From positions 62,001 to 126,000 of the forward strand of contig NZ_JAGHRJ010000004.1 of NCBI RefSeq assembly GCF_017743865.1: DNA of 64,000 nt, given 5' to 3'. The notes below the pieces were generated by a model. That model was not told the DNA's origin. It saw only the letters and a list, made by a program, of their open reading frames with translations, and searched no databases. Numbering within the stretch: position 1 is the stretch's first letter; each line of letters begins with the position of its first letter. Below are positions 1-64,000 of this stretch, piece after piece. The position numbers and the translations under genes were made by a program. The stretch comes from Labrenzia sp. R4_2 (GTDB lineage: Bacteria > Pseudomonadota > Alphaproteobacteria > Rhizobiales > Stappiaceae).

Positions 1-84
1 CAAAATGGAAATCGAAAATTCATACTGATCGCTGAGGCCTGTTGAGGTAAGACACCTAATCTAACTGTTTGGATTGATGGACCG

Positions 85-1086
85 ATGACCGTTACCTTGA
101 AAGAAGTTGCCGAACTTGCAGGCGTGTCACGCTCTGCGGTATCGCGCACTTTCACTGACGGCGCATCCGTTTCAGACAAGACCCGCCGAAAAGTTGAGAA
201 AGCGGCCACAAAGCTTGGCTATACGCCGAACATTCTGGCCCGCGGACTGACCACCAGACGCACGAAACTGATTGGCCTGGTGTCCAACAACTTTCACAAT
301 CCGATTTTTCTCGAAGTGTTTGACCAATTTACGCGCAAGCTTCAGGGCGTGGGATTGCGGCCGCTTCTGGTAAATCTGTCCGATGAGACCGACCCGGAAG
401 CATCCGTGCGCATGCTCCGGCAGTACTCAGTCGACGGCGTGGTTGTTGCCTCGTCCACCCTGCCGCCGGGGTTTTCTAAGGCATTCAAGGATGCCGGAGT
501 GCCGGTGGTGAACAGCTTCGGACGGTATTCGACCGCACCTGAATTCCATGTGGTCGGCATCGACAACGTGGAATGCGGCCGGATGGCAGCGCTGGAACTC
601 GCCAAACGTGGCTACAAGCACGTCGCGTTTCTCGGCGGCCCAGACACGGCAACATCTACGCAGGACAGATATAAAGGCTTCTCCGAAGAGATTTCCCGGC
701 ATCCGGACATGGAGATGACGGTGAGCTACGCGAAGGCCTATTCCTTTGAGGCCGGCCGGGAGGAAATGCGGCGCCTTCTTGATATCCTCCCGCTCGCCGA
801 AGCCTATTTTTGCGGCGATGATGTCCTGTCGATTGGGGTCTTGAGCGCAATTGAGGATGCCGGTCTGATTGTTCCCGGCGATATCGGCATCATTGGCCTG
901 AACGACATGGAAATGGCCGGTTGGCAGAACATCAATCTGACGACGATCCGCCAACCGGTTCAACAAATCATCAATTCCTCTGTGGAACTGATTGTCTCAA
1001 TGCTCGAAGACCCGGCCAGGTATCCGGAAGCCCGGCTGTTCCCTTGCGAAGTGATCGAACGCGGCACCCTGCGCCCGGTGTCCTAA
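85..1086 (+). CDS. LacI-family transcriptional regulator
   Basis: A 333-residue LacI/GalR-type repressor of usual length. The N-terminal helix-turn-helix and hinge (residues 1-60) begin TLKEVAELAGVSRSAVSRTF, the classic LacI DNA-recognition pattern, and run into the hinge segment LGYTPNILARGL. Residues about 62-330 form the periplasmic-binding-protein-like effector domain (LIGLVSNNFHNP near its start, DIGIIGLNDMEMAG near its end). It lies beside an inositol cluster, and a perfect LacI-type palindrome sits in that cluster's divergent promoter at 4365-4382, so I infer it is the inositol (or related cyclitol) repressor. It is separated from that promoter by three genes, so the link is not proven. 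The Shine-Dalgarno is weak (GGA upstream of the ATG). Confidence 0.93.
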   Translation: MTVTLKEVAELAGVSRSAVSRTFTDGASVSDKTRRKVEKAATKLGYTPNILARGLTTRRTKLIGLVSNNFHNPIFLEVFDQFTRKLQGVGLRPLLVNLSDETDPEASVRMLRQYSVDGVVVASSTLPPGFSKAFKDAGVPVVNSFGRYSTAPEFHVVGIDNVECGRMAALELAKRGYKHVAFLGGPDTATSTQDRYKGFSEEISRHPDMEMTVSYAKAYSFEAGREEMRRLLDILPLAEAYFCGDDVLSIGVLSAIEDAGLIVPGDIGIIGLNDMEMAGWQNINLTTIRQPVQQIINSSVELIVSMLEDPARYPEARLFPCEVIERGTLRPVS

Positions 1087-1126
1087 CTAGACAAAACCGG
1101 ACGTAAGAAACGCAGACCCCATCAGC

Positions 1127-2284
1127 TTACCTGAACATGGGCGGACGGGCGTCTACCCAAATGCCCTGTCGTTTTCCGCTGTCCGCGACTGCAAAAACCG
1201 CCGCCATTGAACGCAGGCCATCTTCGACCCGCGGGTACAGGTCCGCCGCCGGATCCATTGGCCTGCCATCCTTCCGCGCATGAATGGCTTCGGCGAGATC
1301 GGTGTAGATGTTGGCAAATGCCAACGGCATGCCTTCCGCGTGTCCGATTGTGACCCGCGATGTCCGGTCAGCCTCAGGCGACAATCCCCCTTCTCCCCGC
1401 TCAATGATCTCTAAACGACCGTTGAGCGGCATCCAGTAGAGCTGGTTTGGTTGCTCCTGGGACCACCGCAATCCGCCCTTTTCGCCAAAGATCTGAAGGG
1501 TCAGTCCGTGTTGTCGGCCTATCGCGACAGAGGACGTCCAAAGCCGGCCAACCGCTCCGCTGTCCATTCGGAAGTTCACCATGGCATCATCTTCAAGCTC
1601 ACGGCTGGCAATGCAGGATACAGTGTCCGCGGACAAGCGCTCGACTTCCTGCCCGGTCACAAAAGACGCCATGTGAAGCGCATGAATGCCGCAATCGGCG
1701 AATTGCGCCGAAACCCCGGCCTGGGCCGGGTCATACCGCCACCGGACGCGCGGGTTGTCAGCATCGGCCGCGTCAGCGTGGTGCCCGTGTGCAAATTCCG
1801 CCTTGACCAGACGGATTTTTCCAAGATCGCCGCGCGCGACCATGGCCTTCATGTGCCGGACCAGTGAATAGCCGGTATAGCCATAGTTGACCGCGCAGAT
1901 GTTCCCGGTTCCTTTGGAAATCCGGACGATTTCTTCGCCCTCCTCAACCGTCATGGTCATCGGCTTTTCGCAAAGGACATGAAACCCGTTCTCAAGGAAA
2001 GCCTTAGTGATTTCGAAATGGGTTGCGTTCGGAGTTGCCACTGTGACCAGATCGACCCGATCCTCGCGCCGCTTTTCGCCGTCCAGCATTTCCCGCCAGT
2101 CGCCATAGGCACGATCAGTCGCCAACCCCAACCGCTGACCATATTCCCGGCCCGCTTCTGGCCGGTGATCCAGCGCACCTGCAACAAAGGAAAACGCGCC
2201 ATCAAGCCCGGCCCCAAGCCGATGCGCTGGTCCGATCTGGCTGCCTTCACCGCCGCCAATCATGCCCCAATTCAATCGTGCCAT
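1127..2284 (-). CDS. Gfo/Idh/MocA-family NAD(P)-dependent oxidoreductase
   Basis: A 385-residue dehydrogenase of the Gfo/Idh/MocA family. The N-terminal Rossmann fold starts at once (LNWGMIGGGEGSQIGPAHR), followed by the family signature ENGFHVLCEKPMTMT, whose EKP motif holds the catalytic/NAD-contacting Lys. The C-terminal alpha/beta domain has the expected DCGIHALHMASFV segment. I chose the ATG at 2284 because GAGGGCAGGA lies just upstream; a TTG at 2299 is also in frame but lacks a ribosome site. It is last in a three-gene minus operon behind an iolE-like gene, 11 nt downstream. Known members oxidise inositols, inosose isomers or sugars, so a role in an alternative inositol stereoisomer is likely, but the substrate cannot be read from sequence. 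Confidence 0.92.
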   Translation of the reverse strand: MARLNWGMIGGGEGSQIGPAHRLGAGLDGAFSFVAGALDHRPEAGREYGQRLGLATDRAYGDWREMLDGEKRREDRVDLVTVATPNATHFEITKAFLENGFHVLCEKPMTMTVEEGEEIVRISKGTGNICAVNYGYTGYSLVRHMKAMVARGDLGKIRLVKAEFAHGHHADAADADNPRVRWRYDPAQAGVSAQFADCGIHALHMASFVTGQEVERLSADTVSCIASRELEDDAMVNFRMDSGAVGRLWTSSVAIGRQHGLTLQIFGEKGGLRWSQEQPNQLYWMPLNGRLEIIERGEGGLSPEADRTSRVTIGHAEGMPLAFANIYTDLAEAIHARKDGRPMDPAADLYPRVEDGLRSMAAVFAVADSGKRQGIWVDARPPMFR

Positions 2285-2295
2285 TGGTCCTGCCC

Positions 2296-3189
2296 TCAAT
2301 TGAAACCGATGGATTCCAGGTACTCACGGTTCGCCCGAGCATCGTTGATCGGCGACACATCGAGCGTCGGGTCGCAATCCTGCTCCACAGTGCACCATCC
2401 CTGGAACCCGTTATCGAGAAGGATCTGCCGCACCTTTGGAAAGTCGACATCCCCGTCGCCGAGATTGCAGAAGATGCCCTGCCCGCAGGCATCGTAGAAG
2501 CCTGTCCGTTTGGCGACCACATCGGCCTTAACTTTCGGGTCGATGTCCTTGAAGTGCACGTAGGAGATACGCCCGATGTTGCGCTCCATGAACGCGACGG
2601 GGTCAAACCCGGCATAAGAATGGTGGCCGGTGTCAAAACAAATCTTCAGATACTTCTCATCGACCTCGTCCAAAAGCCGTTCCAGCTCCGGTTCAAAGTC
2701 CATGAAGCCAGCTGCGTGCGCATGAATTCCGACGGTCAGGCCATAGTCTTCGGTGCCGATTTTTGCTGCCTCTGCAATACGGTCCCGATAAGCGGCCCAT
2801 TCGGAAGCATCCATCTGCTCAGCTTCGTCAGGTCGTCCAGCCGTCGGGGCGCGACGCGGGGAAATGGAGTCGATCAGAACCATGTGCTGGGCGCCATGCG
2901 CCACCAGCGCCTTGGCCGTCCGGTGCGTTCCATCAAGAACGTTCTCCCAGGCATCCGGATCATGAAACGGCCGGAACACGACGCCGCCAATCAGCTCAAG
3001 GTCGTACTGCGCAAGGGCTTCCGAAAGGACTGCAGGGTCTTCAGGCATAAACCCGACCGGTCCAAGTTCAATGCCCTTGTATCCCGCTCCCGAGCACTCC
3101 TCCAGCACTGCCTTCCAGGCCGGATTGCGTGGATCGTCAGGAAACTCAACGCCCCATGAACACGGCGCATTGCCAATTCTAATGCTCAT
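2296..3189 (-). CDS. iolE: IolE-family sugar-phosphate-isomerase-fold protein, probable inosose dehydratase
   Basis: A 297-residue TIM-barrel protein of the xylose isomerase-like/AP endonuclease 2 superfamily. The inosose dehydratase hallmarks are visible: the metal-site segment CFDTGHHSYAG (about residues 196-206), YVHFKD, and the IolE-specific ACGQGIFCNLGDGDVDF near residue 245. IolE dehydrates scyllo-inosose to the trihydroxycyclohexanedione that IolD cleaves, so it supplies step 2 of a pathway whose other steps are mostly on the opposite strand. It is flanked on both sides by Gfo/Idh/MocA dehydrogenases, 25 nt from the upstream one. A dehydratase for a related keto-cyclitol is an alternative. 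Confidence 0.88.
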   Translation of the reverse strand: MSIRIGNAPCSWGVEFPDDPRNPAWKAVLEECSGAGYKGIELGPVGFMPEDPAVLSEALAQYDLELIGGVVFRPFHDPDAWENVLDGTHRTAKALVAHGAQHMVLIDSISPRRAPTAGRPDEAEQMDASEWAAYRDRIAEAAKIGTEDYGLTVGIHAHAAGFMDFEPELERLLDEVDEKYLKICFDTGHHSYAGFDPVAFMERNIGRISYVHFKDIDPKVKADVVAKRTGFYDACGQGIFCNLGDGDVDFPKVRQILLDNGFQGWCTVEQDCDPTLDVSPINDARANREYLESIGFN

Positions 3190-3214
3190 CTTGCGAGCCT
3201 TTCAAACAGTGATC

Positions 3215-4318
3215 TTAAGTTGCTTTCAAGGGTTGCCAGCTTTTGGTCCGCGAGGATTCCATGGCCGCTTCCACAATGTGTTTAACGGCCAGACCATCCC
3301 GGAAGGTTGGCCATACCGATGTGCCCGAGTGGATCGCCTCCAGAAAATCCTTGGCTTCAATAATGATCTGGTCTTGATAGCCCGTGCCGTGCCCAGGACC
3401 TTGGCAAAAGGGTTCGTAATCAGGATGCGCAGGGCCCGTTAGGATCTTGCGGAATCCGCGGTCCGCTTCCTTGTCATCCATTAGATACAGCCAGAGAGCA
3501 TTCTGGTCTTCCTGATCAAAACGGATAGCGCCTTTTGTTCCTGTGATTTCGTAGGCGTATCCCATCTTCCGGCCAGTCGCGATCCGGCTGAAGTACATGT
3601 GTCCCATCGCTCCGTTTTCGAAGCGCGTCATCATCTGACCATGGTCGTCGTTCGTTACCTTGCCGCCAGGACGGTCTTCATGAACCCGTTCGATTTCTGC
3701 CATGACACTGCGCACCGGACCAACCAGCGCAAGCGCAGCGTTGATCATGTGGGGTGCGAGATCGCCGATGGTGCCGTTCGCATCACCCACTGTGCGCCAG
3801 GACGCCGGAGCTTTCGGGTCAGCATAAAAATCCTCCGTATGCTCACCGCGAAACCATGTGATGTCGCCAATGACACCATCTGCGATAAGTCTGCGGGCGT
3901 ACTGGCTGGCCGGAGTACGAATATAGTTGTAGGCGACCATATTCACGCAGCCGCTTTTCTCCGCAGCTGCGACCATGGCCTCCGAATCCTCCAGGCTTGC
4001 GCCCATTGGCTTTTCGCACAGAACAGGCTTGTTCAACGAAAATGCGGCTTCGGCGATATCCCGGTGAGTAGACTGTGGGGATGCGATTACAATCGCTTCG
4101 ACCCTTGGATCTTCGACAAGCTCTTGCCAATTGGCGGCAGCGCGGTTGAAACCGAAGGCATCACGATACTTTTCAGCAGACGCGAGTGAACTTGCACCAA
4201 CCATTTCAAGCCGCGGCCGCAACGCGGTGTTGAAAACAGCACCGACGGCAGACATGGCAACGGCATGCGCCTTGCCCATGTAGCCTCCGCCGAGGATACC
4301 GATCCCGATTTCCGCCAT
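3215..4318 (-). CDS. Gfo/Idh/MocA-family oxidoreductase, inositol-dehydrogenase-like
   Basis: A 367-residue NAD(P)-dependent dehydrogenase. The N-terminus IGIGILGGGYMGKAHAVAM is the dinucleotide fold, NKPVLCEKPMGASLED carries the EKP signature, and GDLAPHMINAALALVG gives the active-site Asp/His block (GDxxxH). It is first in the minus-strand inositol arm and faces iolD across a 143-bp gap that contains a perfect LacI-type palindrome. The family includes scyllo-inositol dehydrogenases (IolX/IolW) as well as many sugar dehydrogenases. Context favours an inositol isomer or inosose as substrate. It differs clearly from the IolG at 9111-10097 and from the 1127-2284 paralogue. Confidence 0.92.
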   Translation of the reverse strand: MAEIGIGILGGGYMGKAHAVAMSAVGAVFNTALRPRLEMVGASSLASAEKYRDAFGFNRAAANWQELVEDPRVEAIVIASPQSTHRDIAEAAFSLNKPVLCEKPMGASLEDSEAMVAAAEKSGCVNMVAYNYIRTPASQYARRLIADGVIGDITWFRGEHTEDFYADPKAPASWRTVGDANGTIGDLAPHMINAALALVGPVRSVMAEIERVHEDRPGGKVTNDDHGQMMTRFENGAMGHMYFSRIATGRKMGYAYEITGTKGAIRFDQEDQNALWLYLMDDKEADRGFRKILTGPAHPDYEPFCQGPGHGTGYQDQIIIEAKDFLEAIHSGTSVWPTFRDGLAVKHIVEAAMESSRTKSWQPLKAT

Positions 4319-4364
4319 GCCTCACTCCGGTTTCCGGTTTTAGTTTTGCCTCTTTCGAAAAAGA

Positions 4365-4382
4365 TTTGCAACCGGTTGCAAA
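4365..4382. promoter_or_regulatory. Perfect 18-bp palindrome, LacI-type operator
   Basis: TTTGCAACCGGTTGCAAA is its own reverse complement, with the central CG step typical of LacI/GalR operators. It sits in the 143-bp gap between the divergent Gfo/Idh/MocA gene (minus) and iolD (plus), where one bound repressor could control both arms. The LacI gene at 85-1086 is the obvious candidate. Binding by that protein is inferred. Confidence 0.75.
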
Positions 4383-4461
4383 ATTTGTATCTTGAGAACC
4401 AACAACACGCAAGCATCAATCGAATGCCTTGCGAGAAAACACGTTACAGGGAGAGACCTGG

Positions 4462-6327
4462 ATGAGCTCCAAGACGGTTCAGCTCACAACTGCGCAGGCC
4501 ATTGTCCGCTACCTGGCAAATCAGTTTATCGAAGTCGACGGCAAGGAAATACGAATTTGCGGCGGCGGCTTTGGCATTTTCGGCCATGGAAACGTGACCT
4601 GCCTCGGTGAGGCCCTTTACAATCATCAGGAAGAGCTGCCCCTTTATCGTGGACAAAACGAGCAGAGCATGGGGTTTGCAGCAGCTGCTTATGCCAAACA
4701 GTGGCTACGGCAGCGGTTCATGTTCTGCACAGCCAGTGCTGGCCCTGGCACGTCGAACCTTCTCAGTTCTGCCGCGCTGGCACATGCCAACCGCTTGCCC
4801 ATGCTGATGTTGTGCGGTGATGCCTTTCTCACCCGCCTGCCCGACCCGGTGCTGCAGCAGCTTGAGCACTTCAACAACCCGACACTTGGCGTCAATGATG
4901 CGTTCAAGGCGGTAACCCGCTATTGGGACCGGATCACGCATCCGGCGCAGGTCATTCAGTCGCTCCCCGCCGCTCTTGCGACGATGCTGGATCCGGGCGA
5001 CTGCGGCCCTGCATTTCTCGGCCTTCCCCAGGATGTGCAAGGCTGGACCTATGACTATCCGGAAAGCTTCTTTGAACGGCGGGTACATCGCATCCGCCGG
5101 AGTGCCCCCGACGAGCGGGAAATTGCCGATGCGGCGGCACTGCTGAGAACGGCCAAGCGCCCGCTGATCATTGCCGGTGGCGGCGTCCAATACAGTGGCG
5201 CGGTCAGCGAACTCACGGCGTTTGCGGAAAAGCATCAGATCCCGGTGGTCGAAACCATTGCAGGCCGCGCCAATCTTCTGGCAACGCATTCCTTGAACGC
5301 AGGCCCGATCGGCGTGACAGGATCGAACAGCGCTAACAATCTGGCGGAACAAGCAGATGTCATTCTTGCGATTGGCACCCGCCTTCAGGATTTCACCACA
5401 GGATCCTGGACCGCTTTTGCACACGAGGCCCGTTTCATTTCGATCAACGCAGCCCGCCATGACGCTGGCAAACACATGTCGATCCCTGTTGTCGGCGACG
5501 CAAAACTCGGACTTTTGGCCTTGGGTGAGGCTTGTGCGGACTACAAGACACCTTCGGACTGGACCGGGACTGCGGGTGAAGAACGGAAAGCCTGGGACGC
5601 ATACGTTGCTGACAACGTGTCTTATGGCAATCGTCCAAACTCCTATGCCCAGGCAATTGGTGTGGTCAACGAACTCTGCGATCCCCGGGATCGCGTTGTT
5701 GCCGCGGCCGGCGGCCTGCCGGCGGAAGTAACGGCCAATTGGAGAACCCTCGACATCGGCACGGTTGATGTCGAATTTGGCTATTCCTGCATGGGATACG
5801 AGATTGCCGGTGGCTGGGGCGCACGCATTGCCCAGTCCGAGCGCGAACCGGACAAGGACACGATCATCTTCACCGGTGACGGCTCTTATCTGCTGATGAA
5901 CTCGGATATCTACTCATCCGTTTTGACCCGCAAAAAATTGATCGTTCTGGTGCTCGACAACGGCGGGTTTGCGGTTATCAACAAACTGCAAAACAACACA
6001 GGCAACGAAAGTTTCAACAATCTCATTGCGGATTGTCCGACCGTCCCAGAACCGTTTGCTGTCGACTTTGAGGCCCATGCTGCGTCGATGGGCGCGCACG
6101 CGGAAACGGTGTCCAATCCTGCTGAACTTGGGGAGGCCTTCAAGCGGGCCAAGGCGGCAAACAAAACCTACGTCATTTGTATGAAAGTTGATGCCTATGA
6201 AGGCTGGACAGCCGAAGGACATACTTGGTGGGAGGTTGGAACCCCGCATGTGACATCGAGCGACAAGGTCCGGGCTGCACATGAGGACTGGGAGTCCACG
6301 CGCCCGAAACAGCGCCGGGGGGTCTGA
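4462..6327 (+). CDS. iolD: 3D-(3,5/4)-trihydroxycyclohexane-1,2-dione hydrolase
   Basis: A 621-residue thiamine-diphosphate enzyme that opens the inositol-derived ring dione to 5-deoxy-glucuronate. It has the three-domain ThDP layout: the N-terminal Pyr domain has YRGQNEQSMGFAAAAYAK with the catalytic Glu, the middle domain has RPLIIAGGGVQYSG, and the C-terminal PP domain has FTGDGSYLLMNSDI (GDG...N diphosphate/Mg motif). Length matches IolD rather than acetolactate synthase. The ATG at 4462 is preferred because CAGGGAGAG lies just upstream; an in-frame ATG at 4429 would add 11 unconserved residues. The stop overlaps the iolC start by one base (TGATG), so the pair is translationally coupled. 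Confidence 0.97.
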   Translation: MSSKTVQLTTAQAIVRYLANQFIEVDGKEIRICGGGFGIFGHGNVTCLGEALYNHQEELPLYRGQNEQSMGFAAAAYAKQWLRQRFMFCTASAGPGTSNLLSSAALAHANRLPMLMLCGDAFLTRLPDPVLQQLEHFNNPTLGVNDAFKAVTRYWDRITHPAQVIQSLPAALATMLDPGDCGPAFLGLPQDVQGWTYDYPESFFERRVHRIRRSAPDEREIADAAALLRTAKRPLIIAGGGVQYSGAVSELTAFAEKHQIPVVETIAGRANLLATHSLNAGPIGVTGSNSANNLAEQADVILAIGTRLQDFTTGSWTAFAHEARFISINAARHDAGKHMSIPVVGDAKLGLLALGEACADYKTPSDWTGTAGEERKAWDAYVADNVSYGNRPNSYAQAIGVVNELCDPRDRVVAAAGGLPAEVTANWRTLDIGTVDVEFGYSCMGYEIAGGWGARIAQSEREPDKDTIIFTGDGSYLLMNSDIYSSVLTRKKLIVLVLDNGGFAVINKLQNNTGNESFNNLIADCPTVPEPFAVDFEAHAASMGAHAETVSNPAELGEAFKRAKAANKTYVICMKVDAYEGWTAEGHTWWEVGTPHVTSSDKVRAAHEDWESTRPKQRRGV

Positions 6328-7313
6328 TGCTTCTTGAAGCGATTGCCCGGAACAATTTCGTTGTGGTGGGACGCGCCGGGATCGACTTTTTCACCGATGC
6401 CGGGGTGCGGGCTGAAGATGCTGAGCGGCTCGGCGTCGGTCTCGGCGGATCAGCCGCCAATATAGGCGCCGGCATCTGCAAGCTTGGCGGCCAGGCTGCA
6501 CTGGTGACCCGGGTCTCAGACGACAGCGTTGGCAGCTACTGCATTGGGCAGCTGAAGCACTACGGCGTTGATACGGAGCACGTCACGCCTGTTGGCGGTG
6601 AATACCGCAATTCGCTTGCTTTCTACGAGTCTGTGGTGGAAGGGCACCGCAATGTCATCTACCGCAATGGTGCAGCCGACTTTCAAATGAATGAGCACGA
6701 CGTTGCCCGCGTTGACTACGGAAAATATGGCGCGCTGATCACCGCCGGCACTGTCTTTGCGGCCGAGCCTTCGCGAAGCGCGACCTTCAAGGCCTTTGAC
6801 CTTGCCAGGGCAGCAAACCTGCCTCTGATCTTTGATGTCGACTATCGGCCTTACTCCTGGCCGTCGGCAGATGTCGCTGCTGATGTTCTGTCCGGCGCTG
6901 CTGCCCAATGCGACATGATTGTCGGCAATGACGAGGAATTTGGCTTCATGGCCGGAGACTATGACAAGGGACTGGAGAAAGCCCGGGAACTCGTGCGCAC
7001 AACAGCCGAGCTGGTAATCTACAAGATGGGTGAAGCTGGAGCGATCACCATCACCCGCGATGGCGAGTTCAGAACGGGCATCTACCCCGTTGAAGCACTC
7101 AAACCCAATGGCGCAGGCGACAGTTTCATGAGCGGCCTCATGACATCCATCGCAGATGGTTTTGAGCTCAAGGAAGCCATTCTCCGCGGGTCCGCCTGTG
7201 CATCCATTGTTGTTGCCAAACCCGGTTGCGCTCCCGCAATGCCAGACAAAACCGAGTTGGAGGCCTTCTTGGCCTCGCATCCTGGCCCGACACAAGAGCA
7301 TCGGACGTTTTGA
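6327..7313 (+). CDS. iolC: 5-dehydro-2-deoxygluconokinase
   Basis: A 328-residue PfkB-family kinase that phosphorylates 2-deoxy-5-keto-gluconate in inositol breakdown. GGSAANIGAGICKLGG near residue 35 is the sugar-binding signature. NGAGDSFMSG near residue 262 holds the catalytic Asp and anion hole. It ends after the kinase domain, without the C-terminal DUF2090 aldolase-like extension found in many rhizobial IolC proteins; here a separate class II aldolase gene is present instead. It overlaps iolD by one base and is followed by a 103-nt gap before iolB. Confidence 0.96.
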   Translation: MLLEAIARNNFVVVGRAGIDFFTDAGVRAEDAERLGVGLGGSAANIGAGICKLGGQAALVTRVSDDSVGSYCIGQLKHYGVDTEHVTPVGGEYRNSLAFYESVVEGHRNVIYRNGAADFQMNEHDVARVDYGKYGALITAGTVFAAEPSRSATFKAFDLARAANLPLIFDVDYRPYSWPSADVAADVLSGAAAQCDMIVGNDEEFGFMAGDYDKGLEKARELVRTTAELVIYKMGEAGAITITRDGEFRTGIYPVEALKPNGAGDSFMSGLMTSIADGFELKEAILRGSACASIVVAKPGCAPAMPDKTELEAFLASHPGPTQEHRTF

Positions 7314-7416
7314 TGAAAACGCTCAAAGATGCTCGACCACACTAAGAGCGATCAGCTTTCGGCGTGAATTCGATCCCGATTTCTCGCCCGCTGATCCAGT
7401 CTGAAAGGACCATTCC

Positions 7417-8259
7417 ATGCATATCGCGCCGCATGATAACCAGAACAAGCCGATCGTGGATATCGACAATCCGACCGTTCCGCTGAACTATTTCAACATC
7501 GTCAAGCTCAAGAAGGGCGAGGCGTTCCACTATCAGGTACCCGGCTATGAAACCTGCGTCGTGCCTGCAACCGGCACGGTGACTGTTGAAGTTGAGGGCA
7601 TCACATTCGACAAGCTCGGCAACCGCGGCGAAGACGTCTGGGACGGAGAGCCTGAGGGCGTCTACATCCCTGTTGGAGCCAAGGTGACGATCATCTGTAC
7701 CTCCGATGAAACGGAGACGTTCATCGCTGGCGCAAGGTATGACGAAGTGCTGGAGCCGTTCGATGTGCGCGTCGATGGAATCGATCTAGTCCAGTACGGA
7801 TCGGACGACACCAAGACCCATCGCAAGATCAAGCACATCCTTGGACAGAAACAGTACGGCAAGGTGGGTCGTTTGCTGGTCAGCGAGCTTTTTACCGTTG
7901 GCCAGGGCGGCTGGTCCGGCTTTCCGGCCCACAAGCACGACACCGACCGTCTGCCGCATGAAACCCGGCACGATGAGACCTACAACTTCCGCTTCCGGCC
8001 GAAACACGGCTCCGGTGTCCAGATCCTTCAGCGCGAAGAGGGGGTTCCCGGAGAAGCCTATCAGCTGATGGACGGCTCGACCTTCATGATCGACAAGGGC
8101 TACCACCCCTGCGCCGTCATGCCCGGGTACGAGATGTACTATTTCACAATCCTGGGCGGTCTCAGCCAGCGTTCACTGGTGCAGTATTTCCAGCCGACCC
8201 ATGCCTATCAGGTCGAAACGATCCCCGGGATCAAGGACATGGTGGCCAAATTCAAATGA
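7417..8259 (+). CDS. iolB: 5-deoxy-glucuronate isomerase
   Basis: A 280-residue bicupin that converts 5-deoxy-glucuronate to 2-deoxy-5-keto-gluconate. The C-terminal cupin has the metal-binding block GFPAHKHDTDRLPHETRHDE (residues about 168-187), with HxH and a downstream Glu as in IolB. GYHPCAVMPGYEMYYF follows in the expected place. Length agrees with the family. AAAGGACC lies upstream of the start. It shares a 4-bp ATGA overlap with the next gene and supplies the step between IolD and IolC. Confidence 0.97.
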   Translation: MHIAPHDNQNKPIVDIDNPTVPLNYFNIVKLKKGEAFHYQVPGYETCVVPATGTVTVEVEGITFDKLGNRGEDVWDGEPEGVYIPVGAKVTIICTSDETETFIAGARYDEVLEPFDVRVDGIDLVQYGSDDTKTHRKIKHILGQKQYGKVGRLLVSELFTVGQGGWSGFPAHKHDTDRLPHETRHDETYNFRFRPKHGSGVQILQREEGVPGEAYQLMDGSTFMIDKGYHPCAVMPGYEMYYFTILGGLSQRSLVQYFQPTHAYQVETIPGIKDMVAKFK

Positions 8260-9107
8260 CACTGGCAACACTGAGCCAAGTCCTGCAACCGGCCTTGAAA
8301 GACGGTTATGCCGTCGCCGGTCTGGTGACGCTCGGCTGGGAAGATATGCGCGCCTATGTGGCTGCTGCCGAAGAAGAAGGTGTTCCGGTGATCTTGCAGG
8401 CAGGCCCTTCCTGCCGCAAGTACACACCTCTTCCCGTTTTGGGGGCGATGTTCCGGCACCTCGCTGAAGGCGCAACCGTTCCCGTGGTGGCGCATCTTGA
8501 TCACGGCTACACGTTCGAGGAATGCCGGGAGGCGCTCGACAGCGGGTTCACCTCGCTGATGTATGACGGGTCCCGCAAGCCCCTCGCCCAGAACATCGAC
8601 GAAACCGCGCGGATTGCGGAACTTGCGCATTCCGCCGGGATATCGTGCGAAGGTGAAATCGGCTTTGTCGGATATGCGCAAGGGGATGCCTCTGAAGGCA
8701 CAGACCCCGTGGATGCCGAAAAATTCGCGGCAGACAGCGGCGTGGATGCCATGGCGATCTCGGTCGGCAATGTTCATCTTCAGGAAAACAAGGAAGGCGG
8801 ACTGGATGAGGCCCGCATCAGCGCGATCCAGGCACGAACCACAGTCCCGCTGGTCATCCATGGGGGCTCCGGTGTCCCTGTCGATCAGCGGCAAAAGCTC
8901 GCCAGAAATACAAACATTTGCAAATTCAACATCGGAACCGAGCTGCGCAAGGCCTTCGGAACTGCGATGCGGGACGCAGTCAATCGGGATCCGGACCGGT
9001 TTGACCGGGTGACGATCTTATCAGAAACACATGATCCGATGGTCGCAGCGACCCGCACTGTTCTCAAGGCCTTCGGTGGACCATCAAAGAACGAGCCCAA
9101 GGAATAA
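8256..9107 (+). CDS. iolJ: Class II fructose-bisphosphate-type aldolase, IolJ-like
   Basis: A 283-residue class II (zinc) aldolase. Zinc ligands are seen in AHLDHG (about residue 78) and in VIHGGSGVP near residue 203; CEGEIGFVG and AISVGNVH are further family motifs. In an inositol operon it should cleave 2-deoxy-5-keto-gluconate 6-phosphate to dihydroxyacetone phosphate and malonate semialdehyde, as IolJ does in Bacillus. By sequence alone it could also be a tagatose-bisphosphate-type aldolase; the operon context decides. It overlaps iolB by 4 bp and is followed 3 nt later by iolG. Confidence 0.9.
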   Translation: MTLATLSQVLQPALKDGYAVAGLVTLGWEDMRAYVAAAEEEGVPVILQAGPSCRKYTPLPVLGAMFRHLAEGATVPVVAHLDHGYTFEECREALDSGFTSLMYDGSRKPLAQNIDETARIAELAHSAGISCEGEIGFVGYAQGDASEGTDPVDAEKFAADSGVDAMAISVGNVHLQENKEGGLDEARISAIQARTTVPLVIHGGSGVPVDQRQKLARNTNICKFNIGTELRKAFGTAMRDAVNRDPDRFDRVTILSETHDPMVAATRTVLKAFGGPSKNEPKE

Positions 9108-9110
9108 GAA

Positions 9111-10097
9111 ATGGTGAGATTTGGTTTGCTCGGATGCGGGCGCATCGGTCAGGTACACGCCCGCGCCATTCAGGCGTCTGCGGACGCGACGCTGGTGGCG
9201 GTGGCAGACGCATTCGATGCGCCCGCTCAAGCGCTTGCGGCAACAACCGGTGCAGAGGTGCGTAAGGCCGCGGCCATCATCGAAGGTGATGACATTGACG
9301 CCGTTATCATCGGCACGCCAACGACGACCCATTACGATCTGATCCATCAGGCGGCACGGGCAAAGAAGGCTATTTTCTGCGAAAAGCCGGTCGACCTTTC
9401 CTCTGATCGGGTGCGGGACTGCGTTAAGGTGGTCGACGAAAACGGCGTCATGTTCCTGACGGCCTTCAATCGCCGGTTCGACCCCAACTTTGCAAACCTG
9501 CAGAGCCGAATTGCCGGTGGTGACATTGGGGATGTCGAGCTGGTCACCATTTTGTCCCGCGATCCCTCCCCGCCGCCGATCGACTACATCAGAACATCTG
9601 GCGGCCTGTTCCGGGACATGATGATCCATGACCTCGACATGGCCCGGTTTATACTTGGCGAAGAGCCCGTCACGGTCTTCGCGGTTGGCTCCTCCCTGGT
9701 CGATCCGGAAATTGGCAAGGCGGGTGATGTGGACACCGCGGCAGTCACGCTGACAACGGAAAGCGGAAAGATCTGCCAGATTTCAAACTCGCGGCGGGCG
9801 GCATACGGCTATGATCAGCGGCTGGAAGTGCACGGTTCAAAAGGCATGCTGCGGGCAGAAAACATCCTGGAAAACACAGTCGAGGTGGCCACCCAAACTG
9901 GCTTTGCAAGAGCTCCCGCCCAGCATTTCTTTCTAGAGCGCTATGAAGCGGCTTATCTGGCGGAAGTCACCCACTTCATTAACTGTCTGAACAGCGGAAG
10001 AAAGCCATCACCCAGCATTGAGGACGGTCTGCGCGCGCAGATCCTGGCAGATGCGGCGGCCAAGTCACTCGAAACCGGCAGACCAGTGTCAGTTTGA
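9111..10097 (+). CDS. iolG: Inositol 2-dehydrogenase
   Basis: A 328-residue Gfo/Idh/MocA dehydrogenase with the IolG pattern: FGLLGCGRIGQVHARAI at the N-terminus (NAD fold), KAIFCEKPVDLSSDRV (catalytic Lys of EKP), FNRRFDPNF, and the active-site segment GLFRDMMIHDLDMARFILGE with the Asp/His pair. It oxidises myo-inositol to scyllo-inosose, the first step of the pathway. It closes the plus-strand inositol operon, 3 nt after the aldolase gene, with GGAATAAG as its ribosome site. No methylmalonate-semialdehyde dehydrogenase (iolA) or inositol transporter follows. Confidence 0.94.
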   Translation: MVRFGLLGCGRIGQVHARAIQASADATLVAVADAFDAPAQALAATTGAEVRKAAAIIEGDDIDAVIIGTPTTTHYDLIHQAARAKKAIFCEKPVDLSSDRVRDCVKVVDENGVMFLTAFNRRFDPNFANLQSRIAGGDIGDVELVTILSRDPSPPPIDYIRTSGGLFRDMMIHDLDMARFILGEEPVTVFAVGSSLVDPEIGKAGDVDTAAVTLTTESGKICQISNSRRAAYGYDQRLEVHGSKGMLRAENILENTVEVATQTGFARAPAQHFFLERYEAAYLAEVTHFINCLNSGRKPSPSIEDGLRAQILADAAAKSLETGRPVSV

Positions 10098-10183
10098 CAA
10101 GCAAAACACCGGCTATAATCGCCGCCTTTTTCATAGCTCGCCAACAAATGCAGCTTGGGTGAAACTAGGGTGACATCTGAACG

Positions 10184-11581
10184 TTAGGGAAACCCATCCC
10201 CCAGATCCCAGAACAAGCCTGTCATCATCTCCAGTCCTTCTTTCATCAGATGCGGCAGGACGTGTTCGTTGGGGGCGTGCTGGGAACAGCCGGTGTAGCT
10301 GTGTGGAACCCAGAGCGTTGGCATGCCGATGGTGTTGAGAAAGATGTCGTTTGGCAGGGAACCACCGGCATTCGGGATAACGGTGACCGGCTTGCCAGTC
10401 GTCTTTTCAATTGAAGTGACGGCCCAGGCAACGGCCGGATGTTCCGGATCGAGCCGTGAAGCACGCAGCATCGACATCCGGGCCGGTTCAACCGAGATGC
10501 CATCAAACCCGTTGTCCTTCAGATGCTGGCGGATCAGGGGCAGGAAAGTGTCGGGGTCCGTATCCACCACAAAGCGGATCTGGCAGATGGCTTCGGCAAA
10601 GGGGGGAACAGCGTTTTGCGGTTTCTCCGGATCCCCTGCAATGAAAGACAGGACTTCAAATGTATTCCAGCCGAAGACTTTTTCCGCGCCGCTCAAGCCC
10701 GGCTCTCCCCACCAGGGATCAATCTCCGGATCATCCGGTCCGGATGTAACCGTCACCTTGGCAAGCGCGTCGCGCACGGAATTCTTGATATGGGCAGGTT
10801 TCAGGCCGGGATGAAGGATTTCGCCGTTTCGGCTGACCAGGGTCGTGAGCGCATGCATTAGCACGATGGCCGGATTGGCAAGGAGTCCTCCCCAATTGCC
10901 GGAATGGTGGCCACCTTCCCGGTATTCCAGACGGAACCTCAGGTTCAAACCGCCTCGCGTACCAAGCTTGATATCCGGCGCATCTGTTGAAAACCGCGGA
11001 CCGTCCGATGCAATCAACAGATCGGCTGCCAGCATGTCCCGGTTGTCCCGGCAAAATTGATAGAGCCCGGGCGAGCCCATTTCTTCTGCCATCTCGATCA
11101 GGAACGTGGCGTTGTAACCAAGACGGCCGCGCGTATCGATCACATGGCGCATGGCTTCCATATTGATGGCATGCTGCGCCTTGTTGTCGGCTGTGCCGCG
11201 GCCATACCAGCGGGGACCGGACGGTGGTTGCGCGACATCCAGCGTCCAGGGATCCCGGTCATCGTTCCAGCGGCCTTCTTCTCCAGGAACCGTGTCCCCG
11301 TGTCCGTAGCAAAACAGTGTAGGCAGGCTTGGATCCTCGATCCGCTTGGCAACGAGAAAGGGCGCCCGGTCGAGCATTTCATTGGGGTGGATGTCGACAG
11401 CAAATCCCATCGCTTCGAACCGCTTGCGCATCTCTGTATCCAGATAGCGCGTCAGGTCGGGCCGGTGCTCCTCCTCGCGGCTGGATGTTTGGACAGCGAC
11501 CAGCGCAGTTAGATCTTTTTGAAAACTGCCATCTTCGAAACTCTTCGCCGCCGCCCCAATCGCTGCACTGCGTTGTGTCAT
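10184..11581 (-). CDS. M20-family metallopeptidase (dipeptidase-like)
   Basis: A 465-residue zinc peptidase of family M20. Metal-site segments are in order: CYGHGDTVP (His, Asp), YGRGTADNKAQH (bridging Asp), IEMAEEMGS (catalytic and ligand Glu), IASDGPR (Asp), and the late His in HSYTGCSQHAPNEHV. The insert from about residue 205 to 385 is the usual dimerisation domain. The ATG at 11581 is chosen because GGGAGTAGGC precedes it; the reading frame stays open upstream but enters the LysR gene. It lies 58 nt downstream of the LysR gene on the same strand and faces a peptide ABC operon, so it probably hydrolyses imported dipeptides or N-acyl amino acids. Confidence 0.93.
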   Translation of the reverse strand: MTQRSAAIGAAAKSFEDGSFQKDLTALVAVQTSSREEEHRPDLTRYLDTEMRKRFEAMGFAVDIHPNEMLDRAPFLVAKRIEDPSLPTLFCYGHGDTVPGEEGRWNDDRDPWTLDVAQPPSGPRWYGRGTADNKAQHAINMEAMRHVIDTRGRLGYNATFLIEMAEEMGSPGLYQFCRDNRDMLAADLLIASDGPRFSTDAPDIKLGTRGGLNLRFRLEYREGGHHSGNWGGLLANPAIVLMHALTTLVSRNGEILHPGLKPAHIKNSVRDALAKVTVTSGPDDPEIDPWWGEPGLSGAEKVFGWNTFEVLSFIAGDPEKPQNAVPPFAEAICQIRFVVDTDPDTFLPLIRQHLKDNGFDGISVEPARMSMLRASRLDPEHPAVAWAVTSIEKTTGKPVTVIPNAGGSLPNDIFLNTIGMPTLWVPHSYTGCSQHAPNEHVLPHLMKEGLEMMTGLFWDLGDGFP

Positions 11582-11639
11582 GCCTACTCCCTTGTCTGTA
11601 TCTCTTTGTTTGCAATTGTTCGTCGTGGCTGATCGCCGG

Positions 11640-12551
11640 TCAAACGGCCTCTGAGTAGTCATCGGCCGGTGTGGTCGACTTGATGTACTCCATGAACTGC
11701 TGGGCAAGCTCTGACGGTTGGCGCCCCGCGGGCAACACGAAGCTGGTATCATAAGTGATCGGTGCATCGAATGGCCGGACAGAAATGTTCGGCACACCAA
11801 CGGAAAGTACGGGAAAGGGATTAAGTACGGTCACACCCAGCCCTTCACGGACAAGCTCCAGTGCGGCCATGTTCGTCGCCGTTTCCGCAACCGTTCGGGG
11901 TTTGACACCAGAGCGGGCAAACAACTGTTCGGTGATCGCGCGGGTTCCCAAGCGCCTTAGAAATTCGATCAACTCCACGCCTTCCAGATCGGCGGGAGTG
12001 ACGATTTCCTTCGCTTCAAGCGGATGCCCTTTGGGCATTGCGCAAACCACATGAGAGCGGAGCCACGGCACGAGAGTGACACCAGAGCGCTGAATCATCG
12101 CGCTGGTCAGCCCCAGGTCATAACGCAGATCCAGGATACCAGAGACCAACACATCCGTTGCCTGAATATCCAGCTGCAGGTTCTTGCCCGGGTTCTGTTT
12201 CAAGAACGCGGCCACTCTTGTGATGATGAAGTTATGGGCAAGTGTGGGCGGAACAATGAGGCGCAAGGGCTCTTCATCGGCCTCCGCCCATTCCGCGCCT
12301 TCAATCAGAGCGAGCGTTTCAAAAAGCGGATCGAGCTGCTCGTTGAGCCTGAGCGCGGCAGCGGTCGGTTCGATCTTGCCGGCACTTCGCAAAAACAGAG
12401 TCCGGCCAACCCGCTGCTCCAATTGCCCCAACGCGCGACTGACAGAGGACTGCGAAACACCGAGGCGCCGCGCGGCACCAATTGTCGTGCCGGTGGTCAC
12501 GAGCGCACGGAGCGCTTCCATTTCCCTCAGTCTGTGCCGTGGCTCTGCCAT
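11640..12551 (-). CDS. LysR-family transcriptional regulator
   Basis: A 303-residue LysR-type regulator. The N-terminal winged helix (residues 5-65) has LRALVTTGTTIGAARRLGVSQSSVSRALGQLEQRVG, the standard LysR pattern (quoted here in short form: TIGAARRLGVSQSSVSRAL). Residues 95-295 form the effector-binding domain. It is divergent from the peptide-type ABC operon starting at 12723 and upstream of an M20 peptidase on its own strand, so it most likely activates one or both in response to the imported compound. Usual length for the family. Confidence 0.94.
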   Translation of the reverse strand: MAEPRHRLREMEALRALVTTGTTIGAARRLGVSQSSVSRALGQLEQRVGRTLFLRSAGKIEPTAAALRLNEQLDPLFETLALIEGAEWAEADEEPLRLIVPPTLAHNFIITRVAAFLKQNPGKNLQLDIQATDVLVSGILDLRYDLGLTSAMIQRSGVTLVPWLRSHVVCAMPKGHPLEAKEIVTPADLEGVELIEFLRRLGTRAITEQLFARSGVKPRTVAETATNMAALELVREGLGVTVLNPFPVLSVGVPNISVRPFDAPITYDTSFVLPAGRQPSELAQQFMEYIKSTTPADDYSEAV

Positions 12552-12592
12552 AGGTTGAGATCTGCCTTATAAATGGTCATGCCGACAAGATG

Positions 12593-12621
12593 AATTAACC
12601 TATGCAAAAATGGATTAAATT
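12593..12621. promoter_or_regulatory. Imperfect inverted repeat in the LysR/ABC divergent promoter
   Basis: AATTAACC and GGATTAAATT form an imperfect inverted repeat around an A-rich spacer, in the 171-bp gap between the LysR gene and the ABC binding-protein gene. LysR proteins bind partly symmetric A+T-rich sites in such gaps. The match is modest and no spacing consensus is strictly met. Confidence 0.35.
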
Positions 12622-12722
12622 CTCTGTTGGCAATGAATTTTCTGCAAGCTACCATCCTTTTCAGCGTGCGGCAAAAAGGTCCGGCAAAAGGGCACCGCGC
12701 CTTCCGAGGGAGTTATATTGTC

Positions 12723-14306
12723 ATGAGAAAACTTACTGCCGCAGCCGCGGTGTCTGTAAGCGTGTTTGCCTTGTTAACCGGGGCAGCATCCGCAGAAAAA
12801 CTGACCATTGGGTTGGCTTCCGAGCCAACAGCGATGGATCCTCATTTCCACAATCTGGGTCCGAACAACGCGATCTCGTATCACCTGTTTGATCGCCTGA
12901 TTGCGCAAGACGAAAAGCAACGTTTGTCGCCGGGCCTTGCCGTTTCTTGGCAACCGATCGATGAGTTGACATGGGAATTCAAACTGCGCGAAGGCGTGAA
13001 ATTCCATGACGGCAGCGACTTCAATGCCGATGACGTCATTTGCACTATGGAGCGGGCTCCGGATGTCCCGAATTCCCCATCTGGCTTCGGCACCTATTTG
13101 AAGGGCAAAACCTTCAAGAAGATCGACGACTACACGGTCCACATCTCCACCGAAACGCCGTATCCGCTGATGGCGAACGACATTTCGACGATCCCGGTGA
13201 TCTCGGACAGCGCGGGATGTGGCGCGGCGACAGAAGACTTCAACACTGGTACCGCTGCGATTGGCACCGGTCCTTTCAAGTTCGGAAGCTACAAGCCGGG
13301 TGAAAGCATCACCATGGTGCGTAACGATGACTACTGGGGCGACGCTCCGATCTGGAGTGAAGTTGACTTCCGCCCGATCAAATCCGGTCCGAGCCGTGTC
13401 GCCGCTCTGCTTGCTGGTGATGTCGACATGATCGCCAGCGTGCCGACGACAGATATCGGCGTGCTTGAAGGCAAGGACGAAATCCAGCTGAGTCAGGGTG
13501 TTTCCAACCGGGTCATCTACCTCCATCTGGACCAGTTCCGCGAGAACTCGCCCTTTGTGAAGGGCGCTGACGGCGGCGACATCAAAAATCCGCTTCTTGA
13601 CCAGCGCGTGCGTCTGGCTATCTCCAAGGCGATCAACCGGAATGCGATCGTCGACCGGGTGATGGAAGGCGTGGCACTGCCGGCCGGCCAGCTGTTGCCG
13701 GAGGGTTTCTTTGGCGTTTCGGAAAACCTGCAGCCGATTGATTACGACCCGAACGGTGCGAAGGAACTGTTGGCGGAAGCCGGATATCCGGACGGTTTCC
13801 AATTGACTATTCACGGCCCGAACGACCGCTACATCAATGATGCGAAAATCGCCGAGGCGATCGGTCAGATGCTGACACGTGTTGGTATCAAGACTGCGGT
13901 CGAAACGATGCCGCGTTCCGTCTATTTCGGCCGCGCGTCCCGTGGCGGTGCCGATGGTCAGCCGGAGTTCAGCTTCATCCTGGTCGGCTGGGGCGCCGGG
14001 TCGGGCGAAGCTTCATCTCCGCTGAAGTCTCTGATCCACACCTACGACAAGGACAAGGGCTTCGGGTCATCAAACCGTGGGCGCCACTCCAATGCGGAAA
14101 TCGATGCGAAGATCGAAGAAGCATTGCGGACCGTTGATGATGAAAAGCGTCAGGACCTGCTCGCGGAAGCCACCGAGATGGCCATCAATGATGTCGCGAT
14201 CATCCCGACCCACTTCCAGGTCAACACCTGGGCGGCCAAGAAGGGCCTGAAGTATATTCCCCGCACCGACGAGTACACGCTCGCCATGGGTGTCGTGAAG
14301 GAATAA
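12723..14306 (+). CDS. ABC transporter substrate-binding protein, peptide/opine/nickel type (SBP_bac_5)
   Basis: A 527-residue family 5 solute-binding protein. The signal peptide is MRKLTAAAAVSVSVFALLTG followed by AASA, with cleavage likely near residue 24, so the mature protein is periplasmic. KLTIGLASEPTAMDPHFHN and AVSWQPIDELTWEFKLREGV are typical of DppA/OppA-type proteins. The ATG at 12723 is chosen because the signal peptide begins there and GAGGGAGTT lies upstream; an in-frame ATG at 12627 would put 32 unsuitable residues in front. First gene of a five-component importer operon ending in an amidohydrolase. Substrate is probably a dipeptide or an N-acylated or p-aminobenzoyl-type amino-acid conjugate. 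Confidence 0.93.
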   Translation: MRKLTAAAAVSVSVFALLTGAASAEKLTIGLASEPTAMDPHFHNLGPNNAISYHLFDRLIAQDEKQRLSPGLAVSWQPIDELTWEFKLREGVKFHDGSDFNADDVICTMERAPDVPNSPSGFGTYLKGKTFKKIDDYTVHISTETPYPLMANDISTIPVISDSAGCGAATEDFNTGTAAIGTGPFKFGSYKPGESITMVRNDDYWGDAPIWSEVDFRPIKSGPSRVAALLAGDVDMIASVPTTDIGVLEGKDEIQLSQGVSNRVIYLHLDQFRENSPFVKGADGGDIKNPLLDQRVRLAISKAINRNAIVDRVMEGVALPAGQLLPEGFFGVSENLQPIDYDPNGAKELLAEAGYPDGFQLTIHGPNDRYINDAKIAEAIGQMLTRVGIKTAVETMPRSVYFGRASRGGADGQPEFSFILVGWGAGSGEASSPLKSLIHTYDKDKGFGSSNRGRHSNAEIDAKIEEALRTVDDEKRQDLLAEATEMAINDVAIIPTHFQVNTWAAKKGLKYIPRTDEYTLAMGVVKE

Positions 14307-14314
14307 CCAGCGAT

Positions 14315-14344
14315 TTCCGGGTCGCTGATCTCAGCGGCCCGGAA
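14315..14344 (+). other. Intercistronic RNA hairpin after the binding-protein gene
   Basis: A 14-bp stem (arms 14315-14328 and 14331-14344, one G-U pair) with a very tight loop lies 9 nt after the stop of the binding-protein gene and 24 nt before the first permease gene. There is only a short TTT after it, so it is more likely an mRNA-stabilising or partial-termination element than a full terminator. Confidence 0.7.
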
Positions 14345-14367
14345 TTTCCCTGAACCTGGAACTCCTT

Positions 14368-15345
14368 ATGTCTGTTTTTGTCATCCGCCGGCTGATGCAG
14401 GCGTTCCTCGTCGTGTTCCTCATGTCGGTGATCGTCTTCTTCGGTGTGAACATTGTTGGCGACCCGGTCTATATGCTGGTCAGCCCTGATGCCGATCAGG
14501 CCGACATCGAGGCCGCAATCCGCCGCCTTGGTCTCGACCGTCCGATCTGGGATCAATATCTGCTGTTCTTGAAAGGGGCAGCCCAAGGCAATCTGGGCGA
14601 TTCCTTCATCTTCGGCGAACCAGCCTTGAAGCTGATCTTGCACCACATGCCGGCCACACTGGAGCTTGCGTTCAGTGCGTTGATGCTCGCCATTGTCATT
14701 GGCATCCCGCTTGGTCTGTTTTCCGGACTTTATCCGGACAACCCGATTTCCAAGGGCATCATGGCCGGATCCATTCTCGGGTTTTCCCTGCCGACATTCT
14801 GGGTCGGCTTGATGCTCATATTGCTGTTCGCCGTTGAACTCGGGTGGCTGCCCTCAACAGGGCGAGGCGACACGGCCACGATTTTCGGGATTGAGACCAG
14901 TTTGGCGACCTGGGACGGTCTACGGCACATTTTCTTACCGGCCTTGAACCTGGCACTTCTGAAAATCTCGCTTGCCATCCGCTTAACGCGGGCCGGCGTG
15001 CGGGAAGCGATGAGCCAAGACTACGTGAAATACGCAAGGGCCAAGGGCATTTCGACCAGGCGGATCATCTTTGTTCATGTGATGAAGAACATCATGATTC
15101 CTGTTGTGACAGTCATGGGCCTGGAATTCGGCAGCCTCATCGGATTCTCTGTTGTGACAGAAACGATCTTTGCCTGGCCAGGAATGGGCAAGTTGCTGAT
15201 CGATGCCATTCTTCAACTCGACCGGCCGGTCGTCGTCGCCTACCTGATGATCATGGTGCTGTTCTTCGTGGTCATCAACCTGGTCGTTGACATCCTCTAT
15301 TCAATTCTGGACCCACGTGTCCGTTTGCAGGATCAGGGCGCATGA
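14368..15345 (+). CDS. ABC transporter permease, DppB-like
   Basis: A 325-residue inner-membrane permease of the dipeptide/oligopeptide ABC class. The N-terminus has a membrane helix (residues about 10-30, FLVVFLMSVIVFFGVNIVG), then a periplasmic stretch containing LGLDRPIWDQYLLFLKGAAQ, and five further helices from about residue 95. The cytoplasmic EAA loop is REAMSQDYVKYARAKGIS (about residues 212-229), which docks to the ATPases. It overlaps the next gene by 4 bp (ATGA). It pairs with the DppC-like permease downstream. Confidence 0.94.
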   Translation: MSVFVIRRLMQAFLVVFLMSVIVFFGVNIVGDPVYMLVSPDADQADIEAAIRRLGLDRPIWDQYLLFLKGAAQGNLGDSFIFGEPALKLILHHMPATLELAFSALMLAIVIGIPLGLFSGLYPDNPISKGIMAGSILGFSLPTFWVGLMLILLFAVELGWLPSTGRGDTATIFGIETSLATWDGLRHIFLPALNLALLKISLAIRLTRAGVREAMSQDYVKYARAKGISTRRIIFVHVMKNIMIPVVTVMGLEFGSLIGFSVVTETIFAWPGMGKLLIDAILQLDRPVVVAYLMIMVLFFVVINLVVDILYSILDPRVRLQDQGA

Positions 15346-16259
15346 GCGATACAACACTGCAATCTCCAGCGCCTGCCAAAGTGAAGGTTGAAACACCGTT
15401 CCAGCGTTTCCGGGCTGAGTTTTTCGAAAGCCGTATTGCGGCAACGGCGTTCTTCATCCTCGTGATCATCATGGCCCTGGCCATTCTTGCGCCCTGGATC
15501 ACGCCGCAAAACCCCTATGACCTGGCGCAGGTCGATGTTCTGGACGGACGGCTGCCGCCCGGATCGGAAGCATTCGCCGGATATACCATGTGGCTGGGCT
15601 CCGATGGCGCTGGCCGGGATCTTTATTCAGCTATTCTTTATGGGCTCAGGATTTCCATTTCCGTGGGCTTGGCATCCGGCGTGATCGCATTGTTTGTCGG
15701 GATGGTCGTTGGCCTGATCGCGGCTTATGCAGGCGGCAGGACAGAAGCCGTTATCATGCGGGTTGTCGACCTTCAATTGTCGTTCCCTGCAGCCTTGGTG
15801 GCCCTGATGCTGGTGGCCGCATTGGGCAAGGGCATCGACAAGATCATTCTTGCGCTTGTTGTTGCCCAATGGGCCTATTACGCGCGAACCGTTCGCGCCA
15901 CGGCCTTGGTTGAGCGTGGCAAGGAATACGTCGAAGCAGCCCAATGTCTCGGGCTTTCCAAGACACGGGTTGTGTTTCGTCACATCCTGCCGAACTGCCT
16001 CGCCCCCTTGATCGTGGTTGGGACAGTGCAGACAGCCCATGCGGTCTCACTGGAAGCAACGCTCTCTTTCCTTGGGGTGGGTCTGCCGCAAACCGAACCG
16101 TCTCTCGGCGTTCTGATTGCCAATGGCTTTGAGTACATGCTGTCCGGCCGGTACTGGATCTCTGTCTTTCCCGGGATTGCGCTTCTCCTGACCGTTGCCT
16201 CGATCAATCTCGTCGGCGATCAGCTGCGCGACGTTCTCAATCCGAGGATGAAGAAATGA
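15342..16259 (+). CDS. ABC transporter permease, DppC-like
   Basis: A 305-residue permease, partner of the preceding DppB-like protein. It has a cytoplasmic N-terminal tail, a first helix near residues 30-50 ([20 protein letters not shown]), the family segment [20 protein letters not shown], and five further helices. The EAA loop is [20 protein letters not shown] (about residues 197-216). Overlaps of 4 bp at both ends tie it to its neighbours. Acts in the inner membrane as half of the translocation pore. Confidence 0.94.
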
Positions 16260-17230
16260 CGGCGGTTCTCGAGGTCGCAGGGCTGAAGACGCATTTCTTC
16301 ACCCACGCAGGTGTTGTCAAAGCCGTGGATGGCGTTGATTTCACCGTCAACAAGGGCGAGATCATGGGCCTTGTCGGGGAATCGGGGTCTGGCAAGTCCA
16401 TCACCGGTTTCTCCATTCTGGGCCTGATTGATCAACCAGGGCGGATCGTCGAAGGCTCGATCCGTTTCAATGGCAATGAGATTGCCAATGCACCGGAGGA
16501 GACGCTGAAATCCATCCGCGGCAATCGGATATCGATGATCTTTCAGGATCCGATGATGACGCTGAACCCGGTTCTGCGCATCGATTCCCAGATGATGGAA
16601 GCGATCTTTGCACACGAGAAAGTCTCAAAGAAAGAAGCCTGGGAACGGTCGCGGGATGCACTCGGCCTTGTCGGCATCCCCTCCCCCGAAGAGCGGCTAA
16701 AAGCCTATCCGCACCAGCTGTCCGGCGGCATGCGCCAACGGGTATCGATCGCGATCGCATTCCTCAACAAACCGGATCTGATCATCGCCGATGAACCGAC
16801 GACGGCACTGGATGTCACAATCCAGGCACAGATCATCCACGAAGCGCAGAAGCTGACGCGCCAAACGGGCACTGCGATGATCTGGATCACGCACGATCTC
16901 GCCGTCGTCGCGGGCCTCGCCAACCGGATCTCTGTGATGTACGCGGGCCGGATCGTCGAGCAGGGTCTGACCGACGATGTCATCGACCGCCCGCTGCATC
17001 CCTACACGGTCGGGCTCCTCGGATCTGTTCCAACCGCAAACAAGCGCGGCGAACGATTGTTCCAGATTGAAGGTATGACGCCGAACATGCTGGCCCTCCC
17101 CGAAGGCTGTGCCTTTGCCCCGAGGTGCAGATCAGCAAGTTCAGCCTGCAAAGCCCCGCCGCCGATCACTCATGTCGCGAACCGGGATATCCGCTGTTTT
17201 AACCCTCAGGCACAGGCTGCAGCCGAATGA
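16256..17230 (+). CDS. ABC transporter ATP-binding protein, DppD-like
   Basis: A 324-residue ATPase of the peptide/nickel importer class. Walker A is GESGSGKS (about residue 42), the signature is [19 protein letters not shown], Walker B is [14 protein letters not shown], and the switch His is in WITHDLAVV. The C-terminal oligopeptide-transporter tail has the expected cysteines (CAFAPRC...C...C), which bind an iron-sulfur cluster in some family members. It overlaps both neighbours by 4 bp and pairs with the next ATPase as a heterodimer. Confidence 0.95.
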
Positions 17231-18225
17231 ACGCGCCACTTGTTGAGATCAAAGACGTTTCGAAACGTTTTGCCAAACGGCTCGATATTGCCGAAAAAGT
17301 CGCGCAAAAACTGGGTGCTGGCATCCGGGAGGAAATCGTCCACGCCGTCGATGAAGTGAACCTCATCGTCAAGGAAGGTGAAGTGCTGGGTCTTGTCGGC
17401 GAATCTGGCTGCGGCAAATCAACGCTTGGCCGTGTTGTTGCAGGCATTCATGCCCCAAGCTCCGGACAGCTGCTGTTTCAGGGCCAGGACGTCGCCACGA
17501 TGTCGCGCGCTGACAAGAAAGCAGCAACACTCGCCATTCAGATGATTTTTCAGGATCCTTTCGCCAGTCTCAATCCGCGCATGCGGGTAGAAGACATCAT
17601 AGGCGAAGCGCCGCAAGTCCACGGTGTCGTTTCAAGGTCAGAAGCCTCTGACTATGTCGACGACATCATGAAGAAGGTCGGCCTGGATCCATCTTTGAAA
17701 CGGCGATACGCCCACCAGTTTTCTGGAGGCCAGCGTCAGCGCATCGGCATTGCGCGGGCACTTGCGGTCAAACCGAAATTTCTGGTGTGTGATGAGGCGA
17801 TTGCGGCCCTGGACGTGTCGATCCAGGCGCAGGTTATCAACCTCTTTATGGATCTGCGCGAAGAGTTTGGCCTGACCTATCTCTTCATTAGCCACGATCT
17901 CAGCGTTGTTGAACATATCGCGGACCGGGTCGCGATCATGTATCTCGGACGGATTGTCGAAAGCGCCTCGACCGAAGAGATCTTCAGCGCGCCGAAACAC
18001 CCCTACACAAAAGCCCTGCTTGCAGAAGCACCCCGGCTGGATCAACGAAAGCGGGACTTTGCGCCAATCGAAGGCGAAATCCCGTCTCCTCTGGATCCGC
18101 CGAAAGGATGTTTCTTCAATCCGCGTTGTCCACATGCACAGGACCTCTGCCGCCAGGAACAGCCGGGCCTTGAGACATTTGGCGACGGCCATTCGGTCGC
18201 TTGCCACTACTGGAAGACGCTCTGA
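17227..18225 (+). CDS. ABC transporter ATP-binding protein, DppF-like
   Basis: A 332-residue ATPase. After [19 protein letters not shown] there is a roughly 20-residue insertion before the Walker A, common in this subgroup. Motifs: [24 protein letters not shown], Walker [15 protein letters not shown], and FISHDLSVV. The C-terminal cysteine tail ([14 protein letters not shown]) matches the peptide-transporter family. It completes a binding protein-permease-permease-ATPase-ATPase set. The downstream 91-nt gap holds two hairpins, then an amidohydrolase gene. Confidence 0.95.
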
Positions 18226-18291
18226 TCCCGGCAGTCGGGATTGCCAATACGAAAACCTGCCCCGTGCCGCATTTGTGCGGCGCGACGGGGC
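18225..18291 (+). other. Two intercistronic hairpins before the amidohydrolase gene
   Basis: A small hairpin (arms 18225-18230 and 18236-18241, ATCCCG/CGGGAT) is followed by a stronger one (outer arms 18259-18265 and 18285-18291; inner arms 18266-18271 and 18276-18281, loop TTTG). No T-run follows, so read-through into the gene at 18317 is expected. This may tune amidohydrolase expression relative to the transporter. Confidence 0.6.
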
Positions 18292-18316
18292 TCCGCTGAC
18301 CTTTTGGGAGGACACA

Positions 18317-19741
18317 ATGAAAAATACGGATCGCGTGTGGGATCTGGTCGACAGCCGCCGGGAGGACTACATCGGCCTCTCCGACCGTGTCTTTGACCTG
18401 CCGGAAATTGCCTATACCGAATTCAAGTCCGTTGCTGAGCATAAGAAAATGCTGGAACAGGAAGGGTTCAAGATCACCGAAGGTGTTGCCAGCATTCCAA
18501 CGGCGATCTTGGGCGAAGCAGGCGACGAAGGTCCGGTCATTGCCATTTTGGGCGAGTTCGACGCCCTTCCCGAACTTGGTCAGGTTGCTGGTGTTGCCGA
18601 ACATCAGCCGGTCGAGGCTGGCGGTCCCGGGCATGGGTGCGGGCACAATCTTCTCGGCTCTGCAGCTTTGATGGCAGCGTCCGCTGTGAAAGATTACCTG
18701 GCAGAACGCGGGCTCAAAGGGCGTGTGCGTTATTACGGCTGCCCCGCCGAAGAAGGCGGCGCGGCCAAGACCTTCATGGTTCGCGAAGGCCTGTTCGACG
18801 ACGTCGATGCAGCAATCTCCTGGCACCCGGCTACCTTCACCGGGGTCAACGAAGCCAAGTCCCTTGCAAACACGCGGATCGATTTCACTTTCCATGGCCG
18901 TGCGGCTCATGCGGCCGGTGCACCTGAACTTGGCCGCAGTGCTCTCGATGCAATCGAGCTCATGAATGTGGGCGTAAATTACATGCGCGAGCATATGCCG
19001 GACGACGCCCGGGTGCATTATGCCTATCTGGATGCCGGTGGGATTGCGCCGAACGTCGTCCAGTCCAAGGCAACCGTGCGCCAGCTGGTCCGGGCGCGGA
19101 ACCTCAAAGAACTGCGCGACCTGATCGGCCGGGTGCGCAAGATTGCCGAAGGCGCAGCGCTCATGACCGAGACAACAGTCGAGACCAGTGTTGTTAGTGG
19201 CGTCTCCAATCTGCTTGGCAACCGCCCATTGGAAGAAACCATGCAGCGCAATCTGGACCGGCTGGGTGCCCCTGATTTCGACGAAACGGACCGCATCTTT
19301 GCAAACAAGATCCGTGAGACGCTCAGCGAGGACAATATCAACGTCTCGTTCCGCCGGATCGGGGCAGAGGTTGATCCAGATCTCGCGCTGTGTGATTTCG
19401 TCGCCCCGCTGGATCGCCAAAGCGAAGGTGGAGAAGGGTCCACCGATGTTGGCGATGTCAGCTGGGCCGTGCCGACCGTTCAGGCCCGCGTTGCCACCTG
19501 TGCAGTGGGCACCCCGTTCCACACCTGGCAGCTGACTGCGCAAGGAAAGGCACCGGCTGCGCACAAGGGCATGGTCCATGCTGCAAAGATCATGGCAGGC
19601 ACAGCCGTTGATCTCTTTGAGGACACTGGTGTTTTGAGCCAGGCCATTGACGCACACCAGGCGACGCTGGCCAAAGACCCCTATGCCTGCCCGATCCCGG
19701 ATGAGGTTGGACCTCCGCTGAAAGCCATGAGCAATCAGTAG
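18317..19741 (+). CDS. M20-family amidohydrolase, AbgB-like
   Basis: A 474-residue metal-dependent amidohydrolase of the M20D group, closest in pattern to the p-aminobenzoyl-glutamate utilisation subunit AbgB and indole-acetyl-amino-acid hydrolases. Metal ligands: GHGCGHN (Cys/His, about residues 103-109), CPAEEGG (Glu-Glu, about 146), HPAT, and a late His in VGTPFHTW. The dimerisation domain contains FHGRAAHAAGAP. GGGAGGAC lies upstream of the ATG at 18317; the frame is open far upstream but inside dppF. As last gene of the importer operon it probably hydrolyses the imported conjugate in the cytoplasm. Confidence 0.92.
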   Translation: MKNTDRVWDLVDSRREDYIGLSDRVFDLPEIAYTEFKSVAEHKKMLEQEGFKITEGVASIPTAILGEAGDEGPVIAILGEFDALPELGQVAGVAEHQPVEAGGPGHGCGHNLLGSAALMAASAVKDYLAERGLKGRVRYYGCPAEEGGAAKTFMVREGLFDDVDAAISWHPATFTGVNEAKSLANTRIDFTFHGRAAHAAGAPELGRSALDAIELMNVGVNYMREHMPDDARVHYAYLDAGGIAPNVVQSKATVRQLVRARNLKELRDLIGRVRKIAEGAALMTETTVETSVVSGVSNLLGNRPLEETMQRNLDRLGAPDFDETDRIFANKIRETLSEDNINVSFRRIGAEVDPDLALCDFVAPLDRQSEGGEGSTDVGDVSWAVPTVQARVATCAVGTPFHTWQLTAQGKAPAAHKGMVHAAKIMAGTAVDLFEDTGVLSQAIDAHQATLAKDPYACPIPDEVGPPLKAMSNQ

Positions 19742-19764
19742 GTACAAACAAATAATCCGAGTGC

Positions 19765-19811
19765 GCTGGCCGGCATTTGTCTTGCTTCTATGCGAAACAC
19801 GTCCGGCCAGC
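19765..19811. terminator. Long-loop hairpin between convergent genes
   Basis: GCTGGCCGG (19765-19773) and CCGGCCAGC (19803-19811) are perfect inverted repeats around a 29-nt loop, in the 196-bp gap between the amidohydrolase (plus) and phnE (minus). There is no good T-run on either side. I read it as a possible bidirectional transcription stop. Confidence 0.45.
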
Positions 19812-19937
19812 CGCAATCAAAAAATCGCTGGGGCAGATCACCCTCACTCTATGGGCCCCTAGCAGCAGGTTCATGCTTCCCAGCGGTTTGCGCTTGGCAT
19901 CCAACATGATTTGGAATGCCCCTGAAGAGCAGCGGAT

Positions 19938-20738
19938 CTATTGCAATTTGCTGCGCAGCCAGTCGGTGATGAACTCCATCACGAGCACGATCACGAAAAT
20001 CACCAGGATAATCGCGGACGCATTTTTGTACTGGAAGAGATCGAAGGCCGCCTTCAATTCCTGACCGATCCCGCCAGCACCAACAAGACCCAGAACGACG
20101 GAAGACCGGACAGCCTTTTCCAACGCAAACAGGGCTGTGTTGATCATTGATGGCGCGGCATCCGGCAATATTCCACCCATGAGGATAGACACCTTGTTCG
20201 CACCGATTGCTGCGAGCGCTTCCTGCGGTTCCTTGTCGGCGTCTTCCATGGCTTCCGCGAAAAACCGGCCGCAAAACCCGATTGTGTCGACAACGATCGT
20301 CATGGTGCCGGCAACGGCGCCCAGGCCGACCGTCACCACAAACAAAAGCGCCCAAACCAGATCCGGGATGGTCCGAAGTAGAGAAATGATAGCTTTCACC
20401 AGCCAGGATGCCGGACCGATGGGAGACACTTTTTTCGCAGCCAGCCATCCAATCGGCAGACTGAGAGCAATCCCGATCGCGGCCCCCGCCAAGGCAATTT
20501 GAAATGTCTCGACGAGGCGCATTCCAACGCGCGTCAGGAAATTGGCGTCCGTGTTGGGCGGCCACATGCGGTCAAGCAGGTTGATCATACTCGGCAACCC
20601 ATCCGCCAATTGGCCAAGGGATGGCGCAACAGAGTTGATAGAACTCAGAACAATCGCGGCAACAACAAGGATCAGCACGAAGTTGATCGATGACATTCCA
20701 GAAAAGCGGGACCGGAGGTCCGGGGACACACCACTCAT
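19938..20738 (-). CDS. phnE: Phosphonate ABC transporter permease
   Basis: A 266-residue PhnE-type inner-membrane permease. A first helix lies at residues 18-38 and several more from residue 75. The permease EAA loop is EALAAIGANKVSILMGGILP (about residues 172-191), and LGLVGAGGIGQELKAAFDLF after it is the characteristic PhnE segment. It overlaps phnC by 4 bp (ATGA). It is the last gene of the phnD-phnC-phnE order on the minus strand. Imports phosphonates or phosphate-ester analogues together with PhnC and PhnD. Confidence 0.94.
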   Translation of the reverse strand: MSGVSPDLRSRFSGMSSINFVLILVVAAIVLSSINSVAPSLGQLADGLPSMINLLDRMWPPNTDANFLTRVGMRLVETFQIALAGAAIGIALSLPIGWLAAKKVSPIGPASWLVKAIISLLRTIPDLVWALLFVVTVGLGAVAGTMTIVVDTIGFCGRFFAEAMEDADKEPQEALAAIGANKVSILMGGILPDAAPSMINTALFALEKAVRSSVVLGLVGAGGIGQELKAAFDLFQYKNASAIILVIFVIVLVMEFITDWLRSKLQ

Positions 20739-21511
20739 TGGAATGTGTCCCGAAGGTCTTGGTCAGAGACTTCGCGCGAGGCCTTGTCAAACAGGATCTG
20801 CCCATTCTTCAGAGCGACGATCCGATCCGAATAAGCCGCAGCGTGGTCCATGTCATGGCTGGTAAAGAGCAAGGTAATCCCGCGCGCTTGAGCAAATTCG
20901 GAAAACAGTTGCATGACCTCTGAACCAGACACCGGATCAAGGCTGGCGGCCGGCTCATCGGCAATGATCAGCCGTGGCCCACGCACGATTGCGCGCGCAA
21001 TTGCAACGCGCTGTTGCTGCCCTCCTGACAAAGCATCGGCCCGGCTCCGCGCCCTGTCTGCCAGATTAACATCCTCAAGGGCAGACATGGCCTTCGCACG
21101 CCACCTAGAAGGCGCTGTCGCCTGAGTGAAGGCGCGCCAGCTGCCAGGCAAACCCAGCATGCCGTGGACAACATTGCTTAAAACCGAGTGCCGTTTCACC
21201 AGACAGTGTTTTTGAAAAACAAAACCTGTCTGCTTGCGCAATTGTGCGCGCTGCGCAGCGGTCGGCATGGAGCCAAAGGTTTCACCCAGTGTCTGGACTG
21301 ATCCCTCGTTCACAGCATGCAACCCGATAAGGCACTTCAACAAAGTCGATTTGCCGCTGCCATTGGAGCCGATCAATGCGACACGCTCGCCGTGGCGGAT
21401 GGTCAAGTTGACGCCCTTCAGGACCGGAAACTGGCCATTCTTGTACTGTTTCTTAAGTGCCGACGTTGCAATCGCAACATCTTTGGTATCGGCGAGAGGC
21501 GTGTGAAGCAC
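20735..21511 (-). CDS. phnC: Phosphonate ABC transporter ATP-binding protein
   Basis: A PhnC-type ATPase of about 258 residues. Walker A is GSNGSGKST, the signature is [15 protein letters not shown], Walker B is [16 protein letters not shown], and the switch His is in [10 protein letters not shown] prefer the GTG at 21511, preceded by GAGGACC; the frame also offers a GTG at 21568, but that codon lies inside a 10-bp inverted repeat and has no ribosome site. Two hairpins separate it from phnD. Energises PhnE at the membrane. Confidence 0.88.
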
Positions 21512-21540
21512 CGCGCGGTCCTCAGGATTCTTTGTGTCAA

Positions 21541-21574
21541 TTTCCGGTGCAAGACACAGCGACAGCACCGGAAA
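21541..21574 (-). other. Hairpin in the phnC leader
   Basis: TTTCCGGTGC (21541-21550) and GCACCGGAAA (21565-21574) form a perfect 10-bp stem with a 14-nt loop, abutting the next hairpin at 21575. It includes the alternative GTG at 21568, which argues against that start. The tandem arrangement between phnD and phnC could limit transcription or shield the phnD mRNA 3' end. Confidence 0.6.
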
Positions 21575-21596
21575 GGAGCGCGATCGCCCGCGCTCC
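21575..21596 (-). terminator. Intercistronic hairpin after phnD
   Basis: GGAGCGCG (21575-21582) and CGCGCTCC (21589-21596) make a perfect GC-rich 8-bp stem with a 6-nt loop. Read on the minus strand it lies about 20 nt after the phnD stop and is followed by TTTCC, a weak partial terminator or mRNA-stabilising element. Confidence 0.6.
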
Positions 21597-21615
21597 CGCT
21601 ATCTTCAAGAGGAGG

Positions 21616-22467
21616 TTAGTCACCAACGAATGAAGAGGTGTCGACACCAATGGTCTGGTACATGTCGCGAACGTAGTTGTAGTTCTCATCGTTCACGCCG
21701 GTCAGGAAGAAGCCACCACCATACTTTTGGTTGTCTTCGCCCTTCAGAACAGCACTCATCAGCGCTCCGCTGTTTTCCAGAAACGCAGTCTTGATTTTTT
21801 CCAAAGCATCACGATCCATGTCCGGGCGAGCGACCAGGATGTCGTTCGGAAGATCACGGCCCCGGGCAATGACCTTGAAGGCTTCGCCAGGGAACGCATC
21901 GCGAATGCGGCGCAAGTGGCTGTCGTTCATGCCAACAGCCTGTACATCGCCGCGGATCAGAGCTTCGATGGCCACGTTGCGGGAAATAATCTGCGGCGTG
22001 TAGTCAGTGCCGTAAGCAAGACCGAAGTCAGCGAGAACCTGCGCCGGGCCAAGGTGCTGCGACGTTGAGCCGATACTACCGAAAGTCACGGTCTTGCCCT
22101 TGAGGTCCTGTGGCCCGTCAATCTCACCTTCTGCCATCACCACGATCTGGGCGAAGTAGTTGGGACGCTGCCAAGCAACCACGATTTCCGCGTTGGTCAG
22201 TTCCTTCATCACGACATATTCAGCCGGACCTGTCAGAACCAGATCGACCTTATTCTGGTTCATGGACTCAACGGCGGACGTGCGGGAGCTGACCGGAAAC
22301 AGTTCGATGTCCAAACCTGTTGTGTCTTCCAGAGCCTTTTCAAAGGCAGAAAATTCCTGCTGCAGGGCTTCCAGGCCTTCGATGTCGGTGACCGCAAACC
22401 GAACAGGTTCAGCGGCAACAGGGAGCGCGAAAATCATTGCAGCTGCAGCAATGGCAGAACGAAGCAT
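21616..22467 (-). CDS. phnD: Phosphonate ABC transporter periplasmic binding protein
   Basis: A 283-residue PhnD-family binding protein. The signal peptide MLRSAIAAAAMIFALPVAAE is cleaved near residue 19. PVRFAVTDIEGLEALQQEF, VDLVLTGPAEYVVMKE, and the helix after GKTVTFGSIGSTSQHLGPAQ (phosphonate-group binding Ser/Thr cluster) fit the family. The ATG at 22467 has GGAG upstream; the in-frame ATG at 22500 would precede the signal peptide by 11 residues. First gene of the minus phn arm, divergent from phnM with a HutC-type palindrome between them. Confidence 0.93.
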   Translation of the reverse strand: MLRSAIAAAAMIFALPVAAEPVRFAVTDIEGLEALQQEFSAFEKALEDTTGLDIELFPVSSRTSAVESMNQNKVDLVLTGPAEYVVMKELTNAEIVVAWQRPNYFAQIVVMAEGEIDGPQDLKGKTVTFGSIGSTSQHLGPAQVLADFGLAYGTDYTPQIISRNVAIEALIRGDVQAVGMNDSHLRRIRDAFPGEAFKVIARGRDLPNDILVARPDMDRDALEKIKTAFLENSGALMSAVLKGEDNQKYGGGFFLTGVNDENYNYVRDMYQTIGVDTSSFVGD

Positions 22468-22488
22468 GTTGAATTCTCCAATGGCTAT

Positions 22489-22504
22489 TCCTGTGTACAC
22501 AGGA
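22489..22504. promoter_or_regulatory. Perfect 16-bp palindrome, probable PhnF operator
   Basis: TCCTGTGTACACAGGA is fully palindromic, and its core GTGTACAC fits the HutC-subfamily GntR consensus GT-N-TA-N-AC. It lies 22 bp upstream of phnD in the phnD/phnM divergent gap. PhnF, encoded at the end of the phnM operon, is a HutC-type regulator, so it is the expected ligand. Confidence 0.78.
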
Positions 22505-22590
22505 GTGTCATACAGCCTCCCTATAGATCTCCGTCGTTAACGGTTTCATGACGCAACCGCACCATTCTTAAAATATTCGAGGGCTCGAAA

Positions 22591-23736
22591 TTGACTTCCA
22601 TAAGTATTCTTGGTGGCAACGCTCTGAAAAACGATGAATTCATTTGTGAGCCGGTTAACATTCACTCAGGCATTTTCGTTGATTCATCAAAGAATTTTAG
22701 CGAAACAATTGACGCATCGGGCTGCTATGTTCTCCCGGGCATCATAGATGTACACGGGGATGCTTTTGAGCGGTCAATACAGCCGCGACCGAATGTCGAC
22801 TTCCCGCTTCCAATTGCGCTGGCGGATGTTGACCGGCAGTTGATCGCCAATGGCATTACCACCGCTTATCATGGACTGACTGTTTCATGGGAACCGGGTT
22901 TGCGCAGCTATGAGGCTGCCGCCAATTTCCGAATGCATCTGAAAGCCCTGCGGGGGACCTTTGCCTCAGACATGCATCTGAACATCCGGTGGGAAACCTT
23001 TGCACTGAACCATGTCCAGGACATGATTGACTGGGTTCAGGACGACCCCAAATCTATTCTGTCACTCAACGATCACACGACCGCCTATCTGGACCTGCCG
23101 AAAACCTCATCGAAGATCAGCCGGATGGCCGGCAGATCCGGCCTTTCAGAAGACCAGTGCAAGATCCTGATCAACCAGGTATGGGAACGGCGCAACAAGG
23201 TCCCAGCTGCGATCGAAGCCATCTGCGCAGGAGCTCGGGGTGCGGGCTGCTCCGTCTTCGCACATGACGAGTTAACCCCGGAAACCCGCACGGAACACCG
23301 CCGCTTGGGCGTCTCCGTGTCCGAGTTCCCTATGACCATCGCAACCGCCAAAAGCGCGGCTGAAGAAGGTGAACACGTGGTTTTGGGCGCTCCCAATATC
23401 GTACGCGGCGGCTCCCAGAACAACGCCATCGACGCAAGGGAGAGTGTGGCGTCCGGCCACTGCACCGTTCTGGCTTCGGATTACTATTACCCAGCTCCAT
23501 TGGCAGCTGCGTTTAAACTGGTTGATGACGGTGTTCTTCCTCTGGAAAAGGCATGGAACCTCATCTCCAAAAACGCAGCCACGGCGGCAAAACTGGCAGA
23601 TCGTGGCGAGATAGCAGAAGGAATGCGGGCGGATTGCATTCTGGTGGACAAAAAGACCCGCAGCATCCGGATGGTGATTGCCAACGGCCGGGTCAAATAT
23701 ACCTTCAATTCAGGAAATCAAAGCCACCAGGTGTGA
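22591..23736 (+). CDS. phnM: PhnM-type alpha-D-ribose 1-methylphosphonate 5-triphosphate diphosphatase
   Basis: A 381-residue amidohydrolase-superfamily enzyme of the PhnM group. The HxD-like metal motif is in PGIIDVHGDAFERSI (about residue 50), with FAHDELTPE, VVLGAPNIVRGGSQ and LASDYYYPAPL as family signatures. The start is a TTG preceded by GAGGG; no ATG fits. In the C-P lyase pathway PhnM removes diphosphate from the triphosphate intermediate, but no phnG-L genes are nearby. It may serve C-P lyase genes elsewhere or act on another ribose-phosphate ester. It precedes phnF by 1 nt. Confidence 0.9.
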   Translation: MTSISILGGNALKNDEFICEPVNIHSGIFVDSSKNFSETIDASGCYVLPGIIDVHGDAFERSIQPRPNVDFPLPIALADVDRQLIANGITTAYHGLTVSWEPGLRSYEAAANFRMHLKALRGTFASDMHLNIRWETFALNHVQDMIDWVQDDPKSILSLNDHTTAYLDLPKTSSKISRMAGRSGLSEDQCKILINQVWERRNKVPAAIEAICAGARGAGCSVFAHDELTPETRTEHRRLGVSVSEFPMTIATAKSAAEEGEHVVLGAPNIVRGGSQNNAIDARESVASGHCTVLASDYYYPAPLAAAFKLVDDGVLPLEKAWNLISKNAATAAKLADRGEIAEGMRADCILVDKKTRSIRMVIANGRVKYTFNSGNQSHQV

Positions 23737-23737
23737 T

Positions 23738-24514
23738 GTGACCGATCTGGAATTTTTTCGAACTCTCGCGCGCGAACCCTATCGAGCCAAAGGCGAAAAA
23801 GCCATCTGGCTGCAGATATGTGACCGTCTTCAGTTCGCGTATGAAAATGGCGAGCTGGCACCTGGCATCAAGCTTCCCGGAGAAGTTCATCTCGCCGAAG
23901 TCTTTCAAGTCAGCCGGATCACCATCCGCCGGGCACTTTCCAAATTGCAGCAGGAAGGTCATCTTCACGCCAGAAAAGGTGTTGGCGTCTTTGTCCGTCA
24001 GAGACCTGAACGGTATGAAGTTGAAAGCAACATGAGGTTTGCCGACGGTTTCAAGGTCGCCCGCGATCGGGTGACCACCGAGACATTGCACCTCACACGC
24101 GGCGATGTTTCGTTTGAAGGCGGAGTTGCCCTTGCACTGCCAGCCGGAACCCAAGTTATTCAGTTGCTCAGGCGCCGCATTTTGGATGGTGAGCCAATTT
24201 ATCTGACCGCCAAAGAGTTCCCGGCAGCGAGGTTTCCGGACTTCGAAGCTGTCTACAACAAAACGGGCTCAGTGACAGAGGTTTACAAAGCGCACGGTGT
24301 CGAACGCTACGAGCGCGCCGAAACAAGAATTGCGGGCGGATTTGCAACGGCGCGGCAAGCGGATGGGCTAAACCTCAGTCCGCGCACGCCCGTTTTGGAA
24401 GTGGTTGCGATCAATTGCGATCCAACCGGCACTCCAATCGAATACAATGCTGGCTGCTGGCCACTCTCTAGCGTCGAAATTGTATTTCCAGGCGCGGTAC
24501 CCACCAGGGCTTGA
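23738..24514 (+). CDS. phnF: GntR/HutC-family regulator of phosphonate genes
   Basis: A 258-residue GntR regulator of the HutC subfamily. The N-terminal winged helix is in LAPGIKLPGEVHLAEVFQVS and RITIRRALSKLQQEG (about residues 40-80); the rest is a UTRA ligand domain with VIQLLRRRILDGEPIYL. The start is a GTG one nt after the phnM stop, preceded by the GGTG of the same junction; an in-frame ATG at 23678 inside phnM is unlikely. It probably represses both phn arms through the 22489-22504 palindrome. Confidence 0.92.
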   Translation: MTDLEFFRTLAREPYRAKGEKAIWLQICDRLQFAYENGELAPGIKLPGEVHLAEVFQVSRITIRRALSKLQQEGHLHARKGVGVFVRQRPERYEVESNMRFADGFKVARDRVTTETLHLTRGDVSFEGGVALALPAGTQVIQLLRRRILDGEPIYLTAKEFPAARFPDFEAVYNKTGSVTEVYKAHGVERYERAETRIAGGFATARQADGLNLSPRTPVLEVVAINCDPTGTPIEYNAGCWPLSSVEIVFPGAVPTRA

Positions 24515-24570
24515 TTGTATTGGCAATCTCTCGACGGTCGGGTTAGCGATCGACTGCCAGCAGTAGTTTT

Positions 24571-26472
24571 CTACAACTTTTCAAACAGAACCCCTGCCGC
24601 CGCAATTGGACCGGCGGGCGTTTCCGCAGCCTTTGAACCATAGTTGATCCAGATGCGCGTGCCTTCGGTGTCGCGGCACCGGACGCCATCTTTCAAATCA
24701 AAGGTCGGTATGTCCGCCTTTGCGCAAAGGTGCTCAAAAAGCCGGCGCCAGGCCACATCATCACACCATCCGCCAACGTATGTGAGATGATCGGAGCTGA
24801 CAGCAGCCGGTTCCCCGGTGTCCAGTTCGAACAACGCTTCGGCAGCACTTTCCAGTTCTTCGCGGTACCCGGTAAAGGCCCCGCCACCCTTGAGGGGCAT
24901 CGGCATGTCCGGACGCAGGCTTTCCACCCGTGCAACGGTGACATCCAGTCCCGGCATGTCCGGCGGCAGGGGAACCGGTATAACCATATCCGCATCTCGT
25001 GCGGCTGTCCGGGGACCGAGAACCCCTTCCGCGTCACACTCTGCAAGGGCGGTCTTCAGATCGTTCGGCATGGTGATCATGCCGGGTGCGGCGACGACTT
25101 TGTAGCCGGTGAAATCGCGGGTTTCAGGACGCAGAATATCTATGGACAGCCCGAGCTTGCGCAGTGCCTTGTAGGCGTCGAACACCAGCTGGAAATAGCT
25201 GAGCCCGGCACCATGCGGTTGGGTGGCCCAGGCAAAGTCGGCGTCATAGTCGAAGATCAGGGCAACCGGCGCTTGGCGCACAGACACATCCGGCGCGGCA
25301 CGCAACTCGTCCGCGACCTGCCGGGCCTCGATTAGGGCCGGAGCATCGGCATTGTCCGGCCGCAACATGCCTGCGTGCATCTGCTCCTGGGCAAACGGGG
25401 CCTGCCGCCAGCGGAAGTAACAGACAGCCTCCGCCCCATGGGCATAGGCCTCCCAGGCCCAAAGCCGCATCATGCCCGGCAGCGGTGCCGGATTGTAAGG
25501 CGCCCAGTTGACCGGTCCCGGTTGCTGTTCCATGACCCACCAGCGCCCCTTGCCAACGGCGCGGTAAAGGTCGTGATGGAAGGCCTGAAAGTCGGGATCT
25601 CCCTGACGGGCATAGGCGCGCTGATGCTCGGCCGATGCCCCGACCCGGTCCTCAAGGAACCCGAGTGGGTAACTGTCCCAAGTGGCGATTTCCAGATCGT
25701 CGCCCACCTTGAAGTGATCGAAATCCGTGATCCTGCCCATGTAATTGTGGCTGACCGGAGCATCGGAATTTGCCCGTATGATTTCGATCTGCCGCTTGTT
25801 GAAACTGACCACCTGGTCTGATGAAAACCGCCGGAATGCAAGCGTATGAGAGGGGTTCGGTTCGGTGACCGTCAGGTTTGGCAGGTCAATCTCGGCAAAG
25901 GTGCGGTACTCCATGGACCAGAAGACATTGCCCCAGGCGCGGTTGAGCGCGTCGATGGTGCCGTACCGTTTTTCCAGCCACACCTGGAAGGCACTGCGGG
26001 CTGCATCGGAATAGGAAATCGTGGTGTCGTGGCAGCCGTATTCATTGTCGGTCTGCCAGGCCGCGACATGGGGGTTCCGGCCATAGCGTTCGGCAACCAG
26101 TTTGACGATGCGGTCGCTTTCGACCCGGAAGCCCTCATGGGAAAAGCAATAATGACGCCGGGAGCCGAACTTGCGCGGCTGACCGCTTGCGTCAACGGCG
26201 ATCATGTCAGGATGCTTGTCGACAACCCAGCGGGGCGGGGTCGCAGTCGGTGTGCCCAGTATAACTTTCAGGCCGGCTGTTCCGAGTGTGTCGATGGCCC
26301 GGTCCAGCCAGTCGAACTGAAGGTCCCCCGGTGAGGGTTCAAGCCGCGACCAGGCGAATTCACCGATGCGAACCCACGTCAGGCCGGCCTCTTTCATCCG
26401 ACGGGCATCGGCCTCCCAGATTTCCTCGGGCCAGTGTTCGGGATAATAACAAGTGCCAAGTGTGCGTTTCAT
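24571..26472 (-). CDS. Beta-galactosidase, glycoside hydrolase family 42
   Basis: A 633-residue GH42 enzyme. It opens with LGTCYYPEHWPEEIWEADA, typical of the family's TIM barrel. The acid/base Glu is E144 in WQTDNEYGCHD, and the nucleophile Glu lies near residue 310 in VMEQQPGPVNWAPYNP. A trimerisation domain (about 390-590) and a small C-terminal domain follow. No signal peptide, so it acts in the cytoplasm on imported beta-galactosides. It ends the long minus-strand galactoside operon, 8 nt after the lactonase gene; it complements the GH36 alpha-galactosidase in the same operon. Confidence 0.95.
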   Translation of the reverse strand: MKRTLGTCYYPEHWPEEIWEADARRMKEAGLTWVRIGEFAWSRLEPSPGDLQFDWLDRAIDTLGTAGLKVILGTPTATPPRWVVDKHPDMIAVDASGQPRKFGSRRHYCFSHEGFRVESDRIVKLVAERYGRNPHVAAWQTDNEYGCHDTTISYSDAARSAFQVWLEKRYGTIDALNRAWGNVFWSMEYRTFAEIDLPNLTVTEPNPSHTLAFRRFSSDQVVSFNKRQIEIIRANSDAPVSHNYMGRITDFDHFKVGDDLEIATWDSYPLGFLEDRVGASAEHQRAYARQGDPDFQAFHHDLYRAVGKGRWWVMEQQPGPVNWAPYNPAPLPGMMRLWAWEAYAHGAEAVCYFRWRQAPFAQEQMHAGMLRPDNADAPALIEARQVADELRAAPDVSVRQAPVALIFDYDADFAWATQPHGAGLSYFQLVFDAYKALRKLGLSIDILRPETRDFTGYKVVAAPGMITMPNDLKTALAECDAEGVLGPRTAARDADMVIPVPLPPDMPGLDVTVARVESLRPDMPMPLKGGGAFTGYREELESAAEALFELDTGEPAAVSSDHLTYVGGWCDDVAWRRLFEHLCAKADIPTFDLKDGVRCRDTEGTRIWINYGSKAAETPAGPIAAAGVLFEKL

Positions 26473-26480
26473 AATTTGCT

Positions 26481-27323
26481 CTAAAGCCGGACGCGGTGTT
26501 CCGCTAGACCTCTGGTCGATGTCTCAGCGGCAAATGTCTTGCCGTCGCTGTCACCAGTCAGCCCGCCTTCGGTCGCGGTTGTTACGAAAAGAGTTTTCAG
26601 TTCGGCACCACCGAAGGCTGGGCAAGAGATCTGTTCAGCGGGAAATTCAATTGCTTCGATGAAGGTTCCATCCGGCGCGTAACGAGCGACCCGGTGGGCG
26701 CCCCATTGTGCATTCCAGAGGTATCCATCCGCATCGACGACCGAACCGTCGGGGTTCAACTTCTCGGTTCTAAGATCGGCGAAAACGGTTGGCTCACCCA
26801 CCGGCCAGCCATAAGGGTCGAGCATGGTTTTCTGAATGATGCCCGTTGCCGTGTCGGTGAAATAGGCGGTTTCGCCGTCCGGGGAAAAGCTGATCGAATT
26901 GGTGATCGTCAAACCGGAATACAGCTGGCGCAGCTCTCCGCGGAAGTACCTGTAGATGCTGCCAGCGCCCGCTTCGGCACGTTTTCCCATGGTCCCGATC
27001 CAATACCCGCCATAGGGGTCGGCGCGTCCGTCATTGGACCGGGTGACCGGATTGTCTGCCTCCAGCGGGCACAACATCTGCTCGGCCCCGGTTTCAAGGT
27101 CGAACAAAAATAGCTTGCTTTCACTGGCGATCACCAGGGCATGTTCACTGATCCACCCTGCGGCAGAAACATGTTCCGGAAATTGCCACGAGAGTTCTTC
27201 ATCGCCTCTCCGGCTCAGCAGTCTTTTGTTGAGAATGTCGAACCAAAACAACTGCTGGCGCTCCGGGTGCCAGATCGGCCCTTCCCCCAAAAGGCATTGC
27301 CTATGATCGTAGATCGACGTCAT
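26481..27323 (-). CDS. SMP-30/gluconolactonase-family lactonase
   Basis: A 280-residue six-bladed propeller of the SMP-30/CGR1 family. CLLGEGPIWHPERQQLFWFD holds the first metal Glu; RSNDGRADPYGGYWIGTMG and VVDADGYLWNAQWGAHRVARY hold the conserved Asn and Asp ligands. The ATG at 27323 has a usable GTAGGGAC upstream, unlike the in-frame codon at 27335. In context it should open galactono-1,4- or 1,5-lactone produced by a galactose dehydrogenase, giving galactonate. It sits between dgoA and the beta-galactosidase gene. Confidence 0.9.
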   Translation of the reverse strand: MTSIYDHRQCLLGEGPIWHPERQQLFWFDILNKRLLSRRGDEELSWQFPEHVSAAGWISEHALVIASESKLFLFDLETGAEQMLCPLEADNPVTRSNDGRADPYGGYWIGTMGKRAEAGAGSIYRYFRGELRQLYSGLTITNSISFSPDGETAYFTDTATGIIQKTMLDPYGWPVGEPTVFADLRTEKLNPDGSVVDADGYLWNAQWGAHRVARYAPDGTFIEAIEFPAEQISCPAFGGAELKTLFVTTATEGGLTGDSDGKTFAAETSTRGLAEHRVRL

Positions 27324-27327
27324 GTCC

Positions 27328-27942
27328 CTACTCATTCGATGTTACGGCAGCATCATAGGCAGTGACGATGGCCTCAGCGCGAGCTTTGACCTCATCAACC
27401 GTATATCCCGGCTTGAACAGCGCCGTCCCTATGCCAAAACCGGTCGCGCCAGCTTTTAGCCAATGTTCGAAATTGTCCGGCCCGGCTCCACCAACCGCAT
27501 AGGTCTTCGTTCCCTTCGGTAATACGGCAAGCATGGCCTTCAGCCCATTAGGACCGATGAGCGTGGCAGGGAAAAACTTCAAACCATCAGCTCCGTTGCG
27601 GAGCGCGCTGAAACACTCCGTGGGTGTCATCACACCTGGAAAGGATGACATGCCCTCCGCCTTTGTGATGCGGATGACGTCCGGATTGCAATCGGGCGAG
27701 ACGATCAATGTGCCACCGGCGGTTTTAACCTGATGAACCTGTTCAGCCTCCAGAACAGTTCCAGCACCGATTTCTGCTCGCTCGGAATAGGCTTTCGCCA
27801 TGGCCTCAATACTCTTGAGCGGCTCCGGTGAATTGAGGGGAACCTCGATCTTGGTGATACCGGCCTCTATCAAGACCTCTGTAACCGGCAAGGCCTCAGA
27901 AGGCGTTAGTCCCCGCAGGATCGCGATGATGTGTCGGCTCAT
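27328..27942 (-). CDS. dgoA: 2-dehydro-3-deoxy-6-phosphogalactonate aldolase
   Basis: A 204-residue class I aldolase of the KDPG/KDPGal family. IAILRGLTPSEALPVTEVLI carries the catalytic Glu region, EIGAGTVLEAEQV the substrate loop, and ADGLKFFPATLIGPNG the Schiff-base Lys. It cleaves 6-phospho-2-keto-3-deoxygalactonate to pyruvate and glyceraldehyde 3-phosphate, the end of the De Ley-Doudoroff route. It overlaps dgoK by 4 bp. The KDPG (Entner-Doudoroff) version is possible by sequence alone, but the adjacent kinase and galactosidases favour galactonate. Confidence 0.93.
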   Translation of the reverse strand: MSRHIIAILRGLTPSEALPVTEVLIEAGITKIEVPLNSPEPLKSIEAMAKAYSERAEIGAGTVLEAEQVHQVKTAGGTLIVSPDCNPDVIRITKAEGMSSFPGVMTPTECFSALRNGADGLKFFPATLIGPNGLKAMLAVLPKGTKTYAVGGAGPDNFEHWLKAGATGFGIGTALFKPGYTVDEVKARAEAIVTAYDAAVTSNE

Positions 27943-28859
27943 TTTGTTTCTTTCAGGTGTGTTTCATAGGCCAAGCTTAGACCCTTGACCGTATAACTTT
28001 CAGCGTCCAGCAACGCGCTCTGGTGACCAAGGATACCAAGCGCTGTTCCATAAGCTCGGGAGAGCTGATTCTTGCCTAAAATCGCAGTGTTCTGAAGATC
28101 GAACTCTGACGCGATTGCGGCAAGTTCAGCTCCGATAAGCAGACCTGAAAGGCGACCAGTCGCGGCTTCGGGAGTTTGCCCGGCAATCAGACTGGAGGCC
28201 CGAATTCCAAAGAGCTCGCCTGTCAGTCGCTCAGGCGACTTGGTGATCTCTTTGACTGCCACCTCAAAGCTTGTGTCGCAAAACCCCTCTTGCGCCAGGC
28301 TATGCTGCAGGACGGATTTGTCTTTCAAAAGGGCGAAGACTTCGCCCGTCATTGACGTGCGAAACCTGGTGATGGTCCCCTTCTCCAATACCACCCACTT
28401 GGTATGGGTGCCGGGCAGGCAGATCAGACCGGTAAATGAGGGATGGTCAGACAGAAAACCGGCAATCTGGGTTTCTTCGCCGCGCATCACATCTGCGGGC
28501 GCCATCTGTTTGATGCCGGGAAGGATGTGGACCGAAAGCCGTGGATCGGCCGGCTCCACGATTGTGGCGTTGCCGACACCGGGAGGCGCACAAGGTGTCT
28601 CACGATAAGGCGCCTCCCGCCATCCTTGCCGCGACCCGGCCATACCGCAAATGATGACAGGAGTTGTTCGGCACTCGGGCAGGCACTCGTCGATCAGCTC
28701 CAGAAGAGTGCCTTCAAAGTCTTCCGGTGCGAGTGTGCTCATTCCTCTTGCCGACGCTTTGTGCAAAACCGTATTGTTTGCAGCGTCAAGCGCCCAAATC
28801 CGCAGATTGGTTGTTCCCCAATCCGCGGCGATCCAGGCAATGTCATACTGTCCACTCAT
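27939..28859 (-). CDS. dgoK: 2-dehydro-3-deoxygalactonokinase
   Basis: A 306-residue DgoK-family sugar-acid kinase of the ASKHA fold. IAADWGTTNLRIWALDAANN at the N-terminus is the phosphate-1 motif, CGMAGSRQGWREAPY is diagnostic of the family, and FTGLICLPGTHTKWVVLEKG is the phosphate-2 region. It phosphorylates 2-keto-3-deoxygalactonate at C6 for DgoA. Overlaps of 4 bp with both neighbours (SDR upstream, dgoA downstream) show translational coupling. Confidence 0.94.
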   Translation of the reverse strand: MSGQYDIAWIAADWGTTNLRIWALDAANNTVLHKASARGMSTLAPEDFEGTLLELIDECLPECRTTPVIICGMAGSRQGWREAPYRETPCAPPGVGNATIVEPADPRLSVHILPGIKQMAPADVMRGEETQIAGFLSDHPSFTGLICLPGTHTKWVVLEKGTITRFRTSMTGEVFALLKDKSVLQHSLAQEGFCDTSFEVAVKEITKSPERLTGELFGIRASSLIAGQTPEAATGRLSGLLIGAELAAIASEFDLQNTAILGKNQLSRAYGTALGILGHQSALLDAESYTVKGLSLAYETHLKETK

Positions 28860-29620
28860 CCGGTCACCACAACCCCACCATCGACCACGAGAGACTGACC
28901 GGTCATTGCCTTGCTTGCTTTTGAGGCAAGGAACAGGACAGGATCGACCATGTCTTCAGGCGCCAATTCCTCCTTGAGACACTGGCGATCAATATGTGCA
29001 GCAAGGCCTTCCGGAGTGACCCACATGTCCTTTTGCTTTTGGGTCAGAACCCAGCCGGGCGCTATCGCGTTAACACGAATACGGTCCGGGCCAAACTCTC
29101 GCGCCAGGCTCCGGGTCAATCCGTTGATGCCCGAGTTGGCAGTTGTGTAGGCTGGGTATCCTGCGTTGCCCATCATGTAGGAAATCGATGTGAAGTTGAT
29201 GATTGATCCGCCGCCTGTTGTCCGCATACCGTTGACGACATGCTGGCAGGCAAAGAAATAGGCCTTCAGGTTGATCGCCTGGGACCAATCCCAGAAGTCC
29301 TCCTCAACTTCTTCCGTGGTGTGGCGCTTGTCATTGGCCGCGTTGTTGACAAGGACCGTGATTGGCCCGTTTGCCTTCATTGCCTCATCCATTGAGGCCT
29401 TGAGCGCACTCATGTCGGTGATATCGCACGGCAAAAACACTGGCCGGTTGCGATGTTTTTCTTCCATTTCATCGCAAAACGCAGTCGCATCGGACCGCTG
29501 CACGAAGGCAACCTTGGCCCCTTGCGCCAAGAAACCATCCGTCAGAGAGGCGCCGATGCCGGACCCACCGCCGGTGATGAAAACCGAGCTGTCTTTAAGA
29601 TCCGGAAAATTCGCGTACAT
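28856..29620 (-). CDS. SDR-family oxidoreductase with Asn in place of the catalytic Lys
   Basis: A 254-residue short-chain dehydrogenase. The dinucleotide motif is TGGGSGIG (about residue 16) and NNAAN follows in the usual place. The catalytic Ser and Tyr are present (FTSISYMMGNAGYPAYTTAN), but YxxxK reads Y-T-T-A-N: the Lys is replaced by Asn (codon AAC). It lies between the alpha-galactosidase and dgoK genes, so context suggests oxidation of D-galactose to galactonolactone. The missing Lys should lower activity or indicate an altered mechanism; it may have another role. Confidence 0.88.
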   Translation of the reverse strand: MYANFPDLKDSSVFITGGGSGIGASLTDGFLAQGAKVAFVQRSDATAFCDEMEEKHRNRPVFLPCDITDMSALKASMDEAMKANGPITVLVNNAANDKRHTTEEVEEDFWDWSQAINLKAYFFACQHVVNGMRTTGGGSIINFTSISYMMGNAGYPAYTTANSGINGLTRSLAREFGPDRIRVNAIAPGWVLTQKQKDMWVTPEGLAAHIDRQCLKEELAPEDMVDPVLFLASKASKAMTGQSLVVDGGVVVTG

Positions 29621-29667
29621 CAGTGGGTCCCTTGTGTTTGCGGCTCAATAACACCGAAATAACTTGC

Positions 29668-31749
29668 TCAATTTGGCAAACGCTGGCCTTCGACAACCCA
29701 GATTGTCTCCAGGAATCGCCAGGGTAAGGTCAGGCCATGCGACATCAAATATTGACCGCTGACCGCTAGTTCTTGATGTTTCAAGAGCGGCGCGCCACGG
29801 GACAAGCTGGGCGTCTCGTCCCGGTTCGTCAGCGTGATCTTGTAGACAGCATCTGGGTCCAGACCCGTCAAACGGATCGGGTGCGGCAGGATCTGGTCGG
29901 AAGGCCGGGTCAGGGCGGCGAAAGCTGCAAACCGGTCTCCGGTTTCCGCCACCTGTATCTCCGCGATGATGGCCAGATCGGTCGTATCGAGACGCAGGAT
30001 GTCCGCCTGCATCAACCAGTCCCGGTTGGCCTTCCACCAGTCGGTTACGGCCTTCAGCGTCCGTGCTTCATCATCGGTTAGCTCGCGCGGGTCCATTTCA
30101 AAACCCATGTGCCGCTGGGCTGCGGTCCAGGCGCGCATCGACATGCCGATCACCCGGCCTGAAGTGTGGCAGTGACGTGGACCGACATGCGATCCGGTCA
30201 CGGACGCGGGCAGGAAAAGCGCTGCATCGTGCTGAATACGTTGACGCTCCAGCGCGTCGTTGCTGTCGGATAGCCAGACCCGCTGCGTGCGTTCCAAAAT
30301 GCCGAAATCGATCCGGCCTCCGCCGGACGAGCAGCTCTCAAATTCAACATGCTGGAAGGCTCTGCGTAGCTGATCGATGAGGGTGTAGACACCCTCAGTC
30401 TGCGCCGCATCGACAACAGGCAAAACCCGGTTGTGATCCCATTTGACATAGTCAACGGCATAGCTGCCAAGAACCGCCGACATTTGGTCAAAGAGGTATT
30501 TGCGAACGTCCTCGCGGGCAATGTCGAGCACGAGCTGCTGGCGGCCCCGTGTCTGGTCTTTCGGCCCCAGGATCCAGTCCGGATGGGCGCGGTAGAGATC
30601 GCTGTCCTCATTGACCATTTCCGGCTCGTACCAGATGCCGAATTCCATGCCCAAAGACGTGATGTGGTCAATGAGCGGCGTGAGCCCATCCGGGTATTTG
30701 CGCGGATCAATGGTCCAGTCCCCAAGAGAGGACGTGTCATCGTCGCGTTTGCCGAACCAGCCGTCGTCAAGTACGAAGCGTTCCGCACCAAGCTCCGCGG
30801 CCCGGTCGGCGATGGCCTTCAGCTCATCGAGTTTGTGGCCGAAATAAACCGCTTCCCAACAATTGTAGTGCACCGGGCGCGGCGTTCGGGCGTTCTTGAC
30901 AGTCTGCGTGCGGACATGCCGCTGAAACCGGACAGCGGCCCCGTTGAAGCCATCACCAGAGTAGGTCGCATAAAGCGGCGCTGTCTCAAACGACGTGCCC
31001 TTGCGAAGGCTGGCCGACGCGTGTCCGAACTGGATCTGCCGCCGGCCATCCGCCAGTTCCTCTGCGACCATCTTATGGCCACCGGACCAGCCATAGTGAA
31101 AAACATAGGCGTCACCAGCGGTATTGGAGGTTCCAGAATGACACACGATCAAGCCCGGAAAGTGGGCATGGTCGGTCCGGCCCGTCCGGTTGTCCCGGAC
31201 GCGTACGCCGGGGGCAAAGGAAAGGCGGTTGGTCAGGAACTCCGAGCACCAGCGGCCGGAAAACTCAATCATCTCGTCAGTGTACGCCGGAACCGGCAGG
31301 ACAGGCGCGGCCAGCCAGTCGACAACGATGTCGTCATTGCTGCGAAGATGGCTTTGTAGTTTCAGGAGCGAGGTGTCGGTCGTCAGGCTAAGACCAAATG
31401 TCAGTGACAGACCGCAGTCTTCGTCAGAGTAAACCAGTGACAACTCATTGCCAGACTGCTCTTCCGATTGAAAGCTGAAGCGTGGGGCCAAAACCTTTCC
31501 AGCGGCGTCCCGTGCGGACAGACCGGTTTGACCCGGAAAGGTTCTTGAAGCTTCCGGGTTCAAACTGAGTGGAGCATTTTCATCCACCATGCCGCCGGTC
31601 ACATCCATGACCGCAGCTTCCGCCAGAACCTGCAGGTTTTCGCTCTCCGGCAGGGCCGGACCCCAGTAGACAACCTCCGGCAGACCAGCATTGCGGCATG
31701 CCAGGACCAGACTCTGATGCTGGTCGCCAAGATGCCAGGTCTTGATCAT
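29668..31749 (-). CDS. Alpha-galactosidase, glycoside hydrolase family 36
   Basis: A 693-residue GH36 enzyme. The N-terminal beta-supersandwich domain runs to about residue 300; the catalytic barrel has FVLDDGWFGKRDDD, the nucleophile Asp in DYVKWDHNR (about residue 436) and the acid/base Asp in RVWLSDSND (about 493), with the Cys-Gly segment ESCSSGGGRIDFG. The ATG at 31749 overlaps the upstream permease stop (ATGA), so the longer open frame inside that permease is rejected. No signal peptide: it hydrolyses imported melibiose- or raffinose-like sugars in the cytoplasm. Confidence 0.95.
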   Translation of the reverse strand: MIKTWHLGDQHQSLVLACRNAGLPEVVYWGPALPESENLQVLAEAAVMDVTGGMVDENAPLSLNPEASRTFPGQTGLSARDAAGKVLAPRFSFQSEEQSGNELSLVYSDEDCGLSLTFGLSLTTDTSLLKLQSHLRSNDDIVVDWLAAPVLPVPAYTDEMIEFSGRWCSEFLTNRLSFAPGVRVRDNRTGRTDHAHFPGLIVCHSGTSNTAGDAYVFHYGWSGGHKMVAEELADGRRQIQFGHASASLRKGTSFETAPLYATYSGDGFNGAAVRFQRHVRTQTVKNARTPRPVHYNCWEAVYFGHKLDELKAIADRAAELGAERFVLDDGWFGKRDDDTSSLGDWTIDPRKYPDGLTPLIDHITSLGMEFGIWYEPEMVNEDSDLYRAHPDWILGPKDQTRGRQQLVLDIAREDVRKYLFDQMSAVLGSYAVDYVKWDHNRVLPVVDAAQTEGVYTLIDQLRRAFQHVEFESCSSGGGRIDFGILERTQRVWLSDSNDALERQRIQHDAALFLPASVTGSHVGPRHCHTSGRVIGMSMRAWTAAQRHMGFEMDPRELTDDEARTLKAVTDWWKANRDWLMQADILRLDTTDLAIIAEIQVAETGDRFAAFAALTRPSDQILPHPIRLTGLDPDAVYKITLTNRDETPSLSRGAPLLKHQELAVSGQYLMSHGLTLPWRFLETIWVVEGQRLPN

Positions 31750-32594
31750 TTCACGGCCCCAAGCGTCAAACCGGCGATGAAATGCTTTTGCATCATGAAG
31801 AACATGGCAACCGGGGGCAGAGCTGCGACGATGGAGCCCGCGCTCATCAGGTGATAGGCGGCCCGGTATTGGGCATTGAATGAGGTGATCCCCGCGGTGA
31901 CCGGCTGACTTTCCACGCCTTGGGTCAGCACAATCGCCCAGAAGTAATCGTTCCAAATGAAGGTAAAGATCAGCACTGAGAGCGCCGCAATCGCCGGCTT
32001 CATCAGAGGCAGGACGACAAACCAGAAGATCCGCCATTCTGCTACGCCTTCGACCCGTGCAGCTTCGATAAGCTCAAACGGTAGGGCGCGGATGAAATTA
32101 CGCATGAAAAGCGTACAGAACCCGGTCTGGAACGCAATGTGAAACAGCACAAGTCCGGTGATCGTGTTGTAGAGTCCCAAATGCAGAGTGAGATCGCGGA
32201 CCGGGACCATGAGGATCTGGAACGGCACGAAATTGCCGGCCACGAACATGAAGAAGATCCAGATGTTGGCTCTGAACTTATAGATACCGAGCGCGAACCC
32301 AGTCATGCAGGAGAGCGCGACCGCACCGATCACGGTCGGGATCGTGATCTTGAACGAGTTCAGGAGATATTGCGGCATGTCCGATCCGGTGAAGACCAGA
32401 CCGTAATTGGTGAACCCCTCAAAAGACGACGGCCAGCCCCAATAGTTGGCATTCGCAAAATCAGCATCAGGTTTGACCGAGAAAATGGCGACGGCGATCA
32501 GGGGCAGCAGCCAGAGGATCAGCGCAAGCGGCAACAAGGTCTGATAGGTAATCTGCCAAGAGCGCGGTGTGCGTTCGATGGGTGTCGGAAACAT
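31746..32594 (-). CDS. Sugar ABC transporter permease, MalG-type
   Basis: A 282-residue carbohydrate-class (CUT1) permease with six predicted helices. The first is in LLPLALILWLLPLIAVAIFS (about residues 20-40), and the EAA loop is ELIEAARVEGVAEWRIFWFV (about residues 180-199). It overlaps the alpha-galactosidase start by 4 bp. Together with the MalF-type permease upstream it forms the channel of the galactoside importer. The ATPase is not here but in the divergent iclR operon. Confidence 0.93.
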   Translation of the reverse strand: MFPTPIERTPRSWQITYQTLLPLALILWLLPLIAVAIFSVKPDADFANANYWGWPSSFEGFTNYGLVFTGSDMPQYLLNSFKITIPTVIGAVALSCMTGFALGIYKFRANIWIFFMFVAGNFVPFQILMVPVRDLTLHLGLYNTITGLVLFHIAFQTGFCTLFMRNFIRALPFELIEAARVEGVAEWRIFWFVVLPLMKPAIAALSVLIFTFIWNDYFWAIVLTQGVESQPVTAGITSFNAQYRAAYHLMSAGSIVAALPPVAMFFMMQKHFIAGLTLGAVK

Positions 32595-32595
32595 C

Positions 32596-33507
32596 TCAGC
32601 GCGCCTTTTCTTCCTTGTACATCGACCATAGGAAGTAGGCGATGAACATCAGCATGATCAGGAAAAGGACAACCGCAATTGCCGCGCCATATCCCATCCG
32701 GAAACCGTATTCCGACAGGGCAACCTCGAACATGTAGAAGCTGAGCACGCGGCTTGCGCCAAACGGTCCGCCGTTGGTCATGATCGAGATCAGGTCAAAG
32801 GACCGGAGCGCACCGATAATGGTCACGACAAAGGCAATGAAGGTTGCCGGACGCAGCTGGGGAATGATGATGTACCAAAGCATCCGCCAGCCTTTGGCAC
32901 CATCAAGACGCCCCGCCTCGATCTGTTCTGGATCAACGGCATTTAAGCCCGTCAGATACAGGATCATGCAATACGCTGTTTGCGGCCAGAGCCCTGCAAC
33001 GATGATCCCGATGGTCACCCAATTCTCATCCCCCAGAACATTGATCGGCGGGAGACCAACAGATCCGAGCAAAACGTTCAAGATGCCGAAGGTTGGATCG
33101 TAGAACCAAGTGAAGACCAGTCCGACGACCACTTGAGAAATCACGAAGGGAAAGAAAAACAGCGACTTGTAAAGCCGGATACCAGTCACTGTCTGGTTCA
33201 AAAACAACGCAATGAAAAGGCCGGCAGGGATCGCGGCCAGATATAGAACAAGCCAAATGACGTTGTTTTTGAGGGACGTATAAAACGCGTCATCCCAGGA
33301 GAGCTCTTCGTAATTGTAAAGACCAACGAACTCCGCTTCTCCAAGTCCATCCCACTCGTAAAGCGACAAGTTGAACGACTGGAAGATTGGAAAGATGACG
33401 TAAAACAGGAAAAACAGGATTCCCGGAGCCAGAAAGAGCCAAGGCGTCAACTGTTGCTGGTTCCTGTGCCACCAAGATGTCTGGTGGCCGTCTGTCGTGT
33501 AGGCCAT
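32596..33507 (-). CDS. Sugar ABC transporter permease, MalF-type
   Basis: A 303-residue CUT1 permease. Its first helix is TPWLFLAPGILFFLFYVIFP, and the EAA loop is EAGRLDGAKGWRMLWYIIIP (about residues 190-209). I chose the ATG at 33507 (MAYTTDGHQTSWW); the frame runs further upstream through a hairpin region without a ribosome site, and even here the site is weak. It is separated from the binding-protein gene by about 100 nt with a strong hairpin, and is 1 nt from the MalG-type gene. Confidence 0.91.
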   Translation of the reverse strand: MAYTTDGHQTSWWHRNQQQLTPWLFLAPGILFFLFYVIFPIFQSFNLSLYEWDGLGEAEFVGLYNYEELSWDDAFYTSLKNNVIWLVLYLAAIPAGLFIALFLNQTVTGIRLYKSLFFFPFVISQVVVGLVFTWFYDPTFGILNVLLGSVGLPPINVLGDENWVTIGIIVAGLWPQTAYCMILYLTGLNAVDPEQIEAGRLDGAKGWRMLWYIIIPQLRPATFIAFVVTIIGALRSFDLISIMTNGGPFGASRVLSFYMFEVALSEYGFRMGYGAAIAVVLFLIMLMFIAYFLWSMYKEEKAR

Positions 33508-33567
33508 TCGGAAACTCGTTGGAAGAAATCGTCTCTGGCTCTGCCGGCTGGCAGGACAGCAGGTTAA

Positions 33568-33591
33568 GGCAGGGTGCCGAAACACCCTGCC
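33568..33591 (-). other. Intercistronic hairpin after the galactoside binding-protein gene
   Basis: GGCAGGGTG (33568-33576) and CACCCTGCC (33583-33591) form a perfect 9-bp stem with a 6-nt loop, 19 nt past the binding-protein stop on the minus strand. Only TTAA follows it, so it is probably a partial terminator or 3'-end protector that raises binding-protein mRNA over permease mRNA. Confidence 0.68.
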
Positions 33592-33609
33592 CGTTTCATC
33601 AGATCGGAG

Positions 33610-34872
33610 TTAGTCCTTGTAGATGCGCTTGGCCGACCGGTCCAAACGGGCCAGGATCTTGTCCAGATTGTCCGGCTTGACCATGAACTCCTGCATGCCC
33701 TCCATGGCAACTTTTGCCATTTCAGCCGGAGCATCCCGATCGAAGAACTGCGCAACACCGCCTGGCGAGTTTGTCGACAGCATTTCAAATCCCTGTTCCA
33801 GGAACTTGTCCTGATCGACGGAGGATTTGGCGTTCACCGGAAGCTGGCCAAGGTTCTTGCCGTCGTTGATCCATGTTTGGACGTCCGGAGACACCACATA
33901 TTTCAGGAACTCGCGGGCATTTTCTTTGTTCTGCGCATTGGCCGGAATGTGGAAGGTATCGGTTGGCGCATCCTCGGCCTTTTCAATACCCGGCGTGATT
34001 TCGACAAACTGATAGAAATCCAGTTGATCATCGGTGAGGCCGGCATCGCGCAGCGGTGCAACGGCGAAATTGCCCATCAGGTATGCAGCAGCGTCGCCCT
34101 GAACCATGAACGGCAAAGCTTCCTGCCAGCTGTAGGTCTGGTGATTGTCGATGAAGGCGCCCATGTCGATGAGTTCGCGCCAATTGGCGAATGTCGCCCG
34201 GACCTTTTCGGAATCCCACTTTTCCTTGCCCTGCAGCAGATCCATATGGAAATCGAAGCCATTGGTGCGCATGTTCAAGTAGTCGAACCAGCCACCAGCC
34301 GTCCAAAGGAACTTGGTGCCGATCGTGTAGCACTTTTTGCCAGCATCAATGATCTTCTGGCAGTTGGCTTTTTCCTCTTCCCAAGTGGTCGGCTCAGTAA
34401 GGCCCAGCTCGTCGAAGATGTCTTTCCGGTAGTAAACACCCCATTGATAGTAGGTGTAAGGCACACCCCACTGCTTGCCATCGATGGTCAGCGCACCTTT
34501 TGTGGATGCAAGGTTTTCACCGATTTCGGTGCCATCCCACAGGTCGGACACATCTTCGAACAGCCCAGCTTCGACATAGGGGCGCATCCGGTTTGCCGCA
34601 TACCAGGTCGCAACATCCGGAGCGTTCGCCGTCAGAAAGTTGCGGATCTGAGTCTTGTAAGCTTCCCGGTCAATCACTGTGGTCTCAATGTTGAGATCCG
34701 GATTTTCTGCCTGGAAATCGGCAATCATCTTTTCCATCGTCGCCCGGGGAGCCGGGTTGGATGTATCCAAGAAGATTTTGAGATCACCGGTCAGGCCGTC
34801 AGCAAATGCGCCGCCGGTCGCCGTTGCAAAAAATGCAAGAGCCGCCGCGGACGTCTTCAACATGGAACGCAT
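33610..34872 (-). CDS. Sugar ABC transporter substrate-binding protein
   Basis: A 420-residue family 1 solute-binding protein. The signal peptide (about residues 1-25, MRSMLKTSAAALAFFATATG then GAFA) directs it to the periplasm. DLKIFLDTSNPAPRATMEKM and PDVATWYAANRMRPYVEAGL fit carbohydrate-binding members. GGGAGGAAACC precedes the ATG at 34872. First gene of the nine-gene galactoside operon; the divergent iclR-ATPase operon completes the importer. Galactosides are the likely ligands from the two galactosidases downstream. Confidence 0.94.
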   Translation of the reverse strand: MRSMLKTSAAALAFFATATGGAFADGLTGDLKIFLDTSNPAPRATMEKMIADFQAENPDLNIETTVIDREAYKTQIRNFLTANAPDVATWYAANRMRPYVEAGLFEDVSDLWDGTEIGENLASTKGALTIDGKQWGVPYTYYQWGVYYRKDIFDELGLTEPTTWEEEKANCQKIIDAGKKCYTIGTKFLWTAGGWFDYLNMRTNGFDFHMDLLQGKEKWDSEKVRATFANWRELIDMGAFIDNHQTYSWQEALPFMVQGDAAAYLMGNFAVAPLRDAGLTDDQLDFYQFVEITPGIEKAEDAPTDTFHIPANAQNKENAREFLKYVVSPDVQTWINDGKNLGQLPVNAKSSVDQDKFLEQGFEMLSTNSPGGVAQFFDRDAPAEMAKVAMEGMQEFMVKPDNLDKILARLDRSAKRIYKD

Positions 34873-34888
34873 GGTTTCCTCCCTTAAG

Positions 34889-34905
34889 GTTCCATTATTT
34901 GAAAC
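34889..34905. promoter_or_regulatory. Imperfect inverted repeat, candidate IclR operator
   Basis: GTTCCA and TGAAAC flank a 5-bp A+T spacer (one mismatch from perfect symmetry) in the 120-bp gap between the binding-protein gene and iclR. A further short symmetric stretch AAAC-TTA-GTTT overlaps its right edge. IclR-type repressors bind such short inverted repeats, but the support here is only position and symmetry. Confidence 0.4.
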
Positions 34906-34992
34906 TTAGTTTTGTATATTGATACCTTGCGGGTGAGCGGTTACGTTGTCAACAGGCTCGACGACAAGAAACGGGTCAGGAGGAGAGCTCAC

Positions 34993-35772
34993 ATGAACAA
35001 ACACACCACCGGAGATGGGACGGTCGGCAAAGCGCTTGATGTGCTGGAGATGGTGTCAGCCAAGGGCCGGCCGGTCCGATTCTCCGAATTGCTCAATGAA
35101 AGCCCCCTGCCCAAGGCAACCCTCTACCGGCTGCTGCAAACCCTGGTGAGCCAAGGCATGCTCTCCTACGGCGATGAGCAGCAGACCTATGCGTTGGGTA
35201 TCCGCCTTGTCCGGCTCGCCCATCAGGCCTGGCGCCAAAGTTCCATTGCACCGATTGCGCGGCCCATCGTTTCCGCTTTGTCAGAGACCGTCGGTGAAAC
35301 GGTGCACCTTGCGCAACTGGACAACGGGCAAGTGCTTTATGTCGACAAACGCAACGCAAAAGATCCGATCGACATGTATTCCCAAGCGGGAAAAGTCGGC
35401 CCTGGATACTGCACGGGGGTCGGCAAGGTCCTGATGGCGTTTCTCGAGCCAGGTGAACTCGATCAGGTGATCGCCAAACAATCCTTCTATCGCTACACCC
35501 CGGCAACGCTGGCCGACGAAGCCTCTCTGCGCGCTGATTTGGACACTATCCGCCAAGAGGGAATTGCTTACGATCGGGAAGAGCATGAACCGGAAATCAT
35601 CTGTATCGCAGCACCGATTATGTCACCAAAGGGCCGTCCGATTGGCGCGCTTTCGGTGACAACATCCACCCGGCGCAAAAGCCTTGATGAATTGAACGAA
35701 GCAAAGCCTGCGCTCTTGAAGGCTGCATCCGATATTGCCGCAGCTGTCTCGGACTGGCAGTTTCCAGGATAA
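34993..35772 (+). CDS. IclR-family transcriptional regulator
   Basis: A 259-residue IclR-type regulator. The N-terminal winged helix (about residues 8-70) contains VGKALDVLEMVSAKGRPVRF and LPKATLYRLLQTLVSQGML; the C-terminal GAF-like ligand domain contains VHLAQLDNGQVLYVDKR and CTGVGKVLMAF. The ATG at 34993 follows an excellent AGGAGAG site; the frame is open to 34912 but that stretch is leader. It is divergent from the galactoside operon and 28 nt upstream of the importer's ATPase gene, so it very probably controls both. Confidence 0.93.
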   Translation: MNKHTTGDGTVGKALDVLEMVSAKGRPVRFSELLNESPLPKATLYRLLQTLVSQGMLSYGDEQQTYALGIRLVRLAHQAWRQSSIAPIARPIVSALSETVGETVHLAQLDNGQVLYVDKRNAKDPIDMYSQAGKVGPGYCTGVGKVLMAFLEPGELDQVIAKQSFYRYTPATLADEASLRADLDTIRQEGIAYDREEHEPEIICIAAPIMSPKGRPIGALSVTTSTRRKSLDELNEAKPALLKAASDIAAAVSDWQFPG

Positions 35773-35800
35773 TTGTTCCCAGGGAGGAGAGAAGAACTTC

Positions 35801-36862
35801 ATGTCTGGTGTCACCTTAGACGGAGCCGTCAAAAAATACGGTGAGGTTCAGGTCATTCACGGTGTCGATCTTCAGATTGAACACGGTGAGTTCTGTGTAT
35901 TTGTCGGACCGTCCGGCTGCGGAAAATCCACCCTCTTGCGGATGATTGCCGGCCTTGAGGAAACGACCGGCGGAAAAATTTCCATCGGCCAGAGGGATGT
36001 AACCAAATCCGATCCGGCCGAACGCGGTGTCGCGATGGTGTTCCAGACCTACGCCCTTTATCCGCACATGACGGTCGAGGAAAACATGGGCTTCGGCCTC
36101 AAAATGAACGGGTACCCGAAGGCCGAGATCAAGGAGAAGGTCGGCGAAGCAGCCCGCATCTTGAAACTCGAGCCCTATTTGGCGCGCAAACCAAAGGCCC
36201 TTTCAGGCGGCCAGCGCCAGCGTGTTGCCATTGGACGCGCCATTGTTCGCGGACCGGAAGTCTTCCTGTTCGATGAGCCGCTGTCGAACCTTGATGCGGA
36301 GCTGCGCGTTGATATGCGGGTCGAGATTGCCCGGCTGCACAAGGACATCGGCGCCACCATGATCTATGTGACCCACGACCAGGTTGAGGCTATGACCCTG
36401 GCCGACAAGATCGTGGTTCTGCGCGCCGGGCGGATCGAGCAGGTCGGCTCCCCGATGACGCTCTATTCCGATCCGGACAACAAGTTCGTCGCGGGTTTCA
36501 TCGGTTCACCGTCGATGAATTTCGTTGAGGGGACCGTGCAGGATGGCAACGTTGCCATTCCGGCATTTGGTGATTTGATGGTCGAACCATCCGTTGCACT
36601 TCCCAAAAATGGCGAAAAGGTTCTGGTCGGCCTCCGCCCGCAGCATCTGGTGATCAGCGAGACGGACGAGGGCGCGAAGGTTGATCTTTCCGAACAACTG
36701 GGCGGTGTCGCGTACTCCTATCTTGTTTGCCAAACGGGAGAACGCGTCATCATAGAAACAAAGGGCGAAGACGCCACGAGACCGGACAGCACCGTTGCAA
36801 TCACGTTTGATCCCGCCAACGCCTTTTTCTTCGACGCCAAGACCGAACAACGGCTCCGTTGA
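35801..36862 (+). CDS. Sugar ABC transporter ATP-binding protein (UgpC/MsmK-type)
   Basis: A 353-residue CUT1 ATPase. Walker A is GPSGCGKST (about residue 38), the signature LSGGQRQRVAIGRAI, Walker B VFLFDEPLSNLDAELR, the switch His in YVTHDQVEA, and a C-terminal OB/TOBE domain from about residue 240. GGGAGGAGAG lies upstream of the ATG at 35801. It lies downstream of iclR rather than with the permeases, and presumably energises the galactoside importer. Such ATPases are often shared, so it may serve other sugar transporters too. Confidence 0.93.
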   Translation: MSGVTLDGAVKKYGEVQVIHGVDLQIEHGEFCVFVGPSGCGKSTLLRMIAGLEETTGGKISIGQRDVTKSDPAERGVAMVFQTYALYPHMTVEENMGFGLKMNGYPKAEIKEKVGEAARILKLEPYLARKPKALSGGQRQRVAIGRAIVRGPEVFLFDEPLSNLDAELRVDMRVEIARLHKDIGATMIYVTHDQVEAMTLADKIVVLRAGRIEQVGSPMTLYSDPDNKFVAGFIGSPSMNFVEGTVQDGNVAIPAFGDLMVEPSVALPKNGEKVLVGLRPQHLVISETDEGAKVDLSEQLGGVAYSYLVCQTGERVIIETKGEDATRPDSTVAITFDPANAFFFDAKTEQRLR

Positions 36863-36946
36863 GTGCAAGTTTTGTGCTCTGCGAATTTTCCGATGGATGA
36901 CGCCAATAGGCAGTGGTTTTAACGCCGAGGCGTCAAACTGAAATTT

Positions 36947-36962
36947 GCTTGTGATCACAAGC
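36947..36962. other. Perfect 16-bp palindrome upstream of the B12 riboswitch
   Basis: GCTTGTGATCACAAGC is its own reverse complement, with core TGTGATCACA. It lies between the ATPase gene and its terminator, about 70 bp before the cobalamin riboswitch. It could be a regulator site or a small hairpin. The rest of 36863-36988 shows only a short ACGCC/GGCGT hairpin near 36932 and nothing coding. Confidence 0.5.
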
Positions 36963-36988
36963 TTCAAGTCGATCTTTTTAAGTTGACC

Positions 36989-37011
36989 GGCCGACGGCCA
37001 TCGGCTTTTTT
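36989..37011 (+). terminator. Rho-independent terminator
   Basis: A short GC stem (GCCGA at 36990-36994 with TCGGC at 37001-37005, plus a G-U closing pair) is followed at once by six T. It fits termination of the iclR-ATPase transcript and insulates the riboswitch-controlled operon. Confidence 0.75.
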
Positions 37012-37016
37012 AGCGA

Positions 37017-37205
37017 TGATGGTTCTCAGACGCCCAAGGCCGACGAGATGAAAAGGGAACACGGTGCGGCGTAGCCAGTAGGCACCAAATCCGTGACTGC
37101 CCCCGCAACTGTGAGCGGTGAGCGACCCCGAAAGACACCACTGGACACACCGTCCGGGAAGGTTCGGGAGAGTTACGACCCGCGAGTCAGGAGACCTGCC
37201 ATCAC
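37017..37205 (+). ncRNA. Cobalamin (B12) riboswitch
   Basis: Conserved cobalamin-aptamer blocks appear in order and spacing: AAAAGGGAAC (37051-37060) with ACGGTG after it, CTGCCCCCGCAACTGT (37097-37112), CCACTG (37138-37143), GGGAAGG (37156-37162), and the B12-box-containing end GCGAGTCAGGAGACCTGCC (37182-37200). It precedes DUF1636 and a BtuDFC-like transporter, a standard target. A GC hairpin (37241-37255) lies downstream without a T-run, which suggests translational rather than transcriptional control; that part is inference. Confidence 0.93.
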
Positions 37206-37240
37206 CGGTGCAGTTGATGCGCCGGATCTTCAACTTGATG

Positions 37241-37255
37241 CGGGCGGGGCGCCCG
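37241..37255 (+). other. GC hairpin in the riboswitch expression platform
   Basis: CGGGCG and CGCCCG form a 6-bp stem around a GGG loop between the aptamer and the DUF1636 start. No T-run follows. From 37256 to 37339 I see no other structure I can defend apart from the GGAGGG ribosome site just before 37340. Confidence 0.45.
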
Positions 37256-37339
37256 GCTCGGAGCATATGATGGCAAAGCGGTCACCACCGCCACCACGTC
37301 GTTTTGTTTGGCGCGCCCTTCTTTGTGGCGGAGGGCCAA

Positions 37340-37735
37340 ATGAACCATCGTATAACTGTTTGCACATCCTGCCGGCGAAAGGGCACGGAAACACGTCCGG
37401 GTTTTAAGCTGATTGAACGGCTTCGAGGCGCCCTACTTGCTGCTGACGACACAATGCCCGAAACCTTCGACGTTTCAGGTGTCGCCTGCATGGCGGGGTG
37501 CGATCGGCCGTGTACGATCGCCTATCACGGCACGAGCAAGGCTTCCTACCTTTTCGGGGACATTGATCCAGAGGCCGATGTCGAAGATCTCGTCGCGTTT
37601 GCAAAACAATACGCCTATCTCGGCGACGGATGGTGTTCGTCTGTCGACCGTCCAGGCAAGTTGCGGAAGTCTACGCTAGCGCGGATACCCGCCACCGGTT
37701 CGGCGCTCGAAGAACAGAAAGCGCGCGCTTCGTGA
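37340..37735 (+). CDS. DUF1636-family predicted metal-binding protein
   Basis: A 131-residue protein with the DUF1636 cysteine pattern: C8-x2-C11 (TVCTSC), then C50-x3-C54-x3-C58 (VACMAGCDRPC). This looks like a thioredoxin-like ferredoxin or metal-binding fold. Its molecular role is unknown to me; family members often lie near cobalamin or cobalt genes. The ATG at 37340 has GGAGGG upstream; a codon at 37304 would add 12 residues. It is first behind the cobalamin riboswitch and its stop overlaps the next GTG start by 4 bp, so B12 status should control it. A role in handling corrinoid, cobalt or its redox state is inference. Confidence 0.88.
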   Translation: MNHRITVCTSCRRKGTETRPGFKLIERLRGALLAADDTMPETFDVSGVACMAGCDRPCTIAYHGTSKASYLFGDIDPEADVEDLVAFAKQYAYLGDGWCSSVDRPGKLRKSTLARIPATGSALEEQKARAS

Positions 37736-38532
37736 CCACAGCAACCCTCACCGCCAAAGACCTGTCTTGGTCGCCAAAGCACCATGGTGACATCCTGCTA
37801 CGATCGACCAGCTTCCACCTTGAAGCGGGCCGTGTGCTCGGAATTGTTGGACCGAACGGTGCTGGCAAAACAACCCTGCTCAGACTGCTTTACCGGTTTT
37901 ATCGACCGGTCACAGGTCAGGTTCTGGTTGACGGCGAGGACATCTGGGGTCTCACCGCGCGCGAGACTGCACAGCGGATTGCCGCCGTCTTGCAGGAACA
38001 ACCAAGTGACTTTGCACTCACTGTCGGTGAGATCGTGGCACTTGGGCGGACACCGCACCGGCGCGGGTTTGCGGGGACGACAGGCTCCCATGACCGGGAC
38101 ATCATCGAGGACGCCTTGGACCGGCTAGACTTGCACGGACTGGCAGGCCGCCAACTTGGAACCCTCTCAGGCGGAGAGCGTCAGCGTGTCATGGTGGCCC
38201 GCGCGTTGGCGCAACAACCGCGGCTGTTGATCCTGGATGAACCAACAAACCACCTCGATATCCGTCATCAGCTGGAAGTTCTGGACCTTATTCGCAGTTT
38301 GCCCCTGACGATTGTCACCTCGCTGCACGATCTGAACCTTGCTTCTGGGTTATGCGACGATGTTGTGCTTCTCCAATCGGGCCGTCAACTCGGGTTCGGA
38401 TCCCCTGCGCATGTTTTGACGGAAACGGCTGTTTCCCAAGCATTCCAGGTTGATGCCCGGCGTGAGCGTCTCACCCCAAGCAACAATGATCATCTGACTT
38501 TTCATATTCAAAACAGGGAATTTAACTCATGA
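37732..38532 (+). CDS. btuD: Cobalamin-type ABC transporter ATP-binding protein (BtuD/FecE family)
   Basis: A 266-residue ATPase of the iron-siderophore/B12 class. Walker A is GPNGAGKTT (about residue 41), the Q-loop LQEQPSD, the signature LSGGERQRVMVARAL, Walker B LLILDEPTNHLD, and the switch His in TSLHDLN. The GTG start at 37732 overlaps the DUF1636 stop (GTGA). It overlaps the next gene by 4 bp. Riboswitch control and partner genes point to corrinoid uptake rather than siderophore uptake. Confidence 0.9.
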   Translation: MTTATLTAKDLSWSPKHHGDILLRSTSFHLEAGRVLGIVGPNGAGKTTLLRLLYRFYRPVTGQVLVDGEDIWGLTARETAQRIAAVLQEQPSDFALTVGEIVALGRTPHRRGFAGTTGSHDRDIIEDALDRLDLHGLAGRQLGTLSGGERQRVMVARALAQQPRLLILDEPTNHLDIRHQLEVLDLIRSLPLTIVTSLHDLNLASGLCDDVVLLQSGRQLGFGSPAHVLTETAVSQAFQVDARRERLTPSNNDHLTFHIQNREFNS

Positions 38533-39464
38533 AGAAAACACTGTTGACCGGCATTGCGCTCGCTCTTTCCGCTGGCATTGCAGCCGCGGAAACCAGCGTG
38601 CAGAGCTGCGACCGTGTGGTGACCTTCGATGCGCCACCGCAACGCGCCATATCCAACGACGTCAATTTGACAGAGATGATGCTGGTCCTCGGTCTTGAGG
38701 ACCGAATGGTGGGCTATACCGGGATCTCGGGCTGGAAAACGCTTGATGAAGAAATGCGGGCAGGTGTCCAGGAACTTCCGGAGCTGTCGTCCAAATATCC
38801 GTCCAAGGAAGTGATTATTGGCGCGGATGCCGACTTCTTCTTTGCCGGATGGAATTACGGAATGAAAGTCGGTGGTGAGGTCACGCCAGAAACACTCGAA
38901 CCTTTCGGCGTGAAGGTTTATGAGCTCACCGAATCCTGCACCCACATCATGGACAAGGACAAAGCCAGCATCGAAGACATGTATGCTGACCTGTTGAATT
39001 TGGGGCGTATCTTTGACGTTGAAGAGCGTGCCGAATCCCTCGTGGCAGGATACCGCTCAGATCTTGCCGCGTTCAAGCAGGACCTCAAAACAGGCGAACC
39101 GCTGCGGGTGTTTGTTTATGACAGCGGCGAAGACACCCCGTTTACCGCCGGGCGCTACGCCATGCCGACCGCGCTCATCGAAGCTGCGGGCGGCAAGAAC
39201 ATTATGGATGATTTTGAAAAAAGCTGGGCCACCGTCACATGGGAAGAAGTGGTTGAACGCAACCCGGAAGTCGTCGTGATCGTCAACTACGGCGAAGTCA
39301 CTGCAGACCAGAAACGTGCGTTCATGATGTCCAATCCTGCTTTTGCAGATCTTGATGCCGTCAAGAACGACCGCTTTGTCACGCTGGAGTATGTCGAGGC
39401 AACGCCGGGACCGCGCAACATTAGAGCGATCAAAACACTCGCCGAAGCCTTCTGGAGCGAGTGA
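38529..39464 (+). CDS. btuF: Periplasmic corrinoid-binding protein (BtuF-like)
   Basis: A 311-residue class III (TroA-fold) binding protein. The signal peptide MKKTLLTGIALALSAGIAAA is cleaved near residue 20. RVVTFDAPPQRAISNDVNLTE is the usual entry into the first lobe, and a rigid helix joins the lobes near residues 140-175. It overlaps the ATPase gene by 4 bp and precedes the permease gene by 4 nt. Unlike the other binding-protein genes in the window, no hairpin follows it. Ligand inferred as cobalamin or a precursor from the riboswitch. Confidence 0.88.
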   Translation: MKKTLLTGIALALSAGIAAAETSVQSCDRVVTFDAPPQRAISNDVNLTEMMLVLGLEDRMVGYTGISGWKTLDEEMRAGVQELPELSSKYPSKEVIIGADADFFFAGWNYGMKVGGEVTPETLEPFGVKVYELTESCTHIMDKDKASIEDMYADLLNLGRIFDVEERAESLVAGYRSDLAAFKQDLKTGEPLRVFVYDSGEDTPFTAGRYAMPTALIEAAGGKNIMDDFEKSWATVTWEEVVERNPEVVVIVNYGEVTADQKRAFMMSNPAFADLDAVKNDRFVTLEYVEATPGPRNIRAIKTLAEAFWSE

Positions 39465-39468
39465 ACCC

Positions 39469-40524
39469 GTGAGCGAGACCAGAACTGTTCAAGCAAAATC
39501 GCTATTGTCTGGAAACAAGCTGATAGCCGGTCTTGGCGGGCTTGTGCTGCTCCTTGTCTCGCTCTCTTTCGCGGTTTCGGTGGGCGCTGTTCAGATCGAC
39601 CTTGGAACCGTTTGGGGCGTATTCCTCAACAAACTGTCTCCTGGAATGATTGAACAGACTTGGTCGCAAGGCCGTGAAGCGATTGTCTGGGAAATCCGTT
39701 TTCCAAGAGCCCTGCTTGCCATGATGGTGGGCGCGGGGCTGGCCATCGTCGGAGCAAGTCTCCAGGCCGTAACCCGCAATCCGCTGGCGGACCCTCACCT
39801 TTTGGGAATTTCGTCCGGCGGCGCTTTTGGCGCAATTCTAGCCCTGCTTCATACCGGCTTGTTCATAGGTTTATTGACGGTCCCTCTGTTTGCATTTCTG
39901 GGGGCTCTGGGAGCCACCGCCATTGTGCTGGGTGTTTCGCGTTTTGCCGATGCGACAAGCGCGGACCGTTTGGTGCTCGCAGGTGTGGCCGTGTCCTTCA
40001 TTGTCATGGCAGCGGCAAACGGGTTGATTTTCTTAGGCGACCCTCGCGCAACTCATACGGTTGTGTTCTGGATGCTGGGAGGTCTGGGGCTTGCGCAGTG
40101 GAGCCAGCTTATCTACCCGTTTGTCATCCTGCTTGCATGTGGTGCCTGGCTGATATCGCAGGCGGCAGCTCTGAATGCCATGACGGTTGGCGACGAAACC
40201 GCCTCCACCCTCGGCATTCCAGTCGCCCGCTTCCGTCTCATCGTGTTTGTTGTCGGGGCCTTGATTACCGGCGTGATGGTCGCGTTCTCCGGCATCATCG
40301 GCTTTGTCGGCCTGATGGTCCCGCATGTTGTCAGATTAGTTGTCGGCGGCGACTATCGCCGTGTTTTATTGGGCTCCGCGCTGATTGGCGCTGTCTTTCT
40401 TCTCTGGGCTGACATCGCAGCCAGGACCATCATGGCCCCTGAAGACATGCCCATCGGCATCGTCACCGGCCTGGTCGGGGGTATCTTCTTTGTTTGGCTC
40501 TTGCGGGGAAAAAGAGCGGCATGA
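39469..40524 (+). CDS. btuC: Cobalamin-type ABC transporter permease (BtuC/FecCD family)
   Basis: A 351-residue FecCD-family permease with about ten helices. Family motifs: IVWEIRFPRALLAMMVGAGL (about residues 67-86), GASLQAVTRNPLADPHLLGI, and GFVGLMVPHVVRLVVGGDYR in the C-terminal part. The GTG at 39469, with GGAG upstream, is preferred; the frame stays open upstream inside btuF. It completes the riboswitch-controlled importer. No TonB-dependent outer-membrane receptor is adjacent. Confidence 0.9.
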   Translation: MSETRTVQAKSLLSGNKLIAGLGGLVLLLVSLSFAVSVGAVQIDLGTVWGVFLNKLSPGMIEQTWSQGREAIVWEIRFPRALLAMMVGAGLAIVGASLQAVTRNPLADPHLLGISSGGAFGAILALLHTGLFIGLLTVPLFAFLGALGATAIVLGVSRFADATSADRLVLAGVAVSFIVMAAANGLIFLGDPRATHTVVFWMLGGLGLAQWSQLIYPFVILLACGAWLISQAAALNAMTVGDETASTLGIPVARFRLIVFVVGALITGVMVAFSGIIGFVGLMVPHVVRLVVGGDYRRVLLGSALIGAVFLLWADIAARTIMAPEDMPIGIVTGLVGGIFFVWLLRGKRAA

Positions 40525-40589
40525 GAAACGCCGCTCCTTCTGACTTTCGATCTCGGCCGCGCAATCATCAGAATGCGGTGCGCAGGTAT

Positions 40590-41861
40590 TTACTGTTGCC
40601 CTGCTGCCATGGCGATTGCTTCGTCTGTCTGCTGTAAATCCTCAGCGGACAGGGCCAAATGTGCGTAGAGCTTGCTGTCGGGTTTCAAGATCCCGCTTTG
40701 GCGCAGTGATGCGTTAAACGCTTTGGCCTGCGCCGCGTTGTTCTTCAGCGTATCACGGTAGTCGCGCACCGGGTCTTCGGTAAAGACGACATCGAACAAC
40801 ATGGGTTCGCCAACGATCTGGTGAGGCACGCCCACAGCCGACAGATGCGTCGCGTAGCTTTGCATCAACCGCTCACCGTTTTTCTTGATCTCCTCGTAGA
40901 CGCCTGGTCGCCGCAGGATTTCCAGCGTCTTCAAGCCAGCCACACTGGCAACGGGATTGCCGCTCAGTGTTCCGACCTGAAACGTGAAACTCTTGTCGCC
41001 GACAACTGCCTTGTCGAAATGGGCCATGATCTCGGATCGGCCCGCAATAGCTGCGAGCGGAAAGCCGCCGCCAATGATCTTGCCGAGCGTGCACAGATCC
41101 GGCACCACGCCGTAGTACTCCTGCGCGCCGCCATAAGCGAACCGGAAGCCGGTAACCACTTCATCAAAGATCAGAACGATTTCATGCTTGGTTGCCAGAT
41201 CCCGCAAGGTCTGCAGAAACCCCGGTGCTGGCGGGATCAACCGTTGCAAAGGCTCCACAATGATACAGGCGATTTCGCCGGCATATTCCTCAACCAGAGA
41301 CGTGACGAAATCTGCGTCGTTGAACGGTGCAATCAGCATGTTGTCACGCACGCTTTCCGGGATCCCGGCGGAATCTGGAACGGCTTGCGGGAAATTGACG
41401 AGCGCCTTGGGTGCAAGGCTCATCAAGGCTTCGCCGGACATGCCGTGATAGCCACCCTCGAATTTGAGGATTTTGTCTTTCCCCGTAAAGGCGCGGGCGA
41501 GCCGCATGGCGTACATGTCCGCTTCTCCGCCCGTCGACACGTACCGGACCTGCTCGGCGCAGGCCATGGCCTCGATCAAGACTTCAGCAAGCTCAATGCC
41601 GGCGGCATTGTTGGTGAAGAACGTCATGCCCTTGCCAAGCTGCTCTTGCACCGCGTCAAGGACTTCCGGATGACCATGGCCCAGGATCATTGGTCCGGAC
41701 CCGATCAGATAGTCGATGTACTCTTTGCCATCTTCATCCCAAACCCTCGATCCTTTGCCTTCGCGCAAGATCAAAGAGGGATCGAAATTTCCAAACCCGG
41801 CCGCAGGCAGGACTTCTGCTGCACGGTTTTTCCAATCGGATTGTGAGATATTCGTTTTCAT
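40590..41861 (-). CDS. Class III aminotransferase, glutamate-1-semialdehyde-aminomutase-like
   Basis: A 423-residue PLP fold-type I enzyme of class III. GSGPMILGHGHPEVLDAV, STGGEADMYAMRLARAFTGK, LIFDEVVTGFR (PLP-pyridine Asp) and the Schiff-base Lys in LCTLGKIIGGGFPLAAIAG are all present. It resembles HemL but its position as last gene of the demethylase/enolase operon suggests a catabolic transaminase or aminomutase. It lies 22 nt after the first enolase-like gene. It probably acts on the amine or keto product of the betaine-type substrate; a haem-biosynthesis role is less likely. Confidence 0.9.
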   Translation of the reverse strand: MKTNISQSDWKNRAAEVLPAAGFGNFDPSLILREGKGSRVWDEDGKEYIDYLIGSGPMILGHGHPEVLDAVQEQLGKGMTFFTNNAAGIELAEVLIEAMACAEQVRYVSTGGEADMYAMRLARAFTGKDKILKFEGGYHGMSGEALMSLAPKALVNFPQAVPDSAGIPESVRDNMLIAPFNDADFVTSLVEEYAGEIACIIVEPLQRLIPPAPGFLQTLRDLATKHEIVLIFDEVVTGFRFAYGGAQEYYGVVPDLCTLGKIIGGGFPLAAIAGRSEIMAHFDKAVVGDKSFTFQVGTLSGNPVASVAGLKTLEILRRPGVYEEIKKNGERLMQSYATHLSAVGVPHQIVGEPMLFDVVFTEDPVRDYRDTLKNNAAQAKAFNASLRQSGILKPDSKLYAHLALSAEDLQQTDEAIAMAAGQQ

Positions 41862-41883
41862 GGGCGTGCCTCTCAGGCTGGCC

Positions 41884-43008
41884 TTATGCCACTAGGTCGA
41901 GAATGGAATCTCCGAGCACATCCGGATCGGGCGATACACCCAATCCCGGACCACTTGGAGGAGAAATGAAACCACCGGTCCGCGATGGCGCTGCAGGATC
42001 AATTCTGGGTGCAACATAGCCGGACAAATCGCAGACATTCATGATGCCCTGGCGGGGAGTTGCGGCGGCGACATGAAGCGCTGCAGCTGTTGCGATGTCC
42101 GAACCCCAGGTATCCTCAACACACATGCGCGCGCCGGCATAAAGACACAGATCCCGAGCCTTCCGGAGTTCGGTAATGCCACCGAATTTGGATAGTTTCA
42201 GAGCCACCGCATCCATGCAGCCAAGTTCATAGGCCTTCAAGAGGCTGGTGGTGTCATGGGCGTTTTCATCGAGCTTCATCGGCAAACCGGTGGCAGCCCT
42301 GACTGCAGCGCACTCTTCCAACGTTTGGCACGGTTGTTCCAGCATGATGTCGAGGTCGGCGACGGCACGCCCGACGCGGGTTGCGTCCATCCGGGTCGCA
42401 CCGCAATTCCAGTCGCCATAGACGATCGGGCCAGGACCAACTGCTTCGCGAACTAGCCGCAAGCGGGCAACGTCCGCCTGCCAATCATCGTCCGCGCCAA
42501 GTTTGACCTGGATCTGGGTCATGCCGGTTGCAATCGCGTCTTTTGCGATCCGGACCATGTCGTCCGGCGCAATGCATGTGATGGAGTGATAGAGCGGGAG
42601 TTCATCTGTCTGCAATCCGCCAAGCAGGGTGTATATCGGCAACCCGCAGGCCTTTCCGGTCAAATCCCATAGCGCAATGTCGATGGCAGATTTTGCATAG
42701 ACATGACCGATTAGGTGCTTGTTGCAGGCCGCCATTGCAGCCTCCGCGCCAATCGGGCTCCGCCCAATCAGAACGGGCGCGAGTTCTTCAAGGGCCGGAG
42801 CAACACCGTTGGCATAGGCGGGCAAATAATGAGGGATCGGGCAGACTTCGCCCCAACCGGAGACGCCTTGTTTGGTCTCGATGCGCACAACCATGCTGTC
42901 CACAGTGGCACAGGCCTTGCCGGATGCCATGTAGTAGGTCTCGTGGCTTGTCAGTGGAACCCGCCACAGGGACAGACCCGAGATTTCAAGATCAGGCACG
43001 TTTCTCAT
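41884..43008 (-). CDS. Enolase-superfamily enzyme A (MLE subgroup, racemase/epimerase-like)
   Basis: A 374-residue member of the mandelate racemase/muconate lactonizing enzyme family. Catalytic Lys candidates are K169 in the second-strand motif (IQVKLG; its first position is Gln, as in HpbD-like betaine epimerases) and K271 in ALKLSKFGG; metal ligands are D199, E224 (LEQPC) and D247 (KLDENAHD). The K-K pair implies 1,1-proton transfer (epimerisation) or dehydration. It overlaps enolase B by 4 bp. Substrate is unknown; a betaine or amino-acid-like acid is inferred from neighbours. Confidence 0.88.
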   Translation of the reverse strand: MRNVPDLEISGLSLWRVPLTSHETYYMASGKACATVDSMVVRIETKQGVSGWGEVCPIPHYLPAYANGVAPALEELAPVLIGRSPIGAEAAMAACNKHLIGHVYAKSAIDIALWDLTGKACGLPIYTLLGGLQTDELPLYHSITCIAPDDMVRIAKDAIATGMTQIQVKLGADDDWQADVARLRLVREAVGPGPIVYGDWNCGATRMDATRVGRAVADLDIMLEQPCQTLEECAAVRAATGLPMKLDENAHDTTSLLKAYELGCMDAVALKLSKFGGITELRKARDLCLYAGARMCVEDTWGSDIATAAALHVAAATPRQGIMNVCDLSGYVAPRIDPAAPSRTGGFISPPSGPGLGVSPDPDVLGDSILDLVA

Positions 43009-44120
43009 GCGGCGTCTCCATATACCGCGATCGGGTCGCCAAGAAATTCAGGATCAGGTTCGACACCGATGCCCGGGCTCTGGTCGAAATGAACCGAGCC
43101 TCCGACATTGCGCGCGCCCTGACCGGGAACTGGATCAACAGCAAGATGCGCGTGGCACAGCCAGCTTGCCAGTCTGTTGGTCTCCGGCGTTGCAGCCGCC
43201 AGATGTAGGGCGGCTGTGTCCGCGAACCCGGTTCCACCCGTGTCTTCTATGTGCATCTGCCAACCGACCGAGATGCCGAAATCCCGGATCTGTTTCGCCT
43301 TTGTCAGTCCACCGACCCGGTTCGGCTTGACCTTGACGCCCTGGCAGATGCCCGCCTTCCAGGCATCAAGATGATCTGCAAAAGAATGCAGACATTCATC
43401 CAGCATGATCGGCTGAGGCACTTTGGCGGCCACAAGCGCACACTCCGCAAGCGTTTCACACGGCTGCTCGATCCAGTCGCGGGCGGCAACCGAGTTCAGC
43501 ACCTGTAGAGCGACACCTGGTGTCCAGGCCCGGTTCACATCGAAGGTCACCTGTTCGTCCGGCGCCAAGGCTGCTGAGATTGCCTCAATGCGTTCGATGT
43601 CGGCCTTGAAATTGCTGCCACCGACCTTGGCTGAGTGGGTCTTGTAGCCCTTGGCACTGGCAGCCTGAATATCCGCGATCATTTCGTCTGGCGTACCAGT
43701 TGAAATTGACGAATTGATCGCGACCTCTGCTGGATTTTCCGCACCAAAGAGCCGCCAAAGAGGGGAGCCGCTTGATTTGCCAAGGATGTCCCAGCAGGCA
43801 ATGTCCAAAGGTGCTTTTGCGTACGGGTGTCCGGGCAATTGCAGATCCATCGCCCGATTGACCGTCTCCACCGCCCGCGGGTCCTTGCCGATCAAAGCAG
43901 GTGCCAAGAGCTTAAGAGCTGCGCGCAAACCCGAACCATGGGCTGGCAGGTAAGTATGGCCCCACGGGCACCCTTCCCCCCAACCGGTGAAACCTTCGTC
44001 GGTTTCAACGCGCACGAAGGTGCTGTCGAGCCGCTCGAATTTCAGCCGCCCACCGGAAAGCCAGTAGGGTTTGGAGAGCGGCAGATCGATCTGCCAGACT
44101 GAGATCTTTGTGATCTTCAT
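43005..44120 (-). CDS. Enolase-superfamily enzyme B (MLE subgroup)
   Basis: A 371-residue member with catalytic candidates K165 (THSAKVGG) and K265 (GVKVKPNRVGG), and metal ligands D194 (TFDVNRAW), E218 (IEQPC) and D241 (MLDECLH). The second-strand motif reads S-x-K, unlike the Q-x-K of A and C, and the sixth-strand loop is KPNRVGG rather than KxSxxGG. These differences suggest a different reaction or substrate from its neighbours; dehydratases such as the cis-3-hydroxyproline type are possible relatives. It overlaps both neighbours by 4 bp; a longer upstream frame runs inside enolase C and is rejected. Confidence 0.88.
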   Translation of the reverse strand: MKITKISVWQIDLPLSKPYWLSGGRLKFERLDSTFVRVETDEGFTGWGEGCPWGHTYLPAHGSGLRAALKLLAPALIGKDPRAVETVNRAMDLQLPGHPYAKAPLDIACWDILGKSSGSPLWRLFGAENPAEVAINSSISTGTPDEMIADIQAASAKGYKTHSAKVGGSNFKADIERIEAISAALAPDEQVTFDVNRAWTPGVALQVLNSVAARDWIEQPCETLAECALVAAKVPQPIMLDECLHSFADHLDAWKAGICQGVKVKPNRVGGLTKAKQIRDFGISVGWQMHIEDTGGTGFADTAALHLAAATPETNRLASWLCHAHLAVDPVPGQGARNVGGSVHFDQSPGIGVEPDPEFLGDPIAVYGDAA

Positions 44121-45229
44121 GCGGCCTCTCCATAGGTGACGACCGGATCTCCAAGGGCTCCAAAGTCTGGGGCAACGCCGAGCCCCGCCATGTCGGAGGC
44201 GAAGAGTTTTCCACCATCCGTCTTTGGGGCCGGTGTTCCTGTCGAACGGGTGTTGTAGTTGCAAAGGTCCGTGGTGTTTTGCAGATAATCCGCTGGAGTG
44301 GACGCTGCGAAATGGGTGAGCGTTGCGGTTGCGATTTCGCCGCCCCATGTATCTTCGGCAACAACCGGGATCCGGTTGTCGAGGAAAAAGTCCCGAACCC
44401 GCCGAGCCTTCGACAAGCCTCCAAGGTTCGATATTTTCAGGCACACCAGATCCGCACCCTGATCGGCAACAATCCGTTGTGCGGCCTGCATGCCGGTCAC
44501 GCATTCGTCGAGCTTCATTGGCAGATCGATCCGCCGACGGACCTGAAGGCACTCCTCATAAGTCCGGCAGGGCTGTTCGAAGATGAAGTCGAGATCCCGT
44601 GTTGCCCGGGCCACCCGGAGGGCATTGTCGACGCGCCAGCCCTGATTGGCATCGGCCATCGCTTTTTCGCCGGGTTTCAGAAGCGGAACGGTTGCGCGAA
44701 TGCGGTCTATGTCGCTGGACCAGTCCGCGCCGACCTTGATCTGGAATTGCCGATATCCTGCAGCCCGGTGCCGGTCCAGCTCGGCGATCGTCTCTTCGGT
44801 TCCTCTATGCGGCGCGACCCGGTACATGGGCGCGCCGTCCGTCAGCTTTCCGCCGAGAAGAAGCCAAACCGGTGCATCGAGAGACTTTCCAAAAATATCC
44901 CAGCACGCGGCGTCAAACGGGGCTTTGGCATAGCCGTGGCCCTGAATGGTATGATCAAGGATCTGCTCGATCCGGGTCACCTGCCTCGGATCTTCTCCGA
45001 TCAGAACCGGCGCTACCAACCGCGCGAGCGCCTCAACCCCTTCAGAATGGGCGACCATGTAGTTCTCGCCGCAAGGCGTGAACTCGCCGCAGCCTTGCAC
45101 ACCCGCATCCGTGTCAATTACGACAACCGAGGCCTTTGCCACTGTAATGGCATTGCCCGCTCCCCAGCCGTATGCGCCATCGACATAGGGAAGATCTGTC
45201 TTGTAGACACGGATGCGGGTGATCTTCAT
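44117..45229 (-). CDS. Enolase-superfamily enzyme C (MLE subgroup)
   Basis: A 370-residue member with K165 (FQIKVGAD) and K265 (CLKISNLGG) as the Lys pair and D193 (MADANQGW), E218 (FEQPC) and D241 (KLDECVT) as metal ligands. The Q-x-K motif groups it with A and with known betaine 2-epimerases. The N-terminal capping region (DLPYVDGAYGWGAGNAIT), which sets substrate choice, differs from both A and B. It overlaps both neighbours by 4 bp. An amino acid or betaine epimerase is the best guess. Confidence 0.88.
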   Translation of the reverse strand: MKITRIRVYKTDLPYVDGAYGWGAGNAITVAKASVVVIDTDAGVQGCGEFTPCGENYMVAHSEGVEALARLVAPVLIGEDPRQVTRIEQILDHTIQGHGYAKAPFDAACWDIFGKSLDAPVWLLLGGKLTDGAPMYRVAPHRGTEETIAELDRHRAAGYRQFQIKVGADWSSDIDRIRATVPLLKPGEKAMADANQGWRVDNALRVARATRDLDFIFEQPCRTYEECLQVRRRIDLPMKLDECVTGMQAAQRIVADQGADLVCLKISNLGGLSKARRVRDFFLDNRIPVVAEDTWGGEIATATLTHFAASTPADYLQNTTDLCNYNTRSTGTPAPKTDGGKLFASDMAGLGVAPDFGALGDPVVTYGEAA

Positions 45230-46320
45230 GGGGTCACCACAATGTTGCCCGTGTGCTTCTTCTCGATGAACGCGGTTTGTGCCGCGTGAAACTCCTTGAG
45301 TGGGTAGGTCGCGGCCAAAGCCGGCCTGATTTCATCGCGTTCAATGTACCCGACAACATCTGAGAAAATATGCGGAGCAATAACGGTCGAGCCGGTAAAT
45401 GTCAGGTCGCGCAGGTAGAAGGTCCTCAGATCGAGTTCCACGATCGGGCCCGCAATGGCACCGGAGCACGTGTACCGGCCGCCACGTTTCAAGACATTGA
45501 TCAATGTGCCCCAATAGGGCCCGCCAACAATATCAGCCACAACGGAAACCGTGTCTTTGCCGGTTGCTGATTTCAAGGCGGCTTTGAGATCCGCCGGTGC
45601 GCGTTCAAGAACGTGATCCGCGCCGAGCGCCCTAACGTCTGCATGTTTGGCGGGCGATGCCAGAGCAATAACAGTCGCACCCCGGCGTTTGGCGAGCTGG
45701 ACCAGGGCCGATCCGACACCGCCCGAGGCGCCAGTCACAAGAACCGTATCCTTTGCACCGACTTTGGCGCGGCTGAGCATCCCTTCTGCGGTTGTGTAGG
45801 AACAGGAAAATGTTGCCAGTTCTGCATCAGATAGTGTGCTGACGATGGGGCCGACATTCCGGGCATCAACAACCGTATATTCGGCAAAGCCTCCGTTGCA
45901 CTCGGAGCCGAAATAGCCGGTCTTGTCCATGTTGTCCGGATCGGACCAATCGCGCAGCCAGCAATCGACCATGACGCGCCTGCTCAGGAGGTCTTCAGAA
46001 ACTCCATCTCCCAACGCGACAACCGTGCCAACGGTATCGGCACCCTGAATCCGTGGGAAGGTAATGGGTCTCCCGCCCCAGGTCGGGTCTTCCTCTGCGA
46101 CTTCCTGATAGGCTCCGCCGGTGGTCGCCTCGGAGACTGTTTTCGAATACCAGCCGGAACGGGTGTTCACGTCGGTGTTGTTGAGGCCGCAAGCTCCGAC
46201 TTTGATGAGGACTTGCCCGGCTCCCGGTTCGGGTGTCGGCCAGTCTTCATGCCAGACGATCTTGTCCAGACCACCATGTCCCTCAAGAACCATCGCTTTC
46301 ATTTTGGCGGGAATGCTCAT
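45226..46320 (-). CDS. MDR-superfamily oxidoreductase, probably zinc-independent
   Basis: A 364-residue medium-chain dehydrogenase/reductase. ACGLNNTDVNTRSGWYSK is the N-terminal segment; where zinc alcohol dehydrogenases have GHE it reads QGADTVGTVV, so the catalytic-zinc His is missing, as in quinone-oxidoreductase and related branches. The cofactor motif VLVTGASGGVGSALVQLAKR (about residues 193-212) indicates NAD(P)H. It is coupled by 4-bp overlaps to the demethylase and enolase C genes. It probably reduces or oxidises a carbonyl or enone intermediate of the same pathway. Confidence 0.9.
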   Translation of the reverse strand: MSIPAKMKAMVLEGHGGLDKIVWHEDWPTPEPGAGQVLIKVGACGLNNTDVNTRSGWYSKTVSEATTGGAYQEVAEEDPTWGGRPITFPRIQGADTVGTVVALGDGVSEDLLSRRVMVDCWLRDWSDPDNMDKTGYFGSECNGGFAEYTVVDARNVGPIVSTLSDAELATFSCSYTTAEGMLSRAKVGAKDTVLVTGASGGVGSALVQLAKRRGATVIALASPAKHADVRALGADHVLERAPADLKAALKSATGKDTVSVVADIVGGPYWGTLINVLKRGGRYTCSGAIAGPIVELDLRTFYLRDLTFTGSTVIAPHIFSDVVGYIERDEIRPALAATYPLKEFHAAQTAFIEKKHTGNIVVTP

Positions 46321-48794
46321 TCCGCAGCCACCCCGACTGGTGCATCTGTGCGCGGCAAAATGCTATCCGGATCGTAAGCAGGGACATCAAGAACCCGCGC
46401 GGATCGCGGCCTATTCATGACGACGACTTCCAACTCGGTTCCCGCGTTCGCAGCCTCCGGTTTGACGTAGGCAAAAGCCAGGATCTTGCCGACTGAATGA
46501 CCGTAGGCAATCGAGCTTGTTGCCCCAACGACCTTCCCGTCCATTAGGACAGCTTCTCCGCCATGGCCATCAGCAACGCCATCCGGCTCCACTTCAAGAT
46601 AAACACAGACCCAGGGAAGTGCGCATTCCGCGCTCTTTGCGGTTTCTTCACGGCCGAGGAAGTCACCCTTGTCGAGTTTGACAAAGCGCATCACATCCGC
46701 TTCCGGCAAGGTGACTTCGTTTGTCAGTTCACCGGCGCCCTTGAAGCCTTTTTCGAGCCGCAGGGCATTCATTGCAAAAGACCCGTAGTCTGCAAGGCCG
46801 AGAGGCTGGCCGGTCGCCCAAAGCGCGTCATACACCGCCAGCATGTCTTCCCGGGGCACATGAAATTCCCATCCAAGCTCGCCTGCATAGGACATGCGGA
46901 AGGCCCACAGCTTGCGGCCCGCCACCTCCATTTCCTGTGCCGTCAGCCACCGGAAAGATGCATTGTCCAGCGCGGCCGAGGTGTTGGACGCCAGGATATC
47001 GCGCGCACGCGGCCCGTTCAGCGCCATCGCGCCCCAGTCGGTCGAGAGGTTCCGGACCGTAACGGTTTCGCCGTCAAGGTGTTGGGCCAAGTGATCAAGG
47101 AGCCGCTGCTCGAAGAACGCCGCGCAGACAAGATAGAACCGGTCAGGCCCAAGCCGTACCACGGTCAGTTCCAGCTCAATCCGGCCGCGCCGATTGAGCA
47201 TATGGGTCAAGGCAATGCCACCAACTTTCTTGGGGAGCTTGTTGGCAACGAGCCGATCAAGATAGGTTTCTGCGTCCGTACCGGACACTTCGATCTTGGT
47301 GAAGGCCGAAATGTCCATGATGCCGGCGGTGTCCCGCACTGCCTTCATTTCCTTCGCCACAATGCCATGCCACTCGGGCCGGTTGAAGGAATAATAATCG
47401 CGCTGCTCCAAGCCGTCTTTTGCGAACCAGCGCGGCCGCTCATGGCCATAAACCTCTTCGTAGACCGCGCCCTTGTCTTTCAAACGCTCATAAAGCGGGC
47501 TGGGTTTGATTGGCCGGCCTTCCAGGCGGTTGAAGTGCGGGAACGGAATTTCGTGGCGCAGGCAATAGTCTTCCTTGGCCTTGATCACCTGCCAGTCCTT
47601 GCCGGCATAGTCGCCGAACCGGCGTGGATCAAACTCGCGCATGGAAATGTCGGCGGCGCCATGCACCATCCATCTGGCCAGTTCGCGTGTCAGACCCGGG
47701 CCCCAACCGATGCCGATCTGGGTGCCACAGCAGCACCAGTAATTCTTGACGCCGGGAGCTGGGCCAATCAGCGGATTGCCGTCCGGCGGATGTGAAATCG
47801 CACCGTGAACTTCCCGCTTGATGCCGAGCTCAGCGAAGATCGGCATCCGGTCCATGGCGTTTTCCAGCCAGGGCATGATCCTGTCATAATCGGCCTCAAA
47901 CAGCTCGTTTTCCGCTTCCCAAGGGCAATGGTCTTCCCAAACCGTGTTCGGGTTTTCCTTTTCGTAAATTCCGATCAGACCAGATTTCTGCTCCATGCGG
48001 ATGTAGCCGGAGACCAGCTTGTCATCGCGAATGACTGGGAGTTCTTTATCTAACTCCAGGAACTCCGGAACCGTATCGGTGACGATGTAGTGGTGGGTCA
48101 TGGAGGTCATCGGCAATTGCAGGCCGCTCCATTCACCCATCTGGCGCGCATAGGTGCCACCAGCATTCACCACATGTTCGCAGGTGATGTCGCCAAGCTC
48201 GGTAAACACCTTCCACTCACCCGTCGGCAGCTGCTTGATGTCCTTCGCCCGGCAGCGGCGAATGATCTTCACACCCAACTTCCGCGCACCGATGGCCAGC
48301 GCCTGGGTCACACCGGACGGATCCGCGTGCCCGTCATCCGGCGTGTGGAGCGCGCCGAGAACGCCGTCGAGATTGTAGTAGGGATGCAACTCCCGGATCC
48401 GGTCCGGCCCCACAAGTTCCATCGGAAATTGAAGCGCCCGGCCAACGCTCATGGTATGGCGCAGCCAATCCATTTCGTCTTCAGTATAGGCGAGACGGAA
48501 AGACCCGCAGCCATGCCAGGTCACGGATTGACCCGTCTCTTCTTCCAGTTGCCCGGCATAAAGATCGATGTTGTAGCCAACGCACTTTCCAAGGCCGAAG
48601 CTGGAAGTGGAATGCGTGATCTGGCCCGCCGCGTGCCAGGTCGACCCGGATGTCAATTCCGCCTTTTCCAAAAGCACAACATCGGACCAGCCTTCATGCG
48701 CCAGATGGTAGGCAAGGCCGCATCCCATAATGCCACCGCCAACAATGACAACACGTGCCGAAGACGGCAATTTCGTAGCTCCAAGTTCTGACAC
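46317..48794 (-). CDS. FAD-dependent dimethylglycine/sarcosine dehydrogenase-like protein with GcvT domain
   Basis: An 825-residue fusion of an N-terminal FAD amine dehydrogenase (ARVVIVGGGIMGCGLAYHLA dinucleotide motif; GSTWHAAGQ with the His that holds FAD covalently in the dimethylglycine dehydrogenase family) and, from about residue 420, aminomethyltransferase/GcvT folate-binding domains (TKIEVSGTDAETYLDRLVAN, LGWEFHVPREDM). It should remove N-methyl groups oxidatively and pass the one-carbon unit to tetrahydrofolate. The GTG at 48794 has GGAGATG upstream; longer in-frame starts run across the shared promoter. First gene of the minus arm, facing rpiR across 67 bp. Confidence 0.92.
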   Translation of the reverse strand: MSELGATKLPSSARVVIVGGGIMGCGLAYHLAHEGWSDVVLLEKAELTSGSTWHAAGQITHSTSSFGLGKCVGYNIDLYAGQLEEETGQSVTWHGCGSFRLAYTEDEMDWLRHTMSVGRALQFPMELVGPDRIRELHPYYNLDGVLGALHTPDDGHADPSGVTQALAIGARKLGVKIIRRCRAKDIKQLPTGEWKVFTELGDITCEHVVNAGGTYARQMGEWSGLQLPMTSMTHHYIVTDTVPEFLELDKELPVIRDDKLVSGYIRMEQKSGLIGIYEKENPNTVWEDHCPWEAENELFEADYDRIMPWLENAMDRMPIFAELGIKREVHGAISHPPDGNPLIGPAPGVKNYWCCCGTQIGIGWGPGLTRELARWMVHGAADISMREFDPRRFGDYAGKDWQVIKAKEDYCLRHEIPFPHFNRLEGRPIKPSPLYERLKDKGAVYEEVYGHERPRWFAKDGLEQRDYYSFNRPEWHGIVAKEMKAVRDTAGIMDISAFTKIEVSGTDAETYLDRLVANKLPKKVGGIALTHMLNRRGRIELELTVVRLGPDRFYLVCAAFFEQRLLDHLAQHLDGETVTVRNLSTDWGAMALNGPRARDILASNTSAALDNASFRWLTAQEMEVAGRKLWAFRMSYAGELGWEFHVPREDMLAVYDALWATGQPLGLADYGSFAMNALRLEKGFKGAGELTNEVTLPEADVMRFVKLDKGDFLGREETAKSAECALPWVCVYLEVEPDGVADGHGGEAVLMDGKVVGATSSIAYGHSVGKILAFAYVKPEAANAGTELEVVVMNRPRSARVLDVPAYDPDSILPRTDAPVGVAAE

Positions 48795-48836
48795 GTCACA
48801 TCTCCATGGACCGTGATTTTTCGATGGACAGCGTAA

Positions 48837-48880
48837 TTGTACAAATGTACTCTCGTCAATCATGAATGATATGAATGTAC
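48837..48880. promoter_or_regulatory. GTAC repeats in the divergent demethylase/rpiR promoter
   Basis: The 67-bp gap and the first codons of rpiR hold TTGTACAA (48837-48844) and two copies of ATGTAC (48845-48850 and 48875-48880), exactly 30 bp or about three helical turns apart. RpiR-type regulators bind paired inverted or direct repeats near their own genes. Neither divergent gene has other strong regulatory signals. Role inferred from position and repetition. Confidence 0.5.
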
Positions 48881-49779
48881 CAAAATCTGATTTGAAGGCA
48901 CCGCAGACGGTGCTGGACGACCTGGCTGCCGAGCTTGAGGTGTTGACCCCAGAGCTGCGCAAGGCGGCAAGCTATGTGCTTGAAAATCCGAATGATGTCG
49001 GCGTCAGCTCAATTCGCGAGATCGCAGATGCTGCCGGGGTAAAACCCAACACATTTGTGCGCATGGCACGGTCTGTGGGTTTTGAAGGCTATGAGGACTT
49101 CCGGCAGCCGTTCCGCGAAGCGATCCGCAGCAGAGGTACAGATTTTCCGGACAGGGCCCGTTGGCTGCAGTCCCTATCCAAAGGCGGCCAATTGGGTGAG
49201 CTCTTTGCCGAAATGGCGGCCTGTGCAATCTCAAACATCGAGAACACTTTTGCGGCAACCGATGCGAATGCCATGAAAGCGGCCGCCGATGCGATCGTAA
49301 ATGCGCGGCACACCTATGTGCTCGGCGTTGGCGTCAACAACTCCAACGCCCGCAACTTCACCTACCTTGCAGACATGGCCGTTGACACGATCTGGACGAT
49401 CCCGCGTATGGGGTCTGTCGCAACGGACGACTTGGCCCGGGCAGACAAACGCGATGTGTTGCTCGCCATGACCTGCAAACCGTATCGGACAGACGTGATT
49501 GAAGCGGTTGAGGTTGCCCGGGAACAAGGCCTGACAATCGTCGCAATCTCCGACAGCCCGGCTTCCCCCATTGTGGTCGGCAGCGATCACGCCTTCATCA
49601 TCGACGCCGAAACTCCGCAGTTTTTTCCCTCGTCCGTGTCAACGATCGCGTTGTTGGAAACGCTGCTTGCCTTTGTCATTGCCGACGCACCACCCGATGT
49701 CGTTGCAAACATTGAGAAGTTCCACACCCGCCGCCATGCCATGGGGCTCTATCAGGAAGAATGGAAGGACCGCTCATGA
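48862..49779 (+). CDS. RpiR-family transcriptional regulator
   Basis: A 305-residue regulator with an N-terminal HTH_6 domain (about residues 15-90; LTPELRKAASYVLENPNDVG and SIREIADAAGVKPNTFVRMA) and a C-terminal SIS sugar-isomerase-like domain (VLGVGVNNSNARNFTYLADM, LLAMTCKPYRTDVIEAVEVA). The start has no clear ribosome site; ATG at 48862 or 48871. Its stop overlaps the Rieske oxygenase start by 4 bp, so it is the lead gene of the plus arm and likely controls both arms. The ligand is probably a pathway intermediate. Confidence 0.92.
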   Translation: MNDMNVPKSDLKAPQTVLDDLAAELEVLTPELRKAASYVLENPNDVGVSSIREIADAAGVKPNTFVRMARSVGFEGYEDFRQPFREAIRSRGTDFPDRARWLQSLSKGGQLGELFAEMAACAISNIENTFAATDANAMKAAADAIVNARHTYVLGVGVNNSNARNFTYLADMAVDTIWTIPRMGSVATDDLARADKRDVLLAMTCKPYRTDVIEAVEVAREQGLTIVAISDSPASPIVVGSDHAFIIDAETPQFFPSSVSTIALLETLLAFVIADAPPDVVANIEKFHTRRHAMGLYQEEWKDRS

Positions 49780-50858
49780 ACGTTCACAGCCAGCTGATCC
49801 ATTCGCTCGAAGCGCGGTACTATACCGACCCTGCTCATTTTGAGAGGGAGAAGGACGGCCTGCTGGCACGAACGTGGCAATTTGCAGGACATGCGTCTTT
49901 GCTGCAAAAACCAGGCGATTACTTCACGATCGACATCGCCGGTGAAAGTATTGTCTGCCTGAAGGATCGCGAGGGTGTGCTGCGCGCCTATTTCAACGTT
50001 TGTCAGCACAGGGCCCATCAGCTGGTTCAAGGCGAAGGCAACACCAAGCTGTTGGTGTGCCCTTATCACAGCTGGACTTATGAACTCACGGGCGGTCTGC
50101 GATCCGGACCCAATGTCAAATCAGTCCCAGGATTCGACCGCAACCAAATTTGCCTGAGCACCGTCCAAATTGAGGATTTCTGCGGCTTCCTGTTTGTAAA
50201 CCTGGATCCCAATGCCAAGCCCATGGACGAATGGTTTCCCAATGTCCGGGAAGAGCTGAGATCCTTTGTTCCGCATATCGATCGGCTACAGCCGCTCGAG
50301 TGGGTGGAAATCGAAGAAAACTGCAATTGGAAAGTCTCGGTCGAAAACTATTCCGAATGCTATCACTGCCCCATCAACCACCCGACTTTCGCGACCGGTG
50401 TCATCAAGCCCGAAACCTATGACATCCAGCCGCAAGGGTATTGCCTGCGCCACACAACAGAATGTCAAAATCTGGAGCGCATGACCTATGAGATCGACCT
50501 CGATTCCAACGAACATGCAGGAGACTATTCTTCCTGGTTCTTGTGGCCGTTGTTCTCATTCCAGGTCTACCCGGGCAACATCTTGAACACCTATCACTGG
50601 CGCGCGGTCGATGTGGATCACGTCGTTGTCTGGCGCGGTTGGTACACCATTGACGGTGTCGACAGTGAAGTGGTGCGCCGTCTTGCAGTGCAGGACCGCT
50701 CGACCACGGTCGAAGAAGACATCTACCTGGTGGAATCGGTACAGCGTGGTCTCAAGAGCCGCGGATACAAACCCGGACCTCTGGTGCTGGATCCAGCCTG
50801 CGGTGTGCATTCCGAACACTCGGTACAGGCACTGCAAAGCTGGATGCGCGAAGCATGA
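49776..50858 (+). CDS. Rieske oxygenase alpha subunit, quaternary-amine demethylase type
   Basis: A 360-residue Rieske non-haem iron oxygenase. The [2Fe-2S] ligands are C76, H78 (NVCQHRAH) and C95, H98 (CPYHSW). The mononuclear iron site has H197 and H202 in VENYSECYHCPINH, with E194 in the bridging position; a bridging Glu rather than Asp is a feature of the carnitine/betaine group (CntA, stachydrine and glycine betaine demethylases). It should use O2 to remove an N-methyl group as formaldehyde or cleave a C-N bond. No reductase gene is adjacent. ATGA overlap with rpiR; 4-bp overlap downstream. Confidence 0.9.
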   Translation: MNVHSQLIHSLEARYYTDPAHFEREKDGLLARTWQFAGHASLLQKPGDYFTIDIAGESIVCLKDREGVLRAYFNVCQHRAHQLVQGEGNTKLLVCPYHSWTYELTGGLRSGPNVKSVPGFDRNQICLSTVQIEDFCGFLFVNLDPNAKPMDEWFPNVREELRSFVPHIDRLQPLEWVEIEENCNWKVSVENYSECYHCPINHPTFATGVIKPETYDIQPQGYCLRHTTECQNLERMTYEIDLDSNEHAGDYSSWFLWPLFSFQVYPGNILNTYHWRAVDVDHVVVWRGWYTIDGVDSEVVRRLAVQDRSTTVEEDIYLVESVQRGLKSRGYKPGPLVLDPACGVHSEHSVQALQSWMREA

Positions 50859-51709
50859 CCAGCGAAACCGCGTCTAAGGCTTCCTGGCACATGCCGGACG
50901 TCTGGACGGCTGATCAGAAGCTGTTTCCGCATCAGGTGGGGTTTACCTGTCCGCCCCGGGACTGGGATGCCGCCCCATCAGACTTTCTGCGCATCGCCCC
51001 CCCCTCAGTTGGAGTGCACGGATGGATGCTCCATGCGCCCGACTACGGTCACCAACTGGACCAGCGGAAGCAAAACTTTGCAATGCTGGAGGAATTTGCC
51101 GCGCTGATGGCAAACAATGGTGCGGACGCGTGCGGTCAGGTGGGGTCCAACTGGGTGCACGCCTCTGGCCTTGGCGTTGAGGGTATCTCTGACTTCTGCA
51201 AAAAGATGAGTGACAGACATGGTCTCGCGTTCCACATGGCCGGCGATGCGATGGTTGAAGCCTTGCGTGCCATGAACGTTGAAAAGGTAGCCTTGAACGC
51301 AGTCTATCACTGGCCAAAGTGGTGGCAGGGCACAGTCGGGTTTTTGAAAGAAGCCGGGTTTGATGTGCTTTGGGCAGGCAATTTCGTGGACCAAGGCTGG
51401 TTTTCCACTCAGGACGACGTCAACAAACAACGCTGGATCTTTGAAGGTGACCTTGCAGCAAAAAGCTTCGATTACGTTGCCGAAAAGGCCCCGCAGGCAG
51501 ATGCCTACCTTGCCAACGGCATGGTCAATTTCCGCACAGGTCCCAACCAGCAACCACAACGGATGCTCCACCTCACAAGCATGCTTGAAGACCGCCTTGG
51601 CAAACCGGTGATCGCGCACGACACGGCGCTTTACTGGCGGATTTTCAAATCACTGGAGCTGGCTCCGGCTGGCGAGAACGGGCAACTCTTGAGGTCTCTG
51701 AATGCATAA
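50855..51709 (+). CDS. Asp/Glu racemase-superfamily protein (maleate isomerase/arylmalonate decarboxylase-like), catalytic Cys positions lost
   Basis: A 284-residue protein resembling maleate cis-trans isomerases and arylmalonate decarboxylases. The two half-domains are recognisable: NNGADACGQVGSNWVHASG (about residues 87-105) and the mirror segment PQADAYLANGMVNFRTGP (about 213-230). In active family members Cys occupies the end of these strands; here they read G97 and N221/G222, though C93 is four residues before the first site. It therefore may not be a two-Cys racemase. Overlaps of 4 and 8 bp with the neighbours tie it to the Rieske operon. Function unknown. Confidence 0.78.
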   Translation: MTSETASKASWHMPDVWTADQKLFPHQVGFTCPPRDWDAAPSDFLRIAPPSVGVHGWMLHAPDYGHQLDQRKQNFAMLEEFAALMANNGADACGQVGSNWVHASGLGVEGISDFCKKMSDRHGLAFHMAGDAMVEALRAMNVEKVALNAVYHWPKWWQGTVGFLKEAGFDVLWAGNFVDQGWFSTQDDVNKQRWIFEGDLAAKSFDYVAEKAPQADAYLANGMVNFRTGPNQQPQRMLHLTSMLEDRLGKPVIAHDTALYWRIFKSLELAPAGENGQLLRSLNA

Positions 51710-52445
51710 GATTATCGCGCTATGGGCTGTGCCACGCTCGACCTCCACTGCCTTTGAATGGATGATGCGCCAAAGGGGAGATCTGGATTGTCTCCACGAA
51801 CCCTTTGGCGAAGCCTGGTATCAGGGAGACGACCCGTTCTGGCCGAGGTGGACACCTGGCGACAAGACAACGGCGGGGCTTACTCTGCAAAGCGTTTGGC
51901 AGGACATTCAAGAGCGCGCTGAAAAAGGCCCGGTATTCATCAAGGACTTCCCCCATTATGTGAACCACATGTGGGACCCGGAGTTTCTCTCCAACTTCAC
52001 CCATGCCTTCCTGATCCGCGATCCAGCCCTCACCATCACTTCGATGTATGACAAGTGGCCGGATTTCGACGCCGCCGAAGTCGGGTTTCCAGAACAACGG
52101 GCCCTCTACGATCTGCTCACGGCCTTGAACGGCATACCTCCACCGGTGATTGACAGCAATGACTTGCTTGAAACGCCGGAGAAAACGGTCGAAGCCTTTT
52201 GTGAAGCCGTCGGCATTCCGTTCATAAAGGAAGCCTTGTCTTGGGAGCCGGGTGCCGACACTGGACAATACAGCTGGTGGGATGGCGGGTCGTTTCACGA
52301 GAACCTGAAGCGATCCACAGGCCTAACAACCCAGAAGAGGAAATACGTGGACATTTCAGAGGCTCCAGCAAGGGTCCAGCATGTCCACAAACGCATGAAG
52401 CCGCATTACGACCGGCTCTACGCCAACAGGATTATACCCTCGTGA
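51702..52445 (+). CDS. Sulfotransferase-like P-loop protein
   Basis: A 247-residue protein of the sulfotransferase superfamily. The 5'-phosphosulfate-binding loop is near the N-terminus (IALWAVPRSTSTAFEWMM, residues 5-22), and the 3'-phosphate segment is FLIRDPALTITSMYD (about 107-121), with Arg and Ser in the expected positions. It has no signal peptide, so it would act in the cytoplasm with PAPS. A sulfotransferase inside a demethylase/dehydrogenase operon is unusual. Its start overlaps the preceding gene by 8 bp and its stop overlaps the aldehyde dehydrogenase start (GTGA). Confidence 0.8.
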   Translation: MHKIIALWAVPRSTSTAFEWMMRQRGDLDCLHEPFGEAWYQGDDPFWPRWTPGDKTTAGLTLQSVWQDIQERAEKGPVFIKDFPHYVNHMWDPEFLSNFTHAFLIRDPALTITSMYDKWPDFDAAEVGFPEQRALYDLLTALNGIPPPVIDSNDLLETPEKTVEAFCEAVGIPFIKEALSWEPGADTGQYSWWDGGSFHENLKRSTGLTTQKRKYVDISEAPARVQHVHKRMKPHYDRLYANRIIPS

Positions 52446-53893
52446 CCCAAGTACCAGCTTACTGGCAAAACTTCATCGACGGCGCGTTTGTGGACGGTGG
52501 CGGAGGACGGCTCGACGTTCTCGATCCGGGAACCGGAGAGAAGCTTGCCGAACAAGCGCTGGCGGATGCCGCTGATGTAGACCGCGCGGTCAAGGCTGCC
52601 AAACGGGTCAGCGATAGCCGCACGTGGATGGATCTTCGCCCTGTAGAGCGAGGACGGATTGTCCGCAAAATGGGTGATTACCTTCTGGATCGCATCGATG
52701 AAATCGCCCCGATCCTGACCCGGGAAGCCGGAAAGCCACTCTGGGAAGCGAAGCTCGAAATCGAGGGCGCAGCCCGGTATTTCGAATACTACGGCAACCA
52801 AGCCGAAACCATGGAAGGCCGGTCGATCCCGTTGGGCGGCGGGTATTTCGACTTTACCGTCCACGAGCCTTTTGCCGTTTCCGCCCAGATCATTCCGTGG
52901 AACTATCCGATGGAGATGACAGCACGGTCTGTTTCCGCCGCGCTTGCGGTGGGATGTGCTGTCGTTGTCAAGACGCCGGAACTTGACCCGCTCACGAATA
53001 AATACTTCGCGGATGCGGCCCTCGCCTGCGGCCTGCCGGCAGGGGCCTTGAACATCCTCTGCGGTCTTGGCAAGGAGGCCGGAGCGGCTTTGTCCGCCCA
53101 CACTGACGTCAATCAGATCGTCTTTACCGGGTCTGTTGCTACAGGCTCGGCAATCGCAACGTCAGCGGCCCGGAACGTCGTGCCCTGTGTACTTGAACTT
53201 GGAGGGAAATCGGCTGCGATCGTCTACGATGACGCCGATCTCGACGCTTTCCTTTCGGATGTCCGCTGGGGCATCTACTTCAACGCAGGCCAAGTGTGTT
53301 CAGCCATGTCCCGCGTCATTGCCCATGAAGCCATCCATGACAGGTTGTTGGACGGCATCGTCGGTATGGCGGAAGGCCTCAAGGTCGGTCCGGGTCTCGA
53401 GTTTCCGGAATTCGGTAACAACATGGGCCCGATGATCTCTGAAGGCCAATGTCAACGCGCTGCTGGCATGGTCTCTCAAGCTGAACGCGAAGGAGCCCGG
53501 ATCGCGACCGGTGGCCGGCGCATGAACCGCCCCGGTTATTTTCTCGAGCCGACGGTTCTGACCGATGTTTCACCTGACAAGACAATTGCGAGCGATGAAG
53601 TTTTTGGGCCGGTGCTGTCTGTTCTGAAAGCACGGGACGAACGTGAAGCGCTGGAGATTGCCAACGGTACACCCTATGGCCTGGTGGCCGGGGTCTTCAC
53701 CGCCAATGTCGACCGAGCCATGCGCGCCTCCCGGCAGCTCCGGGCAGGTCAGGTGTTCGTCAATGAATGGTACGCTGGCGGCGTCGAAACGCCGTTCGGC
53801 GGCTTTGGCAAATCCGGCTATGGCCGGGAAAAGGGCCGTGAGGCTCTGCTCAACTACGTTCAGACCAAAAACATTGCAATCAGGATAGGCTGA
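52442..53893 (+). CDS. NAD(P)-dependent aldehyde dehydrogenase
   Basis: A 483-residue aldehyde dehydrogenase of standard length. The oxyanion Asn is in IIPWNYPMEM, the general-base Glu in LELGGKSAAIVYDD (about residue 252), and the catalytic Cys in NAGQVCSAMSR (about 286); EVFGPVLSVL follows. The GTG at 52442 overlaps the sulfotransferase stop; an open frame to 52241 lies inside that gene. It probably oxidises a pathway semialdehyde (betaine-aldehyde- or aminoaldehyde-like). It overlaps the next gene by one base (TGATG). Confidence 0.94.
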   Translation: MTQVPAYWQNFIDGAFVDGGGGRLDVLDPGTGEKLAEQALADAADVDRAVKAAKRVSDSRTWMDLRPVERGRIVRKMGDYLLDRIDEIAPILTREAGKPLWEAKLEIEGAARYFEYYGNQAETMEGRSIPLGGGYFDFTVHEPFAVSAQIIPWNYPMEMTARSVSAALAVGCAVVVKTPELDPLTNKYFADAALACGLPAGALNILCGLGKEAGAALSAHTDVNQIVFTGSVATGSAIATSAARNVVPCVLELGGKSAAIVYDDADLDAFLSDVRWGIYFNAGQVCSAMSRVIAHEAIHDRLLDGIVGMAEGLKVGPGLEFPEFGNNMGPMISEGQCQRAAGMVSQAEREGARIATGGRRMNRPGYFLEPTVLTDVSPDKTIASDEVFGPVLSVLKARDEREALEIANGTPYGLVAGVFTANVDRAMRASRQLRAGQVFVNEWYAGGVETPFGGFGKSGYGREKGREALLNYVQTKNIAIRIG

Positions 53894-54270
53894 TGGATCA
53901 GGATCTATTTGAAAAAGGACTTGCGCAACGCAAGGCAACCCTTGGCGCGGAGTATGTGGAGAAGAACCTTGCGGCCGCCGATGATTTTACACGGCCGTTT
54001 CAGGAAGCAATGACGGCCTGGTGCTGGGGTTTTGGCTGGGGCGATGATGTCATCGACGCCAAGACCCGCTCCATGATGAACCTCGCCATGATCGGGGCGC
54101 TCGGCAAGATGACCGAGTGGGAAACCCATTGCCGCGGCGCTATCACCAATGGCGTTTCCAAGGAGGAGATCCGCGCCATCATCCATGTCATCGGCATCTA
54201 TTGCGGCGTGCCGCAGGCCCTCGAGTGCTTCCGGGTGGCCAAGAAGGTTCTGGAAGAAGCGGAGCTCTGA
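53893..54270 (+). CDS. Carboxymuconolactone decarboxylase-family protein
   Basis: A 125-residue CMD-family protein. The core helix pair is DDVIDAKTRSMMNLAMIGAL and ETHCRGAITNGVSKEEIRAI, followed by HVIGIYCGVPQALECFRVAK, the typical E-H...G...E...H...Y-G-P layout. Known members are decarboxylases or AhpD-like peroxidase partners; there is no CxxC here, so the decarboxylase-like group is more likely. Last gene of the plus arm, followed by a strong hairpin. Its presence beside enolase-superfamily genes hints at a cyclic or lactone-type intermediate, which is speculation. Confidence 0.9.
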   Translation: MDQDLFEKGLAQRKATLGAEYVEKNLAAADDFTRPFQEAMTAWCWGFGWGDDVIDAKTRSMMNLAMIGALGKMTEWETHCRGAITNGVSKEEIRAIIHVIGIYCGVPQALECFRVAKKVLEEAEL

Positions 54271-54325
54271 TAACGCCGCACAAACGTCATTGGAGAACGT
54301 GCGCTTTTCTCGCGATCATTGAACC

Positions 54326-54368
54326 TTTTGAGAGACCGGGAGCCGATAGCCCCGGTCTCCACTCAAAA
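54326..54368. terminator. Strong hairpin between convergent operons, probable bidirectional terminator
   Basis: GAGACCGGG (54332-54340) pairs perfectly with CCCGGTCTC (54351-54359) around a 10-nt loop, and TTTTGA/TCAAAA arms (54326-54331, 54363-54368) extend the stem past a small bulge. It separates the CMD gene from the RidA gene, which converge on it. A+T-rich outer arms on both sides support termination in both directions. Confidence 0.7.
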
Positions 54369-54782
54369 TCAGTAGGCTTTTGGGAGCGGTTTGTACGCGA
54401 CCGCATCGATCTCGACCTTTGCGTCGACCATCAGCTGGGAACGAACCGTCGAGCGGGCCGGACCACCATTCGGGAAATAGCTGGCGTACACCTTGTTGAA
54501 GGTCCAGAAGTCCCGGGTGTCGTCCAGCCAGACGCCGACCTTCACGACATCATCGAGCGTGCAATCCGCAAGGGCGAGCGCCGCGATGACGTTTTCCATG
54601 GTGCGTTTGGTTTGGCTTTCCACGCCGCCCGGTTCGATCTCGCCATTTTCCTTCATGGCCACCTGGCCGGAAATGAAGACAAAGTCCCCAGCGCGTACGG
54701 CTGTTGCAAAGGGAAGAGGTTGTCCGCCGGCACCCGTTTTGCCGCCGCCGAAACGTTCAATCGTGGCTTGGCTCATGTTCAA
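54369..54782 (-). CDS. RidA/YjgF-family enamine/imine deaminase
   Basis: A 137-residue RidA-superfamily protein. PFATAVRAGDFVFISGQVAM is the family entry, QTKRTMENVIAALALADCTL the central helix, and NGGPARSTVRSQLMVDAKVE carries the catalytic Arg region (RSxV). Such proteins hydrolyse 2-aminoacrylate-type enamines to ketoacids and ammonia. It is last in the TRAP operon, two genes after a PLP-dependent D-amino-acid dehydratase/aldolase-like enzyme, whose reactive enamine product it could clear. Start is ATG 54782 or 54776. Confidence 0.94.
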   Translation of the reverse strand: MNMSQATIERFGGGKTGAGGQPLPFATAVRAGDFVFISGQVAMKENGEIEPGGVESQTKRTMENVIAALALADCTLDDVVKVGVWLDDTRDFWTFNKVYASYFPNGGPARSTVRSQLMVDAKVEIDAVAYKPLPKAY

Positions 54783-54797
54783 GCATCCTTTTTAAAT

Positions 54798-55688
54798 TTA
54801 AGAGGAAAGAGTCATACGGGGCGCGGTGACCGCGCCATAGGCTGTGGTTGAATGCGCGGCAGCACGATTGGCATTCGCCGCAGCTTCTACGGCATTACCA
54901 GAACGCAGCCACGCGGCCATGAAGACACCGTTGAAACAGTCTCCGGCACCGGTCGCGTCAACCGTCTCCACGGCTTCACCCGGAATCGTCTTAACACCGT
55001 CCCCGCAAGAGACGGCAACACCATCGGCACCGAGCGTCAGGGCAACGATCCGCGCTCCAAGAGTGTGGTAGAACCGGACGATCTCTTCTGGGCTTGTGTG
55101 CCCGGTCAGCGCACGGGCATCCTCAAGGCCCGGCAAGGCGATATCGCAGTGTTTCATGACCTCATGCGTCACCGCGCGGGCTTCGTCCAGCGACCAGAGC
55201 GCGGTCCTTAAATTCGGATCAAAGGCCACTGTCCGGCCGTTTGCGACGGCGATTTCAATCGCGTGTCGTGTGGCGTCCCGCAATTCACCCGATACCGCAA
55301 AGCTGATACCCGAGGCATAAACCAGCGATGCATCCGTGATGCCGGATTGAGGGATATCCTTCCGGGTCATCCGGGACGCGGCCGAGCCCTTACGGCGGTA
55401 GAGGAACTTGTGTCCGTTCGCATCATGCTGGACAAAATAGATCCCGGTATCCTCGCCCGGCTTTGACGTGACGTACTTCGTGGACACACCTTCGCGCCGC
55501 CAAGTTTCCTGAAGTTTTTCACCAAAGGTGTCTGTGCCGATATTGGCGACCAATCCGACATAAGCCTGCTGCCGCGCTGCCGCGATACAGACATTGGAGA
55601 CATCGCCGCCGCAGCCGGGCAAGAAAGAGCCGTCCGGTTGCTCATTGAGTTCAAAAAGCGGTTCCCCGATACACAGTATGTCGACCAT
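54798..55688 (-). CDS. PfkB-family carbohydrate kinase, 2-keto-3-deoxygluconate-kinase-like
   Basis: A 296-residue ribokinase-type kinase. The N-terminal signature is GCGGDVSNVCIAAARQQAYV, substrate-loop FLYRRKGSAAS follows, and the catalytic block is VDATGAGDCFNGVFMA (about residues 246-261) with the base Asp. The YRRxxSAAS pattern resembles KdgK-type kinases. In this operon a 2-keto-3-deoxy sugar acid or hydroxy-keto acid is a reasonable substrate, but not proven. It lies 3 nt after the PLP-enzyme gene and 15 nt before ridA. Confidence 0.92.
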   Translation of the reverse strand: MVDILCIGEPLFELNEQPDGSFLPGCGGDVSNVCIAAARQQAYVGLVANIGTDTFGEKLQETWRREGVSTKYVTSKPGEDTGIYFVQHDANGHKFLYRRKGSAASRMTRKDIPQSGITDASLVYASGISFAVSGELRDATRHAIEIAVANGRTVAFDPNLRTALWSLDEARAVTHEVMKHCDIALPGLEDARALTGHTSPEEIVRFYHTLGARIVALTLGADGVAVSCGDGVKTIPGEAVETVDATGAGDCFNGVFMAAWLRSGNAVEAAANANRAAAHSTTAYGAVTAPRMTLSS

Positions 55689-55691
55689 GGG

Positions 55692-56747
55692 TCAGACCAC
55701 CTTGCCACGAGCAGATACGGGCGACGGCCCTAACGCTTGTTCACCCCGGATAAGCTGAACCTCATCAACCATATTGCTGACCACGCAGACGTGATTGGGC
55801 ACGATCCGGATCCGATCACCCACCTCAAAGCCAATGGTTTCGGCGCGCAGCACTCCATGCTCTTCCGACAAGGCATCAACGGTTATGTCCGGGCGGCCAA
55901 GAACATGGCCATGACCGTTCAATCCGAGGAGATCGGAGGTGAGGACCTTGGTACCGGCATCAATGACAGCCCGGTCTGGAGCTGGCACAGAGACAACAGT
56001 TGCGAGTACCGTCAACGCGCAGTCGCCCCAGTCACAAACTCCCCGGCTCACTAGGGAGCGGTCGTTGTAAACGTATGTGCCGATCCGGTATTCGGTCGCA
56101 ACTGGCACTTCTTCCGCCTGCCACATCCCCGGGGATCCACCGTTCGAGATTGTCGCGACCTTCAGGCCATCCGCCTCGATCATGTCCCGGGCTTTGGTGA
56201 GCCAGTCCTGAACCTCTGCTTCTCTACCAGCTGGTGGATAGGTCATCAGCCCGCCGAAGGTGAGGCCGGGGCTCTGGTTAATGATTTGCGCCAGGTCCCG
56301 CGCCGCTTCCGGACTGGTGACGCCGCACCTCTCTGCGCCGGTGTCACATTCAACCAGCACGGTGAGCAGGCTGGCGGTGTCTGAAAAAGCGTCCGACAAA
56401 CCCGTCACGGTTGAGGTGTTATCCGCAACGACACTCAAGCGGACTTTCCCGGCCAGCGCCTTCAGCCGCTCCAGCTTCTCTGCTCCCAGGACATTGAATG
56501 TGATCAGGACATCAACAATGCCACCGTCCGCGATCATCGCTTCGGCTTCGCTGATCTTTTGGCATGTAATGCCAATTGCTCCCGCCTCAAGCTGGCGCTT
56601 CGCCAGAAACGGCAGTTTGTGGGTCTTGATATGCGGCCGCAGGGCAAGACCATGTTTCGTGCAATAGGCCTGATAAGCGTCAATATTTGCCTCGGCGATA
56701 TCGAGATCAACGAGAACTGCCGGCGTTTGGATATTTTCAAAACTCAT
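55692..56747 (-). CDS. D-threonine aldolase/D-serine dehydratase-like PLP enzyme (DSD1 family)
   Basis: A 351-residue fold-type III PLP enzyme. The N-terminal alanine-racemase-like barrel has IQTPAVLVDLDIAEANI and the Schiff-base Lys in LRPHIKTHK (about residue 39); the C-terminal metal-binding domain has VPNHVCVVSNM with the His and Cys ligands typical of D-threonine aldolase, D-serine dehydratase and 3-hydroxyaspartate dehydratase. The ATG at 56747 overlaps the mlrC-like stop (ATGA). It acts on a D-beta-hydroxy-amino acid; the neighbouring RidA fits a dehydratase reaction. Confidence 0.92.
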   Translation of the reverse strand: MSFENIQTPAVLVDLDIAEANIDAYQAYCTKHGLALRPHIKTHKLPFLAKRQLEAGAIGITCQKISEAEAMIADGGIVDVLITFNVLGAEKLERLKALAGKVRLSVVADNTSTVTGLSDAFSDTASLLTVLVECDTGAERCGVTSPEAARDLAQIINQSPGLTFGGLMTYPPAGREAEVQDWLTKARDMIEADGLKVATISNGGSPGMWQAEEVPVATEYRIGTYVYNDRSLVSRGVCDWGDCALTVLATVVSVPAPDRAVIDAGTKVLTSDLLGLNGHGHVLGRPDITVDALSEEHGVLRAETIGFEVGDRIRIVPNHVCVVSNMVDEVQLIRGEQALGPSPVSARGKVV

Positions 56748-58210
56748 GCAAGGGCCATTTCGAATGGGTTGGAGACGATCGGCCACAACGGGCGCGTCAA
56801 ACGGGTATAGGGCGTCGTTTTGGGGTCATTGGGGTAAGGACCGTCAACAGAGGCATAAAGGACCTCCGCCGCAATCTTTGAAAACGCACCGTAGAAGTGG
56901 TTGGTCGACTTCACCACCAGAACTTTTTTGGCCGTGATGTCGATGCCGAGATTGGTGAACAGATCCGGCGAAAATGCCTGGCTGCGATTGGAGTTCAGCA
57001 CCACATCGATGCCGCCAAGCCGGATGACAGAACAGTCTCCAAGGGGAACAATCGATGTGCCGAAGCTTTGCACGGCATCCCGCTGGTTTTTGAGCACGGT
57101 CACGGTCGCGTCGACCGGATCACCAGCGGTCGAGGACGTCTTACCGCCGAAACGCAAGTTGAGACGTGCCCCCTCCCCGGCTGCATGACAGAGCCGCACA
57201 GCCATCGGGTCCCAAATGGTTCCAAACGCCACCGATTGGAGGTCCTGGGCCATAGCTTCGCGCAACATCAGGGTGGAATCACCGGCAACGCCACCACCTG
57301 GATTGTCCCAGACATCTGCAACGACCACTGGGCCCTTGTCCGCTCTGGCTGCCTTGGCCAAAGCAACCGATGCTGTCAAAAACTGAGGTTTCGTTTGCCC
57401 CCGGAAGGAAAACAATTCCTCGCCCAGACGCGTCGCAATTTCAGTCCCCTTTGGCCGGTCATTGTCGGTCACAACAACGATCTTGGCACCAAGGTCCGGA
57501 GAATCCCCGGCCATGAACCCATGAATGGCTGAGACTGAAAGCACGGTTCCGTCTTCTTCCAGCGCTTTCATGCGGTCGACAAAACCGCGCATCGGAGCCT
57601 GACTGGTCGGCAGGATATCGATCATGCGGACATCATAGGCGGATACGACCGGTTTGATTTCGCCCCTCAAGGCCCGCAAAACAAGTGCGACACAGGCTTC
57701 GCCCGTTTCGGCAAAATCCGTATGCGGGAATTCCTTGAACACCGTGATGATGTCCGCATTGTCGACCCGCTTCTGGCTAAGGTGACTGTGCGGATCAAAC
57801 GTGACACCGATGAGCGTCTCTGGTCCGACAATGCCTCGAACGGCTTCCAGCAGAGCACCTTCGCAATCGGTGCAGCCGTCTGCGATCATCGCGCCATGCA
57901 GGCCCAGAACAACGCCATCCAGCGGCAAGGCTTCACGGACCTGCTCCAGAATCTCGTCACGCAAATAGACCCAGGTCCCGGCGTTCAAAAGCCCCCCAGG
58001 CTCGGCCCAGGTGGCAGTCCCCTCGATAAGGTCAAAATCAAGGTCCTGAGATGCCCGGCGAAGCGCGGGGAAAACACCGCTGCACAGAGTTGGCGTTTCC
58101 GGATGAGCACCGGGAGCTGCATAAAAACTCTGTTTGAAGTCAGAAAAGTCGGTCCGCAGAGGCGAAAACGTATTTGTCTCTGTGGCGAGCGATGCACAGA
58201 AGATCCGCAT
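56744..58210 (-). CDS. M81-family metallopeptidase-like protein (MlrC-type)
   Basis: A 488-residue protein of the microcystinase C family. It begins MRIFCASLATETNTFSPLRT, the usual M81 start (metal-site Glu/Thr region), and has GVVLGLHGAMIADGCTDCEG, VTFDPHSHLSQK (HxH metal site near residue 143) and VVADVWDNPGGGVAGDSTLM. Known MlrC cleaves a linear peptide; most relatives have unknown substrates, possibly small N-acyl or amidine-like compounds. Fifth-from-last position in a TRAP operon suggests it processes the imported compound. It follows a hairpin after dctP. Confidence 0.92.
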   Translation of the reverse strand: MRIFCASLATETNTFSPLRTDFSDFKQSFYAAPGAHPETPTLCSGVFPALRRASQDLDFDLIEGTATWAEPGGLLNAGTWVYLRDEILEQVREALPLDGVVLGLHGAMIADGCTDCEGALLEAVRGIVGPETLIGVTFDPHSHLSQKRVDNADIITVFKEFPHTDFAETGEACVALVLRALRGEIKPVVSAYDVRMIDILPTSQAPMRGFVDRMKALEEDGTVLSVSAIHGFMAGDSPDLGAKIVVVTDNDRPKGTEIATRLGEELFSFRGQTKPQFLTASVALAKAARADKGPVVVADVWDNPGGGVAGDSTLMLREAMAQDLQSVAFGTIWDPMAVRLCHAAGEGARLNLRFGGKTSSTAGDPVDATVTVLKNQRDAVQSFGTSIVPLGDCSVIRLGGIDVVLNSNRSQAFSPDLFTNLGIDITAKKVLVVKSTNHFYGAFSKIAAEVLYASVDGPYPNDPKTTPYTRLTRPLWPIVSNPFEMALA

Positions 58211-58240
58211 GGATTAAGTCCTGTCCGGGTTCTTGTTATA

Positions 58241-58269
58241 TGCCGGAGACCATTTGGCGGCCTCCGGCA
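58241..58269 (-). other. Intercistronic hairpin after dctP
   Basis: An 11-bp stem (arms 58241-58251 and 58259-58269, one G-U pair, 7-nt loop) lies between dctP and the mlrC-like gene. On the minus strand it is followed by TATAAC, not a T-run. Like three other sites in this window it comes directly after a solute-binding-protein gene. Confidence 0.65.
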
Positions 58270-58300
58270 AGTTCTTCAGACGGCTATCCGGCCGTGCCGA

Positions 58301-59341
58301 TCAGTTCAGATAGGAGGCTTCATTTGCCTTGTTGACCGCATCGCGAAACTTCACCAGCAGCTCATTGGCCTTCGGGTCGAGGTTCTCTGCGACATGCGTT
58401 TCGAATGCCGGCTGTGTGGCTGCTGCCATCTCCGCCCGCTGGTCATCGCTGAGCGCGGTGACCTTGATGTCATCGGCGAGCCCTGCAAGACCGCGGTCGG
58501 AAGCTTCAATGATGCGAGAAAGACCCCGGCTGGCTGCAACACAGTTCTCGGCTGCAGTGTGCACGGTGGCTTTTTCGCTGTCGGACAGGCCCTCGTAGAA
58601 GGCACGGTTCATCAAGAACGTGTACGGAGAGAACAGGTGATTGGTTAGCGTCAGATATTCCTGGACCTCTGCGAAATTGGCGAAGGAAATGATCGGAACC
58701 GGGTTCATCTGACCATCAATCACGCCGGTTTGCAGGCCGGAATAAACCTCGCCCCAGGACAACGGATAAGCTTCTGCTCCAAGCGCCTTGACGATGGTCT
58801 GGTGTGACGGAAGGGTCATCGTGCGGATGCGGATGCCCTCAAAATCGGCCAGGTTGGCAATCTCGCGCTGCGAGTTCGTAACGGCAAAGAAACCGCCAGT
58901 GTCGGGGAAACCGAGCACTACAACATCTCCAAGTTCAGCCTCAATGTCTGCTGCAAGCGCCTTACCGAAATCTCCGTCGAAGACTTCATAGGTGGCGGCA
59001 TTTCCGTTGAAGGCGAACGGCAGGTTCAGGACGTCAATGCGCGGATAATAGCTTGCAAGCGCTCCGGTAGACGTCAGCGTCGCCTGAAGCAGGCCATCGC
59101 GCACCTGCTGAACGTGTTCCGCTGCCGAACCAAGCTGGTTGGAGCCGAAGACTTCGACAGAAACACTGCCGTTGGTGCCGGAGGTGACGAGGTTGTCAAA
59201 GACGGCAGTGCAAGCATGAGCCGGATTTTCAAACGGGTCGGTCTTGTTGTCGTGACCGAAGCGGATGACGCCTCCGTCCGCATAGGCGGTGCTGGCGATC
59301 AAGGTGGCGGCAAGCGCCGCAGATAGTGCAGTCCGTTTCAT
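58301..59341 (-). CDS. dctP: TRAP transporter solute-binding protein
   Basis: A 346-residue DctP-family periplasmic protein. The signal peptide MKRTALSAALAATLIASTAY is cleaved near residue 21. The conserved Arg-containing segment EGIRIRTMTLPSHQTIVKAL and SWGEVYSGLQTGVIDGQMNP are typical TRAP-binding landmarks, so the ligand very likely bears a carboxylate. GAGAGGG lies upstream of the ATG. Unusually it comes after the two membrane genes (order Q-M-P). A hairpin follows it before the catabolic genes. Confidence 0.94.
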   Translation of the reverse strand: MKRTALSAALAATLIASTAYADGGVIRFGHDNKTDPFENPAHACTAVFDNLVTSGTNGSVSVEVFGSNQLGSAAEHVQQVRDGLLQATLTSTGALASYYPRIDVLNLPFAFNGNAATYEVFDGDFGKALAADIEAELGDVVVLGFPDTGGFFAVTNSQREIANLADFEGIRIRTMTLPSHQTIVKALGAEAYPLSWGEVYSGLQTGVIDGQMNPVPIISFANFAEVQEYLTLTNHLFSPYTFLMNRAFYEGLSDSEKATVHTAAENCVAASRGLSRIIEASDRGLAGLADDIKVTALSDDQRAEMAAATQPAFETHVAENLDPKANELLVKFRDAVNKANEASYLN

Positions 59342-59370
59342 GTGATTACCCTCTCTGGTGTTTGTTTTGG

Positions 59371-60654
59371 TTAGCTGGCAAAGCCAAGGAGTCTGGGCAG
59401 GAGCAGGGCGGCGTCCTCCCAGAAAGCGAAGATGAAGAGAATGGCGACCTCGGCGATCAGGAACGGCATCAACTTCACCGAGATGCGTTCCAGGCGTTCT
59501 CCGGTCACGGAGGAAAGAACAAACAGACAGGCCCCGACAGGCGGCGTCATCAGCGAAATGTTCAGCGCAAGGACGAAGATGATTCCAGCGTGGATCGGCT
59601 CGAGACCAACCTGCTCGGTCAAAGGCACAAGCACTGGCGCTAGGATGATCAGGATTGCGGTGATATCCATGACCATGCCGACAACCAGCAAAAGGCCGAT
59701 GATGATGGCGATGACGGCATACCGGTTGTCTGAAAGGCTCAGGACCGTCTCCGCCATGAGTTGCGGAATACGTTCAAAACTCATCCACCAGCCGAGCACG
59801 CTGGCAAAGGCGATGATGACGAAGATGACACCGGTGATCCGTGCAGTACGAACCAGCATGGAATAGAAGTTCTTGAAAGTCAGCGTGCGGTAGACGACGG
59901 CGCCAATGAAGAGCGCATAGGCAACGGCAATGGAAGCTGCCTCTGTCGGCGTGACGATACCGCCAAGAATTCCGCCAAGGATGATAACCGGCATGGCGAG
60001 TGCCGTCAGGGAGGAGACGAATGTCTGCCAGACCTCCTTGAGGCTGGCCCCGCGCAAGGCTTGCGGCAGGTTTTCCCGCTTACCCCCGACTACGATAACG
60101 CACATGCATACGGCGCAGATCACGAGGCCAGGAAGGATGCCTGCCGCAAACAGCCCTGCGATCGAAACACCCATAAGCGAACCATAGACCACCATCAGAC
60201 CGGACGGCGGAATGGTTGGCCCAATGATCGAGCCGGCGGCTGTGACAGCACAGGCGTAATCGCGCTTGTAGCCTTCCTTGACCATGGCCGGCACGAGCGT
60301 CCGCCCGAACGCTGCAGCATCAGCGGTTGCAGATCCGGTCAGGCCAGCAAAGAAGACGGACGCCAGCATGTTGGTGTGGGCAAGACCGCCGCGAAAGCGA
60401 CCAACCAGGACCTGAGCGAGTTTCACCAAACGGGTCGTGATGCCCGTCCCGTTCATGATCTCACCGGCCAAAATGAAAAACGGCATGGCAAGGAACGGAA
60501 AAATGTTCAGTCCGTTGAAAATTTTGCTCGGCCCAATCGCCAGGAACGAGCCGCCGCCCATATCGATCAGACCGATGACACCGGCAAGACCAATGGCAAA
60601 TCCGATCGGCATACCAAAAAGAATCAGAACGACAAATGAGATGGCGACGATCAT
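59371..60654 (-). CDS. dctM: TRAP transporter large permease
   Basis: A 427-residue DctM-type permease with about twelve helices. FGMPIGFAIGLAGVIGLIDM near the start, GLTGSATADAAAFGRTLVPA (about residues 96-115) and GSIIGPTIPPSGLMVVYGSL are family motifs. The ATG at 60654 overlaps the dctQ stop (ATGA); the much longer upstream frame lies inside dctQ and is rejected. It carries the ion-coupled transport path and works with DctQ and DctP. Confidence 0.94.
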   Translation of the reverse strand: MIVAISFVVLILFGMPIGFAIGLAGVIGLIDMGGGSFLAIGPSKIFNGLNIFPFLAMPFFILAGEIMNGTGITTRLVKLAQVLVGRFRGGLAHTNMLASVFFAGLTGSATADAAAFGRTLVPAMVKEGYKRDYACAVTAAGSIIGPTIPPSGLMVVYGSLMGVSIAGLFAAGILPGLVICAVCMCVIVVGGKRENLPQALRGASLKEVWQTFVSSLTALAMPVIILGGILGGIVTPTEAASIAVAYALFIGAVVYRTLTFKNFYSMLVRTARITGVIFVIIAFASVLGWWMSFERIPQLMAETVLSLSDNRYAVIAIIIGLLLVVGMVMDITAILIILAPVLVPLTEQVGLEPIHAGIIFVLALNISLMTPPVGACLFVLSSVTGERLERISVKLMPFLIAEVAILFIFAFWEDAALLLPRLLGFAS

Positions 60655-61178
60655 TGGCCGTCCTCCATTACAGGTTCGGCAAACACGGGTTTGTCGAGGT
60701 AACCACCGAGATCCCGCAAGAGTACAAGAACAAGCTGAACCGAACACAATGCCGCGGAGACGGGAATCGCCGCATAGAAGGGCGCCAGGCTCATGCCGAA
60801 GATCATGGCGTGCCGTGGAGCACCGCTTTGGGCAAAAGCTATTCCGTACCAGGTGACATAGAGGAAGAGTGCTAGCGACAGCAGATCCACCGCGATCAGC
60901 ACTATTCGCTTGACGGAGACCGGAAAGATCATGACAAAGGCCGTAAGCCCAATATGATCGCGCCGGGCGATGCCGGAGGAGACCGCGAGCATGGCTGCCC
61001 AGATCATCAGATAGCGGGCCAGCGTTTCCGGCCAGGGCAACTGCCAACGTAAATAGTAGCGGTCGACGACGCCAAGCCAGACGTCGAGCACAAGCGCGAG
61101 CATCAAGCCCGCAACAACGAACTCGACGACCTTGTTCACCCGCTCGCTTGTTATGGCTGCCCAATCCTGAACCAACAT
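60651..61178 (-). CDS. dctQ: TRAP transporter small permease
   Basis: A 175-residue DctQ-type four-helix membrane protein. Helix 1 lies around FVVAGLMLALVLDVWLGVVD, followed by the conserved WPETLARYLMIWAAMLAVSS and GIARRDHIGLTAFV segments, and two further helices. GGGAGGAAG directly precedes the ATG at 61178. First gene of the seven-gene minus operon, controlled through the 159-bp gap shared with rpiR. Confidence 0.94.
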   Translation of the reverse strand: MLVQDWAAITSERVNKVVEFVVAGLMLALVLDVWLGVVDRYYLRWQLPWPETLARYLMIWAAMLAVSSGIARRDHIGLTAFVMIFPVSVKRIVLIAVDLLSLALFLYVTWYGIAFAQSGAPRHAMIFGMSLAPFYAAIPVSAALCSVQLVLVLLRDLGGYLDKPVFAEPVMEDGQ

Positions 61179-61199
61179 CTTCCTCCCAGAATGCGGTCT

Positions 61200-61212
61200 G
61201 TAACTAAGTTAC
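61200..61212. promoter_or_regulatory. RpiR-type operator site 1
   Basis: GTAACTAAGTTAC is a perfect inverted repeat (GTAAC/GTTAC) 21 bp upstream of dctQ. It matches two more sites in this gap (consensus GTAACTWARTTWC) and resembles RpiR-family operators such as HexR sites. Confidence 0.7.
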
Positions 61213-61251
61213 GTTTATGGCAGCAAGATTCGTAAAGATCAACGTAAAAAT

Positions 61252-61264
61252 GAAATTTAGTTAC
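61252..61264. promoter_or_regulatory. RpiR-type operator site 2
   Basis: GAAATTTAGTTAC reads GTAACTAAATTTC on the minus strand and shares 11 of 13 positions with site 1. It lies 52 bp from site 1, about five helical turns, so one regulator could bind both on the same face. Confidence 0.65.
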
Positions 61265-61323
61265 AAATTTGGTTTTATTTCGCGGGATTCTTCGGAGTTT
61301 CTTGATTGTATAGACAGAGATAT

Positions 61324-61336
61324 GTAACTTAGTTTC
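61324..61336. promoter_or_regulatory. RpiR-type operator site 3, abutting the rpiR start
   Basis: GTAACTTAGTTTC directly precedes the rpiR ATG at 61337. It lies 72 bp from site 2, roughly seven turns. Binding here would block the rpiR transcript itself, giving autoregulation. Confidence 0.65.
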
Positions 61337-62299
61337 ATGACAAATGGCCCGGAAGTTACACTCGAAACTGAAACACCTGATGCGGGCGGCACTCCCATGC
61401 GACCACCTCAAAAAGGCGGACCGGGTGTTTTTGACGTGCTGTCCGCACTGAACAATTTGGATGGGAACTTTGCCGCCCAGGAGCAAAGGGTCGCGACCTA
61501 TGTCAAGAATCACCTTGATGCGATCAGCAACATGACAATCGGTGATTTGGCCGATCACTGTGAGGTCAGCAAACCGACGGTCATCCGGTTCTGCCGCAGT
61601 TTGGGATGTTCAGGTTTCCGGGACTTCAAGCTGCGCCTGGTGCAGAACCTGGCTGTGAGCGCACAATACATGAGCGCGAACACAATACCCGACGTTCCAG
61701 ACACCAACACGGCCATCGACCAGGTGATCGGCGCGCTTTATGCCTCGGTCGACACTCTTCGGAAGCAAGTCGAGACGGACATGCTGGATGCAGCCAAGGA
61801 CGTTATCCTGAATACACGGCAAATCCTCTTTGCCGGTATCGGCGGCGGCTCGTCCATGATCACTCAAGAAGCGGCAAACCGGTTTTTCCGGCTTGGTATA
61901 CCGTCCTTCCATGTAAGTGACAGCTATCTGCTCCAGATGCGGGCCGCAACGCTCGGACCCGGCGATACGCTCTTTCTGGTCTCGGCCAGCGGTGAAGCAG
62001 ACGCCATCGTCGGCGCTGCGGAAATTGCAAATGGTTATGGCGCGACGACGATATGCATCACAAAACCAGGAACCCGGCTTGCAGCCGCAGCCAAAGTTCC
62101 GGTCCTTATCGACGTCCCCGAAGACCGGGCGATCTTTAAACCGACAGCCTCACGATATGTCCATCTGGTGGTGATCGATGCATTGGCGACCGCAGTGGCG
62201 CAGGAATCTGCGGACACGACGAAAGAAAACCTCCGCCGTATCCGCGCCTCCCTCACCGCCTATCACGGCCGTACCGGACCACAGCCACTGGGTGACTAG
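61337..62299 (+). CDS. RpiR-family transcriptional regulator
   Basis: A 320-residue regulator. After a low-complexity N-terminal stretch (about residues 1-30) the HTH_6 domain follows (FAAQEQRVATYVKNHLDAIS and DLADHCEVSKPTVIRFCRSL), then a SIS domain (ILFAGIGGGSSMITQEAANR, LFLVSASGEADAIVGAAEIA). There is no ribosome site before the ATG at 61337, which directly follows an operator-like repeat; translation may be leaderless or begin at the ATG at 61397. Divergent from the TRAP operon, which it most likely represses through three matching sites. Confidence 0.92.
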   Translation: MTNGPEVTLETETPDAGGTPMRPPQKGGPGVFDVLSALNNLDGNFAAQEQRVATYVKNHLDAISNMTIGDLADHCEVSKPTVIRFCRSLGCSGFRDFKLRLVQNLAVSAQYMSANTIPDVPDTNTAIDQVIGALYASVDTLRKQVETDMLDAAKDVILNTRQILFAGIGGGSSMITQEAANRFFRLGIPSFHVSDSYLLQMRAATLGPGDTLFLVSASGEADAIVGAAEIANGYGATTICITKPGTRLAAAAKVPVLIDVPEDRAIFKPTASRYVHLVVIDALATAVAQESADTTKENLRRIRASLTAYHGRTGPQPLGD

Positions 62300-62460
62300 A
62301 GCAAGACCTGGCGTTTCGTTTCTTAGGAACTGCAAGGTGTTTTCAGCAAGCAGCAACTGGAGCTGAAGCTTTCTTCCCCGCCGCTGGCATTGGGAACGCG
62401 CGCCAAAACGCGCCACCAATCAGCCGCGGCAACCATCCTGCGAAACGACAAACAAGTGTT

Positions 62461-63234
62461 CTAAATCCCGCGAATGCTGCCGCCGTCAATCCGGATCTTG
62501 CTGCCCGTCACATAGGACGCACGCTCTGAACAGAGGAAGGTGACGACATCCGCAAATTCATCCGGCCGGCCATAACGCCCCGCCGGTATGGCGGCCGCCG
62601 ACTGTGTTGCAACGTCCTCAACGCTCTTGCCAAGGCGTTTGGCCGCCGCTGCATCCAGCTCATCGACACGGGTCGTATGAATGCGCCCGGGCATTGCGAC
62701 ATTAACGGTGATCCCCTTCGACGCGACTTCCGTGGAGAGCGTCTTGGACCAGCCGACAAGCGCCGATCTGAGACCATTGGACAGGGCCAGATTCGGGATC
62801 GGCTGCTCAACACCGGACGAGGAAATCGTTACGATCCGACCCCAGCCGGCCTCTTCCATTCCCGGCAGACACCGGTTGGCAATATGGATCAGGTTGGCGA
62901 CCATGGTTTCGAAATGTGCCATCCAGTCGGTACGCGCCGGATCCGTGCTGCGTCCCGGAGGTGGGCCACCCGCGTTATTCACCAGAATATCAATGTTTCC
63001 AGCTTCCAGCAGACTGTCCAGCACCGTATCGACTTCTGCGGCATTCGACACGTCCAGCTTTTGAGCCGTGACAGAGCCATCTGTCGTCTTTGCCCACTCT
63101 GTGATCGCATCCGCATTCCGGGCCGCGGCGATTACATTTACACCTTCAGCCGCAAGGCTCTTGGCGATGGCAGCCCCCAAACCACGGCTTGCACCAAGAA
63201 CAAGCGCCCGTTTTCCTTTGATCCCAAGATCCAT
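62461..63234 (-). CDS. SDR-family oxidoreductase lacking the classic YxxxK
   Basis: A 257-residue short-chain dehydrogenase. The dinucleotide motif is LGASRGLGAAIAKSLA and NNAGGPPPG follows. Where Ser-Tyr-Lys is expected it reads SSSGVEQPIPNLALSNGLRS, so both Tyr and Lys are replaced (L...N); this LxLSN form is seen in a known SDR branch, often annotated 3-oxoacyl reductase-like. PGRIHTTRVDEL and DGGSIRGI close the fold. It shares a 1-bp junction with the DapA-family gene upstream. Substrate unknown. The 161-bp gap upstream of 62461 (62300-62460) shows only a short GCGCG/CGCGC repeat near 62397. Confidence 0.9.
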   Translation of the reverse strand: MDLGIKGKRALVLGASRGLGAAIAKSLAAEGVNVIAAARNADAITEWAKTTDGSVTAQKLDVSNAAEVDTVLDSLLEAGNIDILVNNAGGPPPGRSTDPARTDWMAHFETMVANLIHIANRCLPGMEEAGWGRIVTISSSGVEQPIPNLALSNGLRSALVGWSKTLSTEVASKGITVNVAMPGRIHTTRVDELDAAAAKRLGKSVEDVATQSAAAIPAGRYGRPDEFADVVTFLCSERASYVTGSKIRIDGGSIRGI

Positions 63235-64000
63235 CAGTTCAATTCCTTCAGTTTTTCTTCTTGACGCGCCAAGAGCGCATCGACTTCGGCCTGCGCCGCT
63301 TTGGTGAGCCCGGCACCTGGCCGCCGCAAGGCATCGCTGCCGATCACACCCCGCTTGGCAAGCACGTATTTCCGCACGGCCAAACCGAGACCCGGCTGCT
63401 GCTCGTAGCGGGCCAGCGGCAAATAAGCGTTAAAAAGGTCGCGCGCCCGCGCAGCGTCACCGGCCTTCGAATAGCGCACGACGTCCCGCATCATTTCCGG
63501 ATAACAAAAACCGGTCATCGCGCCGTCTGCTCCACGGTCCATTTCCTCCGGCAGGAACAAACCGCCATTGCCACACAGGATCGAGATCCGGCGGGCAAGC
63601 GCCCCGTCTGCCCGCAGTGCAGAGATTTTTTCAAGGCCCGGCCAGTCCTCATGTTTGAGACACACACAGGTCGGGACGTCTTCAACGATCTTTGCAATGG
63701 CACTCACCGGAACATGCACCCCCGTTGCCAGCGGAAAATCCTGCAAGACAAATGGCACATCGCCAATAAAATCAGCTGCCTGAATATAGTATGTGACAAC
63801 CTGGGCATCGGTCTTGAGGTTGCCGGGCGGTGCAATCATCACACCCCCGGCACCAGCATCCATCGACGCTTTGCTGAGTTCTGCCATCTGAGCGAACCCC
63901 GGCGCCGAAACGCCCACGACCAAGGGAATACGCCCGTTCAAACGGCCAAGGATCCTTTGAACAACCTCTAGGGACTCCGCTGTTGTCAGCTTGGGTGCCT
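63234..64000 (-). CDS. DapA-family aldolase/dihydrodipicolinate-synthase-like protein (5' end outside window)
   Basis: At least 255 codons of a class I aldolase-type TIM barrel; the frame stays open to position 64000, so the N-terminus is missing and the apparent in-window start (a Leu TTG at 63941) is not real. The leading residues APKLTTAESLEVVQRILGRL continue the family pattern before RIPLVVGVSAPG. The Schiff-base Lys is in VCLKHEDWPG, followed by CGNGGLFLPEEMDRGADGAM. About 50-60 residues are probably missing. Coupled to the SDR gene downstream; together they may process a keto- or hydroxy-acid. Substrate not determined. Confidence 0.9.
   Translation of the reverse strand, partial: APKLTTAESLEVVQRILGRLNGRIPLVVGVSAPGFAQMAELSKASMDAGAGGVMIAPPGNLKTDAQVVTYYIQAADFIGDVPFVLQDFPLATGVHVPVSAIAKIVEDVPTCVCLKHEDWPGLEKISALRADGALARRISILCGNGGLFLPEEMDRGADGAMTGFCYPEMMRDVVRYSKAGDAARARDLFNAYLPLARYEQQPGLGLAVRKYVLAKRGVIGSDALRRPGAGLTKAAQAEVDALLARQEEKLKELN

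What the first reader, a model, noticed from the sequence alone, without database searches (positions are those of the whole stretch)
40590..54270. Two divergent, tightly overlapping operons that may encode an undescribed methylated-amine catabolic pathway
Seen: 12 genes around a 67-bp promoter, with overlaps of 1-8 nt at nine of ten within-arm junctions. Families: FAD/GcvT demethylase, zinc-less MDR enzyme, three enolase-superfamily enzymes and a class III aminotransferase on one arm; RpiR, quaternary-amine-type Rieske oxygenase, Asp/Glu-racemase-fold protein, sulfotransferase-like protein, aldehyde dehydrogenase and CMD protein on the other. Known: Rieske and DMGDH-type enzymes remove N-methyl groups one after another, and HpbD-type enolases epimerise betaines. 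Inference: the cluster demethylates a betaine-like compound, then epimerises, transaminates and oxidises its skeleton. I know of no described pathway with this full set.
Basis: partly seen in the sequence, partly recalled or inferred. Interest (0 to 1): 0.8.

Follow-up and report, generated by a model that had tools for sequence, protein, structure and literature searches.

The report
Uncharacterised marine betaine-degradation gene cluster
A two-armed gene cluster, recurring in many marine bacteria, probably strips the methylated nitrogen from an unidentified betaine; relatives of the cluster also carry a gene known so far as a dimethyl-sulfide-releasing enzyme, which hints that this enzyme may have another natural job.

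Summary
In detail: 12 intact genes, two divergent arms, a 67-bp gap, nine of ten within-arm junctions overlapping by 1-8 nt. The Rieske protein matches 64 of 394 genomes of a sampled Shimia-type family, 62 at 60% identity or more; at 40% identity or more, DmgdhL, RpiR and Rieske are together in 58 of those 64 loci. The core is AT3-EnoA-DmgdhL || RpiR-Rieske (38 of 64); the other genes come and go. The Rieske keeps the quaternary-ammonium marks of CntA but has a different, conserved pocket. Unexpectedly, DddQ-type "DMSP lyase" cupins lie in 20 of 64 clusters, with MDR as next typed gene in 17; a 2012 paper noted an MDR gene linked to dddQ that does not replace the acrylate reductase. The racemase-fold protein has Gly at both catalytic-Cys positions. 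Best reading: catabolism of an unidentified quaternary-ammonium carboxylate by N-demethylation, alpha-carbon chemistry and transamination. The substrate is not determined, and Tyr203 of the Rieske argues for C-N cleavage rather than demethylation.

The parts
40590..41861 (-). AT3: class III PLP aminotransferase, HemL-like but under the HemL cut-offs
   Evidence: Pfam Aminotran_3 208.6 bits; HemL TIGR00713 367 < 527.3 cut-off; TLGK motif Lys kept in 47 of 47; 41 of 64 Rieske-centred loci, next typed gene to EnoA in 39
41884..43008 (-). EnoA: enolase-superfamily enzyme, the core enolase of the cluster
   Evidence: MR_MLE_N/C; cis-3-OH-L-Pro dehydratase model 340.6 < 500; metal ligands D199/E224/D247 and both Lys kept in 59 of 59; 45 of 64 loci
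43005..44120 (-). EnoB: second enolase (accessory)
   Evidence: 604.8 bits to 2qdd, 366.7 to 3eez; catalytic residues kept in 43 of 43; 30 of 64 loci
44117..45229 (-). EnoC: third enolase (accessory)
   Evidence: 658.8 bits to 2rdx; catalytic residues kept in 28 of 28; 17 of 64 loci
45226..46320 (-). MDR: medium-chain reductase/dehydrogenase (accessory); orthologues sit beside DddQ-type cupins elsewhere
   Evidence: ADH_N + ADH_zinc_N; 36 of 64 loci, next typed gene to a cupin in 17
46317..48794 (-). DmgdhL: dimethylglycine-dehydrogenase-like FAD + folate-binding GcvT protein
   Evidence: DAO + FAO_M + GCV_T + GCV_T_C; 549 bits over 12-806 to dimethylglycine dehydrogenase 4pab; STWHAAG kept in 72 of 72; 59 of 64 loci
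48795..48861 (.). 67-bp divergent promoter region, candidate RpiR operator
   Evidence: sequence; shared words GTCAATC/CAATCAT/CAAATGT in 40-42 of 69 distinct orthologous regions, each with 20 flanking bases
48862..49779 (+). RpiR-family regulator (HTH_6 + SIS)
   Evidence: 60 of 64 loci, next typed gene to DmgdhL in 58 and to Rieske in 59
49776..50858 (+). Rieske oxygenase, group V (Va signature)
   Evidence: 209.7 bits to CntA 6y8j over 14-354; Y203-type Tyr 81 of 82, E205 and C206/C209 82 of 82
50855..51709 (+). AmdL: AMDase/maleate-isomerase-fold protein with Gly at both catalytic-Cys positions (accessory, found with Sulf)
51702..52445 (+). Sulf: PAPS-type sulfotransferase fold (accessory)
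   Evidence: Sulfotransfer_5 62.1 bits; AF2 pLDDT 90.1; Foldseek rank 1 4gbm curacin ST, VIA rank 1 4gox olefin-synthase ST
52442..53893 (+). ALDH: aldehyde dehydrogenase
   Evidence: Aldedh 508 bits; best NCBIfam row betaine-aldehyde DH 407 < 668.6; 25 of 64 loci
53893..54270 (+). CMD: carboxymuconolactone-decarboxylase-family protein
   Evidence: CMD 66.6 bits; PcaC 119.7 < 155.7; 43 of 64 loci

Best explanation
The cluster is an RpiR-regulated catabolic unit for a marine quaternary-ammonium carboxylate (a betaine). Shown: conserved gene order, co-inheritance, intact catalytic residues. Inferred: the Rieske oxygenase, drawing electrons from a reductase encoded elsewhere, attacks the quaternary ammonium group and yields a tertiary amine; the DMGDH-like flavoprotein then removes the remaining N-methyl groups as methylene-folate; EnoA abstracts the proton next to the carboxylate (epimerisation or dehydration); AT3 exchanges the freed amino group for a carbonyl; ALDH, where present, oxidises the semialdehyde. 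EnoB, EnoC, MDR, the DddQ-type cupin (in relatives) and the AmdL-Sulf pair are accessory modules that let particular strains feed related substituted compounds into the same core. Control by the RpiR protein is inferred from its place between the arms.
For: At 40% identity or more, DmgdhL, RpiR and Rieske together in 58 of 64 loci and the five-gene core in 38 of 64; contig-end truncations count as misses, 13 of the 64 stretches being under 16 kb. Rieske closest to CntA among solved structures, with the group V bridging Glu and Cys pair in 82 of 82 (PMC10952381 passages). DMGDH architecture with the folate domain. A GFA-type (formaldehyde-activating) protein is the next typed gene to the Rieske in 16 of 64 (one such protein was checked by Pfam, the rest by BLASTP), as expected if formaldehyde is released. 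A BCCT transporter beside the cluster in L026 (Pfam), with 31-36% BLASTP relatives in L009, L098 and L209. Three intact enolases. AmdL never without the Rieske: 20 of 20 clear AmdL genomes.
Against: Tyr at position 203 puts the Rieske with CntA and choline-monooxygenase types, not with the demethylating group Vb. No reductase is among the window's 12 genes. No family of untyped neighbours recurs in more than 6 of 64 loci, so no transporter marks the minimal clusters (neighbours were clustered, not annotated one by one). No substrate, expression or mutant data. AT3 resembles GSA aminomutases, which move an amino group within one molecule (recalled), so transamination with a second amino acid is not assured. 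6 of 64 loci lack the DmgdhL-RpiR-Rieske trio at 40% identity (G125, G145, G226, G267, G364, G378); some end at a contig border, G125 has RpiR just under the limit, and G364 has only a 39% Rieske.
Confidence: 0.55

Rival explanations
1. The Rieske is a C-N-cleaving carnitine-type oxygenase: it oxidises the CH2 next to N+ and releases trimethylamine plus a semialdehyde, which ALDH oxidises; DmgdhL and AT3 handle a separate, dimethylated or free-amine form of the compound.
For: Tyr203 in 81 of 82, the group Va mark (PMC7948474 passages); best PDB relative is CntA; ALDH is the next typed gene to the Rieske in 14 of 64 loci and its best NCBIfam row is betaine-aldehyde DH, under cut-off.
Against: The carnitine-pocket positions all differ (Y225T, F258Y, N270Q, Y295R, Y315D, F319T), each conserved in 81 or 82 of 82 here (C-terminal alignment less certain). 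The near-constant DmgdhL partner would be unexplained. No ALDH of 40% identity or more was seen in 39 of 64 loci.
Confidence: 0.2
2. It is a proline-betaine or hydroxyproline-betaine pathway of the HpbD/Stc2 kind: enolases as betaine epimerases, Rieske and flavoenzyme as N-demethylases.
For: [quoted passage not shown]) and match 2pmq/4h2h, which I recall as HpbD structures.
Against: All three are under that model's 500-bit cut-off. The Rieske is nearer CntA than 4qup, a demethylase that I recall as Stc2 (209.7 v 111.7 bits). A class III aminotransferase has no evident role on a ring nitrogen. The 12 families include no proline-ring enzyme; flanking genes were not annotated for it.
Confidence: 0.1
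3. It is a DMSP-related (sulfonium) cluster, since dddQ-type genes lie in many copies.
For: DddQ-type cupins with all six catalytic residues in 31 of 32 in-cluster copies; a dddQ mutant of R. pomeroyi makes 97% less DMS and dddQ is induced by DMSP (PMC5395565 passages).
Against: No cupin was seen in 44 of 64 loci (contig ends included), nor in the window's cluster. DMGDH, aminotransferase and betaine-type Rieske have no evident use for DMSP. [quoted passage not shown] dddP and dddQ are induced only 1-4-fold by DMSP against 40-fold for dddW (PMC4437653 passages).
Confidence: 0.07
4. Two or more unrelated pathways have been packed together; the AmdL-Sulf pair in particular is a separate function that merely uses the same promoter.
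For: AmdL-Sulf is absent from 50 of 64 loci and sits elsewhere in some genomes (L090 v L136, L095 v L135). One genome of the window's genus keeps only remnants of it beside RpiR, Rieske and ALDH (L037).
Against: All 20 genomes with clear AmdL also have the Rieske (p about 1e-17, not corrected for kinship).
Confidence: 0.08

Closest known systems
Carnitine monooxygenase CntA/CntB, then malic semialdehyde dehydrogenase
   Same: Rieske with Tyr203, bridging Glu205 and the Cys206/Cys209 pair; an aldehyde dehydrogenase near by
   Different: Named pocket residues differ and are conserved here; no reductase among the 12 genes; flavoenzyme, enolase and aminotransferase added
Hydroxyproline/proline-betaine catabolism (HpbD, Stc2)
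   Same: Enolase-superfamily enzymes plus Rieske plus demethylating flavoenzyme (pathway features recalled)
   Different: Rieske of the other subclade by residue 203; class III aminotransferase; none of the enolases reaches the 3-hydroxyproline dehydratase cut-off
Glycine betaine to dimethylglycine to sarcosine route (GbcAB, DMGDH)
   Same: Rieske followed by a folate-linked DMGDH-type enzyme (route recalled)
   Different: GbcA model 154 < 670 bits; enolase and aminotransferase suggest a larger, substituted carbon skeleton
dddQ gene neighbourhood of Ruegeria pomeroyi (SPO1593, SPO1596) and Roseovarius nubinhibens (ISM_14095, dddQ1/dddQ2)
   Same: Cupin of the DddQ type linked to an MDR gene, as in 17 of 64 loci here
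   Different: The passages read report only the MDR link; I have not read those two genomes; the window's copy has no cupin
Enolase structures 2rdx, 2qdd/3fvd, 3eez, 4mgg
   Same: Near relatives of EnoC (2rdx) and EnoB (2qdd), more distant relatives of EnoA (4mgg)
   Different: Molecule names in the PDB table give no substrate; I did not search for papers on these entries one by one

Membership tests
Group V (quaternary-ammonium) Rieske oxygenase | Bridging Glu205 and Cys-X-X-Cys pair next to the mononuclear iron (the pair in some members only) | tested here: met
   82 of 82 sequences; features from PMC7948474 and PMC10952381 passages
Group Va subclade | Tyr or Phe at position 203 | tested here: met
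   Tyr in 81 of 82, His in 1; no tree was built
Carnitine monooxygenase CntA | Pocket residues Y225, F258, N270, Y295, Y315, F319 | tested here: not met
   T, Y, Q, R, D, T in the query; T at 225 in 81 of 82, the others in 82 of 82
Group Vb N-demethylase (Stc2, GbcA) | Asn at position 203 | tested here: not met
   Tyr instead
Dimethylglycine dehydrogenase | DAO + FAO_M + GCV_T + GCV_T_C architecture, full-length similarity | tested here: met
Dimethylglycine dehydrogenase | Dimethylglycine as substrate | not testable with these tools
   sequence only
[quoted passage not shown]
   EnoA 340.6, EnoB 313.9, EnoC 403.3 bits
Enolase superfamily, MLE-type acid/base chemistry | Three metal ligands and two catalytic Lys (positions recalled) | tested here: met
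   EnoA 59 of 59, EnoB 43 of 43, EnoC 28 of 28
Glutamate-1-semialdehyde aminomutase HemL | NCBIfam cut-offs 398 and 527.3 | tested here: not met
   387.3 and 367 bits
Arylmalonate decarboxylase / Asp-Glu racemase superfamily | AMDase/maleate-isomerase fold | tested here: met
Arylmalonate decarboxylase / Asp-Glu racemase superfamily | One or two catalytic Cys | tested here: not met
   Gly97 and Gly222, invariant in 37, stand where paralogue L076 has Cys; at 222 the alignment shows it, at 97 MAFFT placed a gap in L076 and I aligned the strand by eye; Cys roles recalled
PAPS sulfotransferase | Fold | tested here: met
PAPS sulfotransferase | PAPS-dependent transfer | not testable with these tools
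   PRSTST and RDP-S motifs conserved, motif meaning recalled
DddQ DMSP lyase (cupins in relatives, not in the window cluster) | Residues Y120, H123, H125, E129, Y131, H163 | tested here: met
   31 of 32 cupins of the Rieske-centred loci plus L012, L013, L021; 16 of 16 others, some of them also cluster-linked
DddQ DMSP lyase | A cupin gene in the window's own cluster | tested here: not met
   G000 has one PF16867 match, on another contig

The most novel reading that the evidence does not exclude
This cluster is the genomic home of DddQ. The 'DMSP lyase' cupins evolved as beta-elimination lyases for intermediates of a betaine pathway, and DMSP cleavage (Km 22 mM for R. lacuscaerulensis DddQ) is a side activity. 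The true substrate would carry a trimethylammonium or a sulfated hydroxyl beta to the carboxylate: enolases, cupin, and the sulfotransferase plus Cys-less AmdL would all be alternative ways of making or using a carbanion next to the carboxylate. The headgroup of the algal betaine lipid DGTA (2-hydroxymethyl-3-trimethylammonio-propanoate, structure recalled) would suit these enzymes, but nothing here singles it out.
Probability: 0.25. Interest if true: 0.85.

Novelty: new variant of a known kind. Interest (0 to 1): 0.62.

Why it matters
A catabolic unit present in about one in six sampled genomes of the Shimia-type family has no assigned substrate in the papers I could search, so a common marine compound may be missing from carbon and nitrogen budgets. 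It gives a shared context to several enolase structures that carry only generic names. [quoted passage not shown] If DddQ belongs to a betaine pathway, dddQ counts in metagenomes may overstate DMS-producing capacity.

Tried and rejected
Homarine as substrate: suggested by memory, the paper searches listed nothing of this kind (listings only); dropped. Betaine-lipid headgroup catabolism: no paper listed that describes the genes; kept only as a novel case. A fixed 12-gene pathway: rejected by the accessory pattern. A recurrent transporter beside the minimal clusters as a substrate clue: the most frequent family of untyped neighbours occurred in 6 of 64 loci, an ABC-ATPase-like sequence at a median of 7.8 kb from the Rieske. 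Dimethylglycine/choline phospholipid work in Phaeobacter (PMC10132767, passages): different genes in the passages seen. Whether the characterised R. pomeroyi DddQ itself lies in the cluster could not be shown: no close match was in the sample (best 61%); only the published MDR link is available. An inverted-repeat operator was sought between the arms: conserved words found, but part overlaps the RpiR start, and the shuffles kept only base composition, so it is a candidate. For AmdL the coordinates of the model are not in the Python box, so clustering of the four invariant His (55, 60, 66, 102) as a metal site could not be checked. 5 of the 30 best DddQ-like hits (G230, G402, G337, G302, G202) were not fetched in a wide stretch. 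The first counts (RpiR 61, DmgdhL 60, AT3 43, EnoB 31, ALDH 26) included best hits under 40% identity; the recount at 40% or more is the one used. For residue counts frames with short or weak alignments were dropped, among them the broken Rieske of L015; near-identical sequences were not removed.
Full report
OBSERVATION. The left arm runs AT3, EnoA, EnoB, EnoC, MDR, DmgdhL on the minus strand; the right arm RpiR, Rieske, AmdL, Sulf, ALDH, CMD on the plus strand. Nine of ten within-arm junctions overlap by 1-8 nt and the arms are 67 bp apart. Pfam agrees with the family labels. No NCBIfam row shown passes its cut-off for any of the 12 (only the best 25 rows are shown for some proteins), so none is an assigned enzyme by that library. 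The window lies in a 5.66-Mb genome; an AmdL 98% identical belongs to a bin named "Alphaproteobacteria bacterium AO1-B" and the next closest loci are Roseibium/Labrenzia.

RECURRENCE. A search with AmdL gave 24 loci in Roseibium, Shimia, Roseovarius, other Rhodobacteraceae, a Hyphomicrobiales bin, Planktomarina, Granulosicoccaceae and a Chromatiales symbiont. AmdL and Sulf are both present in 24 of 24; all 12 genes in 4 of 24 (L003, L004, L006, L023), many loci being cut by contig ends or by the 20-kb limit. In the window's genus, 9 of 37 genomes, own included, have full AmdL. In a sample of 394 genomes of the family of L015, AmdL matches in 27 at E <= 1e-3, of which 20 are clear orthologues (E < 1e-99), and the Rieske in 64 at E <= 1e-90, 62 of them at 60% identity or more.

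CORE AND ACCESSORIES. I took one Rieske-centred stretch per genome for all 64 (plus L009 and L015) and typed the genes by BLASTP. Counted at 40% identity or more: Rieske 63, RpiR 60, DmgdhL 59, EnoA 45, CMD 43, AT3 41, MDR 36, EnoB 30, ALDH 25, EnoC 17, AmdL 14, Sulf 14; at any identity above the score limit, DddQ-type cupin 20, GFA 17, BCCT 2, FrhB 2. Truncated contigs count as misses; 13 of 64 stretches are under 16 kb. The trio DmgdhL, RpiR, Rieske is whole in 58, the five-gene core in 38, and five loci show just AT3-EnoA-DmgdhL || RpiR-Rieske of the typed genes (L183, L185, L186, L212, L214). One of the 64 (G364) has a 39% Rieske and nothing else of the cluster. So the window carries a long form of a small core. 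One genome of the window's genus shows AmdL and Sulf reduced to remnants with RpiR, Rieske and ALDH frames still there (L037).

RIESKE. The best solved relative is carnitine monooxygenase CntA, 209.7 bits over almost the whole protein, against 111.7 for 4qup, a demethylase. From passages of PMC7948474 and PMC10952381: group V enzymes act on quaternary ammonium compounds, Tyr/Phe203 marks group Va, Asn203 the demethylating group Vb. Here Tyr stands at 203 in 81 of 82 sequences (one His), Glu205 and both Cys in 82 of 82, while six pocket residues named for carnitine are all replaced, by residues kept in 81 or 82 of 82. It therefore looks like an enzyme that binds a quaternary ammonium group, with a substrate other than carnitine. 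The Tyr speaks for oxidation of the chain carbon rather than of a methyl. I still favour demethylation because a DMGDH-type enzyme, which should need a tertiary amine (general knowledge), is its near-constant companion, and a GFA-type formaldehyde protein is the next typed gene in 16 of 64; confidence is moderate for that reason.

OTHER CORE ENZYMES. DmgdhL matches dimethylglycine dehydrogenase over its whole length (4pab 549 bits) and keeps STWHAAG in 72 of 72, whose His I recall as the covalent flavin site. EnoA, EnoB and EnoC are 35-37% identical to each other, so they are old paralogues; all keep metal ligands and both lysines. EnoC is a near relative of 2rdx (658.8 bits), EnoB of 2qdd (604.8 bits), structures with only generic names in the PDB table (their organism I recall as Roseovarius nubinhibens). 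AT3 is HemL-like but under both HemL cut-offs.

DDDQ LINK. Cupins of Pfam DMSP_lyase lie in the left arm of many clusters. One of them matches the DddQ structures 5cu1, 4la2 and 4b29, and 31 of 32 in-cluster copies keep all six residues reported as essential in R. lacuscaerulensis DddQ (residues from PMC4437653). The cupin is found in 20 of 64 loci and has MDR as next typed gene in 17. Of the 30 best matches to R. pomeroyi DddQ in the 394 genomes, I looked round 25; 15 lie beside MDR and/or enolase orthologues of this cluster, two of these beside MDR alone, and 10 do not. Of those 10, five have more distant DMGDH or Rieske paralogues near by (L143, L144, L145, L149, L150). Cupin and Rieske co-occur more than expected (33 genomes with both, 31 and 42 with one, 288 with neither; Fisher p about 6e-11, not corrected for kinship), yet 42 genomes have the cupin without the Rieske. 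Published facts seen as passages: dddQ of R. pomeroyi and dddQ1/dddQ2 of R. [quoted passage not shown] nubinhibens one does not correct the acrylate sensitivity of a yhdH mutant (PMC3338564); dddP and dddQ are only 1-4-fold DMSP-induced (PMC4437653); [quoted passage not shown] Against this reading, the same review reports 97% less DMS in an R. pomeroyi dddQ mutant (20% less in R. nubinhibens), induction of dddQ by DMSP, and mounting evidence for physiological relevance; other lyases also have millimolar Km. The window's own cluster has no cupin; its genome has one PF16867 match elsewhere.

LITERATURE. Searches for the combination: DddQ with mandelate racemase or dimethylglycine dehydrogenase, at least two of three terms, 0 papers; dimethylglycine dehydrogenase, mandelate racemase, Rieske, RpiR, roseobacter, three of five, 1 paper, which concerns phospholipid headgroups. 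Also, of which I saw listings and the passages cited. The library holds only open papers: a proline-betaine pathway paper was not held, and I did not look up the original dddQ paper, so a prior description cannot be excluded.

VERDICT. A real, conserved catabolic unit, undescribed as far as searched; the enzyme families are known, the combination and the dddQ link are the interest. The substrate is unknown.

Noticed in passing
window 54369-62299: A second, separate cluster directly downstream: RidA, PfkB kinase, D-serine-dehydratase/alanine-racemase-fold protein, MlrC-type metallopeptidase, TRAP DctP and DctM on the minus strand, and a second RpiR regulator 61337-62299. RidA, PfkB and the racemase-fold gene were found beside the main cluster only in L023 of the 24 loci.
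   Followed up: partly
window 48795-48870: Conserved words GTCAATC, CAATCAT and CAAATGT in 40-42 of 69 distinct DmgdhL-RpiR gaps, TCATnnATGA in 20 of 69 against a shuffle mean of 0.145: candidate RpiR operator, partly overlapping the RpiR start.
   Followed up: partly
L037: AmdL reduced to a 40-residue remnant and Sulf shortened, with RpiR, Rieske and ALDH frames still present, in a genome of the window's genus.
   Followed up: no
L144 and L145: DddQ-like cupins next to distant DMGDH and Rieske paralogues (25-32%): possibly other betaine clusters with their own cupin.
   Followed up: no
L013 1369-3282: Three different DddQ-type cupins in tandem inside one cluster.
   Followed up: partly
EnoB orthologues: Two subtypes at one position: EDTGG-like in 10 of 43 (as in the window) and MATGG-like in 33 of 43, perhaps different substrates.
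   Followed up: no
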